Origin: Chamaelirium japonicum | Lineage: Eukaryota > Streptophyta > Magnoliopsida > Liliales > Melanthiaceae | Direction of reading: 5' to 3' | DNA length: 64,000 nucleotides | NCBI GenBank assembly: GCA_947650365.1 | Contig: OX393553.1 | Coordinates: 67,553,716 to 67,617,715, forward strand | Shown here: piece by piece, positions 1 through 64,000 of the stretch | Numbering within the stretch: position 1 is the stretch's first letter | Layout of the letters: every line of letters begins with the position of its first letter | The notes under the pieces: generated by a model | Told to the model about the DNA's origin: nothing | Databases searched by the model: none | Seen by the model: the letters and a program-made list of their open reading frames with translations, nothing else | Position numbers and translations under genes: made by a program

Positions 1-300
1 GAACAATAGTAAAAGAAATTGTTCAACTTATAAATGAAAAGCGTTAATGTACAGCTCACGTAACACATTTTCTATAGTTCAAGCAGCTTTTGTACAAGAT
101 GTTTTTAAGGCAAACTTCAAAAACATTCTTGTAATTGTAGTGGTCGTTGTCTCCTACATCCTAACATCAGATGAGAATCAAGGTCTGATCATGTAGTACA
201 GTCATTAAAGATATAAAGTAAAAAAATAGAAGCAGAGATGTGAAGCGTCATTTATACTACATATTAATCATTAAAAGACTCACCAACTGATATGTTCGCA

Positions 301-412
301 TTAACACCCCCCCCCCCCCCCCCCTCTCTTCTTTTATCTCCCTCAACACACACAAGCACGCATGCGCACACAGAAAACACATACATGCACACGCACACAT
401 ACACACACAGAA
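301..412. repeat. Poly-C run and AC-rich simple repeat
   Basis: About 18 consecutive C at 307-324, then CA-rich simple sequence with many ACACAC tracts. It lies downstream of coding exon 5, presumably in the next intron. Confidence 0.8.
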
Positions 413-520
413 AAACTAAAGAAAGCAATCCTAGTTTAAAAAGGTATCAGATTGATCATTTCTCCGGATAATAAACCAGCAATCTTTCAGAAACCTTTTC
501 GACAGAAGATCTTCACTAAC

Positions 521-3500
521 CTTTTTTACTGCCGCATCTATATTACTTTTCTGGTCATATCCAACTGTGAATGTTACAAGATACTTCTGCTTGATGGGCA
601 AGTCCTGCACATCTCATTCAACCAGCATTATTAGATAAGAGAACAAATTAGGAAGCTAAGCATCACATAATCATATGCGCTAAAAAAATTCTAAAAGGTC
701 AGCATACAAGGTTCAAGAAAACGCATATCAAAGTAAACAAGTTCTATAACTGATTCAAAATAAAATTCAGTTAATCTATAACATCACAAGTGATTCTAAA
801 CATATGTAGATGGGAACTTGTACTGCATGCCTATGCTTAGAAAATAAATTCACTCAAGACAATTTAGTGCTACAGTGACCACAGGAAGTGAATTTAGACC
901 ATCCGATCTAAGTCAATTAGGGGAACTGGATTTAGATCCTCCGATGTGACATCCCCCCCTCCCCATTCCATCTACCTTGCTCTCTTCCTGGCATTCCCCA
1001 GGGGTCACACAAGTATCTAAATAACCAAACATTTAATTATCATTTATCTGATGAAGGAAGCAGAAGAAATCCTAGCGTTGTTATGGTTAGAGATATTGAC
1101 TTATATGGACAAGTTTTATATGTTATGTGAGAGCGTTGAACCATTTATAAGTACATATGGGAAAATTATCATGATAGTGCTGATCACTAAATAGGCATAA
1201 TTGCACTCCAGATCAATAAAATTTGCAGTCATTCCCTTACATGACATGACCCACTGATATCCTTGCATGACATGGACCTTGTCTGACTGCTTGAGGATTT
1301 AGAGTTCACTAGTCTTGTCATTCCACACACTCCCTGAGTATTTGGCTTGTCCATTCCCAAAAACTTTTACAGAAAAAAAATAATAAGAAAACTTGTGATT
1401 TTGATACACAAATATTTCTGTAAAGTACTTTGTAAAACCATCTATTGCCATGATTTTACAATGATCTAGGACCTAAGTCATTCAAGGGGATATCTAGCTC
1501 CATAGAGCACGGACTCCATCTTTGCAAGTGCAAACACCCGTAACCCTAATATTGATTAGCCCAAAATACGGAGGTATTGGCCTCTTTTACGGTCACGTTC
1601 TTGGTAAATTGAAGCAACCAGCATTCTGATCCAAGTACACCACTCCCTCCAGGATGGGGTATTGCATTCAGCAGTAGTATGTGCATCAGATCAATCTTTT
1701 ACAGCTTTATCAATCTCACACCAGTGATCCGTTCAGTGTTCCTCAAACACACTTAGCACACCACCTGCACATCGAGCAAGGTTACCTAAAACTATCTTAA
1801 GTAATGCAGCCTAAGTTACGGAACTTCACTAACGGGTGGAACTACAACAAGCTACAAGGTGACCCTCATGATCTCCTGTACATGAGTGGCCTTCACTCCA
1901 AAAACCATGACCGTGATACATGTAGCTCATGGGTCCTCACTCACTTGTTATGAACTAATGAGCGAAATATGATTTGACATCACCCGGATGCTTCTTAATC
2001 CGATGTTAAATGAGATTGGATTGTCTTTTAGGCACAAACCAAACACCATTCACATTCAGGACCGTCTTTGTTCCTGCCAACATTCCTTGGAGTGCACCCA
2101 TGGTTCTTCCTCAAGGAATATCCTTGTTTTTAGGCACAAACCAAACACCAGTCTAAGTGTCTTATGCCAAGAAACCAAGAGTTTGATTGCACATGATTGA
2201 GTCCTCAAAACGACATAAAAAAGAAGGTTAAGTAAGCACAAAAAGAACAATGTCCCCAAAGTTAACACGAAGGATTTTAAAATTTAAGTCTACGGTAAAA
2301 GCTATTTGCTTGAGAAAAGGTGAGCACCAATGTTGCTGCCATCTACAATAGCTCCTTGGTTGGCGAAATTTTAACAATACACAAAAGGTGATTTTATTTT
2401 AGTCCATTTGATTCAGCCTAGGCATAGTGCCTCTCGCTCCCATTTGGAGTCAACCTGAAGATCCAATGCACTAGACAAGCTTACATTGACGATATTCCAT
2501 CAGATTGAATCAAGGTCCTAATCCTTTTTTCACCCCATAAACACAAACTTGTCGACAAATGTTGAATATATAGCAAAAGTTCTCTATAGAAACCATGGTG
2601 ATGAGTATGTGAATATACCAGTTGGACACAAATGGCTCAAACTCATTGAAACTTCTTTATTTCTAGATTATGAGCTTTTATCGATTTTCAGAAGCTGTTT
2701 TCATGCATGGTACCTACAAACATTGGGAGAGAAGAATCTGTTTTTCATACATGCCACCACAGATAAAAAATGCACAGCACATACCATTCATGTACATTTC
2801 TTAATCTAAGAAATAATCATACAACCTGTATGAAAAACAACTTCAACTACTTTTTAAATAGTAATTACACATTGTCATAAATTTGTGTACGATGCAAGTA
2901 TGGACAAATTTTATAGACTGCATAAAAAAGCCATAAAACAAGCAGATAAAGTGTGCAGGGAAAATGATTCACTTATTGGACTTTTTTGTATAGAAAGAAC
3001 ATCAAATTGCTGAAGCAGCACAAGACACCTCTAGGAATATGGACTAAATAAACGTGTGCCAGAGTAAACTCATAGAAACTGCACCAAGAATTTCATCAAC
3101 ACTAAGATTTACAAATATAATATGGGCAGCAGTGACATATAGCTATAATAGTCTATAGGTAAACATTGCCAAAGCTACATACCTCATTTGGATTACCCCA
3201 CAACCTACGCAGATGAAAATCTGACTCTGGTACAACGATACCTGGCGGTAGTCTTTCTGCACCTCGAGGATTTGTCGGAACATAAATCTAAACCCGAGCC
3301 ACAAACAAATTATCAATATCAAATTTAATGAAAAGGTAGTATCATAAAATTACAGAAAATTCCATAACCTAAACACAGGGTTGCCAATAAAACTACACAG
3401 CAACAAGAGTATCACCTATGTTGTGGATAAAATACTAGAACATATAAGGAATTGAATTTGGTTGCAGATTACTCACAACTAAACATGTTATGAACAGCCA

Positions 3501-6500
3501 AAATATATCAGAAAATATAGAGTAGATATGCATCAGAAAATATAGAGTAGATATGCAAATGGCATGGCAAATCTACTGTTTTCAAGGGGTCATAATTTCT
3601 TACCGAATAGCCAGACTATTGTGAAAATAAAAATAAAAAAGGCCTCCCATGGTCAACAAAGACCTAATACCATAGTTCAAAAAATCGAAACTCAGACTCG
3701 ACTCAAAAGTCAGCTGAGTCGAGTAACTCGATCCGACTCGGCCGAGTTTCCAAACTCACCCCAACTCAGCCAAATAACTCAACTCGACATATGGCCAAGT
3801 CTGGACCATATCATTGATCGCTAAGCAATAAAGGATTATTGTTAGGACCCTTCATACAAGCACATCCTCCTGTTTATGTGCTCACCCAATAGGATGAGTA
3901 TACTTCGAATTCAAGTCAAAATGATCTCAACTATATGAGGCCTATTTGTTATCATACTCCTCACTCCGTAGCACATACACATGAATGGATAAAATGTAAT
4001 ATTGATGCGGTCATGAAGTATCAAAGTTTCAGCATCGGATAATTGTATGTGATGAGAGAACTTACATGTTTGATCACACTACCATCATGCCCCCTAGTTC
4101 AGCGAAGAAGCTGAAATTTAGGCTTTCTAGAAAGCCCTCTTAGGCTAAATACATTAATGCTCCTCTTGCTATTCTTGAAGGAGATGTACTGAAATTTCTA
4201 CAACTTCCTTTTAGTGCTTCTGAGTTCTGGCAATCCACATTGGCTGATAATTTCCATTCCTCAATTACAGAAAACTCCTCCAAGAGCATCCTCTTTGAAA
4301 TATCACCTATGCACACCAGTTTTTGAGGAGTTTGTCGTCGACTTTGCTAAGGATGATGCTGGTGATCATTGTGAGTATGCTTGGTCTTCCCTCCCCAATT
4401 TTTAGTTTCTCAGCTAGAAATAGAGAAGCTCCAAGAACTTTATAAAAGGTAATTTTTTATAAATGAATATAAATATGGGCGTTCCAAGAAAAAATAAAAT
4501 ATTTATTGGAAACATGTTTATCTCTCAAAAATATTATCATGATGGAGGTCTAATGCAGGACGGCTACGAATCCAGCGTATTTTCACTCGATCATCACCTG
4601 AGATGAGAACTGAGAGAGAGGGAGAGAGAGGGTAGAGGAGAGATATACTACTAGGAGTCGGAACCTAGGGTTTGTTGGAGTCGGGGCAACATGAGAGAAG
4701 AGGATGAATCCCATCAGCAGGAAACAAATAAAATTTTCATTTATTAATTCCATTCAATGATTTTTTTCATCAGATGATGCCTATAAATTGGTTTACAAGA
4801 GATAATCACGAATAAAGATAACATTCCTAATTTAAAAGATCTAAATCTATCCAAATCTATTTTAAAAAGATATTTAAAGCTTCCATAAAAAATATATTAT
4901 TTTTTAGATTAAAATAATAAATTTTGGAATAAATACCTATTTATTCTAGAATTACTATTTTATTGACAAAATATAATTCTCATGAATTATTAATTCCAAA
5001 AATGACTCAATTTTTTTGTAAAGCCTTGGGATGCGTGCAAAGCATGTCTGGCCTCAAAACATATGTGCACATCGAATCATGCTCCACATCAAGGTCCAAC
5101 ATTTTTGGCAGAAACTCGCCACATCTCAATATCATTCGATTACATTTTTTTAAGAGGACATAAATGTCCTAGTTAGAGTGGCGCCTATAAGTGTCATTGC
5201 ACCAAATAGATCACGGTTTGAAGCCTACCAACCACATAAGCGCAAAGATTTTTTCCTCGCCAAAAACCGAGCCTTGTTTTTGCTCACAGGAACACCACAA
5301 TATTTATACACCACACAACGTAAGACAAACACGGGATTCGACCCAACATCCTCTCGAGATGGGAACAGCATGTTAATCGCTGTTATCCAACCACAGTTGT
5401 GACATAATACAATTAAATTGAAATATAAGTTCGTTGATTCACTTTTTTAGGCCCTCTCTTGAAAGCAGATTTTCTACTTCTAGTTCAGTACTCTAAACTA
5501 TACTAAGTCTCAACAACCTGCTTGAGTATTGAAAAAAAAATGTCCAGCGGGAACCAGCCTACTTGAAAAGGAACCGATTCTTATTTTACCACCATCATAG
5601 AAGCTTAAAGTGATAGATCATTTTTAGGACATTGCATCTCTAAGTAACAACTTGAATATTGGTTAACAGTACTGATCTAAAAAGAGGGCAAAGTGACATG
5701 CATAGCATGAAAGTAGTACCGATAATGCTAAACAAGTCATACTAGACGAGTGAACAGAAGCTCCTAAATATCGGGTGCGTGACCAAGTTACCAGACAAAG
5801 ATACAAGGAATTAGTGATAACTGGACCCATGACACATGTAATTGATAGTATTTAAGAGTATTTCACCAGACAGAACGACACAGAATGAGCAAAAGAGAAG
5901 TGTCTTATTTTAATAAAGGCCCAACCAATATGTTTATTAACAACTATTGCTGATAATACCACAAGTGAATCTGAGTCATGCCATTAGGACTTCAAAGTAA
6001 TTGCTCTCCATATAACAAATACAGCCGGATCAACCTCATTTCAGTGTCTAACTTGACTGGAATATGGAACTTACCGTAAGAATTGGGCACTTAAACCGAG
6101 AACTTATTGGTTTCCTGTACTGTGAACAATCTCAATGTACCGACTTTATATAGATTAAATAAAAGGCACCCTAGATGCACTCAAATTTATTTGTGTACGG
6201 AATCTAAGAAATTCAGTAATAAATCAAGAGAATAAAACCCATTTGCTCTTTTTTTTCATGTTTACTCCAATGACTGTATGGCCATGCTGTAAATTATCTC
6301 ATAATCCCACTTTTTACATACATAATATGCGAAGTTACATTGATAAATGTGAAATTCAAACTTACATTTATAGTATGCACGGCATAACATATATCAATCA
6401 TCAGATTATGTAATGAACAGTGCAAGTTGCATGAAAAAACCTATGCATACTTGTGCCTATGTTAACAGTAAGGAAGTACCTTCAACGCATCGTTTGAATT

Positions 6501-6940
6501 TAAACTTGAATCGTTTCTGTTGTTACTATTCACGGAAGTCCAAGCATGGTTCAATAAGGCTTGGGTTGTAATGCCTGAGTTCTTGTCTTCAATGTACGAA
6601 ATAATGCTAGAAGGAAAGTGGAGCTGCCAAATTCGATGATTAACATTTTACACCATATTGTTTATAGCGCTGTTATATGGAATGTAAAGAATGCTACAAA
6701 AAGTCATTGTACCTTTGTTATGCTAACTGTAGGAAAGGAAATTCCAATCAAGAAGCCAAACACAACTCCAACAATTGTTGAAATAATAATCCTCATACTC
6801 TCATTTGGTTTCCGTAGAAGCCCACTGCAACCCGAAATGCAAGTGTACGGAATATTTCTGTCATAATAAATATGATTTATCCCAATAATAAAAAAAGGAT
6901 AGATTTTGAACCTGCGTCCAATGGAATCAAGTTTCGCCAT
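521..6940 (-). CDS. DUF707-family protein gene, 5' part (five coding exons; 3' end outside the window)
   Basis: Spliced minus-strand gene. Exon 1 is 6912-6940 (MAKLDSIGR), exon 2 is 6713-6824, exon 3 is 6480-6623, exon 4 is 3183-3287 and exon 5 is 521-604. Every junction has AG/GT, and the reading phase holds throughout (47+48+35+28 codons). Exon 2 encodes NESMRIII followed by one hydrophobic segment (GVVFGFLIGISF), as expected of a type II Golgi or ER membrane anchor. Exon 3 contains YIEDKNSGITTQALL, exon 4 VPTNPRGAERLPPGIV and LRRLWGNPNE, and exon 5 DLPIKQKYLVTFTVGYDQK. From memory these match the plant DUF707 family (PF05212, often labelled lysine-ketoglutarate-reductase trans-splicing related). 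Its biochemical role is unknown to me. The rest of the domain would lie before position 1. I see no stop or frameshift, so the gene may be functional. Introns of about 2.6 and 3.2 kb hold only decayed sequence. Confidence 0.88.
605..3182 (-). other. Intron 4 of the DUF707 gene
   Basis: Intron with no gene visible. A short motif around TTTAGGCACAAACCAAACACC occurs twice (about 2028 and 2130), and the stretch 1450-2200 looks like old transposon-derived sequence that I cannot classify. Confidence 0.5.
3288..6479 (-). other. Intron 3 of the DUF707 gene
   Basis: Holds an 'actcgactcg'-rich stretch (about 3680-3800) resembling plant MITE debris. A purine-rich leader-like stretch (4600-4740) and the AT-rich sequence to about 5400 look like a decayed LTR fragment. 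No intact reading frame was recognised. Confidence 0.4.
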
Positions 6941-7145
6941 GATTTTCCAACTCTAAAATTGCAATGCGATACAAGTTCTCGCAACTGGGGGCGCTTCCAC
7001 ATTATTCAAAAAGTTCATAGTGCTAATTGTTGAACAAAGAAATGTAGAACCACATGACACGAAACACAACAACAATTAAAGGCAGGACCTGCAGCACCAT
7101 AAAACTTGGTTGGAAGAGGAATTGCCCTTATCACAGAAAACAGAA

Positions 7146-8064
7146 TATTCTGAGCACATATTGCAATCGTCAGAGTTAGTAGAGATGTGTAGACCAAACA
7201 GAACTTCAATTTGGTACAGTGCCTTTTTGAGAAGGAAATTAAAGCAAATTATAAAGAAAATGACATTGACTTCATAGTTCATGTTAAAAGGTTTCGAACG
7301 AAAAGACATTGAACTTAGTTTAGAGAGTAACTACCAGAAGAAAAAAAAAATACGCAAGGAAAAGGATACATAAATAGCAACATACACATGAAATCCATAA
7401 TCAAGTTTAAGATGACAACTATGTTTTTGAGGTAAAAAGAGAAGCAAATGGCATGTGATTCATACTACAATTCTACAAAACTGCATATTGCAGAAACAAT
7501 AGACAAGATCATTAAGAAAGAGCAATTTGATTAAAATACAAGATGTTACTACAATGCCATATAAAACTGCATATTGCAGAAACAATAGACAAGATCATTA
7601 AGAAAGAGCTCTTTGATTAAAATACAAGATGTTACTACAATGCCATATTCTGAGCACAAATTGCAATCGTCAGAGTTAGTAGAGATGTGTAGACCAAACA
7701 GAACTTCAATTTGGTACAGTGCCTTTTTGAGAAGGAAATTAAAGCAAATTATAAAGAAAATGGCATTGACTTCATAGTTCATGTTAAAAGGTTTCGAACG
7801 AAAAGACATTGAACTTAGTTTAGAGAGTAACTACCAGAAGAAAAAAAAAATACACAAGGAAAAGGATACATAAATAGCAACATACACATGAAATCCATAA
7901 TCAAGTTTAAGATGACAACTATGTTTTTGAGGTAAAAAGAGAAGCAAATGGCATGCGATTCATACTACAATTCTACAAAACTGCATATTGCAGAAACAAT
8001 AGACAAGATCATTAAGAAAGAGCTATTTGATTAAAATACAAGATGTTACTACAATGCCATATAA
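7146..8064. repeat. 500-bp tandem duplication with an inner 86-bp duplication
   Basis: The block starting TATTCTGAGCACA at 7146 recurs at 7646, exactly 500 bp later, with very few differences, to about 8064. Inside the first unit, an 86-bp segment beginning CTGCATATTGCAG (7481) is repeated at 7567, and its third occurrence is at 7981. The open frames here arise only from the duplication. It lies in the proposed 5' UTR intron of the DUF707 gene. High similarity between the units implies a recent event. Confidence 0.85.
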
Positions 8065-8953
8065 AATCAGATGTTGAATATAAATGAAGGTCTAACTATA
8101 ATACACTTGAAGGATTATATCATTATAGTACACCGTGGAATAACAAATATTTGACTAATGGAAATTGTTAACTATCATATCATCCGAGTCTTATTCTCAT
8201 TAAGATGGGGTCGGTATAGAGCACAACTAATATTAAGAAGACTCCACAAAAAAATTGACATCAATTTTCCAACTGGATGTTAACTCGGATTCAACCCTTA
8301 ATGCCGAAAACCAGACCAAAGCAACTTGGCAGAAAAGGAGCTTGTCAAGAAACCTACAAGTCCAGTTGACGGGTAGGGAGATCAACCTTATTGGTTATGC
8401 AGTTTAAGCTCATGCAACCAAGGAGTAACCCTCCAAGGTTCTCCTATCCAATCATTTTGTATTCTTGTTTTCAAGATTTCATTAGTACACCAATTAACCA
8501 AATTAACTGAATTCCCAACATTTTTCAAACTTCAATTGGGAGATGTGTCCTATACACTTTTACATCGTTTTCAAGCCACTACCACTTAAATTATTTTGAT
8601 TAAGTGATGGTAAATAGGCGAACACACAAATTGTTGTTCTCGGAATAAATTCCTCCAGTGAGTTCTCATTAACTAGTTCTAGTCTTTCCATATCTCTTTT
8701 ATGTCATTATATTTCACCAGTAAAGTACTCACTCTTGATGCAGCTAAGTTGATTGATATCTATGGGTTTCCTTTACCTCATCCACGCTAAGTTGTATATT
8801 TCTCTTAACTTCTTTAGAGCCTAACATATCATTGAGGTCATCAGAAGATGCAAAATGACTATCCCATACCCATTTGAGTATGGGTAGGGTAGGGCCCGAC
8901 CCAAACCGGACTCATTGCCACCCCTAGGGATGCAAAACGGGTTGGGTCAAGCC

Positions 8954-9364
8954 TAGAGATGTCAAGCCCGGATGGGCCCATCGTGCTCGTCGAGCCGGGC
9001 CGGGCAGGACCTCGGGCAAAGGGTCTGAGCCCGGCCCCGGCCCGGGTATACATATATTTAGAATTTCGAGCTAGGACGGGTTTGGGCTAAAAATAAGGTT
9101 TTTAATATAAAAAAATTGTACACAGTGGGGTTTGACTGAAGTCATAACCACTGCACCATATGTTCTTAATGTTCAATATACCCGGTCTGTATATATAATA
9201 AGTACAGTCATTATATCAGGCTCTCGGGCCGGGCTGCGGGATCAAGGTGGCGGCCCGAGCCCAGCCCATGGTATGTTTGGGTTGGGCCATTGACCGGGCC
9301 TCGCTGGGTTTGGGCCGTTGACTTTCGGCCGGGTTTGGGCCGATGGGTTTTTTTTACACCCCTA
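8954..9364. mobile_element. hAT-type MITE
   Basis: The element begins TAGAGATGTCAAGCCCGG and ends with the inverted counterpart (ACACCCCTA), giving an imperfect terminal inverted repeat of the TAGGGGTGTAAA class seen in plant hAT MITEs. Flanking 8-mers GTCAAGCC (8946-8953) and GTCACCCC (9365-9372) match at 6 of 8 positions, the TSD length expected for hAT. The interior is rich in GGGCC and GGGTTTGGGCC motifs and has no transposase. Confidence 0.6.
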
Positions 9365-9373
9365 GTCACCCCT

Positions 9374-9418
9374 AAATAACTGTGAAGAATGGCCCTTTAT
9401 CATCCTTCACAGTTATTT
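9374..9418. repeat. Perfect 14-bp stem inverted repeat
   Basis: AAATAACTGTGAAG (9374-9387) is followed after 17 bases by its exact reverse complement CTTCACAGTTATTT (9405-9418). It lies between the MITE and the right arm of the outer element. It may be the end of a third small foldback element. Confidence 0.8.
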
Positions 9419-9580
9419 GGTTGAGTTCGATTTGGGTCGGGCTCCACCATTACCCATACCCCAATGGATATGGGACGGTCCATACTTGACTCATACCCTA
9501 ATATGGAAGTGTCCATACTCGACCTGCATCCAATGGGTGGGTTTTGGTTTGGGTCGGATTTTGAGTATCGTTTTGCATTT

Positions 9581-11485
9581 TTTTTTTTTACAAAATATAC
9601 CTTATAAATCTAGAAATTTAGAATCCCAATTGATGCAGAACAGATCGGGTATGAACATTTATTCTTAGGCAAGATCAGCATTGCACTGATTTTAAGGCGT
9701 GGCTATGATTAAAATAATTATTTTTGGAATATTATATTAGACTAATTTTATATTTAAGTCCACTGTTATTCCTCAATTTAGTCTCATATCTTTATTGGGA
9801 ACTTTTGTAAGTGCATTTGAGCCTCATTTAAAGACCCTAGGGCCCTTATTATGCATCAAATGGATGATAAAGAATTTTGAAGCATTTCCTTTAATCATGA
9901 CCTCAATAGCTTGTTTTCCCCATCGGTGCGAAGCCTAGGGTGTCACCCTATGTGAACCCAATACGAAGTCGTAGGGATATCTCTTTATCTTCCTTTTTCC
10001 TCCATCAAATCCATCTCTCGGCGACATTCAATTCAATTATGTGGGAGTCTGTTGTATTTCTGCATCAACTTGCCGTTCTTGAGCTGGACGTTATCCGGTG
10101 TGAAGGCGTTCTCTCAGTTACGTTCCATCGCTGAGAAGGACAAAGGTGGTGGCGCCTATTTGGTGACTCCGAGTGCTGCGGATGGAGGGAATGGAAGGTG
10201 TAGCCAAGAAAGAATATGGTCCTTTTCTTTTTTCTTATTTTCTTTTTTTGTCCTTTCCTCTATTTTTATATGAAACTGGGTGGTCATATCTCAAGGCAAC
10301 GGGTAGGTGCAGCAGTTGAGGCGATTTGCGGCACTCAATGGCTCAGGTGGGCGGAGGCAAAGTGATAGAAGGGTGACAAGCAGTATATCACTTCTCTTTT
10401 TTTTGTAAAAGATGATAATGAACAGATGATGTGGGAGGATGGTACATTTGCTTGGATGAGGGTGATGAAGATGATAGTCGATGGAAACGGCAACATTGAC
10501 GATGCCTGGCGATTGCTTAATGGAACGTAACCCGCTAAGTTTTACGCACTTCCTTCTCCTCTCGAGAGTATCCATTAGCCTTCTTCTGGATAAATGTTAA
10601 AGAACTTAAATGGATGCATCATTGTAAGATAACTATATTTGCACATATTACTAGATGTAAAATGCATTATGATGTTCGTATAAGTTTCATTCTCGCTCCT
10701 ATGAAACAAATTAGATATGGCTTTTCAGGACAATTCATTTCAATCGAGAAATATATAACATACAGTAAGATAATAATATGAGATTAACATTTTAACATAT
10801 AACACTTGTGCAAATGATCCAAAACAATTAGGATATCCAAATACCCAATGAACCAGATCTTCTTTTCAAAATGAATGTCAAAATTGGGTGTTAGATTGGT
10901 GGGCTTATTTCATCCTGGATGTACCAAGAACTTTGTAAGATCCAGGCCTTCTCTGACAGATGCCATCCTTATGTGAAACATCAGGACCCATCATCTATGA
11001 TCTTTTGGGCAACTCATGATACATAGCTGGTTAATTGCCCACAATAGTAGCTTCATTCAAACTTACATAGAATCATCATAGTGCATCAAATTAGAGAATG
11101 TGTTCAATACTAGATGGTGGTGAACTAAAACAAATGAACAAGATCAGTTCAGATGACAAACAATATTCAAGATCAAAAATTAAAACATGTACATGAAAAA
11201 AATATATATACCCCAAGATCATTCATTAGTTCCACAAAAAATCATGAACAAAAGATAATCCTCTTAGCAATCCTCCAGATGAACCATGCAAACCAAATAT
11301 GATAGAAGATAACATGTGATAACTAAAAATTCAAACTGATTTGCTTAGATTCCATAACAATAACAACCGACAAGCCCACAACCAATCCAAACTAACACAA
11401 TGTGGAAAAGGAGAAGAACATGAAAGCAGAATAACATCAAACCTCATCCAATAATAGAACAGGAGAGAAAGGTGATCAAGCATAC
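9581..11485. other. Intergenic or intronic stretch without a recognised gene
   Basis: Part of the proposed 5' UTR intron. There is an AT-rich LTR-like stretch (9690-9900) and a short GC-richer segment (9940-10570) with small open frames that do not resemble known proteins. I cannot classify it. Confidence 0.3.
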
Positions 11486-11885
11486 CTTGGCTTCCGGTGG
11501 TGGAAAGCCTAGATCCTCGGCGGCGCTTTCTATCGGACAGCAGATCCGGCAACTCCGGACACACAAAAAAAAAGAAACTGATTTCGACGAAGAACACTCG
11601 ATTGGAGGGAGGAGAAACGATCGACTCCTTCCTAAGGCCGCTTGTGGATGACGGCGGCGGCGTATCCGGCGTATATGGCAGCAGATCTGCCGTCTCCGCC
11701 GGCGTCACCGGCGAAAATCCGAAGATCCGGCGGCGGTTGCAGGTGGGAGAAACCCTATCGGGGTGGAGAGGAAACGGAAGAGAGGAGTACAGAACGGGTT
11801 TGGAGTGGAGAGAAAGAGAAACGTCTCACCCAGCTGAGATATTCTCGCTCCTCAAGTCGGACACGAACCTGACGAAAGTCCAGTG
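11486..11885 (-). other. Probable untranslated first exon of the DUF707 gene
   Basis: Read on the minus strand this is a CT-rich leader followed by GC-rich sequence, ending in a good splice donor (CCAAG|GTATG at 11486/11485). It lies upstream of the DUF707 start codon in the same orientation. A matching acceptor is TTTTAG before 6952, twelve bases upstream of the ATG. The intron implied would be about 4.5 kb. A frame is open across most of the exon, but its peptide resembles nothing I know. The transcription start near 11885 is a guess from where the CT-rich leader begins. Confidence 0.45.
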
Positions 11886-12189
11886 AACGTTTTTAATGTT
11901 TTTTTTGGGGGGAGTTAGCGATCTCATTAGCGTTACGTAGGCTTAAATCTGTTAGTAAAAAGTCCATTTAATAACAAATATGTCTTAAACAGCAATTCCC
12001 ATGCACCGTCTAACGAACTCCAAAAAACATTTCTATTCACCTCTAAGTATGATGAGTATACCGTTTTTAATGGGAAACTATTCCAAAACAAATCTTGTAT
12101 GTGAAGGACAGCTAAACATTTAAATTAACGATAAATTCCTTATTTGTTTCAGAAACCCAAAATTAACTCTTTCTCCTCTTCTCCCATCT

Positions 12190-12381
12190 CTCTCGCGAGC
12201 GGCGGTGGCAAGAGCAACGACGCAAGCGACGGTGGCGAGACAGCAGTGACGCAGTGAGCGACGAGCTCGACCCCAACCCCGGCGACCTCGACCTCGACCC
12301 CGACGAGTTGCGGTTGCTCATCGCAGCCGAGGAGGCAATGGCGAGCAGCGGCAACGAGATACACCACCATTCGGTTTCAGG
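12190..12381 (+). other. Possible first-exon remnant facing away from the DUF707 gene
   Basis: A plus-strand frame encodes an acidic segment (DELDPNPGDLDLDPDELRLL, then IAAEEAMASSGNEI) and ends at a plausible donor (TTTCAG|GTTAAG, about 12381). There is no in-frame ATG upstream and I find no downstream exon. The composition is more exon-like than its surroundings. It could be a decayed exon of a gene divergent from the DUF707 gene, or chance. Confidence 0.2.
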
Positions 12382-12851
12382 TTAAGAAATCCTAGGCTTA
12401 TGGCTCATCCCATGGCCCATAGATCTTAGGTTTAGGGTTAGATTTAGGTTAGGTTCGGCGGCGGTGGTGAGGTGATTTAGAGGTTCGCTGGTTCAGTATC
12501 ATGCAGAAGGAAATTTGAAATGCTATGGAGGGCATTTTAATCTATAGTATTTCAAAGTCCTTTAGCTTAAAGGATTTGTTTGTCATGGACCACTCACATA
12601 TTCCCCCTTTTTTATGGCAATAATACCCCCACTACCCCATACCCTAGTTTTCTTTCTCGGCACAGCACATCCTCCTCCCCCTTCCATACCCCATCCTCTC
12701 TGAACCTCCATACCCCATCACCTCCATGTGGCACGTCCTTCACGACATACCCCCGACGCTCGATGTTCGATGCCTCTGTCGCCCTCTTTCGACGTCGGTG
12801 CCTTGACATCTATCTCCGACATCAACACCTCCGACACCCATCTCCAATGTT

Positions 12852-12987
<136 letters not shown>

Positions 12988-13027
12988 GCTATCATTGCCT
13001 CCCCTTTCCCTCCCCATCGCCCATTAT

Positions 13028-13170
13028 GTTCGGTAGTTTAGTACCGAGCATGTTTGATGCTAAACTACCGAACATTCTAAATAATATTCAGTAGTTAACT
13101 ACCGAATATTGCTCCGCATGTTCGGTAGTTTAGTGTCTAACATGTTCGGCATTGAATTATCGAACATGCT
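13028..13170. repeat. Cluster of three inverted repeats around TTCGGTAGTTTAG
   Basis: GTTCGGTAGTTTAG and its exact complement CTAAACTACCGAAC flank an 18-base loop. A near-perfect 28-bp palindrome centred on AGTTAACT follows. A third arm pair of the CATGTTCG / CGAACATG type closes the cluster. This is probably a foldback MITE or its remains. Confidence 0.7.
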
Positions 13171-13540
13171 GGGCAATGGGGAGGGAAAATGGAGGCAATG
13201 TTGGCTCCGACAATATAAAAAGAGGAGGAGGAGAAATGGGAGAAGCAGAAGAGAAGGCGACGACTACTCCGACGACTAGGAGGAGGAGAGGCGGGTGACG
13301 GCTCCGATAGTGGGAAAGGAATATGGGGTGGGAGGAAAGGTGGGGAGGAGAGGCGGTGGCACTCAAAATGGGTGGCGGAGGCATCGGGGGTATGCCAGTG
13401 ACAGACATGTAGGCGAGGAGGTGATGGGGAATGGTGGTTCTAAGGGGATGGGGTATGGAAGGGGAAGGATGAGATATGCTAGGGAGTGGGGGGTATGCTG
13501 GTCATTATTGGAAATCAGGGATTGCTGCAGCAAAAGCTAG

Positions 13541-15715
13541 TGTCGAAAGACGCATGAATTAATAGCACGTATTTCCGTTTAGATTTATAGCAAACTAATC
13601 TATGTGCACACGGAAGAACGCAAACCCCTAAAGTCAATATATGATCTAAGACCTATGCAAGATCTACGAAGACTAACTAAAATGAATTACCACTAGGAGG
13701 GGCTCAATGGAGCGTACCTTGACTAAGTCTTTTACCCAAGGAGAACAAATTTTGATGACGCCTTGCAGAAAATTGTCTAGTAAAACCGTTGTTAGTATTC
13801 ACCATAACTCTGATTGTTGTGAAATTTTTACTGGACATCAGCACCGTCGATACGGATCTCCTCGAAATGGAATTACCTCGATCTGAGTTCTGTAGCTCTA
13901 GGAATAATTCCCGGACTGACTGTATGTCTGCCAAAATCTAGGCAGCAGAAATTATGGATGTCACCTCTTGATGAATCGTTGGAGATGAGGACTTCCACAT
14001 CGAGGATTGAGAGAGACTGTCGGATGGCACCGAGTCTTTCGTGAAAAGAGGAACCCTTGATGGCTCACCACTAGGCACAAAATTAACGAGCCCACCACCG
14101 GTCGACTTGCAACAAAGAAGACGGATGATCATTTCTTCTCTCTTCTCTTCTTTTTCCCTTTCCTTCATTCTCTTTCTTTCTTCTTCTTTTTTCTCTTCTT
14201 CCATGGACGAAACCACAAGAGAGAAGGAGAGGATGAGAGGGGACGACTAGGGTTTGGGCAAGAGGCATGCTAGGGTCGACCCCTCTCTCTTCTTCCTTGT
14301 ATAGGGCCAGTCTCCTTTAGAGTTCGACCAAGTCAAACTCCTAAAACTGGTAGCCGGTCATACATATCCAAGAGAGAGGGGGGGACACAAAATTCCCATG
14401 CCCAAATATCATTACATGTGGTCGTTCCCACTCCTATAATCTTGGACATAATTGCCCTTATAGAGGAGGCCCGCTATTTGGCTAAGAAAGAGATTTACTC
14501 GACGAAATCGCGATCCGATTTTGCCTATGGACTCCTAGAATTATTCCCGTCCATATGAGTACCATATTCCATATGTATATGACCATAAAGAGATATTGAT
14601 AAAAATGCCCCTATGGCTTATACACATATGCGAATAAACTTCTGGCACTCAGACATGCGCTCCATCGTCCTATTTTGTATCTAGCAAGCCCAATTGAACA
14701 GGATTTACAATTTATATACGCGACGATAAGGTGGAACCTTCAGGGATTAGGATTTCTAGCTCTAACCAGATTCCTAAATGACTATCCCGGTGGCATACTG
14801 AGAGTTTCGTCAATCAGTACAAATCCGATTAACCCGCGACTTAATCTAGTATGTCTCATAGGCTGCACTCTAGTAATCCCAAACTTATATTACTCCCTCG
14901 TAATCCCTGTTCTTCACTTTAATCTTACAATTATTGGTCCCTCCAATACTGGTGCCATGACTCGACTCTGGAGGTAGGGAGCACCTTTAGACCCGATCGG
15001 TCACTTGACTCGATTCGATGACTTGTCAACCATAACACCATACACATCGGTGCTATGCCTAGAAATTGAACTATTATTACTTTAACTGATGACCACCAGG
15101 CCCGAGTTTAATGTGTAGACAGTATGACTCATCGAATGCACCCATCCATCTCTGGATGTTCGATAGCTTATAGGAGTTGCATACCAATGCAACGTCAACC
15201 GGGTAACCCAACCTATCATAGTATTGGATTATAGTAGGTCCGCACGCATTGACATATCAAAGCACCGCACAACTGGTTAGCTTAGTGGACATGGTTCCTC
15301 AGGGTTAAGGACATATTACCTAAAGTGATAAGATAGTTAATGCTCCAGTGTCTGATTTACTGATCTATGCACCGTCCTGGTACCTGTTCAATATGATCAT
15401 CATGATTGGTCAGGTGAATAAAGATGCAACATCCCCGTATTGGAGACTTCACCATATTTCTTTATCTGTCAATAGCTTATTTCCGGTGAAGTGACCAACA
15501 TCACCAAAGCTGTGAACTCAGTCTAGGTCTATACAAGACTGGTCCACTAGGTCTCCCAAGCATGTATCCACCATGCACCTTAGTGGCCTACTGTGTTCCC
15601 TAGGGTCCTTATTATATATGGATTATATATTCCATTTTAGCTATTCATTAACTAGAGTCACTATTCAGTAATGTTAATCTAGAAAATCTACGCTACGTAT
15701 ACACATTCTCTAACA
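13541..15715 (-). mobile_element. LTR of old Copia element F (3' LTR on the minus strand)
   Basis: Starts TGTCGAAAG and ends CTCTAACA (TG...CA). Length is about 2175 bp. It shares scattered blocks with the LTRs of Copia element D, for example GGTGGAACCTTCAGGGA at about 14730 versus 32950, so the two belong to related families. The PPT-like minus-strand sequence AAGTAGGAGAT lies just beyond 15715. The other LTR and the TSD are not in view, and element F is broken by the insertion of C. Confidence 0.6.
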
Positions 15716-16492
15716 ATCTCCTACTTGTCCTAGCGAGGAAATACAATCTTGACTCCTATGGTATCTGCATGCTTCTTAGAAGCCTTGGTCGGAACCCTCT
15801 ATATAAAAGAGGTCCTCCATATTACCAGCAGACGCCACCTAGGTCATCACTGCAACATTCTTTGCTATTTCAAGTACTGGGTGATTTATATTTGTCTACT
15901 GTGTTATAGCTCATAGGATTTGTGCCACCACTCTGCTATTGTGCATAACAATTAACATCCTAAGTTTCTGGTGCTTAAGCCGTACTAACTTTCTTGCTAC
16001 TTAGCATGTCAAAACGTGGCTACTATCATCGAATCTGTAATGCATTCATGTTTTACTTTCCTTCAACTAACGATTTTTCTAAATCCTATGATATTGAGAA
16101 AAATAGGCTAACTCATAATCTCTCGTCCTATGGAGATACTTAAGTATATACTTCATAATTGTCCAGTAAATTTGGACAATCAGGTTTGATTGATACCTAC
16201 TTATCATACCCATAACAACTTTTTTCAATCTAGCTTATTGCATGTCAAATAAAAGGTTACCGGCCCGGGAGGTGCAAGCTACCTCATGCATGCATGTATG
16301 CGTAGATCATTATCTTGTCCATGAAGGCTGATTATGATAGCAAAAGAATCTCATTCTATTGATCCGTGTTATCGTGATCTCCAGAACATAACTCGCTATC
16401 ACCTAGGTCTCATCTAATTAAATCGAGATGATCAACCATCTTATTACTGAAGACTATATCATATCCTCATACCAAATGAGTATGACTGTTGT
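15716..16492 (-). pseudogene. Degenerate Copia pol end (element F), left part
   Basis: Homologous to the internal region of element D next to its PPT (CTAGCGAGGAAA block). Across the junction with the 46.6-kb segment, with Gypsy C removed, the minus strand reads VILIWYEDM. This fits the reverse transcriptase LxLYVDDM motif of Copia. Downstream is DLGDSE, as in the DLG(E/D)ASYVL block. The reading frame is full of stops. Confidence 0.5.
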
Positions 16493-17383
16493 TGTGGGGG
16501 AAAATCTTCGTGCCGATCCGAAGACTTCACCTCACCAGTCAATTAAAGTTGATTAGGAGATCGTTGCTCGATCTGTTGGTTGCAAGGTATGTTTGAAGGC
16601 TGGTGCCTTAATGACTTTGAGTTAGCTCTTTAGATATGCCAATAAAGAGAGATGCAATCAGAGAGAGTTAACACGAAAGGTGATCTCGGAGTTCAGTCGA
16701 AGCCTAGGTCTCCGTGCTATAGGGAGCAACCCGAATTCACTATCACTTGGCTCGAAGTAACCTCGACAAGCCGAGTGTTACTGAAGTATCTCCGATCTCT
16801 TCAGAGACAAGAAGAAGATCGAGGAGAGTTAGAGGATGGAAAACTGGAATTCCAGAGCTCTGGTTTCTGAAATCAGATATCAGATGATGGCACTGATCTT
16901 CTCTCTGGATTTGGAACTGGATCTGGATCCTTTTTTACTTCTGAAAGCTCTGCTATTTATAGGATTTCCTGGGAGGGAATCCGGGGCAAATGGCGGTTTT
17001 TGCTGTCGTATCTGGGGGATTCTCCAGACAGGACCGGTGGGTCCCACTGTCATCTTTGGGGATTTCACAGGCAAGGTTGGTGGGTCCCGCGATAGTCTCG
17101 GTGGGCCCACCGGGCAGGGCCGTTGGGTCCCGTGGAAGCCTCTGTGGGCCCCCCAGGCAGGGCCGGTGGGTCCCGCGGAAGTCTCTGTGGGCCCACCGGG
17201 CAGGGCCGGTGGGTCCCGTGGAAGCCTCTGTGGGTCCCCCGGGCAGGGCCGGTGGGTCCCGCGGAAGTCTCTGTGGGTCCACCGGGCAGAGCCGGTAGGT
17301 CCCATGGAAGCCTCTGTGGGCCCCCCGGACTGGGCCGGTGGGTCCTGCTGTTTGCAGACTTCTTGCCAAAATTTGCACCCACA
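16493..17383 (-). repeat. 3' LTR of Gypsy C (891 bp)
   Basis: TGTGGGGGAAAATC...GCACCCACA on the plus strand. It contains a TATA-like TATTTATAGG near 16956 and a block of GC-rich 43-bp repeats (17035-17345). Confidence 0.93.
17035..17345. repeat. GC-rich 43-bp tandem repeat inside the LTR of C
   Basis: About seven copies of a unit like GGGCAGGGCCGGTGGGTCCC followed by CGCGGAAGTCTCTGTGGGCCC. Each junction holds the inverted pair CCACCGG / CCGGTGG. Collagen-like Gly-Pro frames on both strands are by-products. Confidence 0.85.
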
Positions 17384-17395
17384 GTTACCCCCTCC
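17384..17395 (-). promoter_or_regulatory. Polypurine tract of Gypsy C
   Basis: The minus strand reads GGAGGGGGTAAC directly before the 3' LTR. The same twelve bases precede the 3' LTR of element A. Confidence 0.85.
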
Positions 17396-17504
17396 AAGTT
17401 AGCTAGAGATCATCCTGGCTGGCTTGGATTCCTGGTGCAAAACTAATCAACCCCCTGTCATGGGAGCAAAGAAATTCGTTGAGTATCGGTGCCAAAGGAC
17501 TGAT

Positions 17505-18960
17505 CGGTCAATTTCTGACCGATCGGTCAAAGTTGACCGATCGGTTAAATTCAACCGATCGAGGACGAAGTGATCGGGCAAAAAATTAAGTTTTTTGCCC
17601 TATCCAGTAGAAATTCGACCGATCGATCGAACTTGACCGATCGATCAAAGTTGACCGATCGGTTAAGTTCAACCGGTCGAGGATGAAGTGATCGGGCAAA
17701 AAACTGAGTTTTTTGCCCGATCCTGTAGAAATTTGACCGATCGGTCAAGGTTGACCGATCGGTTAATTTCAACCGATCGAGGTCGAAGTGATCGGTCAAA
17801 AAACTGAGTTTTTTGCCCGATCCAGTAGAAATTTGACCGATCGGTCAAGGTTGACTGATCGGTTAATTTCAACCGGTCGAGGTCGAAGTGATCGGGCAAA
17901 AAAACTGAGTTTTTTGCCCGATCCAGTAGAAATTTGACCGATCGGTCGAACTTGACCGATCAGTCAAGGTTGACCAATCGGTTAATTTCAACCTGTCGAG
18001 GTCGAAGTGATCAGGCAAAAAACTGAGCTTTTTGCCCGATCCAGTAGAAATTTGATCGATCGGTCGAACTTGACCGATCGGTTAATTTCAACCGATCGAG
18101 GTCAAAGTGATCGGGCAAAAAACTCACCAGTAGAAATTTGACCGATCGGTCGAACTTGACCGATCGATTAATTTCAACCTGTCGAGGTCGAAGTGATCGG
18201 GCAAAAAACTGAGCTTTTTGCCCGATCCAGTAGAAATTTGACCGATCGGTCGAACTTGACCGATCGGTCGAACTTGACCGATCGGTCAAGGTTGACCGAT
18301 CGGTTAATTTCAATCGGTCGAGGTCGAAGTGATCGGGCAAAAACTAAGCTTTTTGCCCGTTCCAGTAGAAATCTGACCGATCGGTAGAATTTGACCGATC
18401 GGTCAAGGTTGACCGATCAGTTAATTTCAACCGGTCGAGGCCGAAGTGATCGGGCAAAAAACTGAGTTTTTTTGCTCGATCCAGTAGAAATCTAACCGAT
18501 CGATCGAATTTGATCGATCGGTCAAGGTTGACCAATCGGTTAATTTCAACCGGTCGAGGTCGAAGTGATCGAGCAAAAAACTGAGTTTTTTGCCCGATCC
18601 AGTAGAAATCTGACCGATCAGTCGAACTTGACCGATCGGTTAAAGTTGATCGATCGGTTAAATTCAACCGGTCGAGGTTGAAGTGATCGGGCAAAAAACT
18701 TAATTTTTTACCCGATTTAGTAGAAATCTGACCGATCGGTCAAGATTGACCGATCGATTAAATTCAACCGGTCGAGGTCGAAGTGATCCGGCAAAAAACT
18801 GAGTTTTTTGCTCGATCAGTAGAAATCTGACCGATCAGTCAAAGTTGATCGATCGGTCAAGGTTGACCGATCGGTTAAGTTCAACCAGTCGAGGTCGAAG
18901 TGATCGGGCAAAATAGCCTGTATTCTGCTCGATCCTTTGGTAAATTACCCGATCGTCTGC
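17505..18960. repeat. Hairpin tandem array in the 3' region of Gypsy C
   Basis: About a dozen units of roughly 100-120 bp. Most units hold a near-perfect hairpin with 15-bp arms, GATCGGGCAAAAAAC and GTTTTTTGCCCGATC, around a 3-base loop. A variable number of 18-bp sub-repeats follow, each containing the palindrome CCGATCGG. Related GGACCGGCGG / GGTTCACCTGG repeats continue to about 19130. The array separates the 3' LTR from the antisense gene and may form that gene's upstream region. Confidence 0.9.
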
Positions 18961-19239
18961 CTATCGAACGGGTAAAGTCTTCGAACTGCAGTTGAAGTCG
19001 ATTGTTCTGTTTGAGCCGGTGGTCCACCTGGACCGGTAAATCTTTTGAACCGGCGGTTCACTTGGACCAACGGTTCGCTTGGACCGGCGGTTCACCTGGT
19101 TCGACGTTTCTTCTGGTTCCGACGGTTCGCCTAGAAGAGCGCTTGCTACGGATTGACGCCACGTGTCCCTTATGAAAACACGGAATTTGACCTGGTGATG
19201 CCATGTGACTCTTCGATTTGCGCACCAGTTTCTCCGGGG

Positions 19240-19247
19240 TTTATAAG
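19240..19247 (+). promoter_or_regulatory. TATA box of the antisense gene in Gypsy C
   Basis: TTTATAAG lies about 105 bp upstream of the ATG at 19351. It sits between the hairpin array and the coding region, a normal plant promoter distance. Confidence 0.5.
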
Positions 19248-19350
19248 CCCTTTCTGGATTCATTTTTGCCTCACGCTTTCAGAAATTTTTCAAACTCCGG
19301 AACTCTTTGTTCTAGAATTTCCTGTTCTCTGTGTTCTCTCAATCAGTCGA

Positions 19351-22088
19351 ATGGCATCATCCGGCAGCGCGAAGAAGATGAACGTGGTCCCCTCGAAGAG
19401 GAAAGGGAAGGAGAGGGCTGAGGTTTCACCCGTTCAGAAAGGTTGGGGCAAGGGCAAAGCCGCCTTTGGTGTGCTGGGCAAGAGGCACCAGGGCGTAGGG
19501 TTTGCATCGGCACCGTCACGGCCAGAGCATATCTCGAAGGCCAGCTTTGTTCTGGGGCCTTTGATGCCGCTGTCGTAGGAGCCCGAGTATGAGTACAACA
19601 CCGGTGGCAAACTCACCGATGTGAAGAGGGCAAAGTGGCAGAAATTATTGGCCTGCTTCACAGAAGGGAAGAACCGATCACCGGCTCTCTCTGGAGTTTA
19701 ATCCGCGTTTGGAATCGACAAGCGGACGGTCTTCACCTCAATCGCCAGCAAGGAGCAAGTGATGGGGATGATAGGCACCATCGGCCAGTTGAACTGCGGA
19801 CTGCGCCTCCCACTGCTACCGTTCGCCACGAGGCTGTTGAATACTTCAGGGCTTTACCTCGGACAGATTTTGGGGAATGCGTGGAGGATCATCTACGCCT
19901 TCTGCTGGGTGGAGTCCGACTTCCAAGAGGAGCTTAGGGCTTGCTACTCCAGCATTCCCAAGGCGAGGAGGCCAGGATTGAATTGGGCTACTTCTTCTAC
20001 CACTACAAGTGGGATTCGAGGAAGGACAGGCCATTCTTCAACTTGACCAGCGTCTCTGCTCTCCACCCGATCATCGACATCGTCGCCTCCGACAAGCTCT
20101 ACACCGACTGGTCGATCTCGGTTTTCGGTGCATGGACCCCTCTCTTGGTGCTTGAGACTCCCAGGAATCAGGTACACAAAGAGATCTTAGAGTTGACCTG
20201 CGGCACGCGATTGTGGAAGCAGTTCTCGAACTGCCCGATGCGGCACGGCAACGCCAACCTCCTCTACCGACTGCAGGCCCGGTACGAAGATAATGAGATC
20301 TTGTACTCCGATTATGAGGAGGATCCTCAATCGGGCAAGATAATCAGAAAAATCCGGGTTGAGAAGAAGGCTTATGGGGCAAGGCGCCGCCTGCCTATAG
20401 AGGAAAAGCTGGTGGTGACCCGAAGGGGTCAAGTGAAGAAGATGAGGGTCCTCAAGGAGGAGAAGAAGGAAGAAGAGAAGAAAGAAGAAGAAGAAGAGGG
20501 AGGAGAAGAGGAAGAAGAAGGAAAGGGAGGAGAAGAAGTAGAAGAAGAAAAGGGCGAAGAAGAGGAAGATGAAGATGAGGACGACGACAATGATGATGAC
20601 GGCGACGATGTGGAGGGAGGTGGAGGAGACGGTGGGGGCGAAGAAATTCCGCCCACCCCCACTGGTGATGGTGAAGATGGGGGCGAAGAGGAGTCCCAGC
20701 CAATTCCTATCGATGAGGCCAAGGCCCGTCGTATGGAAGCTGTGATGGACGCGGTGGGTGACGGCCAGAAGGTGTTGCCCACCTACCATTTTGAAGAGTT
20801 GAAGCGCCCAACGCACTTGAAGATCAAGTTCTCGGGGAGTGATGGGGTTGCAAGCAACCCCACGCCCCTCGACCAAATACCACCGAGCATCCTTCGCCTC
20901 GAGGGTGCTTCGACGAGCGGGGGTTTGGAGGTTGAGCAACCTCCACCCTCGCTCCGTCCTTCGGCTGCTCAAGTGGCGGAGGAAGCGGCTGCCCTTATGG
21001 CTAGGCTCGAGCAGTCCGACGGGCAGCTTGAAGAAGGGGAGATCACTCCTCCTCAGGGTGTCCCTTCCCCCTTTCAAATGGAGGGAGGGAGCCGTGTAGA
21101 GGCGAGGACTCCCCAACCCCAACCAGAGGCATCCCCTGTCAAGGAGAGGTCGACCCCCAGGGGTAAGAGCTCCGACCGAGGGAAGAGCAAGGTCGAAGCA
21201 TCTGAAGTCGATGCCACAGGTATATCCTCGCTACCTTCCCGTCTTGACTGTATTGCTTTTTATGTTTGAAATATTCTAACTCTTTGATCTTTTGCCTTGA
21301 TTGCAGATACTCCTGTTGGCATTGCTCAGATGCTCAAAGACTTGGGTGAGGTTGATATCAACCACCCAACACCAGTGATCCGGAAGCTCTGCAATCTTCC
21401 GGACGCCACGATCGATGAGGCCTACAACATGCTTGAAGTAGTGGTAAGTGCATCAGCTTGACTTGATTTTTGAGTTGCATCTTTAAAAATGTTTCTAACT
21501 CTTTTTGTTTGTTTGCAGAACTCAGCTGTCCTAAAGCTCGCTACGAGGCTCTTCAGGAGGGTCGGAGAGCGGGGGGCTTCAGCTGAAGTCTCTCGCTTAA
21601 TGGCCGAACTAGAGGCCGCTAACGAGGAGAAGGCGAAGCTGAAGGAAGGTCTTTCTGCCAGAAAGGAAGCCCTTGCTGCGAAGAAGGAGGCTCTCCGTAA
21701 GGAGAGAATTGAGAGCAAGAGATGGCTCAAGAATTACGTGGCTCGGGATCATGAGCTAGAAGAGTTAAAGAATCGATTCTTCAAGATCGAGACTTTGGCT
21801 CATGACCGATCGGTGGAGTTACAGGAGTTGAAGAGCCAACTTGCTGCCAAGGAAGTCGTTCTCGCTGCCAAGGAAGTTGCTCTTGCTGCCAAGGAGGAGG
21901 CCTTCATGAAGGAGCTGGAACATACACGTCCTGAATGCGAGAGCTTCAGGTCAACGGCTGAGAAAGCGGTAGAGGCCCTCCGGGTTCATGCTGGTGGCGT
22001 CCAATCTTCGAAGGCGTCTGCAGCGAGCAAGGCTCGAGGTGGATCTGAAGGAGAGAGGTTGTGTGCCCCAATAGTGGCCAAACCCTGA
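19351..22088 (+). pseudogene. Antisense accessory gene of the Tat retrotransposon, spliced, broken
   Basis: Gene on the strand opposite to gag-pol of C. Exons are 19351-21219, 21307-21443 and 21519-22088. Both introns have GT..AG ends and preserve phase. The protein starts MASSGSAKKMNVV with a basic Lys/Arg stretch. A globular part follows, including FFNLTSVSALHPIIDI and FGAWTPLLVLETP. Next come a long Glu/Asp-rich region (20455-20720), a Pro/Ser-rich linker and a C-terminal coiled coil with repeated AAKEVALAAKEEA. In-frame stops at 19576-19578 and 19699-19701 and a frameshift near 19975 break it. A poly(A)-like AATAAAG lies at 22172. Maize Grande is known to carry a comparable antisense gene encoding a nuclear protein. 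The function here is unknown. It converges with pol, whose stop is at 22728. Confidence 0.75.
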
Positions 22089-22264
22089 TGTGCTCTATCT
22101 CTTTCTTTCTTGTTGTATCTGTAAGCTCTTCACATATAAAAGCTCACTCCTGTACTCAGAAACTTTTTGAGAAATAAAGATATCTTTTTGATGTTTGCAA
22201 TTGCATATCTCTTGTATTGATCTTTTTGGATGTTTGTGTTCTGGATGGTCTTGGAATGTTTGAA

Positions 22265-22640
22265 TATACTTAAACACTTGACTGTAAGGGGCCGAGTCGC
22301 AACTCGATCACCCAAACTTGCTAAGTAACTTGAAAATTGAAGGTTGTGTTGTAACACAACTTGAAACTGTTTAACATTTGCATGTGAGGGGTTGAGTCGC
22401 AACCCAAGTACCCAAACTTGTTAAACGATATTGCAATTGAAGGTTATTTAACATTTGTGCGTGAGAGATCACGTCGTAACGCAAGCTCCCAAACTTGTTA
22501 AATTGACCCAGTGACTTGAAGGTTGTTTTGTTTCACAACCCGAAACCATTTAACATCTGCCTGTAAAGGGTTTGAGTCACAACTCAAGCACCCAAACTTG
22601 TTAAACGACTTGGTAATTTGAATGCAGATAATTTTGAACT
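22265..22640. repeat. Four irregular repeats between the antisense gene and pol
   Basis: Copies of a GAGTCGCAACTC...CACCCAAACTTG motif at about 22289, 22388, 22465 and 22566, spaced 77-101 bp, separated by GAAGGTTGT/TTTAACATT text. It is non-coding and sits where the two convergent transcripts would end. Confidence 0.7.
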
Positions 22641-22727
22641 TGAATGTAGATAACTTGAAACTGCTTCAGAACTTGAGTTGAGAAGATGAACATTTGAAAG
22701 CAACCTTTATTCATCATGTAATTTACA

Positions 22728-23225
22728 TCATGGGTAGAACATTTTGAGATATCTAGCATTCCAAGCTCGTGGTAGTCTATCTCCTTCTATGGAAATTAGC
22801 CTATAAGATCCTTTGCCTCCTATTGATTCGATAATGTATGGACCTTCCCAGTTGGGAGCTAGTTTTCCGTTGCTGTGCTATTTGGTGTTGTAGAAAACTG
22901 CTCTGAGGACTAGGCTGCCAATTGGGAACTGTCTCTTGTGGACCTTTTGATCGTAGGCTTGTTTGATCTTCTGTTGATACTTGACAACACGAACGGTTAC
23001 TCGATCTCGTAATTCTTCAGAGAGATCAAGGTCATGGACCCGAAGCTCATCGTTAATCCCTTCTCCGACTGCTCTGGTCTTCAAAGTGTTCAAGATAGCC
23101 TCTGTTGGGAGGACTGCTTCTGATCCATAGGTTAGGCGAAAGGGTGAGAACCCAGTTGATCTTCTCGAGGTAGTTCGATAGCCCCACAGAACTTCAGGTA
23201 GGACTTGCTCCCACAATCCTTTCTT
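22728..23225 (-). pseudogene. Integrase C-terminus of Gypsy C
   Basis: The minus frame reads KKGLWEQVLPEVLWGYRTT, then TGFSPFRLTYGSEAVLP and, after an in-frame stop at 22878-22880, GKLAPNWEGPYIIE and LPRAWNARYLKMFYP to the TGA at 22728-22730. These are the usual last blocks of a Tat-type integrase. It is cut from the catalytic core by element A: the upstream half ends KKKLDD at 30155 and resumes here at KKGLWEQ. Confidence 0.9.
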
Positions 23226-23230
23226 GTCAT

Positions 23231-23844
23231 TGTGGGTGCAAAAATTGTACCGGACCAGATCAGAGCAGCACGAGCCCGTGCAACGGCCCAAGTGGGTAAG
23301 CCTGCCTGGGCTCACATGGGCCCACTCTACGAGGCTCGCAGATCAAGCCCTCCCCCTTATTGGGCCCGAACAACGGCCCAATAAGGGTCCAGCAAGGAAG
23401 CCCAGAACCAGTGCCATGTCATCAGCGCCACGTCATCACTGCCATATCGGGCATGTGCCTACGCTATAAAAGGACCCCCAAGGCATCCAGGAAGGGGGTT
23501 GGTCATTCAATCAGAGGAGGAGGATTCCAGAGCAAGTGCTAGAGCTCAATTCTCTTCTTCTTGTACTCTTCTAGTTGCTCCGTGCAACCCCACTGTAAAA
23601 AGCTTCTCTCGGCCTGTCGAGAGAACGCTTCCCCACCATTTACTCAAATTATAGTGAAGATCAGGTGGCACCTCTCGCCCGGAGACGTAGGTCGTAAGAC
23701 TGAACTCCGTCACCAATCATTGTATCATCACTCCCTACACTCTGTATCTACTCTCTTATCTCTCTAACTCTATAAACCATCGAATTCAATCAAGGCTGTG
23801 GGGTGGGATTTTTGATCAAGACGGCTAGGAAATTTCCCCCCACA
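23231..23844 (+). repeat. 5' LTR of element A
   Basis: Begins TGTGGGTGCAAA and ends TTTCCCCCCACA. A clear TATA box (TATAAAA) is at 23465-23471. Confidence 0.95.
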
Positions 23845-23849
23845 ATCTT

Positions 23850-23867
23850 TGGCGCCGTCTGTGGGAT
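23850..23867 (+). promoter_or_regulatory. Primer binding site of element A
   Basis: TGGCGCCGTCTGTGGGAT begins five bases after the 5' LTR. It is the same PBS as Gypsy C. Confidence 0.85.
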
Positions 23868-23984
23868 ATCGATAGAGGTCTTACCCACACCTCTACCGAC
23901 TCCTATTCAGCTTGTGGTGACGAGCCACAAGTCCTCCTCCAAATCAACCTCAACGCCTTCATCACGCCGACATTAACACGCTCG

Positions 23985-24431
23985 ATGGTGAAGGCCAGCA
24001 CCAACCCACCAAAGGCGGGTGCTGATCGGACAATCGACGTGCTAATCGAAGAAGAACAAGAAGTCTCGGTTGCAACCAATCGAAGAAATGTTTATAAGCG
24101 ACTGGGGCCACAAGGAAGTCATCCGGGAAGCCACAGCAATCGGCAGGACCCACCATTCCCGAGGCAACAATCTGGCAAAGAGCACGCCACCCAAGGGGAC
24201 AACGATCTAACTACATACGAAATTTCGGCTGCTGATTTCCAGCTGTTGAACCTTCTCAAGAGGAACGCAGCCCTCGAGCAAGAGAGGGATTCCCTAAAGA
24301 AGGTAGCTGGAAGAGCGGGGGTTGTGGCCCACAACTCTCCAACTGCTAATGAAGACCAACCAAAGACCTTCGATTCTGCCCATTCAGGTCGGAAGCTCGA
24401 AGGCCATTCGGCTACGCCCTCTCGAGGCTAA
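23985..24431 (+). pseudogene. Truncated gag of element A
   Basis: Starts MVKASTNPPKAGADRTIDV at 23985. The frame includes ISAADFQLLNLLKRN and LEQERDSLKK, the Gag N-terminal helix seen in B and C. After NEDQPK it runs directly into array 1 (TFDSAHSGRKLEG) and stops. Compared with element B, the capsid and zinc-knuckle parts are missing, about 1.5 kb deleted at a short sequence match (see findings). What is made, if anything, is a 148-residue Gag fragment. Confidence 0.8.
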
Positions 24432-25220
24432 AGTCCGATAAAAAGGCTCCTGGCAACCCAGGTCAATCAAAGACCTTCGATTCCGCCCATTCAAGTCGGA
24501 AGCTCGAAGGCAATTCGGTTACGCCCTCTCGAGGCTAAAGTCCGACAAAAAGGCTCCTGGCAACCCAGGTCAACCAAAGACCTTCGATTCCGCCCATTCA
24601 AGTCGGAAGCTCGAAGGCAATTCGGCTACGCCCTCTCGAGGCTAAAGTCCGATAAAAAGGCTCCTGGCAACCCAGGTCAACTAAAGACCTTCGATTCCGC
24701 CCATTCAAGTCGGAAGCTCGAAGGCAATTCGGCTACGCCCTCTCGAGGCTAAAGCCCGATAAAAAGGCTCCTGGCAACCCAGGTCAACCAAAGACCTTCG
24801 ATTCCGCCCATTCAAGTCGGAAGCTCGAAGGTAAGTCGGCTACGCCCTCTCGAGGCTAAAGTCCGATAAAAAGGCTCTTGGCAACCTAGGTCAACCAAAG
24901 ACCTTCGATTCCGCCCGTTCAAGTCGGAAGCTCGAAGGCAATTCGGCTACGCCCTCTCGAGGCTAAAGATCAATAAAAAGGCTCCTGGCAACCCAGGTCA
25001 ACCAAAGACCTTCGATTCCGCCCATTCAAGTCGGAAGCTCGAAGGTAATTCGGCTACGCCCTCTCGAGGCTAAAGTCCGATAAAAAGCTCCTGGTAACCC
25101 AGGTCAACCAAAGACCTTCGATTCCACCCATTCAAGTCGGAAGCTCGAAGGCAATTCGGCTACGCCCTTTCAAGGTGAAAGTCAGATAAAAATGCTCCTG
25201 ACAATCCAGGTCAAGCTAAA
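24361..25220. repeat. Array 1 of element A: eight 107-bp units
   Basis: Unit starts CAAAGACCTTCGATTCCGCC and recurs every 107 bp (24361, 24468, 24575 and so on). The inverted pair CCTTCGA / TCGAAGG lies within each unit. Element B has eight homologous units. Confidence 0.92.
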
Positions 25221-25309
25221 CTATCAACTATACTTATCCGAGGCAATGAGAATAAGTCCAAGGCAGGCGTCGTCGCTTTGACATGCACCAAGTTCAAGGA
25301 GACATCCTT

Positions 25310-25620
25310 GACACTCGAAGACAAAGTCCGAGGCGACCAATGCCTCGGCACTCTACAAGCCCAAGGCCCGGTCCTTGGCACCCGTAGACAAAGTCCGAGG
25401 CGGCCAATGCCTCGGCACTCTACGAGCCCAAGGCCCAGCCCTTGGCATTCGAAGACAAAGTCCGAGGCGACCAACGCCTCGGCACTCTACAAGCCCAAGG
25501 CATAGCCCTTGGCATTCGAAGACAAAGTCCGAGGCGACCAACGCCTTAACACTCTACAAGCCCAAGGCCCAGCTCTTGGCATTCGAAGACAAGGTCCGAG
25601 ACGTCGTCGCCGATGTATTG
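25310..25620. repeat. Array 2 of element A: about four 67-bp units
   Basis: Each unit holds two short hairpins: CCGAGGC / GCCTCGG around GACCAAY and CCAAGG / CCTTGG around GCCCAGC. Element B has about fourteen units. Confidence 0.9.
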
Positions 25621-25996
25621 GCATTCGATCAAAAGTCAAAGCTTAGTCTTGTCACTCAGGTCTAAGCATTAGATTGTCAATGACCATCACCTTTTCTCGA
25701 CGACTAACGGTTCCAAGCCGGTCAGGGGGTGGTTAGTCTGACTCTGTCAGTGCGTGTCTCCACACTGGTGCAGTCGACGGTGGGTAACACGGGATAAAAT
25801 GGTGCTTCCTTGATCCTGGCCAAGTCAACACCCTCACTTGACCGTAGTACCTGATGAATACAGTAACCAGGTGCGGTAATACGTTGGGTGAAGACCGGCT
25901 GGCCATCATGCGGCGTCATCCTAGATTATCTCTAAGAAACCCCCTCAAATATAGCGTTGTCCCTCGCCGACATCCCCGCGCGCCAGAGTTTTACTG

Positions 25997-26063
25997 AAAA
26001 AGTGTCGGTTTCAAATGGGGCTGAAATTCGAAAAACACACTATTTTCAATACCGACACTTTTT
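25997..26063. repeat. Conserved stem-loop before array 3 in element A
   Basis: AAAAAGTGTCGGT (25997-26009) and its exact complement ACCGACACTTTTT (26051-26063) enclose 41 bases. A related pair is kept in element B (about 63270-63345). Confidence 0.8.
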
Positions 26064-26089
26064 GGCCTCTTCTAGCAGCCCCAATAATG

Positions 26090-26518
26090 AGGTGTCGGCA
26101 TCAAGCAGCCCCCCCCTCGGTTTCGCACAAAAACCGAGTGGGGAAGGGGTGACGGCACACCATCAGTAGCACACCCCTCGGTTTCGTCAGAAAACCGAGA
26201 GGGGGTGTGTGTCGGCGTCAACAAGCAACCCCCCCTCGGTTTCGTACAAAAACCGAGTAGGGAGGGGGTGACGGCACAACAAGCAACCCCCCCTTAGTTT
26301 CGCACAAAAACCGAGTGGGGAAGGGGTGACGATACACCATCAGCAGCACACCCCTCGGTTTCGTCAGAAAACCGAGAGGGGGTGTGTGTCGGCATCAACA
26401 AGCAGCCCTCCCTCGGTTTCGCAGAAAAACCAAGTGGGGAGGGTGCGACGGCACACCATCAGCAGCCCACCCCTCGGTTTCGATAGAAAACCGAGAGGGG
26501 GGGTGCTCGGCGCCATCC
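26090..26518. repeat. Array 3 of element A: CTCGGTTT hairpin repeats
   Basis: Seven blocks in which CCCCTCGGTTT and AAACCGAG(A/T)GGGG form arms around loops such as CGCACAA or CGTCAGA. They are separated by GGTGTGTGTCGGCRTCAACAA or GACGGCACACCATCAGCAG. Confidence 0.9.
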
Positions 26519-27235
26519 AAACTTATTAGGCAATCCAATTCAAGGGGCATTCGCACACAAGGATCAGCCAAAGACGAAGAGTTATCTTCCATTGGGTTGG
26601 TTGAATAGCATCTCCACCAAACCTATCGAGTTGGCTGTACAAACTTCACAAGCAAAATTCCTCCTTTTTATCTGGGGGTGGACTCGTGGTAACCGCCGTG
26701 TCATCGCTAGGGCCCGACTGCAGTCCCTAGTGAATACAGTAACTAGGTGCAGTTGGGTGTCGAACAGAGACGAATGAGTTACCACGTGTCGATGCCTCTC
26801 CAAGACGCGCGTAGGACACTCGGCCAATGCGTTCTTTAGAGTCATCTCTTTATGAAGGTGATTACCGGAAAAATTACTCGTCAAGGTGTATGATGTTTCA
26901 CGTCCACTTTGACCGGTTCTTCGGCGCCTACACAATGACACCTTATACGCATTCATCCGACGCACATATGAAAAGTTATGGCTGTCGAAAGTTTTCAAGG
27001 TCTTTTTCTCCAAATACATGTATTGGAAATATTACACGCAAAGTTATAACAGTCGGAAGTTTTCGAGGCCTTTTCCTCCGAAGGCAGGCATCCGAAAGGT
27101 CACACGTCAAGGTGTGCGATGTTTCACGTCCACTTTGACCGGTTTTTCGGCTCCGACACAACGACACCTTATACGCGTTGATCCGACGTGTGTATGAAAA
27201 GTTATGACTGTCTGAAGACCTCGAGACTCTTACAC
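26519..27235. other. Left flank of the APR capture in element A
   Basis: Sequence absent from the corresponding place in element B. It contains a diverged copy of the A/B spacer (GAATACAGTAACTAGGTGC at about 26732). It also holds two direct copies of a roughly 120-bp block (GTCAAGGTGTRYGATGTTTC, starting about 26879 and 27107). No gene is seen. Confidence 0.6.
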
Positions 27236-27279
27236 GGAGGGAAAGATTACAGAGGAGGTTGATCACGAGCATTGATCTC

Positions 27280-28185
27280 ATGGCCTCCGTTGCTGCCTTC
27301 TCGGGTTCCATCTCCCTGCACACAATCGTCCCCCGCGAGCCCAGAACGGCCCAGATCAGCGCCACCAGGCATCTGGAATCCTCACCGACGGCCAAAATAC
27401 CTCCCCGGCGGCGATTGATGGCGAGGCCCGCCCGCACCGTGGAACCGCATCGTAGGAGCGAGTCGCTCGCTCCCTTTGGCCGCCGCGGCGACGACGACGG
27501 GGGTGGAGGGCCCGGAGAGGACAAGGGAGGAAGAGGATCTCGATTGCGAGAAGCTCGCGGCGGAGCTGGAGCACGCCTCCCCTCTCGCGATCATGGATCG
27601 AGCCCTTGAGCGGTTCGGGAACGACATCGCCATCACCTTCAGTGGAGCGGAGGATGTCGCATTGATCAAATACGCTCGGCTGACAGGCCGGCCTTTCAGG
27701 GTCTTCAGCCTCGACACCGGCCGGCTGAACCCGGAGACCTACAGGTTCTTCGACGCCATGGAGAAGCACTACGACATCCACATCGAGTACATGTTCTCGG
27801 ACGCATGTGGAGGTGCAGGGGCTCGTGAGGACCAAGGGTCTCTTCTCGTTCTACGAAGACGGGCACAAGGAGTGCAGCAGGGTGCGGAAGGTGAGGCCGC
27901 TGAGGCGGGCCCTCAAGGGCCTCAGGGCTTGGATCACCGGCCAGCGCAAGGATCAATCCCCGGGGTCCAGAGCCCACATCCCCGTTGTTCAGGTCGACCC
28001 TCGAAGGCATGGACGGCGAAGCCGGTGGCCTGATCAAGTGGAATCCCGTCGTGAACGTCGACGGCAAGGACATCTGGAGTTTCCTCCGAACCATGGATGT
28101 CCCCGTCAACTCCCTGCACTCACAAGGCTACGTGTCGATCGGGTGCGAGCCGTGCATGAGGCCGGTCCTGCCGGGGCAGCAAAGA
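27280..28185 (+). pseudogene. APR: Captured adenosine 5'-phosphosulfate reductase (APR) sequence, frameshifted and truncated
   Basis: APR is a plastid enzyme that reduces APS to sulfite. The ATG at 27280 opens MASVAAFSGSISLH, a transit-peptide-like N-terminus. After a frame change near 27475 come [38 protein letters not shown] and [19 protein letters not shown]. After another near 27798 come [39 protein letters not shown] and IPVVQVDP. After a third near 27985 come [35 protein letters not shown] and RPVLPGQ. Then a CT/GA-rich repeat begins and the C-terminal thioredoxin-like half is missing. The Fe-S ligand pair CC is CS here (Ser codon 27876-27878), while CEPC is kept. No intron-like gap is seen, suggesting capture from mRNA. 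Confidence 0.88.
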
Positions 28186-29085
28186 GAGAGAAAGGAAAAA
28201 GAGAGAGAGACGACTGCTCTCTTGCACCCGCTCTCTCTCGCATGGATCCCTTCTCTCACCAAGGGCTCTCTCTCGCACCCGCTCTCTCTCGCATGGGTCT
28301 TCTCTCTCGCCGAAGGCTCTCTCTCGCACCCGCTCTCTCTCTCGCATGGGTCCTCTCTCGCACCCGCTCTCTCTCGCACGGAGCCTGCCTCGCAACCGAT
28401 CCGATCGGCCGAGCCGCCCTTCGTCGCTGGCGTCGCCTAGACCCTGCGGCCCGACACCGTCGCCTGCCCCGCGCCCGAACTGATCACCTCCTCCCGTGCC
28501 GCGGCCCGACACAGCCGCTCGTTGGCCTCCACGCTGCTGCTGCTGCTGTTGTTGTATCGCGCGAACCAGAGACGGCAGATTGCCGACGTTGGGCGCTTGG
28601 TGGCGGTGTCGATGCCACCCACATCGGCGTTATGTCTGCTACGATGTCTCCTTGTATGGTCAACAGCAGCGCTCCGTTTGAAATACATCGAGGTTCTGTA
28701 GGCATCCTCACGTGAATGCATGAAAGCTGAAATGGAAAGAGAGGGCGGGGTAGCTGCAGCCTCACGCGTGAATGCATAAAAGCTGAAATGGAAAGAGAGA
28801 GAGAGAAAAGAAAGAGGGAAAGAAATTCAAAAGCCAAAAGTAGTAAGAGAGAGAGAGAAAGGAAAGAGAGAGAAGGACGCTGCTCTCATCTTCATTCCGG
28901 ATTTTTTTTGTGGGATATACCGGATTCACGAGGGAACGTACCGTTTCGCATCCGAGCGGGGTCCGGGAGGTCTTGTACCATGGGACGGCTGTGATGCAGC
29001 TGGACTCAGATCTAATGCCCATTCTGCCAAGAAAATAAGGAAAGAGAGAAGCCAAAGAAGGAATAAAGAGAAAAGCTATTCTCTC
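28186..29085. other. Right flank of the APR capture: CT/GA-rich repeats and unknown sequence
   Basis: Repeats of TCTCTCTCGCACCCG / CTCGCATGGG type (28220-28385), a short CTG run (about 28532), and a duplicated block GTGAATGCATRAAAGCTGAAA (about 28713 and 28769). No recognisable protein. Confidence 0.6.
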
Positions 29086-29089
29086 ACCA

Positions 29090-29400
29090 AACGGGTCTCG
29101 GTACCCTCTCGGTAACCACTCGGTATGCTGTCGGTACCCACTCGGTATGCACTCGGTACCCTCTCGGTATCCACTCGGTCGGAAAACGCACTGTCTTTTC
29201 GGAAACACCCCCTTGCAAAACCGAGACTTTTTGGCTTGCACCAAAAGGGTCTCGGTAACCACTCGGTATGCTCTCGGTACCCACTCGGTATGCACTCGGT
29301 ACCCTCTCGGTATCCACTCGGTCGGAAAACGCACTGTTTTTTCGGAAACACCCCCTCGCAAAACTGAGACTTTTTGGCTCGTGCCAAAAAGGGTCTCGGC
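29090..29400. repeat. Array 4 of element A: CTCGGTA repeats
   Basis: Two long, nearly identical blocks of CACTCGGTATGC, CTCTCGGTACCC and GGTCGGAAAACGCACTGT, each ending CAAAA(C)(C/T)GAGACTTTTTGGC. The same array follows array 3 directly in element B. Confidence 0.85.
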
Positions 29401-29523
29401 ATCGGCGGAAGAAGGCTCTGCTAATGCGAACTGCGGCACCGACAACCCTCGCCAACCGCGCCAGGATCCTAAAGCGTTTGCACCTTGGAATCCCAGCCGA
29501 CCCAGGGGGTCCTGACCCGACTG

Positions 29524-29535
29524 GGAGGGGGTAAC
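29524..29535 (+). promoter_or_regulatory. Polypurine tract of element A
   Basis: GGAGGGGGTAAC directly before the 3' LTR, identical to the PPT of Gypsy C. Confidence 0.85.
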
Positions 29536-30149
29536 TGTGGGTGCAAAAATTGTACCGGACCAGATCAGAGCAGCACGGGCCCGCGCAACGGCCCAAGTGG
29601 GTAAGCCCGCCTGGGCTCACATGGGCCCACTCTACGAGGCTCGCAGATCAAGCCCTCCCCCTTATTGGGCCCGAACAACGGCCCAATAAGGGTCCAGCAA
29701 GGAAGCCCAGAACCAGTGCCACGTCATCAGCGCCACGTCATCACTGCCATATCGGGCACGTGCCTACGCTATAAAAGGACCCCCAAGGCATCCAGGAAGG
29801 GGGTTGGTCATTCAATCAGAGGAGGAGGATTCCAGAGCAAGTGCTAGAGCTCAATTCTCTTCTTCTTGTACTCTTCTAGTTGCTCCGTGCAACCCCACTG
29901 TAAAAAGCTTCTCTCGGCCTGTCGAGAGAACGCTTTCCCACCATTTACTCAAATTATAGTGAAGATCAGGTGGCACCTCTCGCCCGGAGACGTAGGTCGT
30001 AAGACTGAACTCCGTCACCAATCATTGTATCATCACTCCCTACACTCTGTATCTACTCTCTTATCTCTCTAACTCTATAAACCATCGAATTCAATCAAGG
30101 CTGTGGGGTGGGATTTTTGATCAAGGCGGCTCGGAAATTTCCCCCCACA
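29536..30149 (+). repeat. 3' LTR of element A
   Basis: Same ends and length as the 5' copy, with TATAAAA at 29770-29776. About half of the differences between the copies are C/T transitions. Confidence 0.95.
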
Positions 30150-30848
30150 GTCATCGAGTTTCTTCTTGAGTAGACCAAAGATAGCTCTATTGGAGGCTTC
30201 GGCTTGGCCATTGCATTGGGGGTACCTTGGAGTTGAGTAGAAAAGTTTGATCCCGTTGTTGAGGCAGAACTCACGGAACTTGTCGGAGTCGAATTGAGCT
30301 CCATTGTCAGCAACAAGAACTTGTGGCGTGTCAAATCTCGAGAAGATATTATGCCTGATGAACTTGATGACTTCGTCATCAGTTTCTCGAAAGAGTGGTA
30401 CCGCTTCAGCCCACTTGGTGAAGTAATCCGTGGCTAGCAGCAGATACTTCTTCTTGCTTGGCGTTGGTGGGAAAGGACCCAAGAAGTCCAACCCCCACTG
30501 ATGGAAGGGCCATGGGCTTGTTAGCTGATGGAGGCCGTCTGCTAGAAGGTGGATAGCTCGAGCATGTCGCTGACAAGGCTCGCACCTTTGGACCACTTGA
30601 TGAGCATCTCTCGCCATTGTTGGCCAGTAATAACCTTGAAGCTTTGTCTTGGCTTCAAGAGATCTTCCTCCCGAATGATTTCCACAAGCTCCGGAATGGA
30701 TATCGACGAGTATCGCCTTTGCTTGTATGGGGCCAATGCACTTGAGTAACATCCCATTGTGCGATCTGAAATATAGATCATCTTCTTGGAGAATATAGCA
30801 TGGGAGTTTCCTTTGAAGTCTTCTGGCTTGCATTGGGTCTTCGGGCAT
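30150..30848 (-). pseudogene. Integrase zinc-binding and catalytic core of Gypsy C
   Basis: The zinc-binding domain shows H...H before CEPCQRH. The catalytic triad is D in WGLDFLGP, D in VADNGAQFD and E in NGQAEASNRA. It is interrupted by element A after KKKLDD, with ATGAC (GTCAT on the plus strand) duplicated. It follows the second RNase H in the same frame after one in-frame stop (30879-30881). Confidence 0.93.
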
Positions 30849-30878
30849 CTTGCCATGTTTGAAGAAGTCAAAGATTGG

Positions 30879-31524
30879 CTATCTCCAATCTTCGAGCTCA
30901 TTTGTTGTGGTAAGGCTGGAGGCCAGTTCTCTACCCCCAGATCTTTTTGTTGTAGTAATGATCTGTTGTTCGGGGGTAGTCTTGGGCGCACTTTGATAAT
31001 CGATTTGTATTTGCCTTTCTCTGAGCGAATCTCCAAGAACCGAGGCAGCATTTGCCAAGGCATCTGCCTCTCGATTTTCTGCTCTCGGGATTTGAACGAA
31101 CTCGGTGCTCGCAAAGTGTTGTTGAAGATGTCGCACCAGGGCCAAGTAATACTGCATTCTTTCTTCTCGAGTTGTGTATTCCCCGTTGATCTGTTTTATG
31201 ATTAGTTGGGAGTCGCTATAGATTGTAAGTCGATTTTCCCCTAGGGATTCAGCCATTTCGAGTCCGAAGATGAGTGCTTCATATTCGGCTTCGTTGTTGG
31301 TGGCGTTGAATCCAAGGAGAATGGCCTTCTGAAGATGATCAAGTTCGAGGGATACTAAGACTATCCCAATTCCCGAACCGATTGCGCTCGAAGCTCCATC
31401 AGTATAAAGCTTCCATTGAGCTAGTGTAGTGGCAGGAGCCTCAAGGTTTGGATTGGTTTTTGCAGTCAGCCCGAGTTGAGGTCCGTCTTCATCTTCAAGG
31501 CGCATATCGACGTCTTCCTCCCAA
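30879..31524 (-). pseudogene. Second (archaeal-like) RNase H of Gypsy C
   Basis: Catalytic acids are visible as LYTDGASS, NNEAEYEAL, IYSDSQL and READALAN. This extra RNase H, following the normal retrotransposon one, defines Tat-lineage Gypsy elements. It is separated from the first RNase H by Copia element D. Removing D joins EDPIT to WEEDVDMRLEDEDG in frame. It ends at a stop at 30879. Confidence 0.92.
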
Positions 31525-31529
31525 GTTAT

Positions 31530-33896
31530 TGTTGGAATGATATTGGAGGCGCAGCGGAAGGTGGAGTCGATCCCGAGGATCGTTTCGGTGTGCGGTACAT
31601 TTTAAAATTTTCATTCATATTAATCATATGCGTAAATGATAAAACAAATACGAATCGAACCCCTATAGTCATCTATCGAAATGATTGACATATCTCATAT
31701 GTATGCATTATGATAGATCTAGGGGTTAGTAGGTTATACCTTCGTGCGGTATTTAACACCGCGAAGAATTGCTTCAATATTGATGAAGACAAATTCGGAT
31801 CTGCACGAACACCTTTCAGTGCAAAGGCCGTAACTTTCTATCCCAACATTGGAACGGAGCGAAACTTGATTTTCCGGAAAGAAGACTTCAACGCCAAGAG
31901 TTTGCAACCGGTTTGAAGTCATTTGGACTTTTATAGCTCCTTCAGTGATCAAAACAATGCAGATCTGCCCGTAAAATCTGGGCAGCAATCTCGAGCCGGA
32001 TCCTCATGCAAGAGAGAAATGAATCTCATCGGATTCACCCGATCTCACATATCATCCCGGATCCTTGCACTCTAATCTCTGAGTGCCTCAGAGTGCAAGC
32101 GATCTCCATCAATCTCACACACACACTTGGAGAAGAAGATGAGGGAGAGAGAAGAGATGAACCCAAGAGAGAGAGATGACAAAAATCCGAACCATAAGCG
32201 AAGGGGCTTTGGTTCTTCATCGGAAAAAATGAGAAGGATGCATTATTTCAGATCTAAAAATCGTGCCCCTCACTCTCTCTTGTCATTTGAAACCGTTCCT
32301 CTCTCTCTCCCTCTCATTACTCTCAAATTCAATGCCCATTTTTAATACTAGTTGCCATATTAGAATTGTTGCAATTAAGGAGATGATTCAAAATCATTCA
32401 AATCTGAATTAATCCCTTAATTATAAGTTTGATGGCCATGCATGCTAGCCCTAGTGAGGATGGCGGCCACTAGGGCATGCGGGACATTTTGTAATGACCA
32501 AAATGCCCCCATGCATCTAGTGGTCGTTCACCTCATGCGGGACAATGTATGGCCCATCTACGTGCACGATAATGCACCCTAACACTTAGGGCACCTCATC
32601 GGCATCAGCAACAAGTCAATACACCATGGGATGATGAATAGTATTTTTACTATTTACTAGGGTGCCCTTAGTAAAAGGTGGGGTGCCCCATAGTAAAAAT
32701 TACTAAACTCGCATTCTGCGTTCTAGTGCAACACGCACACACGGAATGGACTCCTCATGGTATAATGGCAACATCGTATGTCTCTACACTACTCTGGGGT
32801 TGCCCCCTAGTGAACACACTTAGTCCTGTGCTACCACCATGCTCCAGTGCGATGCATTCACGGAACACAGGACGATTAGGCATTATTTCTTCAACTCATA
32901 ATATGCTGTGAGACAAGGAAAAAAGTATTGATCCGTAATGATCGTGGATAGGGTGGAACCTTCAGGGACTAGGATTCATGGCTTCCAACCGAACCCGATC
33001 GATACACTACCCGAGTGTCCCTGTCAATCCTCTGGGTCCCGGTTAACCTGCATGGCCACCCAGAGTGCGACGCAGGCTGCACTCTAATTCTCCCAGACTT
33101 ATTAAGCTCTCTCGCATACCCCTGTTCTCCACTTAGTATTGGTAATACAATGTCCCTCCACTTGGTGCCATGAGTCAACTTGAGCGGTGGAGAGCACCGT
33201 CAGACTCGATTGACCATATGACTAGGTTCCTTCCAGGTTGACTATCACATCGCACCTCCGATCGCTTTGGCCAAGCAACCAGATCCGGTCAACAGCTCAA
33301 CTGCTGACCACCAGGCCTGGGTTTAGTGCGGTGTATGTCATACCAAGGAACGCACCTACCGATAAGGATGTGGATGGCCTGCAAGAGTGGCGTGCCGATG
33401 CAACGTCAGCCCGGTAACCCAGCGCACCGTGGTCTTGGGTCGTGGTTAGATCCCTCACACGTTGGTGAACCAAAGTTACACGCAACTGGTTAGTCCATCG
33501 GTCACGGTTCCTCAGGGTTTAGGACCGATTACCCTAAGCAGAAACACGGCTATGTGCACCGGTGTCTGCTCACCGATCTGTGCACCGTGTTGGTTCTGTT
33601 CGGCCACAGACACTGTGCCTGATAATGACCATTATGGAGATTCTCATGCTCTGTCATTCCAACAGCTTATCCTGATAGGGCGACCAACCCAAATCAGAGC
33701 TGTGAACGATTTAGGCTCATAGGACCGATCCACTGAGTCTCCCACTCAGATGGACTACTATATAGCCATGGCTCCTTAAGTTCTTTAAATAGAACACGTA
33801 TAATAATACGTACCTTTATACAAACCTAAATAAACTATCAACCATATACAGCCAAACCTAGGGTTTTACGAGCTGTAGACCACATCAAACCTAACA
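31530..33896 (-). repeat. 3' LTR of Copia D
   Basis: Plus strand TGTTGGAATGATA...CAAACCTAACA. Short open frames are shared with the other LTR copy and are not genes. Confidence 0.93.
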
Positions 33897-33907
33897 ATCT
33901 CCCACTT
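33897..33907 (-). promoter_or_regulatory. Polypurine tract of Copia D
   Basis: Minus strand AAGTGGGAGAT immediately before the 3' LTR, the usual Copia form. Confidence 0.75.
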
Positions 33908-34599
33908 GGTCTAGCGAGGAAAAACGGTCATGAGCTCTATAGCTTCTACATGCTGCCCAAAAGCCTTTGCAGGAATTCCCTAAAGGAATCTGCAACATTA
34001 TCTGTAGATGCTAACTCGATTACCGCCACTTGCCTTTCCTCCTAAAACTACCAGATCAAGTAGAATTCGTATTTGATATGTTTCCCCTTTATGGTGGTGC
34101 CTAGGCTCTTGCTACCGCTCTTTTGTTATTACAACAAAAAACTGAGCCTCTGGTATGCTTTTCAAGTTTACTATAAACTTACCAAGCCATACCACCTATT
34201 TTCTTGTCACGCACGCTACAATGTGCTTAGGCTTCTGTAGTAGAGCCCGTGATGCATTATAGCTTCACACTCTGCTAACTAACCGCTTCTCATCCCAAGG
34301 TGAAAACTATACCTGAAGTCGATTCTCTAGATTACACATCTGATGCTAAATCAGATCTTGTGCATCCAATCGGCGTCAAGTCTTGTGAAGTGTAAACTAA
34401 CTCGTAATCCTTGTTTGACGAGGATATCGAGTATACTCTTCACATCAGTCCAGCTAACTGGACCCGGATTCGACTAAAACCGACCCTCCATTCCTGCTGC
34501 GCAACAGATAACTAGCATCTTATACATTCATGGCATACGACTACCCTTTGCATAAGCATAGGGCACCTTCTGTATTTCTGCCATCTTCTTAGGTGTCAA

Positions 34600-37140
34600 A
34601 TGATTTATATCATTCGACAGTTTCAAGCTTTAGCAAGAAACCCCTTTTGGAGTCTTGTATATTGATTCTGGCTAGAATCATATCTCTATGTATAGCTTGT
34701 GATAGCGTGAGAATCTTGTTCTGATGATCTCGAGTTACCATGATCTCCAGAACATAACTCGCCTCACGAAGGTCTTTCAGTCGAATTAAGATAATAAACA
34801 AACATTTAACTTAGGCAACGTTCCTACTTCATTTTCAATCAGTAGAACATCGTCTATGTAAAGTACTAGGTACACCCCTATAGTTTCATCGCTCCTCTTG
34901 TACACACTTGGCTTATTTTGATCAAATCTGTATGAATAGATCATACTTGATCAAGATAGATATTGTTTCTCCTGGATACTTGCTTTAGTCCATAAATGAA
35001 CCTTTTGCAATTCTGTAAGCCAGGTATTCCTGACCTGCTAACTCCTAAGCCTGGAAACTACATCATATATCCTCTCTTCTGCCAACTTCTACCCAATGGG
35101 CTAAGTTGCTAGGTGCGCAAGCCTTAGATTCAGTATACGCCCACTCGAGGGAGGGTGCGCACAGTGATCCGCTTACACGGGTCTTTAACTTTGACCCAAT
35201 CCAAATATGCTTTAATAAAGCTTTGATGAACCCTGGTACAAAAGAGTATCACTGAACACTGATGCAAGCTTTGTCTCCATGACTTTCTGTTAGACAGTTC
35301 TGTCAAAAAATTTCACTACTTCGTCGTAGCTCAAGGGGCCATCCTCTTGAATTTATGGACTAATTCACAAAGTTTGTCCACAAAATCTTTCAAGAGCTCT
35401 AATGGTGCTCCCACTGCAACAAGATGGTTGTGGTACAAAGCAAATTATTTCTACAGTTTCTGGTATACTAGTGTCTGCATCATCTATTACCACTACGTTT
35501 CCGATCATGCGCTCTCCACTAGTATCCAGTAATTCACCCAGAACTACCTTACTAGTGAACATATGGTCTATAATAGAATCCCGCTCTAGGTAAATGGCAT
35601 TCGTAGAAACGATAACCTTCTATTCCTCAGGATCATGGATAGTCCACCTTATATTTTTCTAGGATAACCTATAAACAGATACACCTTGAACTTAGTCTCC
35701 ATCTTATCCCTCTTGTCCTTCTGCACATATGCAGGACATCCCCATATACTAAAATGCCGTAGTATAGGCTTTCGCTCAGACCACAGCTTTTCAGGGGTAT
35801 GAGGCACTGATTAGATGAGATATTATTCAAGATATACTCTACTGTGTCTCAAGGTGTAACCCATAGAAGGTGGGTAGTAAACTTGGCAAAACTCATCATT
35901 CTTTAGACCATGTCCAACAGGGTCTGATTCCTTCTCTTGGATATTCCATTCTGGCATGGTGTCCCTGGAGCAATTAACTGGGATATCATCCCATGCCCCA
36001 TCAGGTACCTATGGAACTCATCCAATGGATATCATCCATCTGGATGCTCTTGGAACCACATACGTCAGAATGGGCAAAATCCAATACCTCAGTGGCCCTT
36101 TTTAGTTATTTTGCCTTCCAAACAAGACTCGCAGGTCGGAAGGGTCTCCAAGGGGTCTGTATCTAGAAACTCAGCCTTCACTAACCTTTGAATTATGTCT
36201 GAGACAATATATCTAAGTCATAGGAGCCACAATTGGATTAAGTTATCCCAAGGAAAAAGATGAATATGAATTAGATACTACGGCTATCATGTAATCTATT
36301 TTCGAACTAGATTTTAATACAAAGAGATTATTATGAACTATTCCTTTAGCAATGAAGGTACCTATTCAGTTTAAGAGATGCACTAAAGCCATGGAATAGA
36401 ACTGAAAACCTTTATTTAGCTTGGAGAAAACATAACTAAATCTCTAAGGATCAAAATTCTTCTATCGAAAAATCTAAGATAATATATTAATAGCTTCTGC
36501 AGTTGTTATGGTATCAGTATCTATGTTAGGACCACCTTACCAATAAGTAGCCTTCTACTTTTCTTGAATCTCTATAGACACGAAGTCCATATTTCAAGAA
36601 GCAGAAGCACTGCTACTAGATGGCAATTCGACTCTACCAAGAGTTGATGTTTACCTGTCCTAGCACCCTGAGACCATATGTTCAATCTTCCAATGCCCCT
36701 TATGTTGCCATATCGGAAGCACTTTCGCACTAGGCTTCACTAGACTTAAGAGTCCGCTCCTGATTCTATACAGTCATTGTTTTTAGTTTCTGATCAGTTC
36801 TTACTTTTAGGCACTTCATAGAAAGCCTAAGTTACGCACTAAAGGAATTACCTTTAATCTTGATCCCATCCTTAGTGACCTGGATAGCTCCCAGAAGTTC
36901 CGCATTTGTCATCTCCAGCTTGTAAAGGCTGAAGTCTCTGACAAAGCCTTCAAAGGTTCTATATAAGGATGCAAGACAGATGTTCTCTATCACCTCGACA
37001 TCTAGCACTATTTCAAAGAAAACCAGTTTGCTCTGGAACCCAAGAATGTGTTTCCAAACCAGTATTCCATCAAACATCTTAGTGCTGACGAGTTTCTTGA
37101 TGGTGAGATAGCGAGTCATTTGACTGCGCCCCTCAGACAT
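34600..37140 (-). pseudogene. Degenerate gag-pol of Copia D
   Basis: A Gag-like frame lies at 36832-37140 (ENICLASLYRTFEGFVRDF, then LEMTNAELLGAIQVTKDGIK). An integrase core fragment lies near 35905-35978 on the minus strand (APGTPCQNGISKRRNQTLLD). The RT active site LYIDDVLLI is at about 34839-34865, followed by a broken form of the DLGEASYVLGI block. All are separated by stops and indels, and protease and RNase H cannot be recognised. It codes for nothing functional. Confidence 0.75.
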
Positions 37141-39153
37141 CTGATGCTGTAACAGAACATTACATCAGAGGACCCGACATATGTCTGATTTACTTCTGAA
37201 GAGTTGTCTGCAAGTATGCTATGACATAGCACTTGCACATCTCTATAGACTCTCGTTAGTCGTTATATGCCCTATCCTGTACTACAGTGGCATCTAGACC
37301 CGATAGGTCTGGTTTAGGGACATTAAGATTTATAGCCATTGTAGTTTACTAACCCTAAATATAAGATCATGATGGCATTACCGGTCTACGAAGTCGGTAC
37401 CCGTTATCTAGTTCTCTAATGGGATAGCGGACAGGGAATCTATGGTTGAATATAGATTGTATTAAAACTTATTTTAAGGATATTATTAAAACAAGCTAAT
37501 TACATCCATATGCCAACGCTACCCTCAAAGCGAAGACATTTCCATGGAGTAATTTACCATGTATGCGAGATCTCAGATTCGGATACACCCGCCCGAGGGG
37601 GCAGTGTGTATCGTCCTCCGCTCACATCGGATCTTTCCGACCCAATCCAAATCTGCCACAACCGGACTATGATGGACCATGGTACCTTTTGGCCAGCCCC
37701 CCGTGATCTCCATGCGACGCAACGGGTAGCCTCACGGGTGCTTCGGATGCTTACCCACCAGCCTAGGCAATCACGACACGGGAGTTCATGCGGCCCCCGC
37801 GAGGGCGGGAAAAGCCCTTCTCTCCTGGCATCGTGACCACCATATCCCGAAGGAGACTGCTAAGCCTCCGGCATGACAGAACATAACTCTCACCTGAGGG
37901 GGATGTTGAGTCATACCCTATCACCCAGAAATTCAGCAATTGGCCGTGGAGGCCAGGGGCACTCACACTGAGTCCTCTTTCACATCCCTTAATTATGGTG
38001 AGGGTTATTTTAATGCAAGTATTTTAGTTCCTAGGTTGCGACAACCTAGACCTAGACCCTGGTCATACCGCGCTCCCACTAGAGTTAAGACCTCTTATAA
38101 AGTATAGATAGACTTGGAAAGGACCATAGTCCATATCCCGTGGATACTCAGTTGTCACCTTTCTCCCGAGAATCACATTACGTACTCTCCAAGCCTTCGA
38201 TACTAAATAAAATGATCATTACCCTTTATGCTCTAGAGCCTAGCCTATGGTCTAGACATACTAGGAAAGGTCTCCCATTAGTATGACTCCTCATATGTAA
38301 CTTGATGTCTGATGTCGTAGATGATCACCACATCACTATTGGTTTCGATGTCAAACCAATTAGGGATATCCGACAACCTCCGTCGGACCTCTACTTAACG
38401 GTGGCATAACCGAGTGTTATGGGATCCAACTACCATCAAACACCAATTAGACTACGGGTGTCAATAAATAGAGATCTAACCTAATGGTCTCATGGACCAA
38501 GTGGGGAAAAGGCATCCCACAAATAGTGGGGAAAGGGCATCCCACAATCTAACACATACTGCATCAGATTATATTCTTTCACCGGGGTTTAAAGAAATAT
38601 CCAAACCAAAGAAAAAATAAACATCCATTGATATCAAGTTCAGGGTCCGACCCCTGAACCTGACTAGCAATGCTCTGACATTTCTTCAATGGCATCTTCC
38701 AAATATTCCTTACTTTGGGCCACCGCGCTCAGTCCTCCAGTGATGAATCTCTGATCTATCCTTGTCCTCTAAGACTTCAACCTGTAACTGAAAATACTAG
38801 TACGCTCCGAGCAATTGCTCGTTCGTACATATTTTCCTAGGTAGAATAATAAAGACAAGAATAGAAATAAGGGCCGGGAAAAACCAAGCCGTGGTCAACC
38901 TCCACGCGCTTGTCCCATTAGGCCTTATATTCATCCATCACAAAAACAATCGAAATACCATGCAATTATATTTCGGGGTCCGACCCCCGAAAGCAAACAA
39001 TCACACTATAGCGGTGCCCTGCAAAACACACTATGCATAACATGCGACATATATGAATATATGATCTACGCAAACCCCGGTGACGCATTCGTTCATCAAA
39101 TGCACATACGATTTGTTCCATGAAAATTTTTCTCATGAATCGCACACCAAAAT
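37141..39153 (-). other. 5' internal region of Copia D
   Basis: Between the PBS and the Gag trace. No coding frame is recognised. It contains scattered degenerate sequence only. Confidence 0.4.
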
Positions 39154-39166
39154 GGCTCTGATACCA
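39154..39166 (-). promoter_or_regulatory. Primer binding site of Copia D
   Basis: Minus strand TGGTATCAGAGCC, two bases after the 5' LTR. Confidence 0.88.
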
Positions 39167-39168
39167 TT

Positions 39169-41535
39169 TGTTGGAATGATATCGGAGGCGCAGCGGAAGG
39201 TGGAGTTGATCCCGAGGATCGTTTCGGTGTGCGGTACATTTTAAAATTTTTATTCATATTAATCATATGCGTAAATGATAAAACAAATACGAATCGAACC
39301 CCTATAGTCATCTATCGAAATGATTGACATATCTCATATGTATGCATTATGATAGATCTAGGGGTTAGTAGGTTATACCTTCGTGCGGTATTTAACACCG
39401 CGAAGAATTGCTTCAATATTGATGAAGACAAATTCGGATCTGCACGAACACCTTTCAGTGCAAAGGCCGTAACTCTCTATCCCAACATCGGAACGGAGCG
39501 AAACTTGATTTGACGGAAAGAAGACTTCAACGCCAAGAGTTTGCAACTGGTTTGAAGTCATTTGAACTTCTATAGCTCCTTCAGTGATCAAAACAATGCA
39601 GATCTGCCCGTAAAATCTGGGCAGCAATCTCGAGCCGGATCCTCATGCAAGAGAGAAATGAATCTCATCGGATTCACCCGATCTCACATATCATCCCGGA
39701 TCCTTGCACTCTAATCTCTGAGTGCCTCAGAGTGCAAGCGATCTCCATCAATCTCACACACACACTTGGAGAATAAGATGAGGGAGAGAGAAGAGATGAA
39801 CCCGAGAGAGAGAGATGACAAAAATCCGAACCATAAGCGAAGGGGCTTTGGTTCTTCATCGGAAAAAATGAGAAGGATGCACCATTTCAGATCTAAAAAT
39901 CGTGCCCCTCACTCTCTCTTGTCATTTGAAACCGTTCCTCTCTCTCTCCCTCTCATTACTCTCAAATTCAATGCCCCTTTTTAATACTAGTTGCCATATT
40001 AGAATTGTTGCAATTAAGGAGATGATTCAAAATCATTCAAATCTGAATTAATCTCTTAATTATAAGTTTGATGGCCATGCATGCTAGCCCTAGTGAGGAT
40101 GGCGGCCACTAGGGCATGCGGGACATTTTGTAATGACCAAAATGCCCCCATGCATCTAGTGGTCGTTCACCTCATGCGGGACAATGTATGGCCCATCTAC
40201 GTGCACGATAATGCACCCTAACACTTAGGGCACCTCATCGGCATCAGCAACAAGTCAATACACCATGGGATGATGAATAGTATTTTTACTATTTACTAGG
40301 GTGCCCTTAGTAAAAGGTGGGGTGCCCCATAGTAAAAATTACTAAACTCGCATTCTGCGTTCTAGTGCAACACGCACACACGGAATGGACTCCTTATGGT
40401 ATAATGGCAACATCGTATGTCTCTACACTACTCTGGGGTTGCCCCCTAGTGAACACACTTAGTCCTGTGCTACCACCATGCTCCAGTGCGATGCACTCAC
40501 GGAACACAGGACGATTAGGCATTATTTCTTCAACTCATAATATGCTGTGAGACAAGGGAAAAAGTATTGATCCGTAATGATCGTGGATAGGGTGGAACCT
40601 TCAGGGACTAGGATTCATGGCTTCCAACCGAACCCGATCGACACACTACCCGAGTGTCCCTGTCAATCCTCTGGGTCCCGGTTAACCTGCATGGCCACCC
40701 AGAGTGCGACGCAGGCTGCACTCCAATGCTCCCAGACTTATTAAGCTCTCTCGTATACCCCTGTTCTCCACTTAGTATTGGTAATACAATGTCCCTCCAC
40801 TTGGTGCCATGAGTCAACTCGAGCGGTGGAGAGCACCGTCAGACTCGAGTGACCATATGACTAGGTTCCTTCTAGGTTGACTATCATATCGCACCTCCGA
40901 TCGCTTTGGCCAAGCAACCAGATCCGATCAACAGCTCAACTGCTGACCACCAGGCCTGGGTTTAGTGCGGTGTATGTCATACCAAGGAACGCACCTACCG
41001 ATAAGGATGTGGATGGCCTGCAAGAGTGGTGTGCCGATGCAACGTCAGCCCGGTAACCCAGCGCACCGTGGTCTTGGGTTGTGGTTAGATCCCTCACACG
41101 TTGGTGAACCAAAGTTACATGCAACTGGTTAGTCCATCGGTCACGGTTCCTCAGGGTTTAGGATCGATTACCCTAAGCAGAAACACGGCTATGTGCACCG
41201 GTGTCTGCTCACCGATCTGTGCACCGTGTTGGTTCTGTTCGGCCACAGACACTGTGCCTGATAATGACTATTATGGAGATTCTCATGCTCTGTCATTCCA
41301 ACAGCTTATCCTGATAGGGCGACCAACCCAAATCAGAGCTGTGAACGATTTAGGCTCATAGGACCGATCCACTGAGTCTCCCACTCAGATGGACTACTAT
41401 ATAGCCATGGCTCCTTAAGTTCTTTAAATAGAACATGTATAATAATACGTACCTTTATACAATCCTAAATAAACTATCAACCATATACAGCCAAACCTAG
41501 GGTTTTACGAGCTGTAGACCACATCAAACCTAACA
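39169..41535 (-). repeat. 5' LTR of Copia D
   Basis: Same ends and exactly the same length as the other copy. Confidence 0.93.
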
Positions 41536-41957
41536 GTTATGGGGTCTTCAACTGGGAAGTCAGCTAGGAAATCAGCAATTGCTTGCCCTTTGAGTGAAGT
41601 GTGAGATTCGAATTGGATCCCGAGAGCACTCATCTCGATCACCCATTTGGTCATTCGACCCGCTCGACCCGCCTTGTCGAGGATATCTTTGAGTGGGTGT
41701 TCTGAGATGACGGTGATCGGGTGGGAGACAAAATAGGGTTGGAGACGACGCGATGCGGTGAGCAAGGCCAGTATGACCTTCTCCGTCTTTGAGTAACGGG
41801 TCTCAGTCGGAAGAAGCGTATGGCTGATGTAGTAGACCGGGTGTTCGACGCCTTCTCTTCTGCTGACTAGGACCGCACTGATTGCTTGATCGGTGACGGC
41901 AAGATAGAGCCAGAGATCTTCTTTTGGAAGCGGAGCTGTTAGAATGGGGGCTCTCAT
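41536..41957 (-). pseudogene. First RNase H of Gypsy C
   Basis: Contains LYLAVTDQAISAVLV, HPVYYISHTL, ETRYSKTEKVILAL and AIADFLADFP, the standard Ty3 RNase H and tether blocks. The left end is the insertion site of element D (GTTAT). Confidence 0.9.
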
Positions 41958-42924
41958 AAGATATTTCTTGACGTACGTCTTGAAAGGCTTGCTCTCAAGT
42001 TGGACTCCATCCAGAGGTATCCGCCTTTCATAGCTTGTCGAAGAGCGGCTTGCACTTGTCGGAAGACTTCGAGATGAATCGATTGAGGGCGACCAATCTT
42101 CCAGTGAGGTGTTGCACTTCTTTCCGATTTGTAGGTGATGGCATATCCAGGATAGCTTGAATTTGGTCTGGGTTGGCTTCGATGCCCCTCCTGGTCACAA
42201 GGTGACCTAGAAACTTGCCCGATTAAACTCCTAAAACACATTTGGCTGGATTGAGCTTCATGCGGTACTTTCGGAGGATTTGGAATGTCTCTGCCAGATC
42301 AGAGAGGTGGCTCTTCCGATTGTGACTTTTGGTGAGAAGGTCATCGACGTAGACTTCAATGTTGCGCCCGATTTGATCTTCGAACATCTTGGTGACTAGC
42401 CTTTGATAAGTAGATCCAACGTTTTTGAGGCCGAAGGGCATTACGTTGTAGCAGTAAAGACCTCGGCTAGTCATAAAGCAAGTCTTCTCTCGATCGTCGG
42501 GGTGTAGTGAAATTTGATTGTACCCAGAGTATCCATCCATGAAAGATAAGAGCTCGTGGCCAGCAGTGGCATCAACGAGCCTATTTATTCTTGGCATGGG
42601 GAATGAATCTTTGGGACAAGCCTTGTTGAGGTTGGTGAAGTCGATGCATACTCTAACCTTTCCATTCTTCTTTGGGATAGCAACTATATTGGAGATCCAA
42701 GTAGGGTACTCTACTTCACGAATGAAGCCTACTGTGAGTAGCTTACTGATCTCCTCTTGAACTGCAACTTGTAGTTCTGGTCGGATTATGCGTGGCTTTT
42801 GCTTGGCAGGCTTTACTCCTTCTTTGATTGTGAGCCGATGGTACGCGTCATCTGGATTGATCCCAGGCATATTTTTGAAGCAACAGGCAAAGATGTCGAT
42901 GTTGGATTGAAGGAAGGATACCAT
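41958..42924 (-). pseudogene. Reverse transcriptase of Gypsy C
   Basis: Shows TWISNIVAIPKKNGKVRVC, DFTNLNKACPKDSFPMP, FMDGYSGYNQI, MPFGLKNVGSTYQ and the catalytic YVDDLL. The frame is open from 42924 to 42223. A stop there is followed by GKFLGHLVTRRGIEANP and the thumb and connection region, with further frame damage. Length and order are normal for Gypsy RT. Confidence 0.93.
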
Positions 42925-43170
42925 GTCTCGCGCTTCTGTGTCGCTGAGACCGGTACCGATGAATGTTTCTTGAGGGAGATCTCTATTGCCGATGTTGATT
43001 GGGATGATCTCTTCGATTGAGGGTGATGCCTCCCACTCGACTGGCGGGGGTTTGGTCAGCGGGATCTTCTTTGGTTGCTATCTTGAGAAAGGGCCAGCTT
43101 CATCCCTGGGTCGCTTTGGGGGAGCGAGATTTATCTTGCGATCCGTTCTCGCAGCAGCTGCTTCGCAGGA

Positions 43171-43773
43171 TCATCCGGCTTGTTGATCTCCTCGGATGCA
43201 GACAATACCCTCTCCTGTTGCAAACTTGAGGAGTTGATGGTAAGAGGAGGAGATGGCGTTGATCTGGTGGAGAAACGGTTGGCCGAGGATGATGTTATAG
43301 TTGGATGTCCCCTCGATGATCACGAACCTTACCGAGACTCGAGTCTCTCGGCTAAGGTCGAGGGTGAACCTTGATTCGCCCATTGTGATGCTTTGCTCAC
43401 CGTTGAAGCCCGTGATCACCGTCGGGATGACTTCAAGACTTGAATATTTATGTCCCAGACGCTTGAAGCAGTCTGAGAACATGATATCGATGGAGCTTCC
43501 GGTGTCGATGAGGATGCGATTGACAATGCTCCCGTCGACGATGAGCTTCAGGACCAGGGGGTCTCGATATGGAGTATGAACTCCTTGAAGATCGGCGTTG
43601 TTGAAAACTATGGAGGGCCAAGCTAAGCCCTTGACAGGCTTCTCGATCCAGGTGTCTTCCTTGTTCGCTGCAGAGCGAACGTGGAAGATGCGTCGAACTT
43701 GCCGATCAACTTCCTTCCCGGTTAGCGCTTGATTGTGCAGTGACCCATGAATGCCAAAGACGTTGGCACGCAC
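43171..43773 (-). pseudogene. Protease domain of Gypsy C
   Basis: Aspartic protease with active-site LIDTGSSIDIMF (D about residue 90 of this open frame) and the flap/C-terminal block YNIILGQPFLHQINAISS. It lies between the Gag zinc knuckle and RT. Confidence 0.9.
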
Positions 43774-45545
43774 GGTGATAGGTGATAGATCGGAAGAGAT
43801 TTGATGGACCCAGCAAGCCTCTTTCCCCTTTGCGGAGGTTCGGCACTGATCTTGTCCGCCCTTGATGAACTCTTGGAGATGGCCTTCGCGTAGTAGATCA
43901 TCGAGGTGGTGCCTCAGTCGATAGCATTTGTCGGTATGATGGCCGTGACTGCGATGGAAATCACAGTAGACTGTTTTGTCTGCAGTGACCTTGGTGTCGG
44001 GCTGCAGAGGATTAGGCCGCCGGAAAAATTCTTCGTGCTGAATGCGGTCGAGGATTTGCTCGATCGGTAGATTTCAATCGGTAAAAGTGGTCTTCTTCGG
44101 AGGGGATCTGCGCCCATCATTTCTTGACCTTTTGTGTGCAGGGGGAACTACTGCCTCTGCGTTGTGAGCTTTGGCAGCATACTTCGGGGCTTTCCTTTCG
44201 GCGGGTCGCCTCTTCGTCTCTTGCCCCTTTTGGACAACTTGATCATCTTCGACTTCAATCTCTCTTTGGATCTGATCAAACATTGAACCTAGAGAAGGAG
44301 GAGAATTGCGAATGAAGTCATTGTAGATGTGCAAGTCGAATCGGAGGGCATTCTGGAAGGCTAGCATAATAGCCTCATCGTCCAAATGCCTTCCTGAGAG
44401 GGCGGCGTGCTCGTTGTGGAATCTCCTTGTGAAGCTGCGGAGACTCTCGTCAGCACCCATCCTCAGCCGGTAGAGGGAGTCGAGTTTCTTCTCTGGCTTC
44501 AAGTTAAGCTGATAGTGCTGCACGAAATGGTTGGCCAGTACTCCGAACTAGGTGATGGATCCAGCCCAGAGGTTATGGTACCAATCAAGGGAAGGCTCGT
44601 CGAGGCTCCCGACGAAGGTGCGGCAGAGCACGTTGTTTTCTTCCTCGTGCGGTGTCAGAGCTTGCTTGAAGGCGAATATGTGGAGAGTTGGATCTCCCTT
44701 GAGACAATTGAATTTGGGGAGAGTGGGAGTCCTCTATCCCCTAGAAAATGCTGACTGGAACAGGCTCCGATGGAGAGGTCCAGCGGAGGAGTATCCCTCC
44801 CTTCGACCATGCCCCCGACCTGGATACAGGTCAAGAGGCAAGATCGCGAGGTCTTGCTCAGGCCTTTGAGTGTCAGCCGGTTGGAGTCGGTGACGAAGAT
44901 CCGTTCCGGCTCCACATTGAAGTGGGATGGATGGAGAAGCTCTACTCTTTGAGGGTGCCCTTTTCATCTGGTGTCATCTTGGTAAGTCGGGCTTTGAAGG
45001 TGTCCTCTTGACACAGTTGTGACCGGAAGAGGATTGGGAGGACTCATCGTCGATGTGATCCCAAACACTCTGCTTCCAGGAGTAGCAGAGGGAGTTGGGT
45101 CGTGACGAATCCTCTCAAGGGCAGCAGTGCCCATTGATCTCCGTGGCTCGGAGTGGATCGATTGTCGTGGCAGATCGACTCTCTCGTTAGTCGAGGGAAT
45201 GAGAAGAGCAATCCCGACTTCGAAGGCTGCCTTCTTGAGAGCATCCCTTTCAGCAGTGAGGGCGACATTCTGCTTAGCCAGTTGTAGCAGTTGATAGTCG
45301 ACCGCCGAGATTTGGTAGGTCGACGGAGGGTCTTCAGCAGGAGCTGGGGCAGTCTGCCCGATTGATTGTCGAGGAAGTGATGCGATCGGTCGATTGACTG
45401 ACCTTCCGCTGCCTAAGCGAACCCTCACTTCGGGGACAGCAAGGGGCTGTCCGAAATTGAGCCGTTGACTCATTGAACGAGTCTCCGGACGAGGTTGACA
45501 TGTGTTACTTCCCTCTGGTTGACCCTGATGCTTTGTCCTCGCCAT
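43774..45545 (-). pseudogene. Gag of Gypsy C, frameshifted
   Basis: Starts at ATG 45543-45545 (MARTKHQGQPEG). The N-terminal part has a leucine-rich helix (YQISAVDYQLLQLAKQN then ALTAERDALKKAA) also found in Gag of A and B. Frame changes occur near 44960 and 44740. The capsid-like part LNLKPEKKLDSLYRLRMG and EAIMLAFQNALRFDLHIYN is at 44074-44523. A zinc knuckle of CX2HX4HX4C form (CDFHRSHGHHTDKC) is at about 43925-43970. Gag of element B aligns throughout. Confidence 0.88.
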
Positions 45546-45691
45546 TTAGGGAAAGCGAAGGATGTAACCAGATTGCTGATATCCGAACGGTTGTCTGCTC
45601 AACCGAAGGGGCGGGGAAGTCTGACTATCTAGATCGGTTGTCTGCTCAACCGATCAGATACTTGTTGTAGAGCGGACTTTGCTTCTCGCTC

Positions 45692-45710
45692 GATCCCACA
45701 GACGGCGCCA
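45692..45710 (-). promoter_or_regulatory. Primer binding site of Gypsy C
   Basis: The minus strand reads TGGCGCCGTCTGTGGGATC three bases inside the 5' LTR. Elements A and B use nearly the same PBS. Confidence 0.85.
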
Positions 45711-45713
45711 AAC

Positions 45714-46601
45714 TGTGGGGGAAAATCTTCGTGCTGATCCGAAGACTTCACCTCACCAGTCAATTGAAGTCGAGTAGGAGATCGTTGCTCAATCTTTTGG
45801 TTGCAAGGTATGTTTGAAGGCTGGTGCCTTAATGACTTTGAGTTAGCTCTTTAGATATGCCAATAAAGAGATATGCAATCAGAGAGAGTTAACACAAGAG
45901 GTGATCTCAGAGTTCAGCCGAAGCCTACATCTCCGTGCTATAGGGAGCAACCCGAATTCACTATCACCTGGCTCGAAGTAACCTCGGCAGGCCGAGTGTT
46001 ATTGAAGTATCTTCGATCTCTTCAGAGACAAGAAGAAGATCGAGGAGAGTTAGAGGATGGAAAACTGGAATTCCAGAGCTCTGGTTTCTGAAATCAGATA
46101 TCAGATGATGGCACTGATCTTCTCTCTGGATTTGGAACTGGATCTTGATCCTTTTTACTTCTGAAAGCTCTGCTATTTATAGGATTTTCTGTGAGGGAAT
46201 CCGGAACAAATGGCGGTTTCTGCTGTCGTATCTGGGGGATTCTCCAGACAGGGCCAGTGGGTCCCACTGTCATCTCTGGGGATTTCACAGGCAAGGTTGG
46301 TGGGTCCCGCGATAATCTCGGTGGGCCCACCGGGCAGGACCGGTGGGTCCCGTGGAAGCCTCTGTGGGCCCCCCGGGCAGGGCCGGTGGGTCCCGCGGAA
46401 GTCTCTGTGGGCCCACCGGGCAGGGCCGGTGGGTCCCGTGGAAGTCTCTGTGGGCCCTCTGGGCAGGGCCGGTGGGTCCCGCGAAAGTCTGTGGGCCCAC
46501 CGGGCAGGGTCGGTGGGTCCCGTGGAAGCCTCTGTGGGCCCCCCGGGCAGGGCCGGTGGGTCCTGCTGTTTGCAGACTTCTTGCCAAAATTTGCACCCAC
46601 A
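45714..46601 (-). repeat. 5' LTR of Gypsy C (888 bp)
   Basis: Same ends and the same GC-rich 43-bp repeat block (about 46255-46565), with one shorter repeat unit that accounts for most of the length difference. Confidence 0.93.
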
Positions 46602-46606
46602 GTTGT

Positions 46607-46870
46607 CATTGTAAAATATCTGGTACATTACTGTAGTACTGTCGATCCTCTTTTATTCATCAGGATCATCCAATTTCTAATCACATCCATACTAAATAGA
46701 TTCTTTGATCAAACTTATGGAGGAAGGGAACAAATACAAAGATTGAATCCGAAAAATTGTTGGCTAAAAAGACAAATCATATATCTCAGGGATACATTCG
46801 GGTTCAACATCGAATATTTCAATTATGTGTATCTGAACTATCTTCAAGATTAAAATGCCATACTCCATAA
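46607..46870 (-). pseudogene. Degenerate Copia RT (element F), right part
   Basis: Continues the minus-strand frame of the left part across the GTTGT target site. The text just before YEDM resembles the Copia RT stretch between the GLKQA block and YVDD, but with stops and frame changes. I cannot trace the element beyond about 46.9 kb. Confidence 0.35.
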
Positions 46871-47872
46871 GTTTTAAGAAGATAATTTTCAAGAAAAGAA
46901 GAAATTTTCAAAAACAAAAAACAAAAGCCTTAAAGCAACATTAAGTATGAATGATGATGGTTGTAATATTGAAGACTAATATCGGTTTGTAAGAAAAACT
47001 CTAATGTGTTATTTGAGAAATTTCAATGTTTAGTGTTGTTCCATCTTGATATATTCTCTTGTAGAATGAAACACAACATTGTCTAGTACATTCTTATATA
47101 ATACGAAAAAAAGGATGCAAAATGATCTTTCCTCAAGAGTATCTTCATCTAAAAAAAGATACAAAATATTGTAAGAAAAAATTTCAACACAAAGAAATAT
47201 ATACCTCCATTAAATATTATTTTTACTTACAATTTTTTTATATCTTGCAAGGAATAAAATAAATAACATCGATCTCATTGGAGAAATTTTGGAACTCTAG
47301 CTCATTCCTTTGATATTTAATGCTAACTAAATATCATTAGTCATCTATATAACATGCACGATGGTATTGTGCTGGTTAGGACAAAAAAAACCTCTTAACC
47401 GTCCGATTTTAGGTAAATATCACAACCATAAGTTGACCCAAATCAACAGGCTACCTAATAAATAGCCTCTAATCCCCAATCATAGCTACCCAAAATCAGG
47501 TAGATAATAAATATCGGAATCCTCTTCTTCACCTAAATCGGTTCTTCCGATTTCAAGCTGAGCCGCCTTTCTCTCTCTCATAAATCCTATTAAAAACCTA
47601 CTATAAAGATATTAAAAACCTACTATACAGATGATAAATACATATTCAATGACATTTAATGGCTATTTGATGTTAATTGGTATTTTTTTGGAAGGTTAAT
47701 TAGTGCTCTCTCTCTCACACAAGAGTGAATCACACCCCAAAGGAGGCCGTCCAAGTGCATTTACTATAAATGAATGTGGTATTTCTGTATTAGAAAACTC
47801 AATTGTATTAATCTTTGTCCATAGGTACTTCTCGACTATCATTATATTGTTTTGGGGTATTATACATGGTGT
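46871..47872. other. AT-rich stretch without a gene
   Basis: AT-rich sequence with short runs of A and T. No coding or repeat structure is recognised. Confidence 0.4.
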
Positions 47873-47883
47873 TATCTTTGCCA

Positions 47884-48013
47884 TAATTTTTTTTGCTAAG
47901 GAGGGTTAAGACAGACCCTTACAATTACCTATTTAAGATGGAAGCAGGATTTGATCCCTGGTCTCAGGTACTAATCCCCCAAGACTTTACCGTCTAAACT
48001 AGCCGACACTTCC
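47884..48013 (-). mobile_element. tRNA-derived SINE
   Basis: On the minus strand the 130-bp body starts GGAAGTGTCGGCTAGTTTAG, which carries a box A-like region. A box B-like GGGATCAAATCC lies about 40 bases further in, and the body ends in a run of A after CTTAGC. The 11-bp sequence TATCTTTGCCA flanks both sides exactly (47873-47883 and 48014-48024). These are the marks of an LINE-mobilised plant SINE. It codes for nothing. The perfect TSD implies a fairly recent insertion. Confidence 0.82.
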
Positions 48014-48394
48014 TATCTTTGCCAAAATTAGCAACATTAGTCTCTATTGATGGAAACAAAGCCAAGTTTGTTCTTGATTATTTATATGCAATTATTTATA
48101 CCTTAGACAATTGTTGATCCATCTTTACCCCCATCTTTACCAAATGTCTATTATTACTATATGGAGCAACTATAACTACAGAGTTAATAATGTTACTGTG
48201 GGTAGGTTTTTGTCTTGCCACACCCTAGCGAGTTGATGTCGCGCACTTCGTGCCTGCCCTCCTTGCTAACCTGCAAGAAGAGTACCTAGGCTCTCATATG
48301 ACTCTTTCTCGTTACTCTCTTAATCTGCAGATAGCGGGCGAGGGTAGAATGGCAGGTCCTTGCCTGGCCTTTTTGCCCCACAATCCCCAGAGGT

Positions 48395-48466
48395 AGGGGA
48401 AGGTTTGACTGACTGGAGCAATTCTCACGCCCTAGAATAAGACAACATTATTCAAACCTTCCCCCT
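48395..48466. repeat. 14-bp stem inverted repeat
   Basis: AGGGGAAGGTTTGA (48395-48408) pairs with TCAAACCTTCCCCCT (48452-48466), with one extra C in the right arm. It lies just left of the minisatellite. Confidence 0.75.
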
Positions 48467-48521
48467 GGGGAAAGTGTCAATGCTCCCCTCAGGCAAACCT
48501 GGCTCAGGTTGCTACCCATAG

Positions 48522-49035
48522 CGTACTCGGGATAACCGAGTAGTCGGGGTGCGAGCCCCTCAACTTACTCTGGCTAGCCGAGTAGTTGGGATGCGAGACC
48601 CTCGACATACTCGGGCTAGTTGGGTAGTCGGGATGCGGGACCCGTGACGTACTAGGGCTAGCCAGGTAGTCGGGGTGCAGGACCCATGACGTACTTAGGC
48701 TAGCCAGGTAATCGGGGTGCGGGACCCGCGACGTACTCGGGCTGGCCAGGTAGTCACGGTACATATAGGACCCACAATGTACTCTAGCTAACTGAGTAGT
48801 CGAGGTGCGAGACCTACGATGTACTCGGGTTAGCCGGGTAGTAAGGGTGTGGGACTCGCAACGCGCTCGGGCTAATCAAGTAGTTGGGGTACGGGACCCA
48901 CGACGATATACTCGGGCTAGCTGGTAGTCGGAGTGCGGGACTCGCGGGGTATATACCCGAAACAACCAAGCAGTCGGGGTGCCCGGCTCACGACGTACTC
49001 GGACTAACTGAGTGCTTGGGGTGCGGGACCTCTAA
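48522..49035. repeat. 42-bp minisatellite, about 12 units
   Basis: Unit like ACTCGGGCTAGCCGGGTAGT followed by CGGGGTGCGGGACCCGCGACGT. Because 42 is a multiple of three, a 14-residue repeat appears open on the minus strand (DYLASPSTSRVPHP). It has no start context or known homologue, so I do not call it a gene. Confidence 0.92.
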
Positions 49036-50711
49036 GCCACTCCTTGTGGCATGTTCCCATTTCCATGTGTCACTGTCGGATTGGCTAGCGAAAATACCCA
49101 CTCACGTTAGCCCCTTCTTGGCATGTTGTTGTGGGACAATTGGCCGAAAAGCAACGACGCGGGGTTTTGACAGATGTGAGGCATCCGTACAACGGATTTG
49201 ATGTGCCCCGCCATCATTACTCAGCATGCGCCTTGCTCTGTTCAAAACGTACTCATTTTTCATGTCCATATACAGATGACGATGCAGAAAGATAGTTATC
49301 TTGGGATTTTTCTTCAAGACTAAGGCTCTCCATGCGCATAGGCTTTTCATTCGCTTTACCCAACTTTAGTGATTACAAGTGGCGTTTAGCATTTATCCTC
49401 TATGCTAGATAGTTTTTACCATTGACGTCAAGTGCAGCGAATTCCAACTTTGCATGATTAGATATATGATAACACTACTATATGAGTCTAGGTTGAGGAT
49501 TGTATTTTTCAAGATTATAGGTAATATTGTAAATATAGGGCATGTACTATAGTATGAGTGCTTTACACATGTTCATAAGTAGTGATATGATGTAAAATAG
49601 TTTGAATTTGCAAAATCGGATTGTTCAAATACGTCCGGAACGATCCAAATACCAAAGATCCATATATGGATTGTCCAAATAGGCCTAGATCAGGCCCAAA
49701 ATCACAAAACTAAAATCGATGGTCTAGATTGATCAGACATTAAAATAATAGTAAATGAGTATATGTCAGTCGAGTCGAGTCTATAACATTACAGTCAGGT
49801 CGAGTCTGGAACATGATAGTCGGGTCGGGTCGGGTTTGGAATATTAACCGGGTCTGCCTTTAAAGGTGGCAGGTTTTTCTACTTAAAGGTTAAAGGGTCA
49901 GGTTCAGGTGCCAACGAGTTTGAAACCTTCACCAAACGAACAATGTCCATCTTTCCATGATTTGATCAGGAAAATCCTAATCACCGAAAAACCATCGCAC
50001 GATCTGTGCCGGCCGCCGTAAGTCCGCACATGCCGCCACATGCAGCTCGTGCATGCGCTCGCGAGCTGCAACAGTCGCACGTGCAGGTCGTCGCCTCTCG
50101 ATCGTAAGCGCCGCCGCGATTCTCATGTGCGTGAGCCACTGCCTGCCGCCGCTATTGTAGGTTCGCGTGCCACCCCAGTTGTGTGCTGCCATGGCCGCCG
50201 CAGCTATTGTGCCACGCGCAGGCGGAGCTGCCGCCGTCCGGCCGGCCTGTCGATGCTTCTGGTGCTGCAAGGAGGCATATGCTAGCCTCCAGCTGCTGTG
50301 ATGGCCGGATTGCCTCCGGGATCGTAGATCCGTTCGACGTAGAGGTATGAGAGGGGTTGTGCTCGGGTCTCCATCGGGATCAAGGTCCCGAGGCCATGGT
50401 CAGTTGCTGCCGTCCGATTTGGACGTGCTCGGGGTGATGTTGTTCTCCAGCCGATATGGCCGGCGGTGCGACAGATGAGATCGGGGGCATACCTAATTGT
50501 GTGGAGGCTAGGATCGTTGTCGCGGGAGATCATCACGTCTCGAGGTTCGCTGACGTGGGGGTTCACTGTCCATCTTCGTTCCTCGTCTCTCTCTGGGCCT
50601 GGGATCAGCCAGGGCTCGGAGAGCTCGGGCTAATAACGTGATACAAGAGAAGGGACGCACGGATTCTCAATAACGTACGGCTCTCTCACCAACATGAGAG
50701 TCTCGTGTGTA
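49036..50711. other. Unclassified stretch, probably transposon-derived
   Basis: Contains GTCGGGTCGGGTCGGG-type repeats (49770-49850) and a GC-rich block (49990-50640). Small frames on both strands resemble no protein I know. Element E inserted at its right edge. Confidence 0.35.
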
Positions 50712-50716
50712 TTAGC

Positions 50717-50964
50717 TGTAAAGTTTTTCAATCCAAAACCCTTACCTTACTTTGGCTGTACATCATATGGTATATAGGCTCACGTCCCATGTATAATGGA
50801 AATAAAATCTTACACATTAATGCTGACAATTTATAACAAAATAACTCATTCATAGCTGGTGAATATAATCGGAACGGATCATCTCATTCAATGCCGGTGG
50901 GCTTGCCTTCTTTGCACGGCTGATTTGGCTCAATACCACTGGTTCAGCATGACGTACTTGCACA
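50717..50964 (-). repeat. 3' LTR of Copia E
   Basis: Plus strand TGTAAAGTTTTTC...GACGTACTTGCACA. Confidence 0.95.
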
Positions 50965-50977
50965 TCCCCCCTCAAGC

Positions 50978-53900
50978 TCATGGAGGGGGTAGATACCGAA
51001 GATTGAGCTTGTCCCGTAGAAATAAGAACCGCGTACTGGGTAACGACTTTGTAAAAATATCAGCGATTTGATTTGAGCCCGGTATGTGATGAATAGACAA
51101 AGTGGAGTGTAGCACGTGTTCCCGAATAAAATGGACATCAATGCCAGTGTGCTTGGTCCGACTATGAAAAACTGGATTCTTGGAGAGATGAATAGCACTG
51201 ATATTATCACAAAATAACGACGGAGGTCGTGGTAACCGAACGCCGATGTCTTGTAGGAGGTGAAGGTACCAAAGAATCTCGGTAGTGGTGGTTGCGAGTG
51301 CTCGATATTCGGCCTCGGCGCTTGAGCGAGAGACCGTTGCTTGCTTTTTCGCCCCCCAGGAGAGCAAGTTCGGACGCAAATAGACGGCGTAGCCCGTGGT
51401 GGAACGACGGGTATCAGGGCAACCTGCCCAATCAGCATCCGAGAAAGCCCGTAGTGCAAAATCAGTCGACTTTGTAAAGCGCACAAGCCATGAGAAACTG
51501 TCCCTTTAACATATCGAAAAATGCGTTTCACTGCTTCCAAATGAGACGAGCACGGGCGGTGCATGAACTGACAAACATGATTGACGGCAAAGGCTAAGTC
51601 CGGCCGCGTCATGGTGAGGTATTGAAGAGACCCCACCATTTGTCGATAAAGAGAAGGATCCGGAATAGGGTCCGATGTTGTGATGGACAGCTGGAGCCCA
51701 GCAACTAAGGGACTCTTGACGGGCTTAGCACCAGAGAGTCCAAATCTCTCAAGTAACTGGAACGCATATTGAGATTGAGACAGAATAAGGGAGGAAGAGT
51801 CACGTAGAACTTGCATACCGAGAAAATAGTGGAGGGGGCCGAGATCCTTTATTGCAAATGACGTCGACAGCTGCTGAATGATATGAGAGAGAAGAGACTC
51901 ATTGCTACCAGTGATGATGATATCGTCGACATAGATAAGAATAAGTACCATGTGCGTCCCCCGTTTCCAGATGAACAACGAAGTATCATAGGGACACCCA
52001 TGAAATCCTTGGGTAAGAAGAAAAGATGTAAACTTTAAATACCAGGCACGGGGAGCCTGTTTTAAGCCATAGAGGGCCTTTTGGAGATGACAAACATACG
52101 TTGGACGTGTGCTATCGACGAATCCGGGAGGCTGCTGTAGATACACTTCTGCTTGGAGATCGCCATGAAGAAACGCATTCTTGACGTCGAGTTGTCGGAG
52201 AGACCATCCAAGCGAAACAGACAAGGAGAGCACAAGGCGAATAGTGGCCGCTTTGACCACAGGACTGAAAGTTTCCTCAAAATCGAATCCTTGCCGTTGA
52301 TTGAATCCACGAGCAACGAGACGCGCTTTATAACGTTCGAGTGACCCGTCCGCGCGATGTTTGAGCTTGAAAATCCATTTGCTGTCGATCACATTCATCG
52401 AGGGATGAGGAGGAACAAGGGACCATGTGGAGTTTCGATGGAGGGCAGCCATCTCCTCTTGCATGGTGCGGACCCAATTGGGATCGGATGCCGCTTGTTT
52501 GTACGTCGATGGCTCAACAGGAAAAGCCTGCATATTCGCTATAAAGGCGGCGGGAAGCGGATGTTTGGTAGCAAGGTAAGCCTTTGGTCGTCGTGTCCCA
52601 TCTTGAGTGCGAGTCACCATGGGATGAGTGGCTTGAGGAGCCGAGAGAGGCCGACGAAGACACTTGTGTGGCAGCAGAGGTGCAGTATCGGAAACAACTG
52701 GAATGGGTACCCCGGTGGCATCAACCGATGATGGGTCTGTTGAAGTCATGGATGGGAAATCCACTGGCTGAGGGAGACCATCGATGTTAAGCCCAACCTC
52801 CGAGCCAGGTGGGGAGCTAACAGTAGTTGGAGCCATGTTAGAATGTAGAGGGACCTCACGAGAAGCAATACTCAGTGATGGGGCATGCTCAATATTGGTA
52901 CGAGGCAGCCCAAGGTCGGTCTCAATGGGCGACTCACAGACACGAGGTGAGGGTAGCACCTCAGTCATGGGAGTAGATGCAAAGGTGCCACTTGTCGAAG
53001 TCGTAAGAAATTTCCGAGTCCTAAACATGTTAGCCAAAGGAGGTGTAGGAGCTAACGATGAAATAGAAAGAGGAAATATACCTTCATCGAATGTAACATG
53101 GAGAGAGATGTAGAGCCGTCCGGTGACGAGATCAAGGCAGCGGTACCCTTTATGGTGGCCGCTATAACCAAGAAAAACACACCGTACTGACTTAAAATCA
53201 AGCTTCCCACGGCCAAAGGGCTCCAAATAGGGAAAACATGCACACCCCAAAATTCTAAGGTGTTTGTAGGATGGTGAAGAACCCGTCAAGACTTGATATG
53301 GCGATCGTCCACGGAGTGAAGTAGAGGGAAGTCGATTGATAAGATACACGGCGGTGGTGAAAGCATAGTTCCAATAAATTTGAGGAAGATGACCATGAGC
53401 CATCATGGTGAGTCCGGTTTCGACAAGGTGTCGATGCTTCCGTTCTGCAAGACCATTTTGTTCGGGTGTGCCTGGACACGAGAAGATATGAGAAATTCCA
53501 TGCTGAGTAAAGAAGGCTTGCAACCGATGACTTTTGTACTCGCCATCGCCGTCGCTTTGAATCACCTTGACTGTAGTGTTGTATTGATTTTGGACAAGTG
53601 TGATGAAGTCAATAAAGACAAAGGCAACATCAGATTTCCGTGCAAGAGGAAAATACCATGTAAAACGCGAGCACTCGTCAACAATAATCAGATAAAATCG
53701 GAATCCTTCAACGGAGGTGTGTGGTGCAGGCCGCCAAACATCACTGTGAAGAGTGTGCAAACGCTCATTTGAATATGCTACACGAGTAGAAAATGGTAAT
53801 TTTGAGGCTTTTCCAAGCTTACAACTTCCACAAATATGATTATTGATTCGACTAGAACAATTCAAAAAGGAGTACAGATTTTTCATAACCCGATAGGTCG

Positions 53901-54375
53901 GATGACCCAAACGAGCATGCCACACGTTACCATCCACCTTATTTGCGAACAACCCAGTCGGAGAAACAGAACCACCACAACTGATTGGGTAGAGGCCGCC
54001 CTTCTTAGGTCCTTCCAGCATCGTCTTCCCGGTTTTCAGATCCTTAATCACGAATCCCCAGGGATAGAACATAAAACAGCAACCATTGTCAGTTGTGAAT
54101 TGCGAAACACTAAGCAAATTTTTCTTTAGCTTTGGAACGATAAGTACACGATCCAAGATAACTGATTTATTAGGTAAGTAAATACGACCGAGATGGGAAA
54201 TAGGTAGCCCAGCACCATCACCAATTAAAACTTTATCATTACCAGTGTAGGGTATCATACCTTCAACCCTGAAGGATGCTCCTGTCATATGATTTGTTGC
54301 ACCTGTATCAGGATACCATGCTGGATCTTGTTGATCAGCCATCTGCATTTGCGGCGAACGATTGAATTGGATCAA
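50978..54375 (-). pseudogene. Pol polyprotein of Copia E, one frameshift
   Basis: Numbered from the M at 54375. Protease PDTGATNHM is near residue 22. The GAG-pre-integrase domain has HARLGH at 153-158 and CGSCKLGK. Integrase has D212 (LHSDVW), D275 (VIQSDGDGEY) and E311 (PEQNGLAERK), with the normal D-35-E spacing. RT runs from WIFKLKH (667) through RQLDVKNAFLHGDL to YVDD (815-818). Near residue 963 (about 51486) the frame breaks. RNase H continues one frame over at 51484-50978 (FSDADWAGCPDTRRSTTGY, SRSSAEAEYRALA, LFCDNISAI). All catalytic residues I can check are present, so loss is recent. Confidence 0.92.
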
Positions 54376-55333
54376 AGGACGAGGAGTCTAGTGCAAAGCA
54401 GTTGTTGGCTTTATGATTCGGGTATCCACACTTGTAGCACACTACAGGGGAGACCTCGGTAGCGGGAGACGGGACCCGACCGCCACCACGACGACCCTGG
54501 CCACGACCCTGAGTGGGATTTCGACCACTACGGCTGCCATCAGAAAAGGAGCTTTGTGGTCCGCGGCCTCGACCATTGTAGCGTCCTCCATTACGCCCTC
54601 GCATCGGTTGCCGAGAGGTATACATTGCAGCAGGAGTCTCAAGTATAGAACGCTTGGCTTGGAGACGTGTCTCGAAGTCGAAGAGAAGAGCGGTGGCCTC
54701 GTCCACCGTAGGAAAATCGCGTGCAAGATCAACAGCTGCAACGATAGCATCATATTCAGACCCTAGGCCGCGTAGTATCCACATAACGAGATCATCATCT
54801 TCCACCGGCTTTCCTGCACATGCAAGTGCCAGTGCCATAGATTTTGCCTGAGTGACATACACAGACATAGAGAGTGACCCTTTAGAGAGGGTCTGCAGTT
54901 CAGCCTTCATTTGTTGAATCCGAGCACGTGAGAGTGTCCCATACAACACTTCAAGAGTGTGCCATATCTCCGCCGCAGTTTGGCACGTCGCAACTTGAGT
55001 CGTGACCTCATCTGAAAGAGAGCACACAAGCCATGCAAGGACCATTTGATCCAAGCGTACCCAAGCAAGAACATCTGGTGAGGCATCATCACCAATGGGG
55101 CGGGAAATGGTGCCTTGGACAATTCCAAGCAAACCATGGGAGCGAAGAACAGGGAGAACCTGAGTCCGCCAACTGAGATAGTTATTCTTCTCAGATAGTT
55201 TGGCCGAGACGTCTTGAGGGATTGCCTTGACGACCGGAAGGGAGGAGAACCCAGCACTTGCAGTGGTCAGTGTTGATGATGGTTGAGTGGTTGTGGAGTG
55301 GGATTGGTTTTGTGAGGAAGATGAAGAATCCAT
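54335..55333 (-). CDS. Gag polyprotein of Copia E
   Basis: I choose ATG 55331-55333 (MDSSSSSQNQSHS), because an upstream in-frame ATG begins at the last LTR base and overlaps the PBS. The 332-residue product has the Copia Gag domain (SEKNNYLSWRTQVLPVL, AEIWHTLEVLYGTLS, LRGLGSEYDAIVAAV). An Arg/Gly-rich linker follows, then a CX2CX4HX4C zinc knuckle (CYKCGYPNHKANNC) near residues 299-312. Gag coats RNA in virus-like particles. It ends at TGA 54335-54337, overlapping the pol frame. In most plant Copia elements gag and pol are one frame, so the split is probably a one-base mutation. Confidence 0.88.
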   Translation of the reverse strand: MDSSSSSQNQSHSTTTQPSSTLTTASAGFSSLPVVKAIPQDVSAKLSEKNNYLSWRTQVLPVLRSHGLLGIVQGTISRPIGDDASPDVLAWVRLDQMVLAWLVCSLSDEVTTQVATCQTAAEIWHTLEVLYGTLSRARIQQMKAELQTLSKGSLSMSVYVTQAKSMALALACAGKPVEDDDLVMWILRGLGSEYDAIVAAVDLARDFPTVDEATALLFDFETRLQAKRSILETPAAMYTSRQPMRGRNGGRYNGRGRGPQSSFSDGSRSGRNPTQGRGQGRRGGGRVPSPATEVSPVVCYKCGYPNHKANNCFALDSSSFDPIQSFAANADG

Positions 55334-55341
55334 GGGTAAGA

Positions 55342-55353
55342 GCTCTGATACCA
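55342..55353 (-). promoter_or_regulatory. Primer binding site of Copia E
   Basis: Minus strand TGGTATCAGAGC directly after the 5' LTR, complementary to initiator tRNA-Met. Confidence 0.88.
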
Positions 55354-55601
55354 TGTAAAGTTTTTCAATCCAAAACCCTTACCTTACTTTGGCTGTACAT
55401 CATATGGTATATAGGCTCACGTCCCATGTATAATGGGAATAAAATCTTACACATTAATGCTGACAATTTATAACAAAATAACTCATTCATAGCTGGTGAA
55501 TATAATCGGAACGGATCATCTCATTCAATACCGGTGGGCTTGCCTTCTTTGCACGGCTGATTTGGCTCAATACCACTGGTTCAGCATGACGTACTCGCAC
55601 A
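55354..55601 (-). repeat. 5' LTR of Copia E
   Basis: Plus strand TGTAAAGTTTTTC...GACGTACTCGCACA. The three differences from the other copy are all G/A or C/T. Confidence 0.95.
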
Positions 55602-55606
55602 TTAGC

Positions 55607-55880
55607 CATATATATAACATGGCACGACGGTTTTGTATTGACTAGGACAATATGGAACCCAAGGCTGACTAGGACAATATGGAATGCTGATTGTACAAAA
55701 AAAATATGCTGACAAAGACTAACAAAACAAATAATCCCTTCTACACGATCAAAGCCGTTCCCATCAAAATCTCGCCCCCCCCCCCCTCCCCTCCAATCCC
55801 GCCGCCCCTCTTTCAGACTCCCCAAATCCTGTTGCCCCCTCTTTCAGCCTCCAATCCCGTCGCCCCTCTTTCAGACTTCC

Positions 55881-55961
<81 letters not shown>

Positions 55962-56112
55962 AGCGTTGGGGATCGGAGGGCTTTAAAAGGGGGCCCCGAG
56001 GCTTGCTCTTCCCCTCTTCATTCCATTCCCTCATGGCCACACTCCTCACCCGACTTGCATGGTTGCTCCCTCCGTTTCTCTCAGCCTCTAATAGGGTTCA
56101 CCCCATTAATCG

Positions 56113-56184
<72 letters not shown>

Positions 56185-56384
56185 GGTGAGCCCTTCCCTC
56201 TCCTCCTCTTCTCCTTCAGCACTTAGGCGAGGTATAGAGAATGAATGAGGATGAGGAGATCAATAAGAACAATTGTTTGATCTTGATCTATAGATTCGGT
56301 CCTCCCGGCCGTTTCAAATGGGATCTAATCTCACCAACCATTGGGACTCGGCCGGGACTTACTCCTCTTCATCAACATTTTTTG
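55607..56384. other. CT microsatellites and short unclassified sequence
   Basis: Two long TC tracts (about 55886-55957 and 56118-56181) separated by a GC-rich segment. Ser-Leu and Arg-Glu frames come from the repeats. No gene. Confidence 0.8.
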
Positions 56385-57355
56385 GGAATTTCTTCAAAAA
56401 AAAACATTTTCTTCTCTGATTTACTGATATTTGTTTTCTTATTTCTCTTTTTTTAAAAAAAGAAGAAAAATCTGGATCTTATTCTCTCAAGATCTTCCTT
56501 CTTCATGTTAATTATTTCGATCGTAACACTGTTTTTTGATTTAACAACACACCTATTTTTCCATTAAAAATAGTGCAGGTTTGATCTGACACCACACTGT
56601 TGTTTTTGTGCGTGGTGCTAGGGATGGCGGGGAGCAACGACAACGGCGAGTTCAGCTTCGCCAATGGCGGGGGGAATATGGTGTCGCAGAGCGGGTTGCT
56701 GTCGAAGATCCAGACCCACGGCGGCGGCGGAGGCGGCAAGAAGAAGCAGGCGGAGAACGGGATCTGCCACAACGTACGACTGCGTGCCTCCCGTGAAGGC
56801 GGAGACCATCGACGAGCTCCACTCGCTCCGCACCCACCACACCCATCAAGTATGCCGCGGCCACCGGACCCTTCGCCCCGGCCATCTCCGAGGAGGAGCG
56901 CTAGAAGCTCCAACTCCAATCGAACAGATCTCCTCCATCTCTACTCCCCCGGCCCAAGTACAGGTGCAGGGGAGGGGGGGATCATGTTAGACACGAGATC
57001 TCACCTCACATCATGATAATTCACATTGGGTTGATTGGATTGATCTTTCAAACTAGCATAGAACCGTCAGATCTCAATCCAGTGGCTTCTCTCTAAGGTT
57101 CAGTGGGATTCTGGTGGCCCAACTAAGAAAGACAAAAATAAAATATTGCCATATAAGAGAGAGAGAGAGAGAACCCGAACGTATTTTTTGGGAATTTCCC
57201 TAAAAAAACACATTTTCTTCTCTAATTTACTGATATTTGTTTTCTTATTTCTCTTTTTTTTAAAAGAAAAATTTAGATCTTATTGTCTCAATTTCTTCCT
57301 TCTTCATGTTAATTATTTCGATAGCAACACTGTTATTTGATCTGACAGCGCACCC
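56385..57355. repeat. Direct repeats flanking the PEPCK fragment
   Basis: About 200 bp beginning TTTTTTGGGAATTTC and containing TTCTTCATGTTAATTATTTCG (56385-56600) recurs with moderate divergence at 57180-57355. The left copy runs up to a splice-acceptor-like GTGCTAG just before the PEPCK ATG, so this may be upstream intron sequence of the captured gene. Confidence 0.7.
56624..56970 (+). pseudogene. PCK: Phosphoenolpyruvate carboxykinase (ATP) N-terminal fragment
   Basis: PEPCK converts oxaloacetate to PEP in gluconeogenesis. The ATG at 56624 opens MAGSNDNGEFSFANGGGN, with KKKQAENGICHN further on. In shifted frames follow YDCVPPVKAETIDELHSL and then SAPTTPIKYAAATGPFAP, AISEEER, a stop (TAG where Gln is expected) and KLQLQS. 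This is the characteristic plant PEPCK leader, known to me from Arabidopsis PCK1. Homology stops near 56970, well before the catalytic core. At least two frame changes and one stop break it. It is a dead fragment. How it came here is not visible. Confidence 0.8.
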
Positions 57356-57485
57356 ATTTCTCTCTCTCTCTCTCTTTCTCTGCCGAACGAGATGAGCGTT
57401 GAGTGGAGTGTGACGACGGCCGAAGGCTACGATCGGAACCGAGAGCTCGAGAGGGAGAGAGAGGGCTACACTGCAACAAAGCTGG

Positions 57486-57487
<2 letters not shown>

Positions 57488-57523
<36 letters not shown>

Positions 57524-57527
57524 GATT

Positions 57528-57605
<78 letters not shown>
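57488..57605. repeat. (CT)n microsatellite
   Basis: About 118 bp of TC dinucleotides interrupted by CCGGATTGG. Shorter GA and CT tracts lie at 57159 and 57360. Confidence 0.95.
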
Positions 57606-57607
<2 letters not shown>

Positions 57608-57949
57608 GTAGCACCCCGAAGTTTAGTTTAAAAACACTTAACCCCTTATAGTTTCGAAACTACATTTTGCCCCCTTCAAACTTTAGGGAGCAAAGTAAAA
57701 TTTTTGTCAACTACGTAATCATGGTAATTTTTAGCTAAACTTCAAGTGGGCGAGGAAATGGGTGTCCCTATGAATGTCGGTGTTGTCGTCGAAAGTGTTT
57801 TGATGCCAAAGGCAGCCCACTACAGTACTGACAGGTGTGTTGCAGCCGAAGGCGGTCTGCTGCAGTGCCGATAGGCACGGTACGCCGATTTTATGCTGGC
57901 TAGACAAAATGGAAGCTGACTAGGATGAGCTGACTAGACAAAAATGAAC
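57606..57949. other. Unclassified sequence
   Basis: No gene. A GCTGACTAGGA(C/T) motif here also appears at about 55650-55680, suggesting both belong to one older element split by later events. Confidence 0.35.
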
Positions 57950-58685
57950 TGAATAGATCTAACCATTTGTTTTGGAATTTTTACAGAAAATTCTTTATTA
58001 TATTATTTTAATCATTAATATTTTTGGGATGTTACATCCTTTACCCCTAATAAAATTTCGTCCTCGAAATTTAAAGTACGTACCTTAGTTGTTGAACTAG
58101 TGTATTTCTGACTCTAATTTCCAAGTAACTTCTTCACAATTTTTTCTAATAGTTGAGTCAAGTGACATATTTTTACTTTTGTCTTTCCAAACTTTCTTTC
58201 CCAGAATATTATTTCATTTCCTTCAGGTGTTTATAAGGTAACATTCTTCCGATAACAATTCATCATCGTCCTATATTTGGATAACCAGTCCATGTCAAAT
58301 TTCTCCAATTTTAGTAGAATTAAATTGGCCACCAACTCTACTTCTTCAATTCTTAGTATATAGTTTCTGCAGACTCTGTTTGTTTTGGCTGTATCACTAA
58401 GTGCAGTGGTAAGGGCAAGTATATACCCTAACGGTCCTGTCTTCAATTGTAAGTCTCTAGCCAAGTGAATAGATATGAACGAATGGTTCGAACCCTGACC
58501 TAAAATTACTCTAGCTAGAATTCCATAATGGTGCTTACGAAAATTCAAATTGTTCTGTTTATAACTCACTTATTTTTAATATGAATAATATTCTAAAAGT
58601 AGATTGTTCATACCTTTAATGATGTCGTTTGATTCTTCCTCAGTAGATATTGCAAATGCTTTTCCAGAGCCCTTTATTCTCCCCA
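57950..58685 (-). mobile_element. Internally deleted Gypsy chromovirus remnant (Tekay/Del-like)
   Basis: On the minus strand a Gag end (GSGKAFAISTEEESND) and a protease (VILGQGSNHSFISIHLA, then LILLKLEKFDMDWLSKY; 58231-58569) lead almost directly into TTTCGAGGACGAAATTT and GGATGTAACATCCC. The latter is the typical end of pol followed by the start of the 3' LTR of Tekay-type elements. RT, RNase H and integrase are deleted. The right end is cut at the junction with element B. Confidence 0.7.
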
Positions 58686-58971
58686 TCTTGTTCTCTTCTA
58701 GTTGCTCTGTGCAACCCCACTGTACGAAGCTTCTCTCGGCCTGTCGAGAGAACGCTCAACCCTTCATATTCAAATTATAGTGAAGATCAGGTGGCACCTC
58801 TCGCCCGGAGACGTAGGTCGTAAAACCGAACTCCGTCACCAATCCTTGTGTCATCACTCTTTACTCTCTCTATCTATTCTCCCATCACTCTAACTCTACA
58901 AATCGTCCATATTCAATCAAGGCTGTGGGGCGGGGTTCTCAGTCAAGGCAGCTCGAAAATTTCCCCCTACA
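58686..58971 (+). repeat. 5' LTR remnant of element B
   Basis: Matches the last roughly 285 bp of the A LTR (from TCTTCTAGTTGCTC to TTTCCCCCTACA). The first half, including the TATA box, is missing. Confidence 0.88.
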
Positions 58972-58976
58972 ATCTT

Positions 58977-58994
58977 TGGCACCGTCTGTGGGAT
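58977..58994 (+). promoter_or_regulatory. Primer binding site of element B
   Basis: TGGCACCGTCTGTGGGAT, one base different from A and C. Confidence 0.8.
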
Positions 58995-59111
58995 ATCGAT
59001 AGAGGTCTTACCCACACCTCTACCGACTCCTATTCAACTTGTGGTGACGAGCTACAAGTTCTCCTCCAAATCAACCTCAACGCCTTCATCACGCCGACAT
59101 CAACTCGCTCA

Positions 59112-60767
59112 ATGGTGAAGGCCAGCACCAACCCACCAAAGGCGGGTGCTGACCGGACAATCGACGTGCTAATCGAAGAAGAACAAGAAGTCTCGGTTGC
59201 AACCAACCGAAGAAATGTTCATAAGCGACTGGGGCCACAAGGAAGTCATCCGGGAAGCCGCAGCAATCGGCAGGACCCACTATTCCCGAGGCAACGATCT
59301 GGCAAAGAGCACGCCACCCAAGGAAACAGCGGTTCAGCTACATACCAAATTTTGGCTGCTGATTTCCAGCTGCTGAACCTCCTCAAGAGGAACACAGCCC
59401 TCGAGCAAGAGCGGGATTCCCTAAAGAAGGCGGCTGAAAGAGCGGGAGATGTGGGCCACAACTCTCTAGCTACTGATGAAGACCAACCAAGGACTCGCCC
59501 GGCCGTGAGTCATCATCTTGAAGAACCACATGTGCCAAAAATCGAGAGGCGTCAGGTATCCACACAAGCACCAAGGCAAACGGTATGGGATCGCCTCAAC
59601 GTCGATGGTGCGCCAAGCTATCGCCGAGAAGGATCGCCTCAGTCAATAGGGTCCACTGGATGTTCTATCCATTCACACATAAAAGCAACAGATGCCTGCG
59701 AGCTGCTCAACCGACTAATGCATACTGCCGACGTGGGACGCCGCCATCAAGATCGTAGGCAGCTAATCACCTCGGTGGGGCCACTATATCCCAAGGTTCT
59801 TGCAACACCATTTCCTATGGGTTGGTGAATACCGAGCTTGCCAAAGTTCAACTGCATCCAGGGAGACTCTGCTCTTCATATCCTAGCCTACAAGCAGGCC
59901 CTGACGCCCTACGAGTATGAGAACCATGTTCTCTGCTGTATGTTTGCGGCAAGCCTCGAGGGACCTGCCCTCGACTGGTACCACACACTGCCTACCGGTA
60001 CGGTGGCCATATTCAAAGAGTTGGCTGAACTCTTCATGGACCATTATCGGCTAAACTTAAAGCCGAAAAAGAGGCTGGATACACTCTACCAGCTGAAGAT
60101 GGGCTCCGACGAGTCTCTAAGAAGCTTCACGATGAGGTTTCGTAATGAGCACTCTGAGCTCACCGGTCGCTCCTATAATAAGGAGGCCATCATGCTGGCA
60201 TTCCAGAATGCTATCCAGCCAGAGCTCCACATCTACACCGACTTCATCCGGCATCCTCCCAGTAACTTGGAAGCGATGTTCAAGCGCGTACAGCGGGAGA
60301 TAGAGGTGGAAGACAATCAGCGGTCCAGAAGACTACGCGAGCCCCGCGAGTCTCGTGACTCCCGACATAAGAAAGATGATGAGGCTCCGAATGAAGCACC
60401 CTACAAGAAGTCTGCCCATGCCACGTCCGACCAAAAGGCCCAGGCCAAAAGGTACAATGAAGATCCGAAAACCCCTCCAGCAGAAAAGAGGCGAATTCCA
60501 AGGGAGCAAAGGGTGTTCACTGAGCTGAACACCTCCATTGAAGACATCTTCACCTACTTGCAGAACAAGCCCTTTTGCAAATGGCCATAGCCTCTCCCTC
60601 CAAATTCCGACCAGGCGGGAGATACGACAGCCTACTGTGAGTTCCATCGCAGCCATGGCCACCCAACCTCTACATGTCGGAAGCTAAAGCATCACATCGA
60701 AGACCTGATCCAAGAAGGGCGGCTCGATGGCTACCTCGCTAACAAGGAACCAGGTCGAGAGAAGTAA
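59112..60767 (+). pseudogene. Gag of element B, with two in-frame stops
   Basis: Starts MVKASTNPPKAGADRTIDV at 59112. One frame continues through ILAADFQLLNLLKRN, a TGA at 59826-59828 and then PKFNCIQGDSALHILAYKQ, ALDWYHTLPTG, LDTLYQLKMGSDESLRSF and EAIMLAFQNAIQPELHIY, to a TAG at 60588-60590. After it come a CX2HX4HX4C knuckle (CEFHRSHGHPTSTC) and EDLIQEGRLDGYL. It aligns along its length with Gag of Gypsy C, so it is homologous to the Gag of a complete element. It is followed by repeat arrays rather than protease. Confidence 0.88.
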
Positions 60768-60949
60768 AGGCAGCAGCAGGGGAGAAAGAAAGTCAACATA
60801 ACACGTAGATGCATAATCATAACGTCCGTTGGGCAACCTCTGAAAAAGTGTAACTGCAACTTTGTTATATCAATAAAGTGTTTTTTTTTTCTCAAAATCA
60901 ACTCTCGAAGTTCGATTCCACCATATTAAGGCATAAATAAAAAAAAGGG

Positions 60950-61830
60950 CTCATAATAACCCAGGTCAACCAAAGATCTTCGATTCCGCCCATTCAAGTC
61001 GGAAGCTCGAAGGTAAGTCGGCTACGCCCTCTCGAGGCTAAAGTCCGATAAAAAGGGCTCCTGATAACCCATGTCAACCAAAGATCTTCGATTCTGCCCA
61101 TTCAAGTCGGAAGCTCGAAGGTAAGTCGGCTATGCCCTCTCGAGGCTAAAGTCCGATAAAAAGGCTCCTGGCAACCCAGGTCAACCAAAGACCTTCGATT
61201 CCGCCCATTCAAGTCGGAAGCTCGAAGGCAATTCAGCTACGCCCTCTCGAGACTAAAGTTCGATAAAAAGGCTCCTGGCAACCCAGGTCAACCAAAGACC
61301 TTTGATTCCGTCCATTCAAGTCGGAAGCTCGAAGGCAATTCGGCTACGCCCTTCCAAGGCAAAAGTCTGATAAAAAGACTCCTAGCAACCCAGGTCAATC
61401 AAAGACCTTCGATTCCGTCCATTCAAGTCGAAAGCTCGAAGGCAATTCGGCTACGCCCTCTCGAGGCTAAAGTCCGATAAAAGGCTCCTGGCAACCCAGG
61501 TCAACCAAAGACCTTTGATTCCGCCCGTTCAAGTCGGAAGCTCGAAGGCAATTCGGCTACGCCCTTTCGAGGCGAAAGTCCGATAAAAAGGCTCCTGTTA
61601 ACCCAGGTCAACCAGAGACCTTCAATTTCGCCTATTCAAGTCAGAAGCTCGAAGGCAATTCGGCTACGCCCTCTCGAGGCTAAAGTCTGATAAAAAGCTC
61701 CTAGTAACCCAGGTCAACCAAAGACCTTCGATTCTGCCCATTCAAGTCGGAAGCTCGAAGGCAATTCGGCTACGCCCTTTCAAGGTGAAAGTCAGATAAA
61801 AATGCTCCTGACAATCCAGGTCAAGCTAAA
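60950..61830. repeat. Array 1 of element B: eight 107-bp units
   Basis: Homologous to array 1 of A, with the same number of units. Confidence 0.92.
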
Positions 61831-61899
61831 CTATCAACTATACTCATCCGAGGCGATGAGGATAAGTCCAAGGCAGACGTCGCCGCTTTGACATGCACC

Positions 61900-62890
61900 A
61901 AGTTCAAGGAGACATCCTTGGCACTCAAAGACAAAGTCCAATGCGACCAATGCCTCGGCACTCTACAAGCCCAAGACCCAGCCCTTGGCACTCGAAGACA
62001 AAGTCCGAGGCGACCAATGCCTCGGCACTTTACAAGCCCAAGGCCCTACCCTTGGCACTTGAAGGCAAAGTTCGAGGCGACCAACGCCTCGACACTTTAC
62101 AAGCCCAAGGCCCAGCCCTTGGCACTCGAAGACAAAGTCTGAGGCAACCAACGCCTTAGCACTTTACAAGCCCAAGGCACAACCCTTGGCACTCGAAGAC
62201 AAAGTCCGAGGCGACCAACGCCTTGGCACTCGACAAGCACAAGTCCTAGCCCTTGGCACTCGAAGATAAAGTCCGAGGTGACCAATGCCTCGGCAATCTA
62301 TAAGCCCAAGGCCCTGCCCTTGGTACTCGAAGACATAGGCCGAGGCGACCAATACCTCGGCACTCTATAAGCCCAAGGCCCTGCCCTTGGTACTCAAAGA
62401 CATAGGCCGAGGCGACCAATGCCTCGGCACTCTATAAGCCCAAGGCCCTGCCCTTGGTACTCGAAGACATAGGCCGAGGCGACCAATGCCTCGGCACTCT
62501 ACAAGCCCAAGGCCCAGCCCTTGGCACTCGAAGACAAAGTCCGAGGCGACCAATGCCTCGGCACTCTACAAGCCCAAGGCCCAGCCCTTGGCACTCGAAG
62601 ACAAAGTCCGAGGCGACCAACGCCTCGGCACTCTACAAGCCCAAGGCCCAGCCCTTGGCACTCGAAGATAAAGTTTGAGGCGACCAATGCCTCGGCACTC
62701 TACAAGCCCAAGGCTCATCCCTTGGCATTCGGAGACAAAGTTCGAGGTGACTAACGCCTCAGCACTCTACAAGCCTAAGGCCCAGCCCTTGGCACTCGAA
62801 GACAAAGTCCGAGGCGATCAACACCTCAGCACTCTATAATCCCAAGGCCGTACCCTTGACACATAAAGATAAAGTCCGAGACGTCGTCGC
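61900..62890. repeat. Array 2 of element B: about fourteen 67-bp units
   Basis: Same two-hairpin unit as in A but more than three times as many copies. Neighbouring units in the middle are nearly identical, which points to recent local expansion. Confidence 0.92.
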
Positions 62891-63354
62891 CGACATATTG
62901 GCATTCGATCAAAAGTCCAAGCTTAGTCTTGTCACTCAGGTCCAAGCATTAGATTGTCAATGGCCATCACCTTTTCTCGACGACTAACGGTTCCAAACCG
63001 GTCAGGGGGTGATTGGTCTAACTCTGTTAGTGTGTGTCTCCACTCTGGTGCAGTCGACGGTGGGTAACATGGGATAAAATAGTGCTTCCTTGATCCTGGC
63101 CAAGTTAACACCCTCACGTGACCGGAGTACCTGGCGAATACAGTAACCAGGTACGGTAGTACATTGGGTGAAGACTGGCTGGCCATCATGCGGCGTCATC
63201 CTAGATTATCTCTAAGAAGCCCCCTTGAATATAGCATTGTCCCTCGCCGACATCCCCGCGCACCAGCGTTTTACCGAAAAAGTGTCGGCTTCAAATGGGG
63301 CTAAAATTCAAAAAACATACTATTTTCAATATCGACACTTTTTGGCCTCTTCTA

Positions 63355-63700
63355 GCAGCCCCCCCTTAGTTTCGCACAAAAACAAAGTAAAGGGGGGTTA
63401 CGCCATCAACAAGCAGCCCCCCCTCGATTTCGCACAAAAACCGAGTGGGGAGGGGGTGACGGCACACCATCAGCTACAACCACCCCTCGGTTTTGTCAGA
63501 AAACCGAGAGGGGGTGTGTGTCGGCATCAACAAGTAGCCCTCCTCGGTTTCGCAAAAAAAAAAAACCAAGTGGGGAGGGGTGCGACGGCACACCATCAGC
63601 AGCCCACCCCTCGGTTTCGACAGAAAACCGAGAGGGGGGGTGTTCGGCATCAATATCAACCCACCCCGTGGTTTCATCAGAAAATCGAGAGGGGGGGTGC
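63355..63700. repeat. Array 3 of element B: CTCGGTTT hairpin repeats
   Basis: Same CTCGGTTT...AAACCGAG hairpin blocks as in A. Confidence 0.88.
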
Positions 63701-64000
63701 TCGGAATCCTCTCGGTCGGGAAAAGTCAAAAGGGTCTCGGTACCCTCTCGGTATACTCTCGGTCGGAAAATACACTATTTTTTCGAGAATGCCTCCTCGC
63801 AAAACCGAGACTTTTTGGCTCGCACCAAAAGGGTCTCGGCATCGGCAGAAGGCAAAGGAGTCTCGGCATCCTCTCGGTCGGGAAAAGGCAAAAGGGTCTC
63901 GGTATCCTCTCGGTATACTCTCGGTCGGGAAAAGGCAAAGGAGTCTCGGCATCCTCTCGGTCGAGAAAAAGCAAAAGGGTCTCGGTACCCTCTCGGTATA
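63701..64000. repeat. Array 4 of element B: CTCGGTA repeats, cut by the window end
   Basis: Follows array 3 with no intervening host segment, unlike in A. Confidence 0.85.

Follow-up and report, generated by a model that had tools for sequence, protein, structure and literature searches.

A spliced host APS reductase mRNA inside a non-autonomous, probably Gypsy family that carries several cargoes at one site

A Gypsy-type LTR element of Chamaelirium japonicum carries a piece of APS reductase (APR) coding sequence that derives from the spliced mRNA of a single donor gene, the APR gene of the host itself. It is very probable that this mRNA was captured by template switching in a non-autonomous, probably Gypsy family, in which gag but no pol was seen. 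The cargo remained mobile after its capture, and several other cargoes are found at the same site of the family. Gene capture by LTR elements is already well known; the novelty here lies in a single site being used repeatedly.

Structure of element A and its sister element

Comparison of the window (the whole stretch of DNA analysed, 64,000 nucleotides on contig C5) with itself delimited element A at 23231-30149 on the plus strand. Its 5′ LTR (23231..23844) and 3′ LTR (29536..30149) are 614 bp each and 98.7% identical, and GTCAT precedes the one and follows the other as a perfect 5-bp TSD. With a near-identical LTR pair, TG..CA ends and a 5-bp TSD, A is an LTR retrotransposon, and the intact-looking LTRs and perfect TSD described in a first-pass annotation of this DNA are borne out. 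The short ORF of A (23985..24428) has no Pfam match and is without a gag core, and its region aligns over 819 bp, at 90% identity, with the stretch of a sister element, B, that leads into gag. Internal tandem arrays with 107-bp, 67-bp and 57-119-bp units (24357..26505; Tandem Repeats Finder) are followed by a stretch with a 226-bp-spaced direct repeat inside (26512..27222), the frameshifted APR cDNA (27223..28180, the end being approximate), GA-rich tracts and other sequence that is highly variable between copies (28171..29087, from purine windows and copy comparison), and array 4 with its TCGGTA-type repeats (29088..29400; Tandem Repeats Finder), all on the plus strand.

Element B (58676..64000, plus strand), which is without APR and is cut by the window end, has a Retrotrans_gag domain (Pfam) at 59838-60587, as have the two genomic copies tested, L012 and L024; a Ty3_capsid match in B (E 4e-4) lies under its cut-off, and no pol was seen in these family elements. 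Since the gag domain is present in B, L012 and L024 and absent from the ORF of A, the core that its relatives carry was apparently lost from A. The earlier description of A as a gag-only Gypsy element is to be corrected in this respect. Positions 26511 and 29088 of A align near 63704 and 63727 of B, which leaves about 26512-29087 as extra sequence in A. The proposed coordinates 26519..29085 are right for what A has in excess of B, whereas the match to the host APR gene is confined to about 27223-28180 (about 960 bp) of this stretch. An insert captured as one 2.6-kb block was rejected because most of 26512-27222 recurs at places without APR; most of this stretch thus belongs to the element, and B has either lost it or never had it.

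A spliced copy of the host APR mRNA

Three overlapping reading-frame pieces in 27476-28190 match Pfam PAPS_reduct (E 3.6e-10, 1e-13 and 6.4e-15). A protein search with a composite of the frames yielded 7423 matches at E <= 0.001 among 7999 scored candidates, and within the best 120 of these the closest is a Phoenix APR (74% identity over 94% of the query), with monocots coming first. The piece extends from the start codon at 27280 through CEPC..RPVLPGQ and stops before HEREGRWWW...ECGLH, in agreement with the earlier reading of an APR coding sequence that reaches the CEPC motif.

The host genome (1.52 Gb) was searched, and its APR gene was located with a date-palm APR query. The sole intron-bearing APR gene lies on the minus strand at C2:81758913-81760575, in four match blocks; its four exons are separated by GT-AG introns that measure 90, 86 and 92 bp. 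The captured piece comprises 57 bases of 5′UTR, exon 1 (27280-27642), exon 2 (27643-28125) and the start of exon 3 (28126-~28180), and matches the host gene in three blocks (93.6%, 93.7% and 90.7% identity) that skip the host introns. Introns 1 and 2 are exactly absent, with joins at 27642/27643 and 28125/28126; thus, the source is spliced mRNA of the host's own APR gene. The first-pass annotation had seen no evident intron in the piece and had named retained host introns as evidence against mRNA capture, and none is retained. Capture together with host introns or promoter was rejected, since the homology reaches just 57 bases upstream of the start codon and leaves the introns out. DNA and protein searches of the host genome found no intronless APR retrocopy elsewhere in it. 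Among the matches listed for the host APR protein, none is above 83% identity, and Phoenix stands at 80% over 95%.

Copies of the APR chimera and their mobility

DNA and protein searches agree on 22 captured APR pieces in the genome and one host gene: the 26 DNA matches consist of the 22 pieces, one of which accounts for two rows, and of three rows for the host gene, and the 57 protein matches fall on the same pieces and gene, plus one weak match to a thioredoxin-like domain only. The capture first described in A is therefore not unique to it. Twenty further loci, which hold the other 21 pieces, were fetched. A 3′ LTR lies behind the APR piece in 19 of them (L020 is the exception), and the upstream APR junction is identical in the 19 loci that reach that far. 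Both element ends are readable in 12 of the 20 loci, and ten of these 12 elements have perfect, mutually different 5-bp TSDs; in the other two, L019 and L021, the TSD is missing and the 3′ LTR continues into an LTR of inverted orientation. Nine of the 12 elements have LTR pairs with 97.8-100% identity, and the LTR pieces of L012, L022 and L024 are 94.3% (indels), 95.3% and 90.1% (indels and mismatches) identical.

The elements' own TSDs at ten of the 12 show that APR travelled with the element repeatedly, in line with the earlier claim that it was already inside A at insertion, and at least 11 sites received the chimera by ordinary movement of the element. Co-mobilisation, also claimed before, agrees with the finding that no independent TSD was noticed around the APR segment, where an old, eroded one could remain. 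At L025 (C19:2829000-2838900), LTRs and APR pieces are arranged in tandem as LTR-APR-LTR-APR-LTR, and a truncated APR piece follows directly on an LTR.

Other host genes in the same slot

With 26512-27222 as the query, a first look at the genome gave 1080 candidate places, and the 40 that were scored consist of ten APR loci and 30 places elsewhere, 24 of which were read as slots without APR. Recognisable pieces of seven other host genes are present in half of these slots (12/24). The N-terminus of a BRR2-type helicase lies in sense in L041 and L042 (L042, the one tested, matches the U5 200-kDa helicase in PDB at E 3.2e-15), and a PPR sequence with an E motif is antisense in L040. A 3′-5′ exonuclease is antisense in L043, L044, L049, L051 and L052; these five copies are 97-99% identical, and PF01612 was matched on L052 at 24.1 bits against a cut-off of 23.6, the others being assigned by DNA similarity. 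An EF-hand protein occurs in L063, in sense, and by DNA similarity in L050. L055 carries an exostosin GT47 piece in sense, with an antisense NmrA-like piece within it, so that two host genes share one slot (480-1170). The antisense cargo of L053, for which Pfam gave no match, is one that we take to be a MYOB-like protein. Array 4 comes after the slot, within the stretch read, in 18 of the 24. Several cargoes are thus found at one site of the family.

The other 12 slots (L045-L048, L054 and L056-L062) show no recognised gene, and Pfam, tried with a single ORF from L057 and another from L047, gave none either. Slot contents without a recognised gene are shared between L046 and L047, among L048, L056, L057 and L058, and among L054 and L059-L062.

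The MYOB-like cargo is a second spliced capture. When it was compared with the genome, three candidates appeared, namely itself, a gene on C10 with 97-99% identity, and a partial match on C1 with 75-80%. A 128-bp stretch of the C10 gene, GTATAA..ATACAG in the sense of the gene, is exactly missing in the cargo, and exact splicing is therefore seen in both cargoes that were compared with their donor genes, APR and MYOB-like. Because the MYOB-like cargo is antisense yet spliced, spliced RNA can give rise to cargo in this orientation as well. A 3′ LTR of the L053 element did not turn up in the 3 kb after the cargo.

Proposed template switching and other possible routes of capture

At the left junction of APR, a 10-base match, GAGACTCTTA, is common to the element (as in L040) and the host, and at the right junction both sides are purine-rich, with no clean match. 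The MYOB-like cargo has about seven shared bases on the left (CGTCCTC) and about six on the right (GAAAAG); these and the 10 bases at APR are candidate switch-point matches. Windows of 40 bases with at least 90% purine start in element A only at 28171, 28791, 28831 and 29031. The APR, BRR2 and exonuclease pieces end at a purine tract and the EF-hand piece starts just past one; for the exostosin and PPR pieces the closest tract is roughly 100-200 bp away, and in L053 no tract remains. Cargo ends near purine tracts, together with these candidate junction matches, fit template switching as in LTR-mediated retroposition, in the accessible parts of the reports on it (PMC5408686, PMC9674220). First-strand synthesis would leave the element RNA at a purine-rich tract and reverse transcription would then enter the APR mRNA within exon 3, at a purine run; copying would continue to near the 5′ end of the APR mRNA and would return to the element RNA at the 10-base match. 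The antisense MYOB-like cargo would fit a switch during second-strand synthesis, if that was the strand concerned. Which strand switched, what the purine tract does and where the enzymes came from are points that we infer from the sequences. Template switching has against it that no RT-bearing partner for the family was identified, that the right junction of APR has no clean match, and that L019 and L021 are without a TSD.

An alternative is capture at the DNA level, in which an intronless APR retrocopy, or the cargo of a Helitron or Pack-MULE, was inserted in one element that was later amplified. A retrocopy would likewise be without introns, and the antisense orientation of several cargoes is simple to obtain by DNA insertion. 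However, only the intron-bearing APR gene was found outside the elements, short matches are present at three of the four junctions examined, and no terminal repeats or TSD were noticed at the APR edges, which makes this route very unlikely. An independent transposon around APR was set aside as unlikely on the same lack of noticed terminal repeats or TSD at the edges, and no long inverted repeat bounds 26480-29110. Alongside template switching as the source of the APR piece, we tentatively consider, with slightly less than even confidence, that the purine-rich tract near the 3′ end is a standing capture site, at which the reverse transcriptase would switch repeatedly to host mRNAs during both first- and second-strand synthesis, so that the family would be a moving library to which pieces of host genes are still being added, such as the MYOB-like piece with its 97-99% identity to its gene, and from which small RNAs directed at these genes might arise. 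The differing slot contents could instead come from a few old captures shuffled by recombination: many slots have cargo in common, as with the five exonuclease copies at 97-99% identity, and L055 resembles cargo placed into L057-like sequence. Such shuffling is nevertheless improbable as an account of the slots, whose cargo comes from at least eight host gene types that are unrelated to one another; moreover, the MYOB-like cargo is single-copy and 97-99% identical to its donor gene, which argues that it was captured separately and recently.

Coding state of the captured APR

Over the 300 codons compared, five of the 22 pieces (L017, L020, L022, L023 and L024) are open, with no indel or stop, and L019 and L021 each have one frame-changing indel inside the APR part, plus stops. 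The remaining 15, including that of the window, have in common an insertion (at 195) and the loss of 5 bases at 720, and a supported branch sets these frameshifted pieces apart from the other seven. Variable sites in the open copies fall at codon positions 1, 2 and 3 in numbers of 23, 25 and 24. Private changes were counted as replacement/silent/stop and compared with a neutral expectation built from the observed mutation spectrum, L025b (identical to L025a) being dropped: 32/20/0 against 32.1/18.5/1.4 in open copies, 12/7/2 against 13.3/7.0/0.7 in near-open copies, and 31/35/3 against 41.0/26.0/2.0 in frameshifted copies. Silent private changes in the frameshifted group are thus above neutral (35 against 26.0) despite the broken frame, an unexplained excess. 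The changes that part the host from more than 90% of the copies number 21, with 12 replacements against a neutral 13.7. No sign of selection for a protein was found in the codon-position, pN/pS or replacement/silent counts.

A functional APS reductase has the ECC and CEPC cysteines, the ECGLH stretch and a thioredoxin-like domain. The captured piece keeps CEPC and lacks ECGLH and the C-terminal thioredoxin-like domain, and C199S in the captured lineage turns the ECC motif into ECS, changing a cysteine that is presumably an iron-sulfur cluster ligand; it is thus short of a functional APS reductase. A coding role is unsupported by the codon-position and replacement/silent counts, and the captured APR behaves as a passenger sequence, with its C-terminal part missing and its frame broken in most copies.

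Small-RNA cross-talk between the APR copies and the host gene may occur, since perfect 24-mers are shared with the host APR mRNA: 198-353 per row in 21 rows (one L025 piece being used), with longest exact runs of 60-103 bases for the window copy and the 20 loci. In maize transposons, small RNAs are described as arising from captured pieces in the accessible text of a review (PMC13317346). The idea that the captured APR is kept by selection, either as a truncated protein or as a small-RNA source tuning the host APR gene, could appeal to these 24-mers, to the five copies that stay open from the APR start codon, and to a pooled pN/pS below 1 (0.64) in open copies; but this ratio is no lower than the 0.50 of the frameshifted copies, the private changes of open copies match neutrality, the frameshifts shared by 15 of the 22 copies did not prevent these from spreading, and the protein has lost ECC, ECGLH and the thioredoxin-like domain. 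Maintenance by selection is therefore extremely unlikely.

Comparison with known systems

Maize Bs1 is an LTR element that contains parts of three host genes (PMC13317346) and, as far as the accessible text describes it, resembles the present family as a plant LTR element with an incomplete gene set in which host coding sequence is carried inside and moved. In Bs1, however, three genes are stacked in one element, whereas here the gene at the one site differs from member to member, and APR is now present as 22 pieces. LTR-mediated retroposition (PMC5408686, PMC9674220) likewise involves spliced mRNA and a partial gene copy, its short matches at switch points may have their counterpart in the junction matches of this family, and the moth case is also inverted, as is some cargo here. 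In contrast to the single chimeric copies in the accessible parts of these reports, capture appears to have recurred here within one plant family at a single position, next to a purine-rich tract. A survey of maize traced the gene fragments in 425 intact LTR elements, of which 168 are Gypsy, to at least 189 captures (PMC2774510). It found no element with pieces of two genes, unlike L055 with exostosin and NmrA, and its accessible part makes no mention of a shared capture site.

Among the papers listed from the open-licence literature searched, none showed a capture of APR or a family in which a single capture site is used repeatedly. Among DNA transposons, namely Pack-MULEs and capturing Helitrons, one family carries many different gene pieces; the family described here differs from these in its LTRs, 5-bp TSDs and exact intron loss. 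LTR captures are known mostly as single cases or survey counts. In the present family, one site shows several captures, sense and antisense, and a single genome allows the donor genes, the exact splice joins, the switch points and the subsequent spread to be read together. The family thus provides a natural experiment on the departure of reverse transcriptase from its template, on the frequency of capture, and on a possible return of small RNAs from captured pieces to essential genes such as APR.

Setting of element A in the window

To the right of A, Gypsy-type integrase and RNaseH domains are found on the opposite strand (rve in 30155-30848), which indicates that A is nested inside another element. 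This outer Gypsy-type element, at 16493-46601 on the opposite strand, carries the integrase and RNaseH domains and has LTRs that are 94.9% identical and, by eye, a TSD of GTTGT; the primer-binding stretch of A resembles its own. Another nested element lies at 31530-41535, with 2.37-kb LTRs that are 98.5% identical and a TSD of GTTAT by eye, and an element at 50717-55602 has 249-bp terminal repeats, 98.8% identical, and a TSD of TTAGC by eye.
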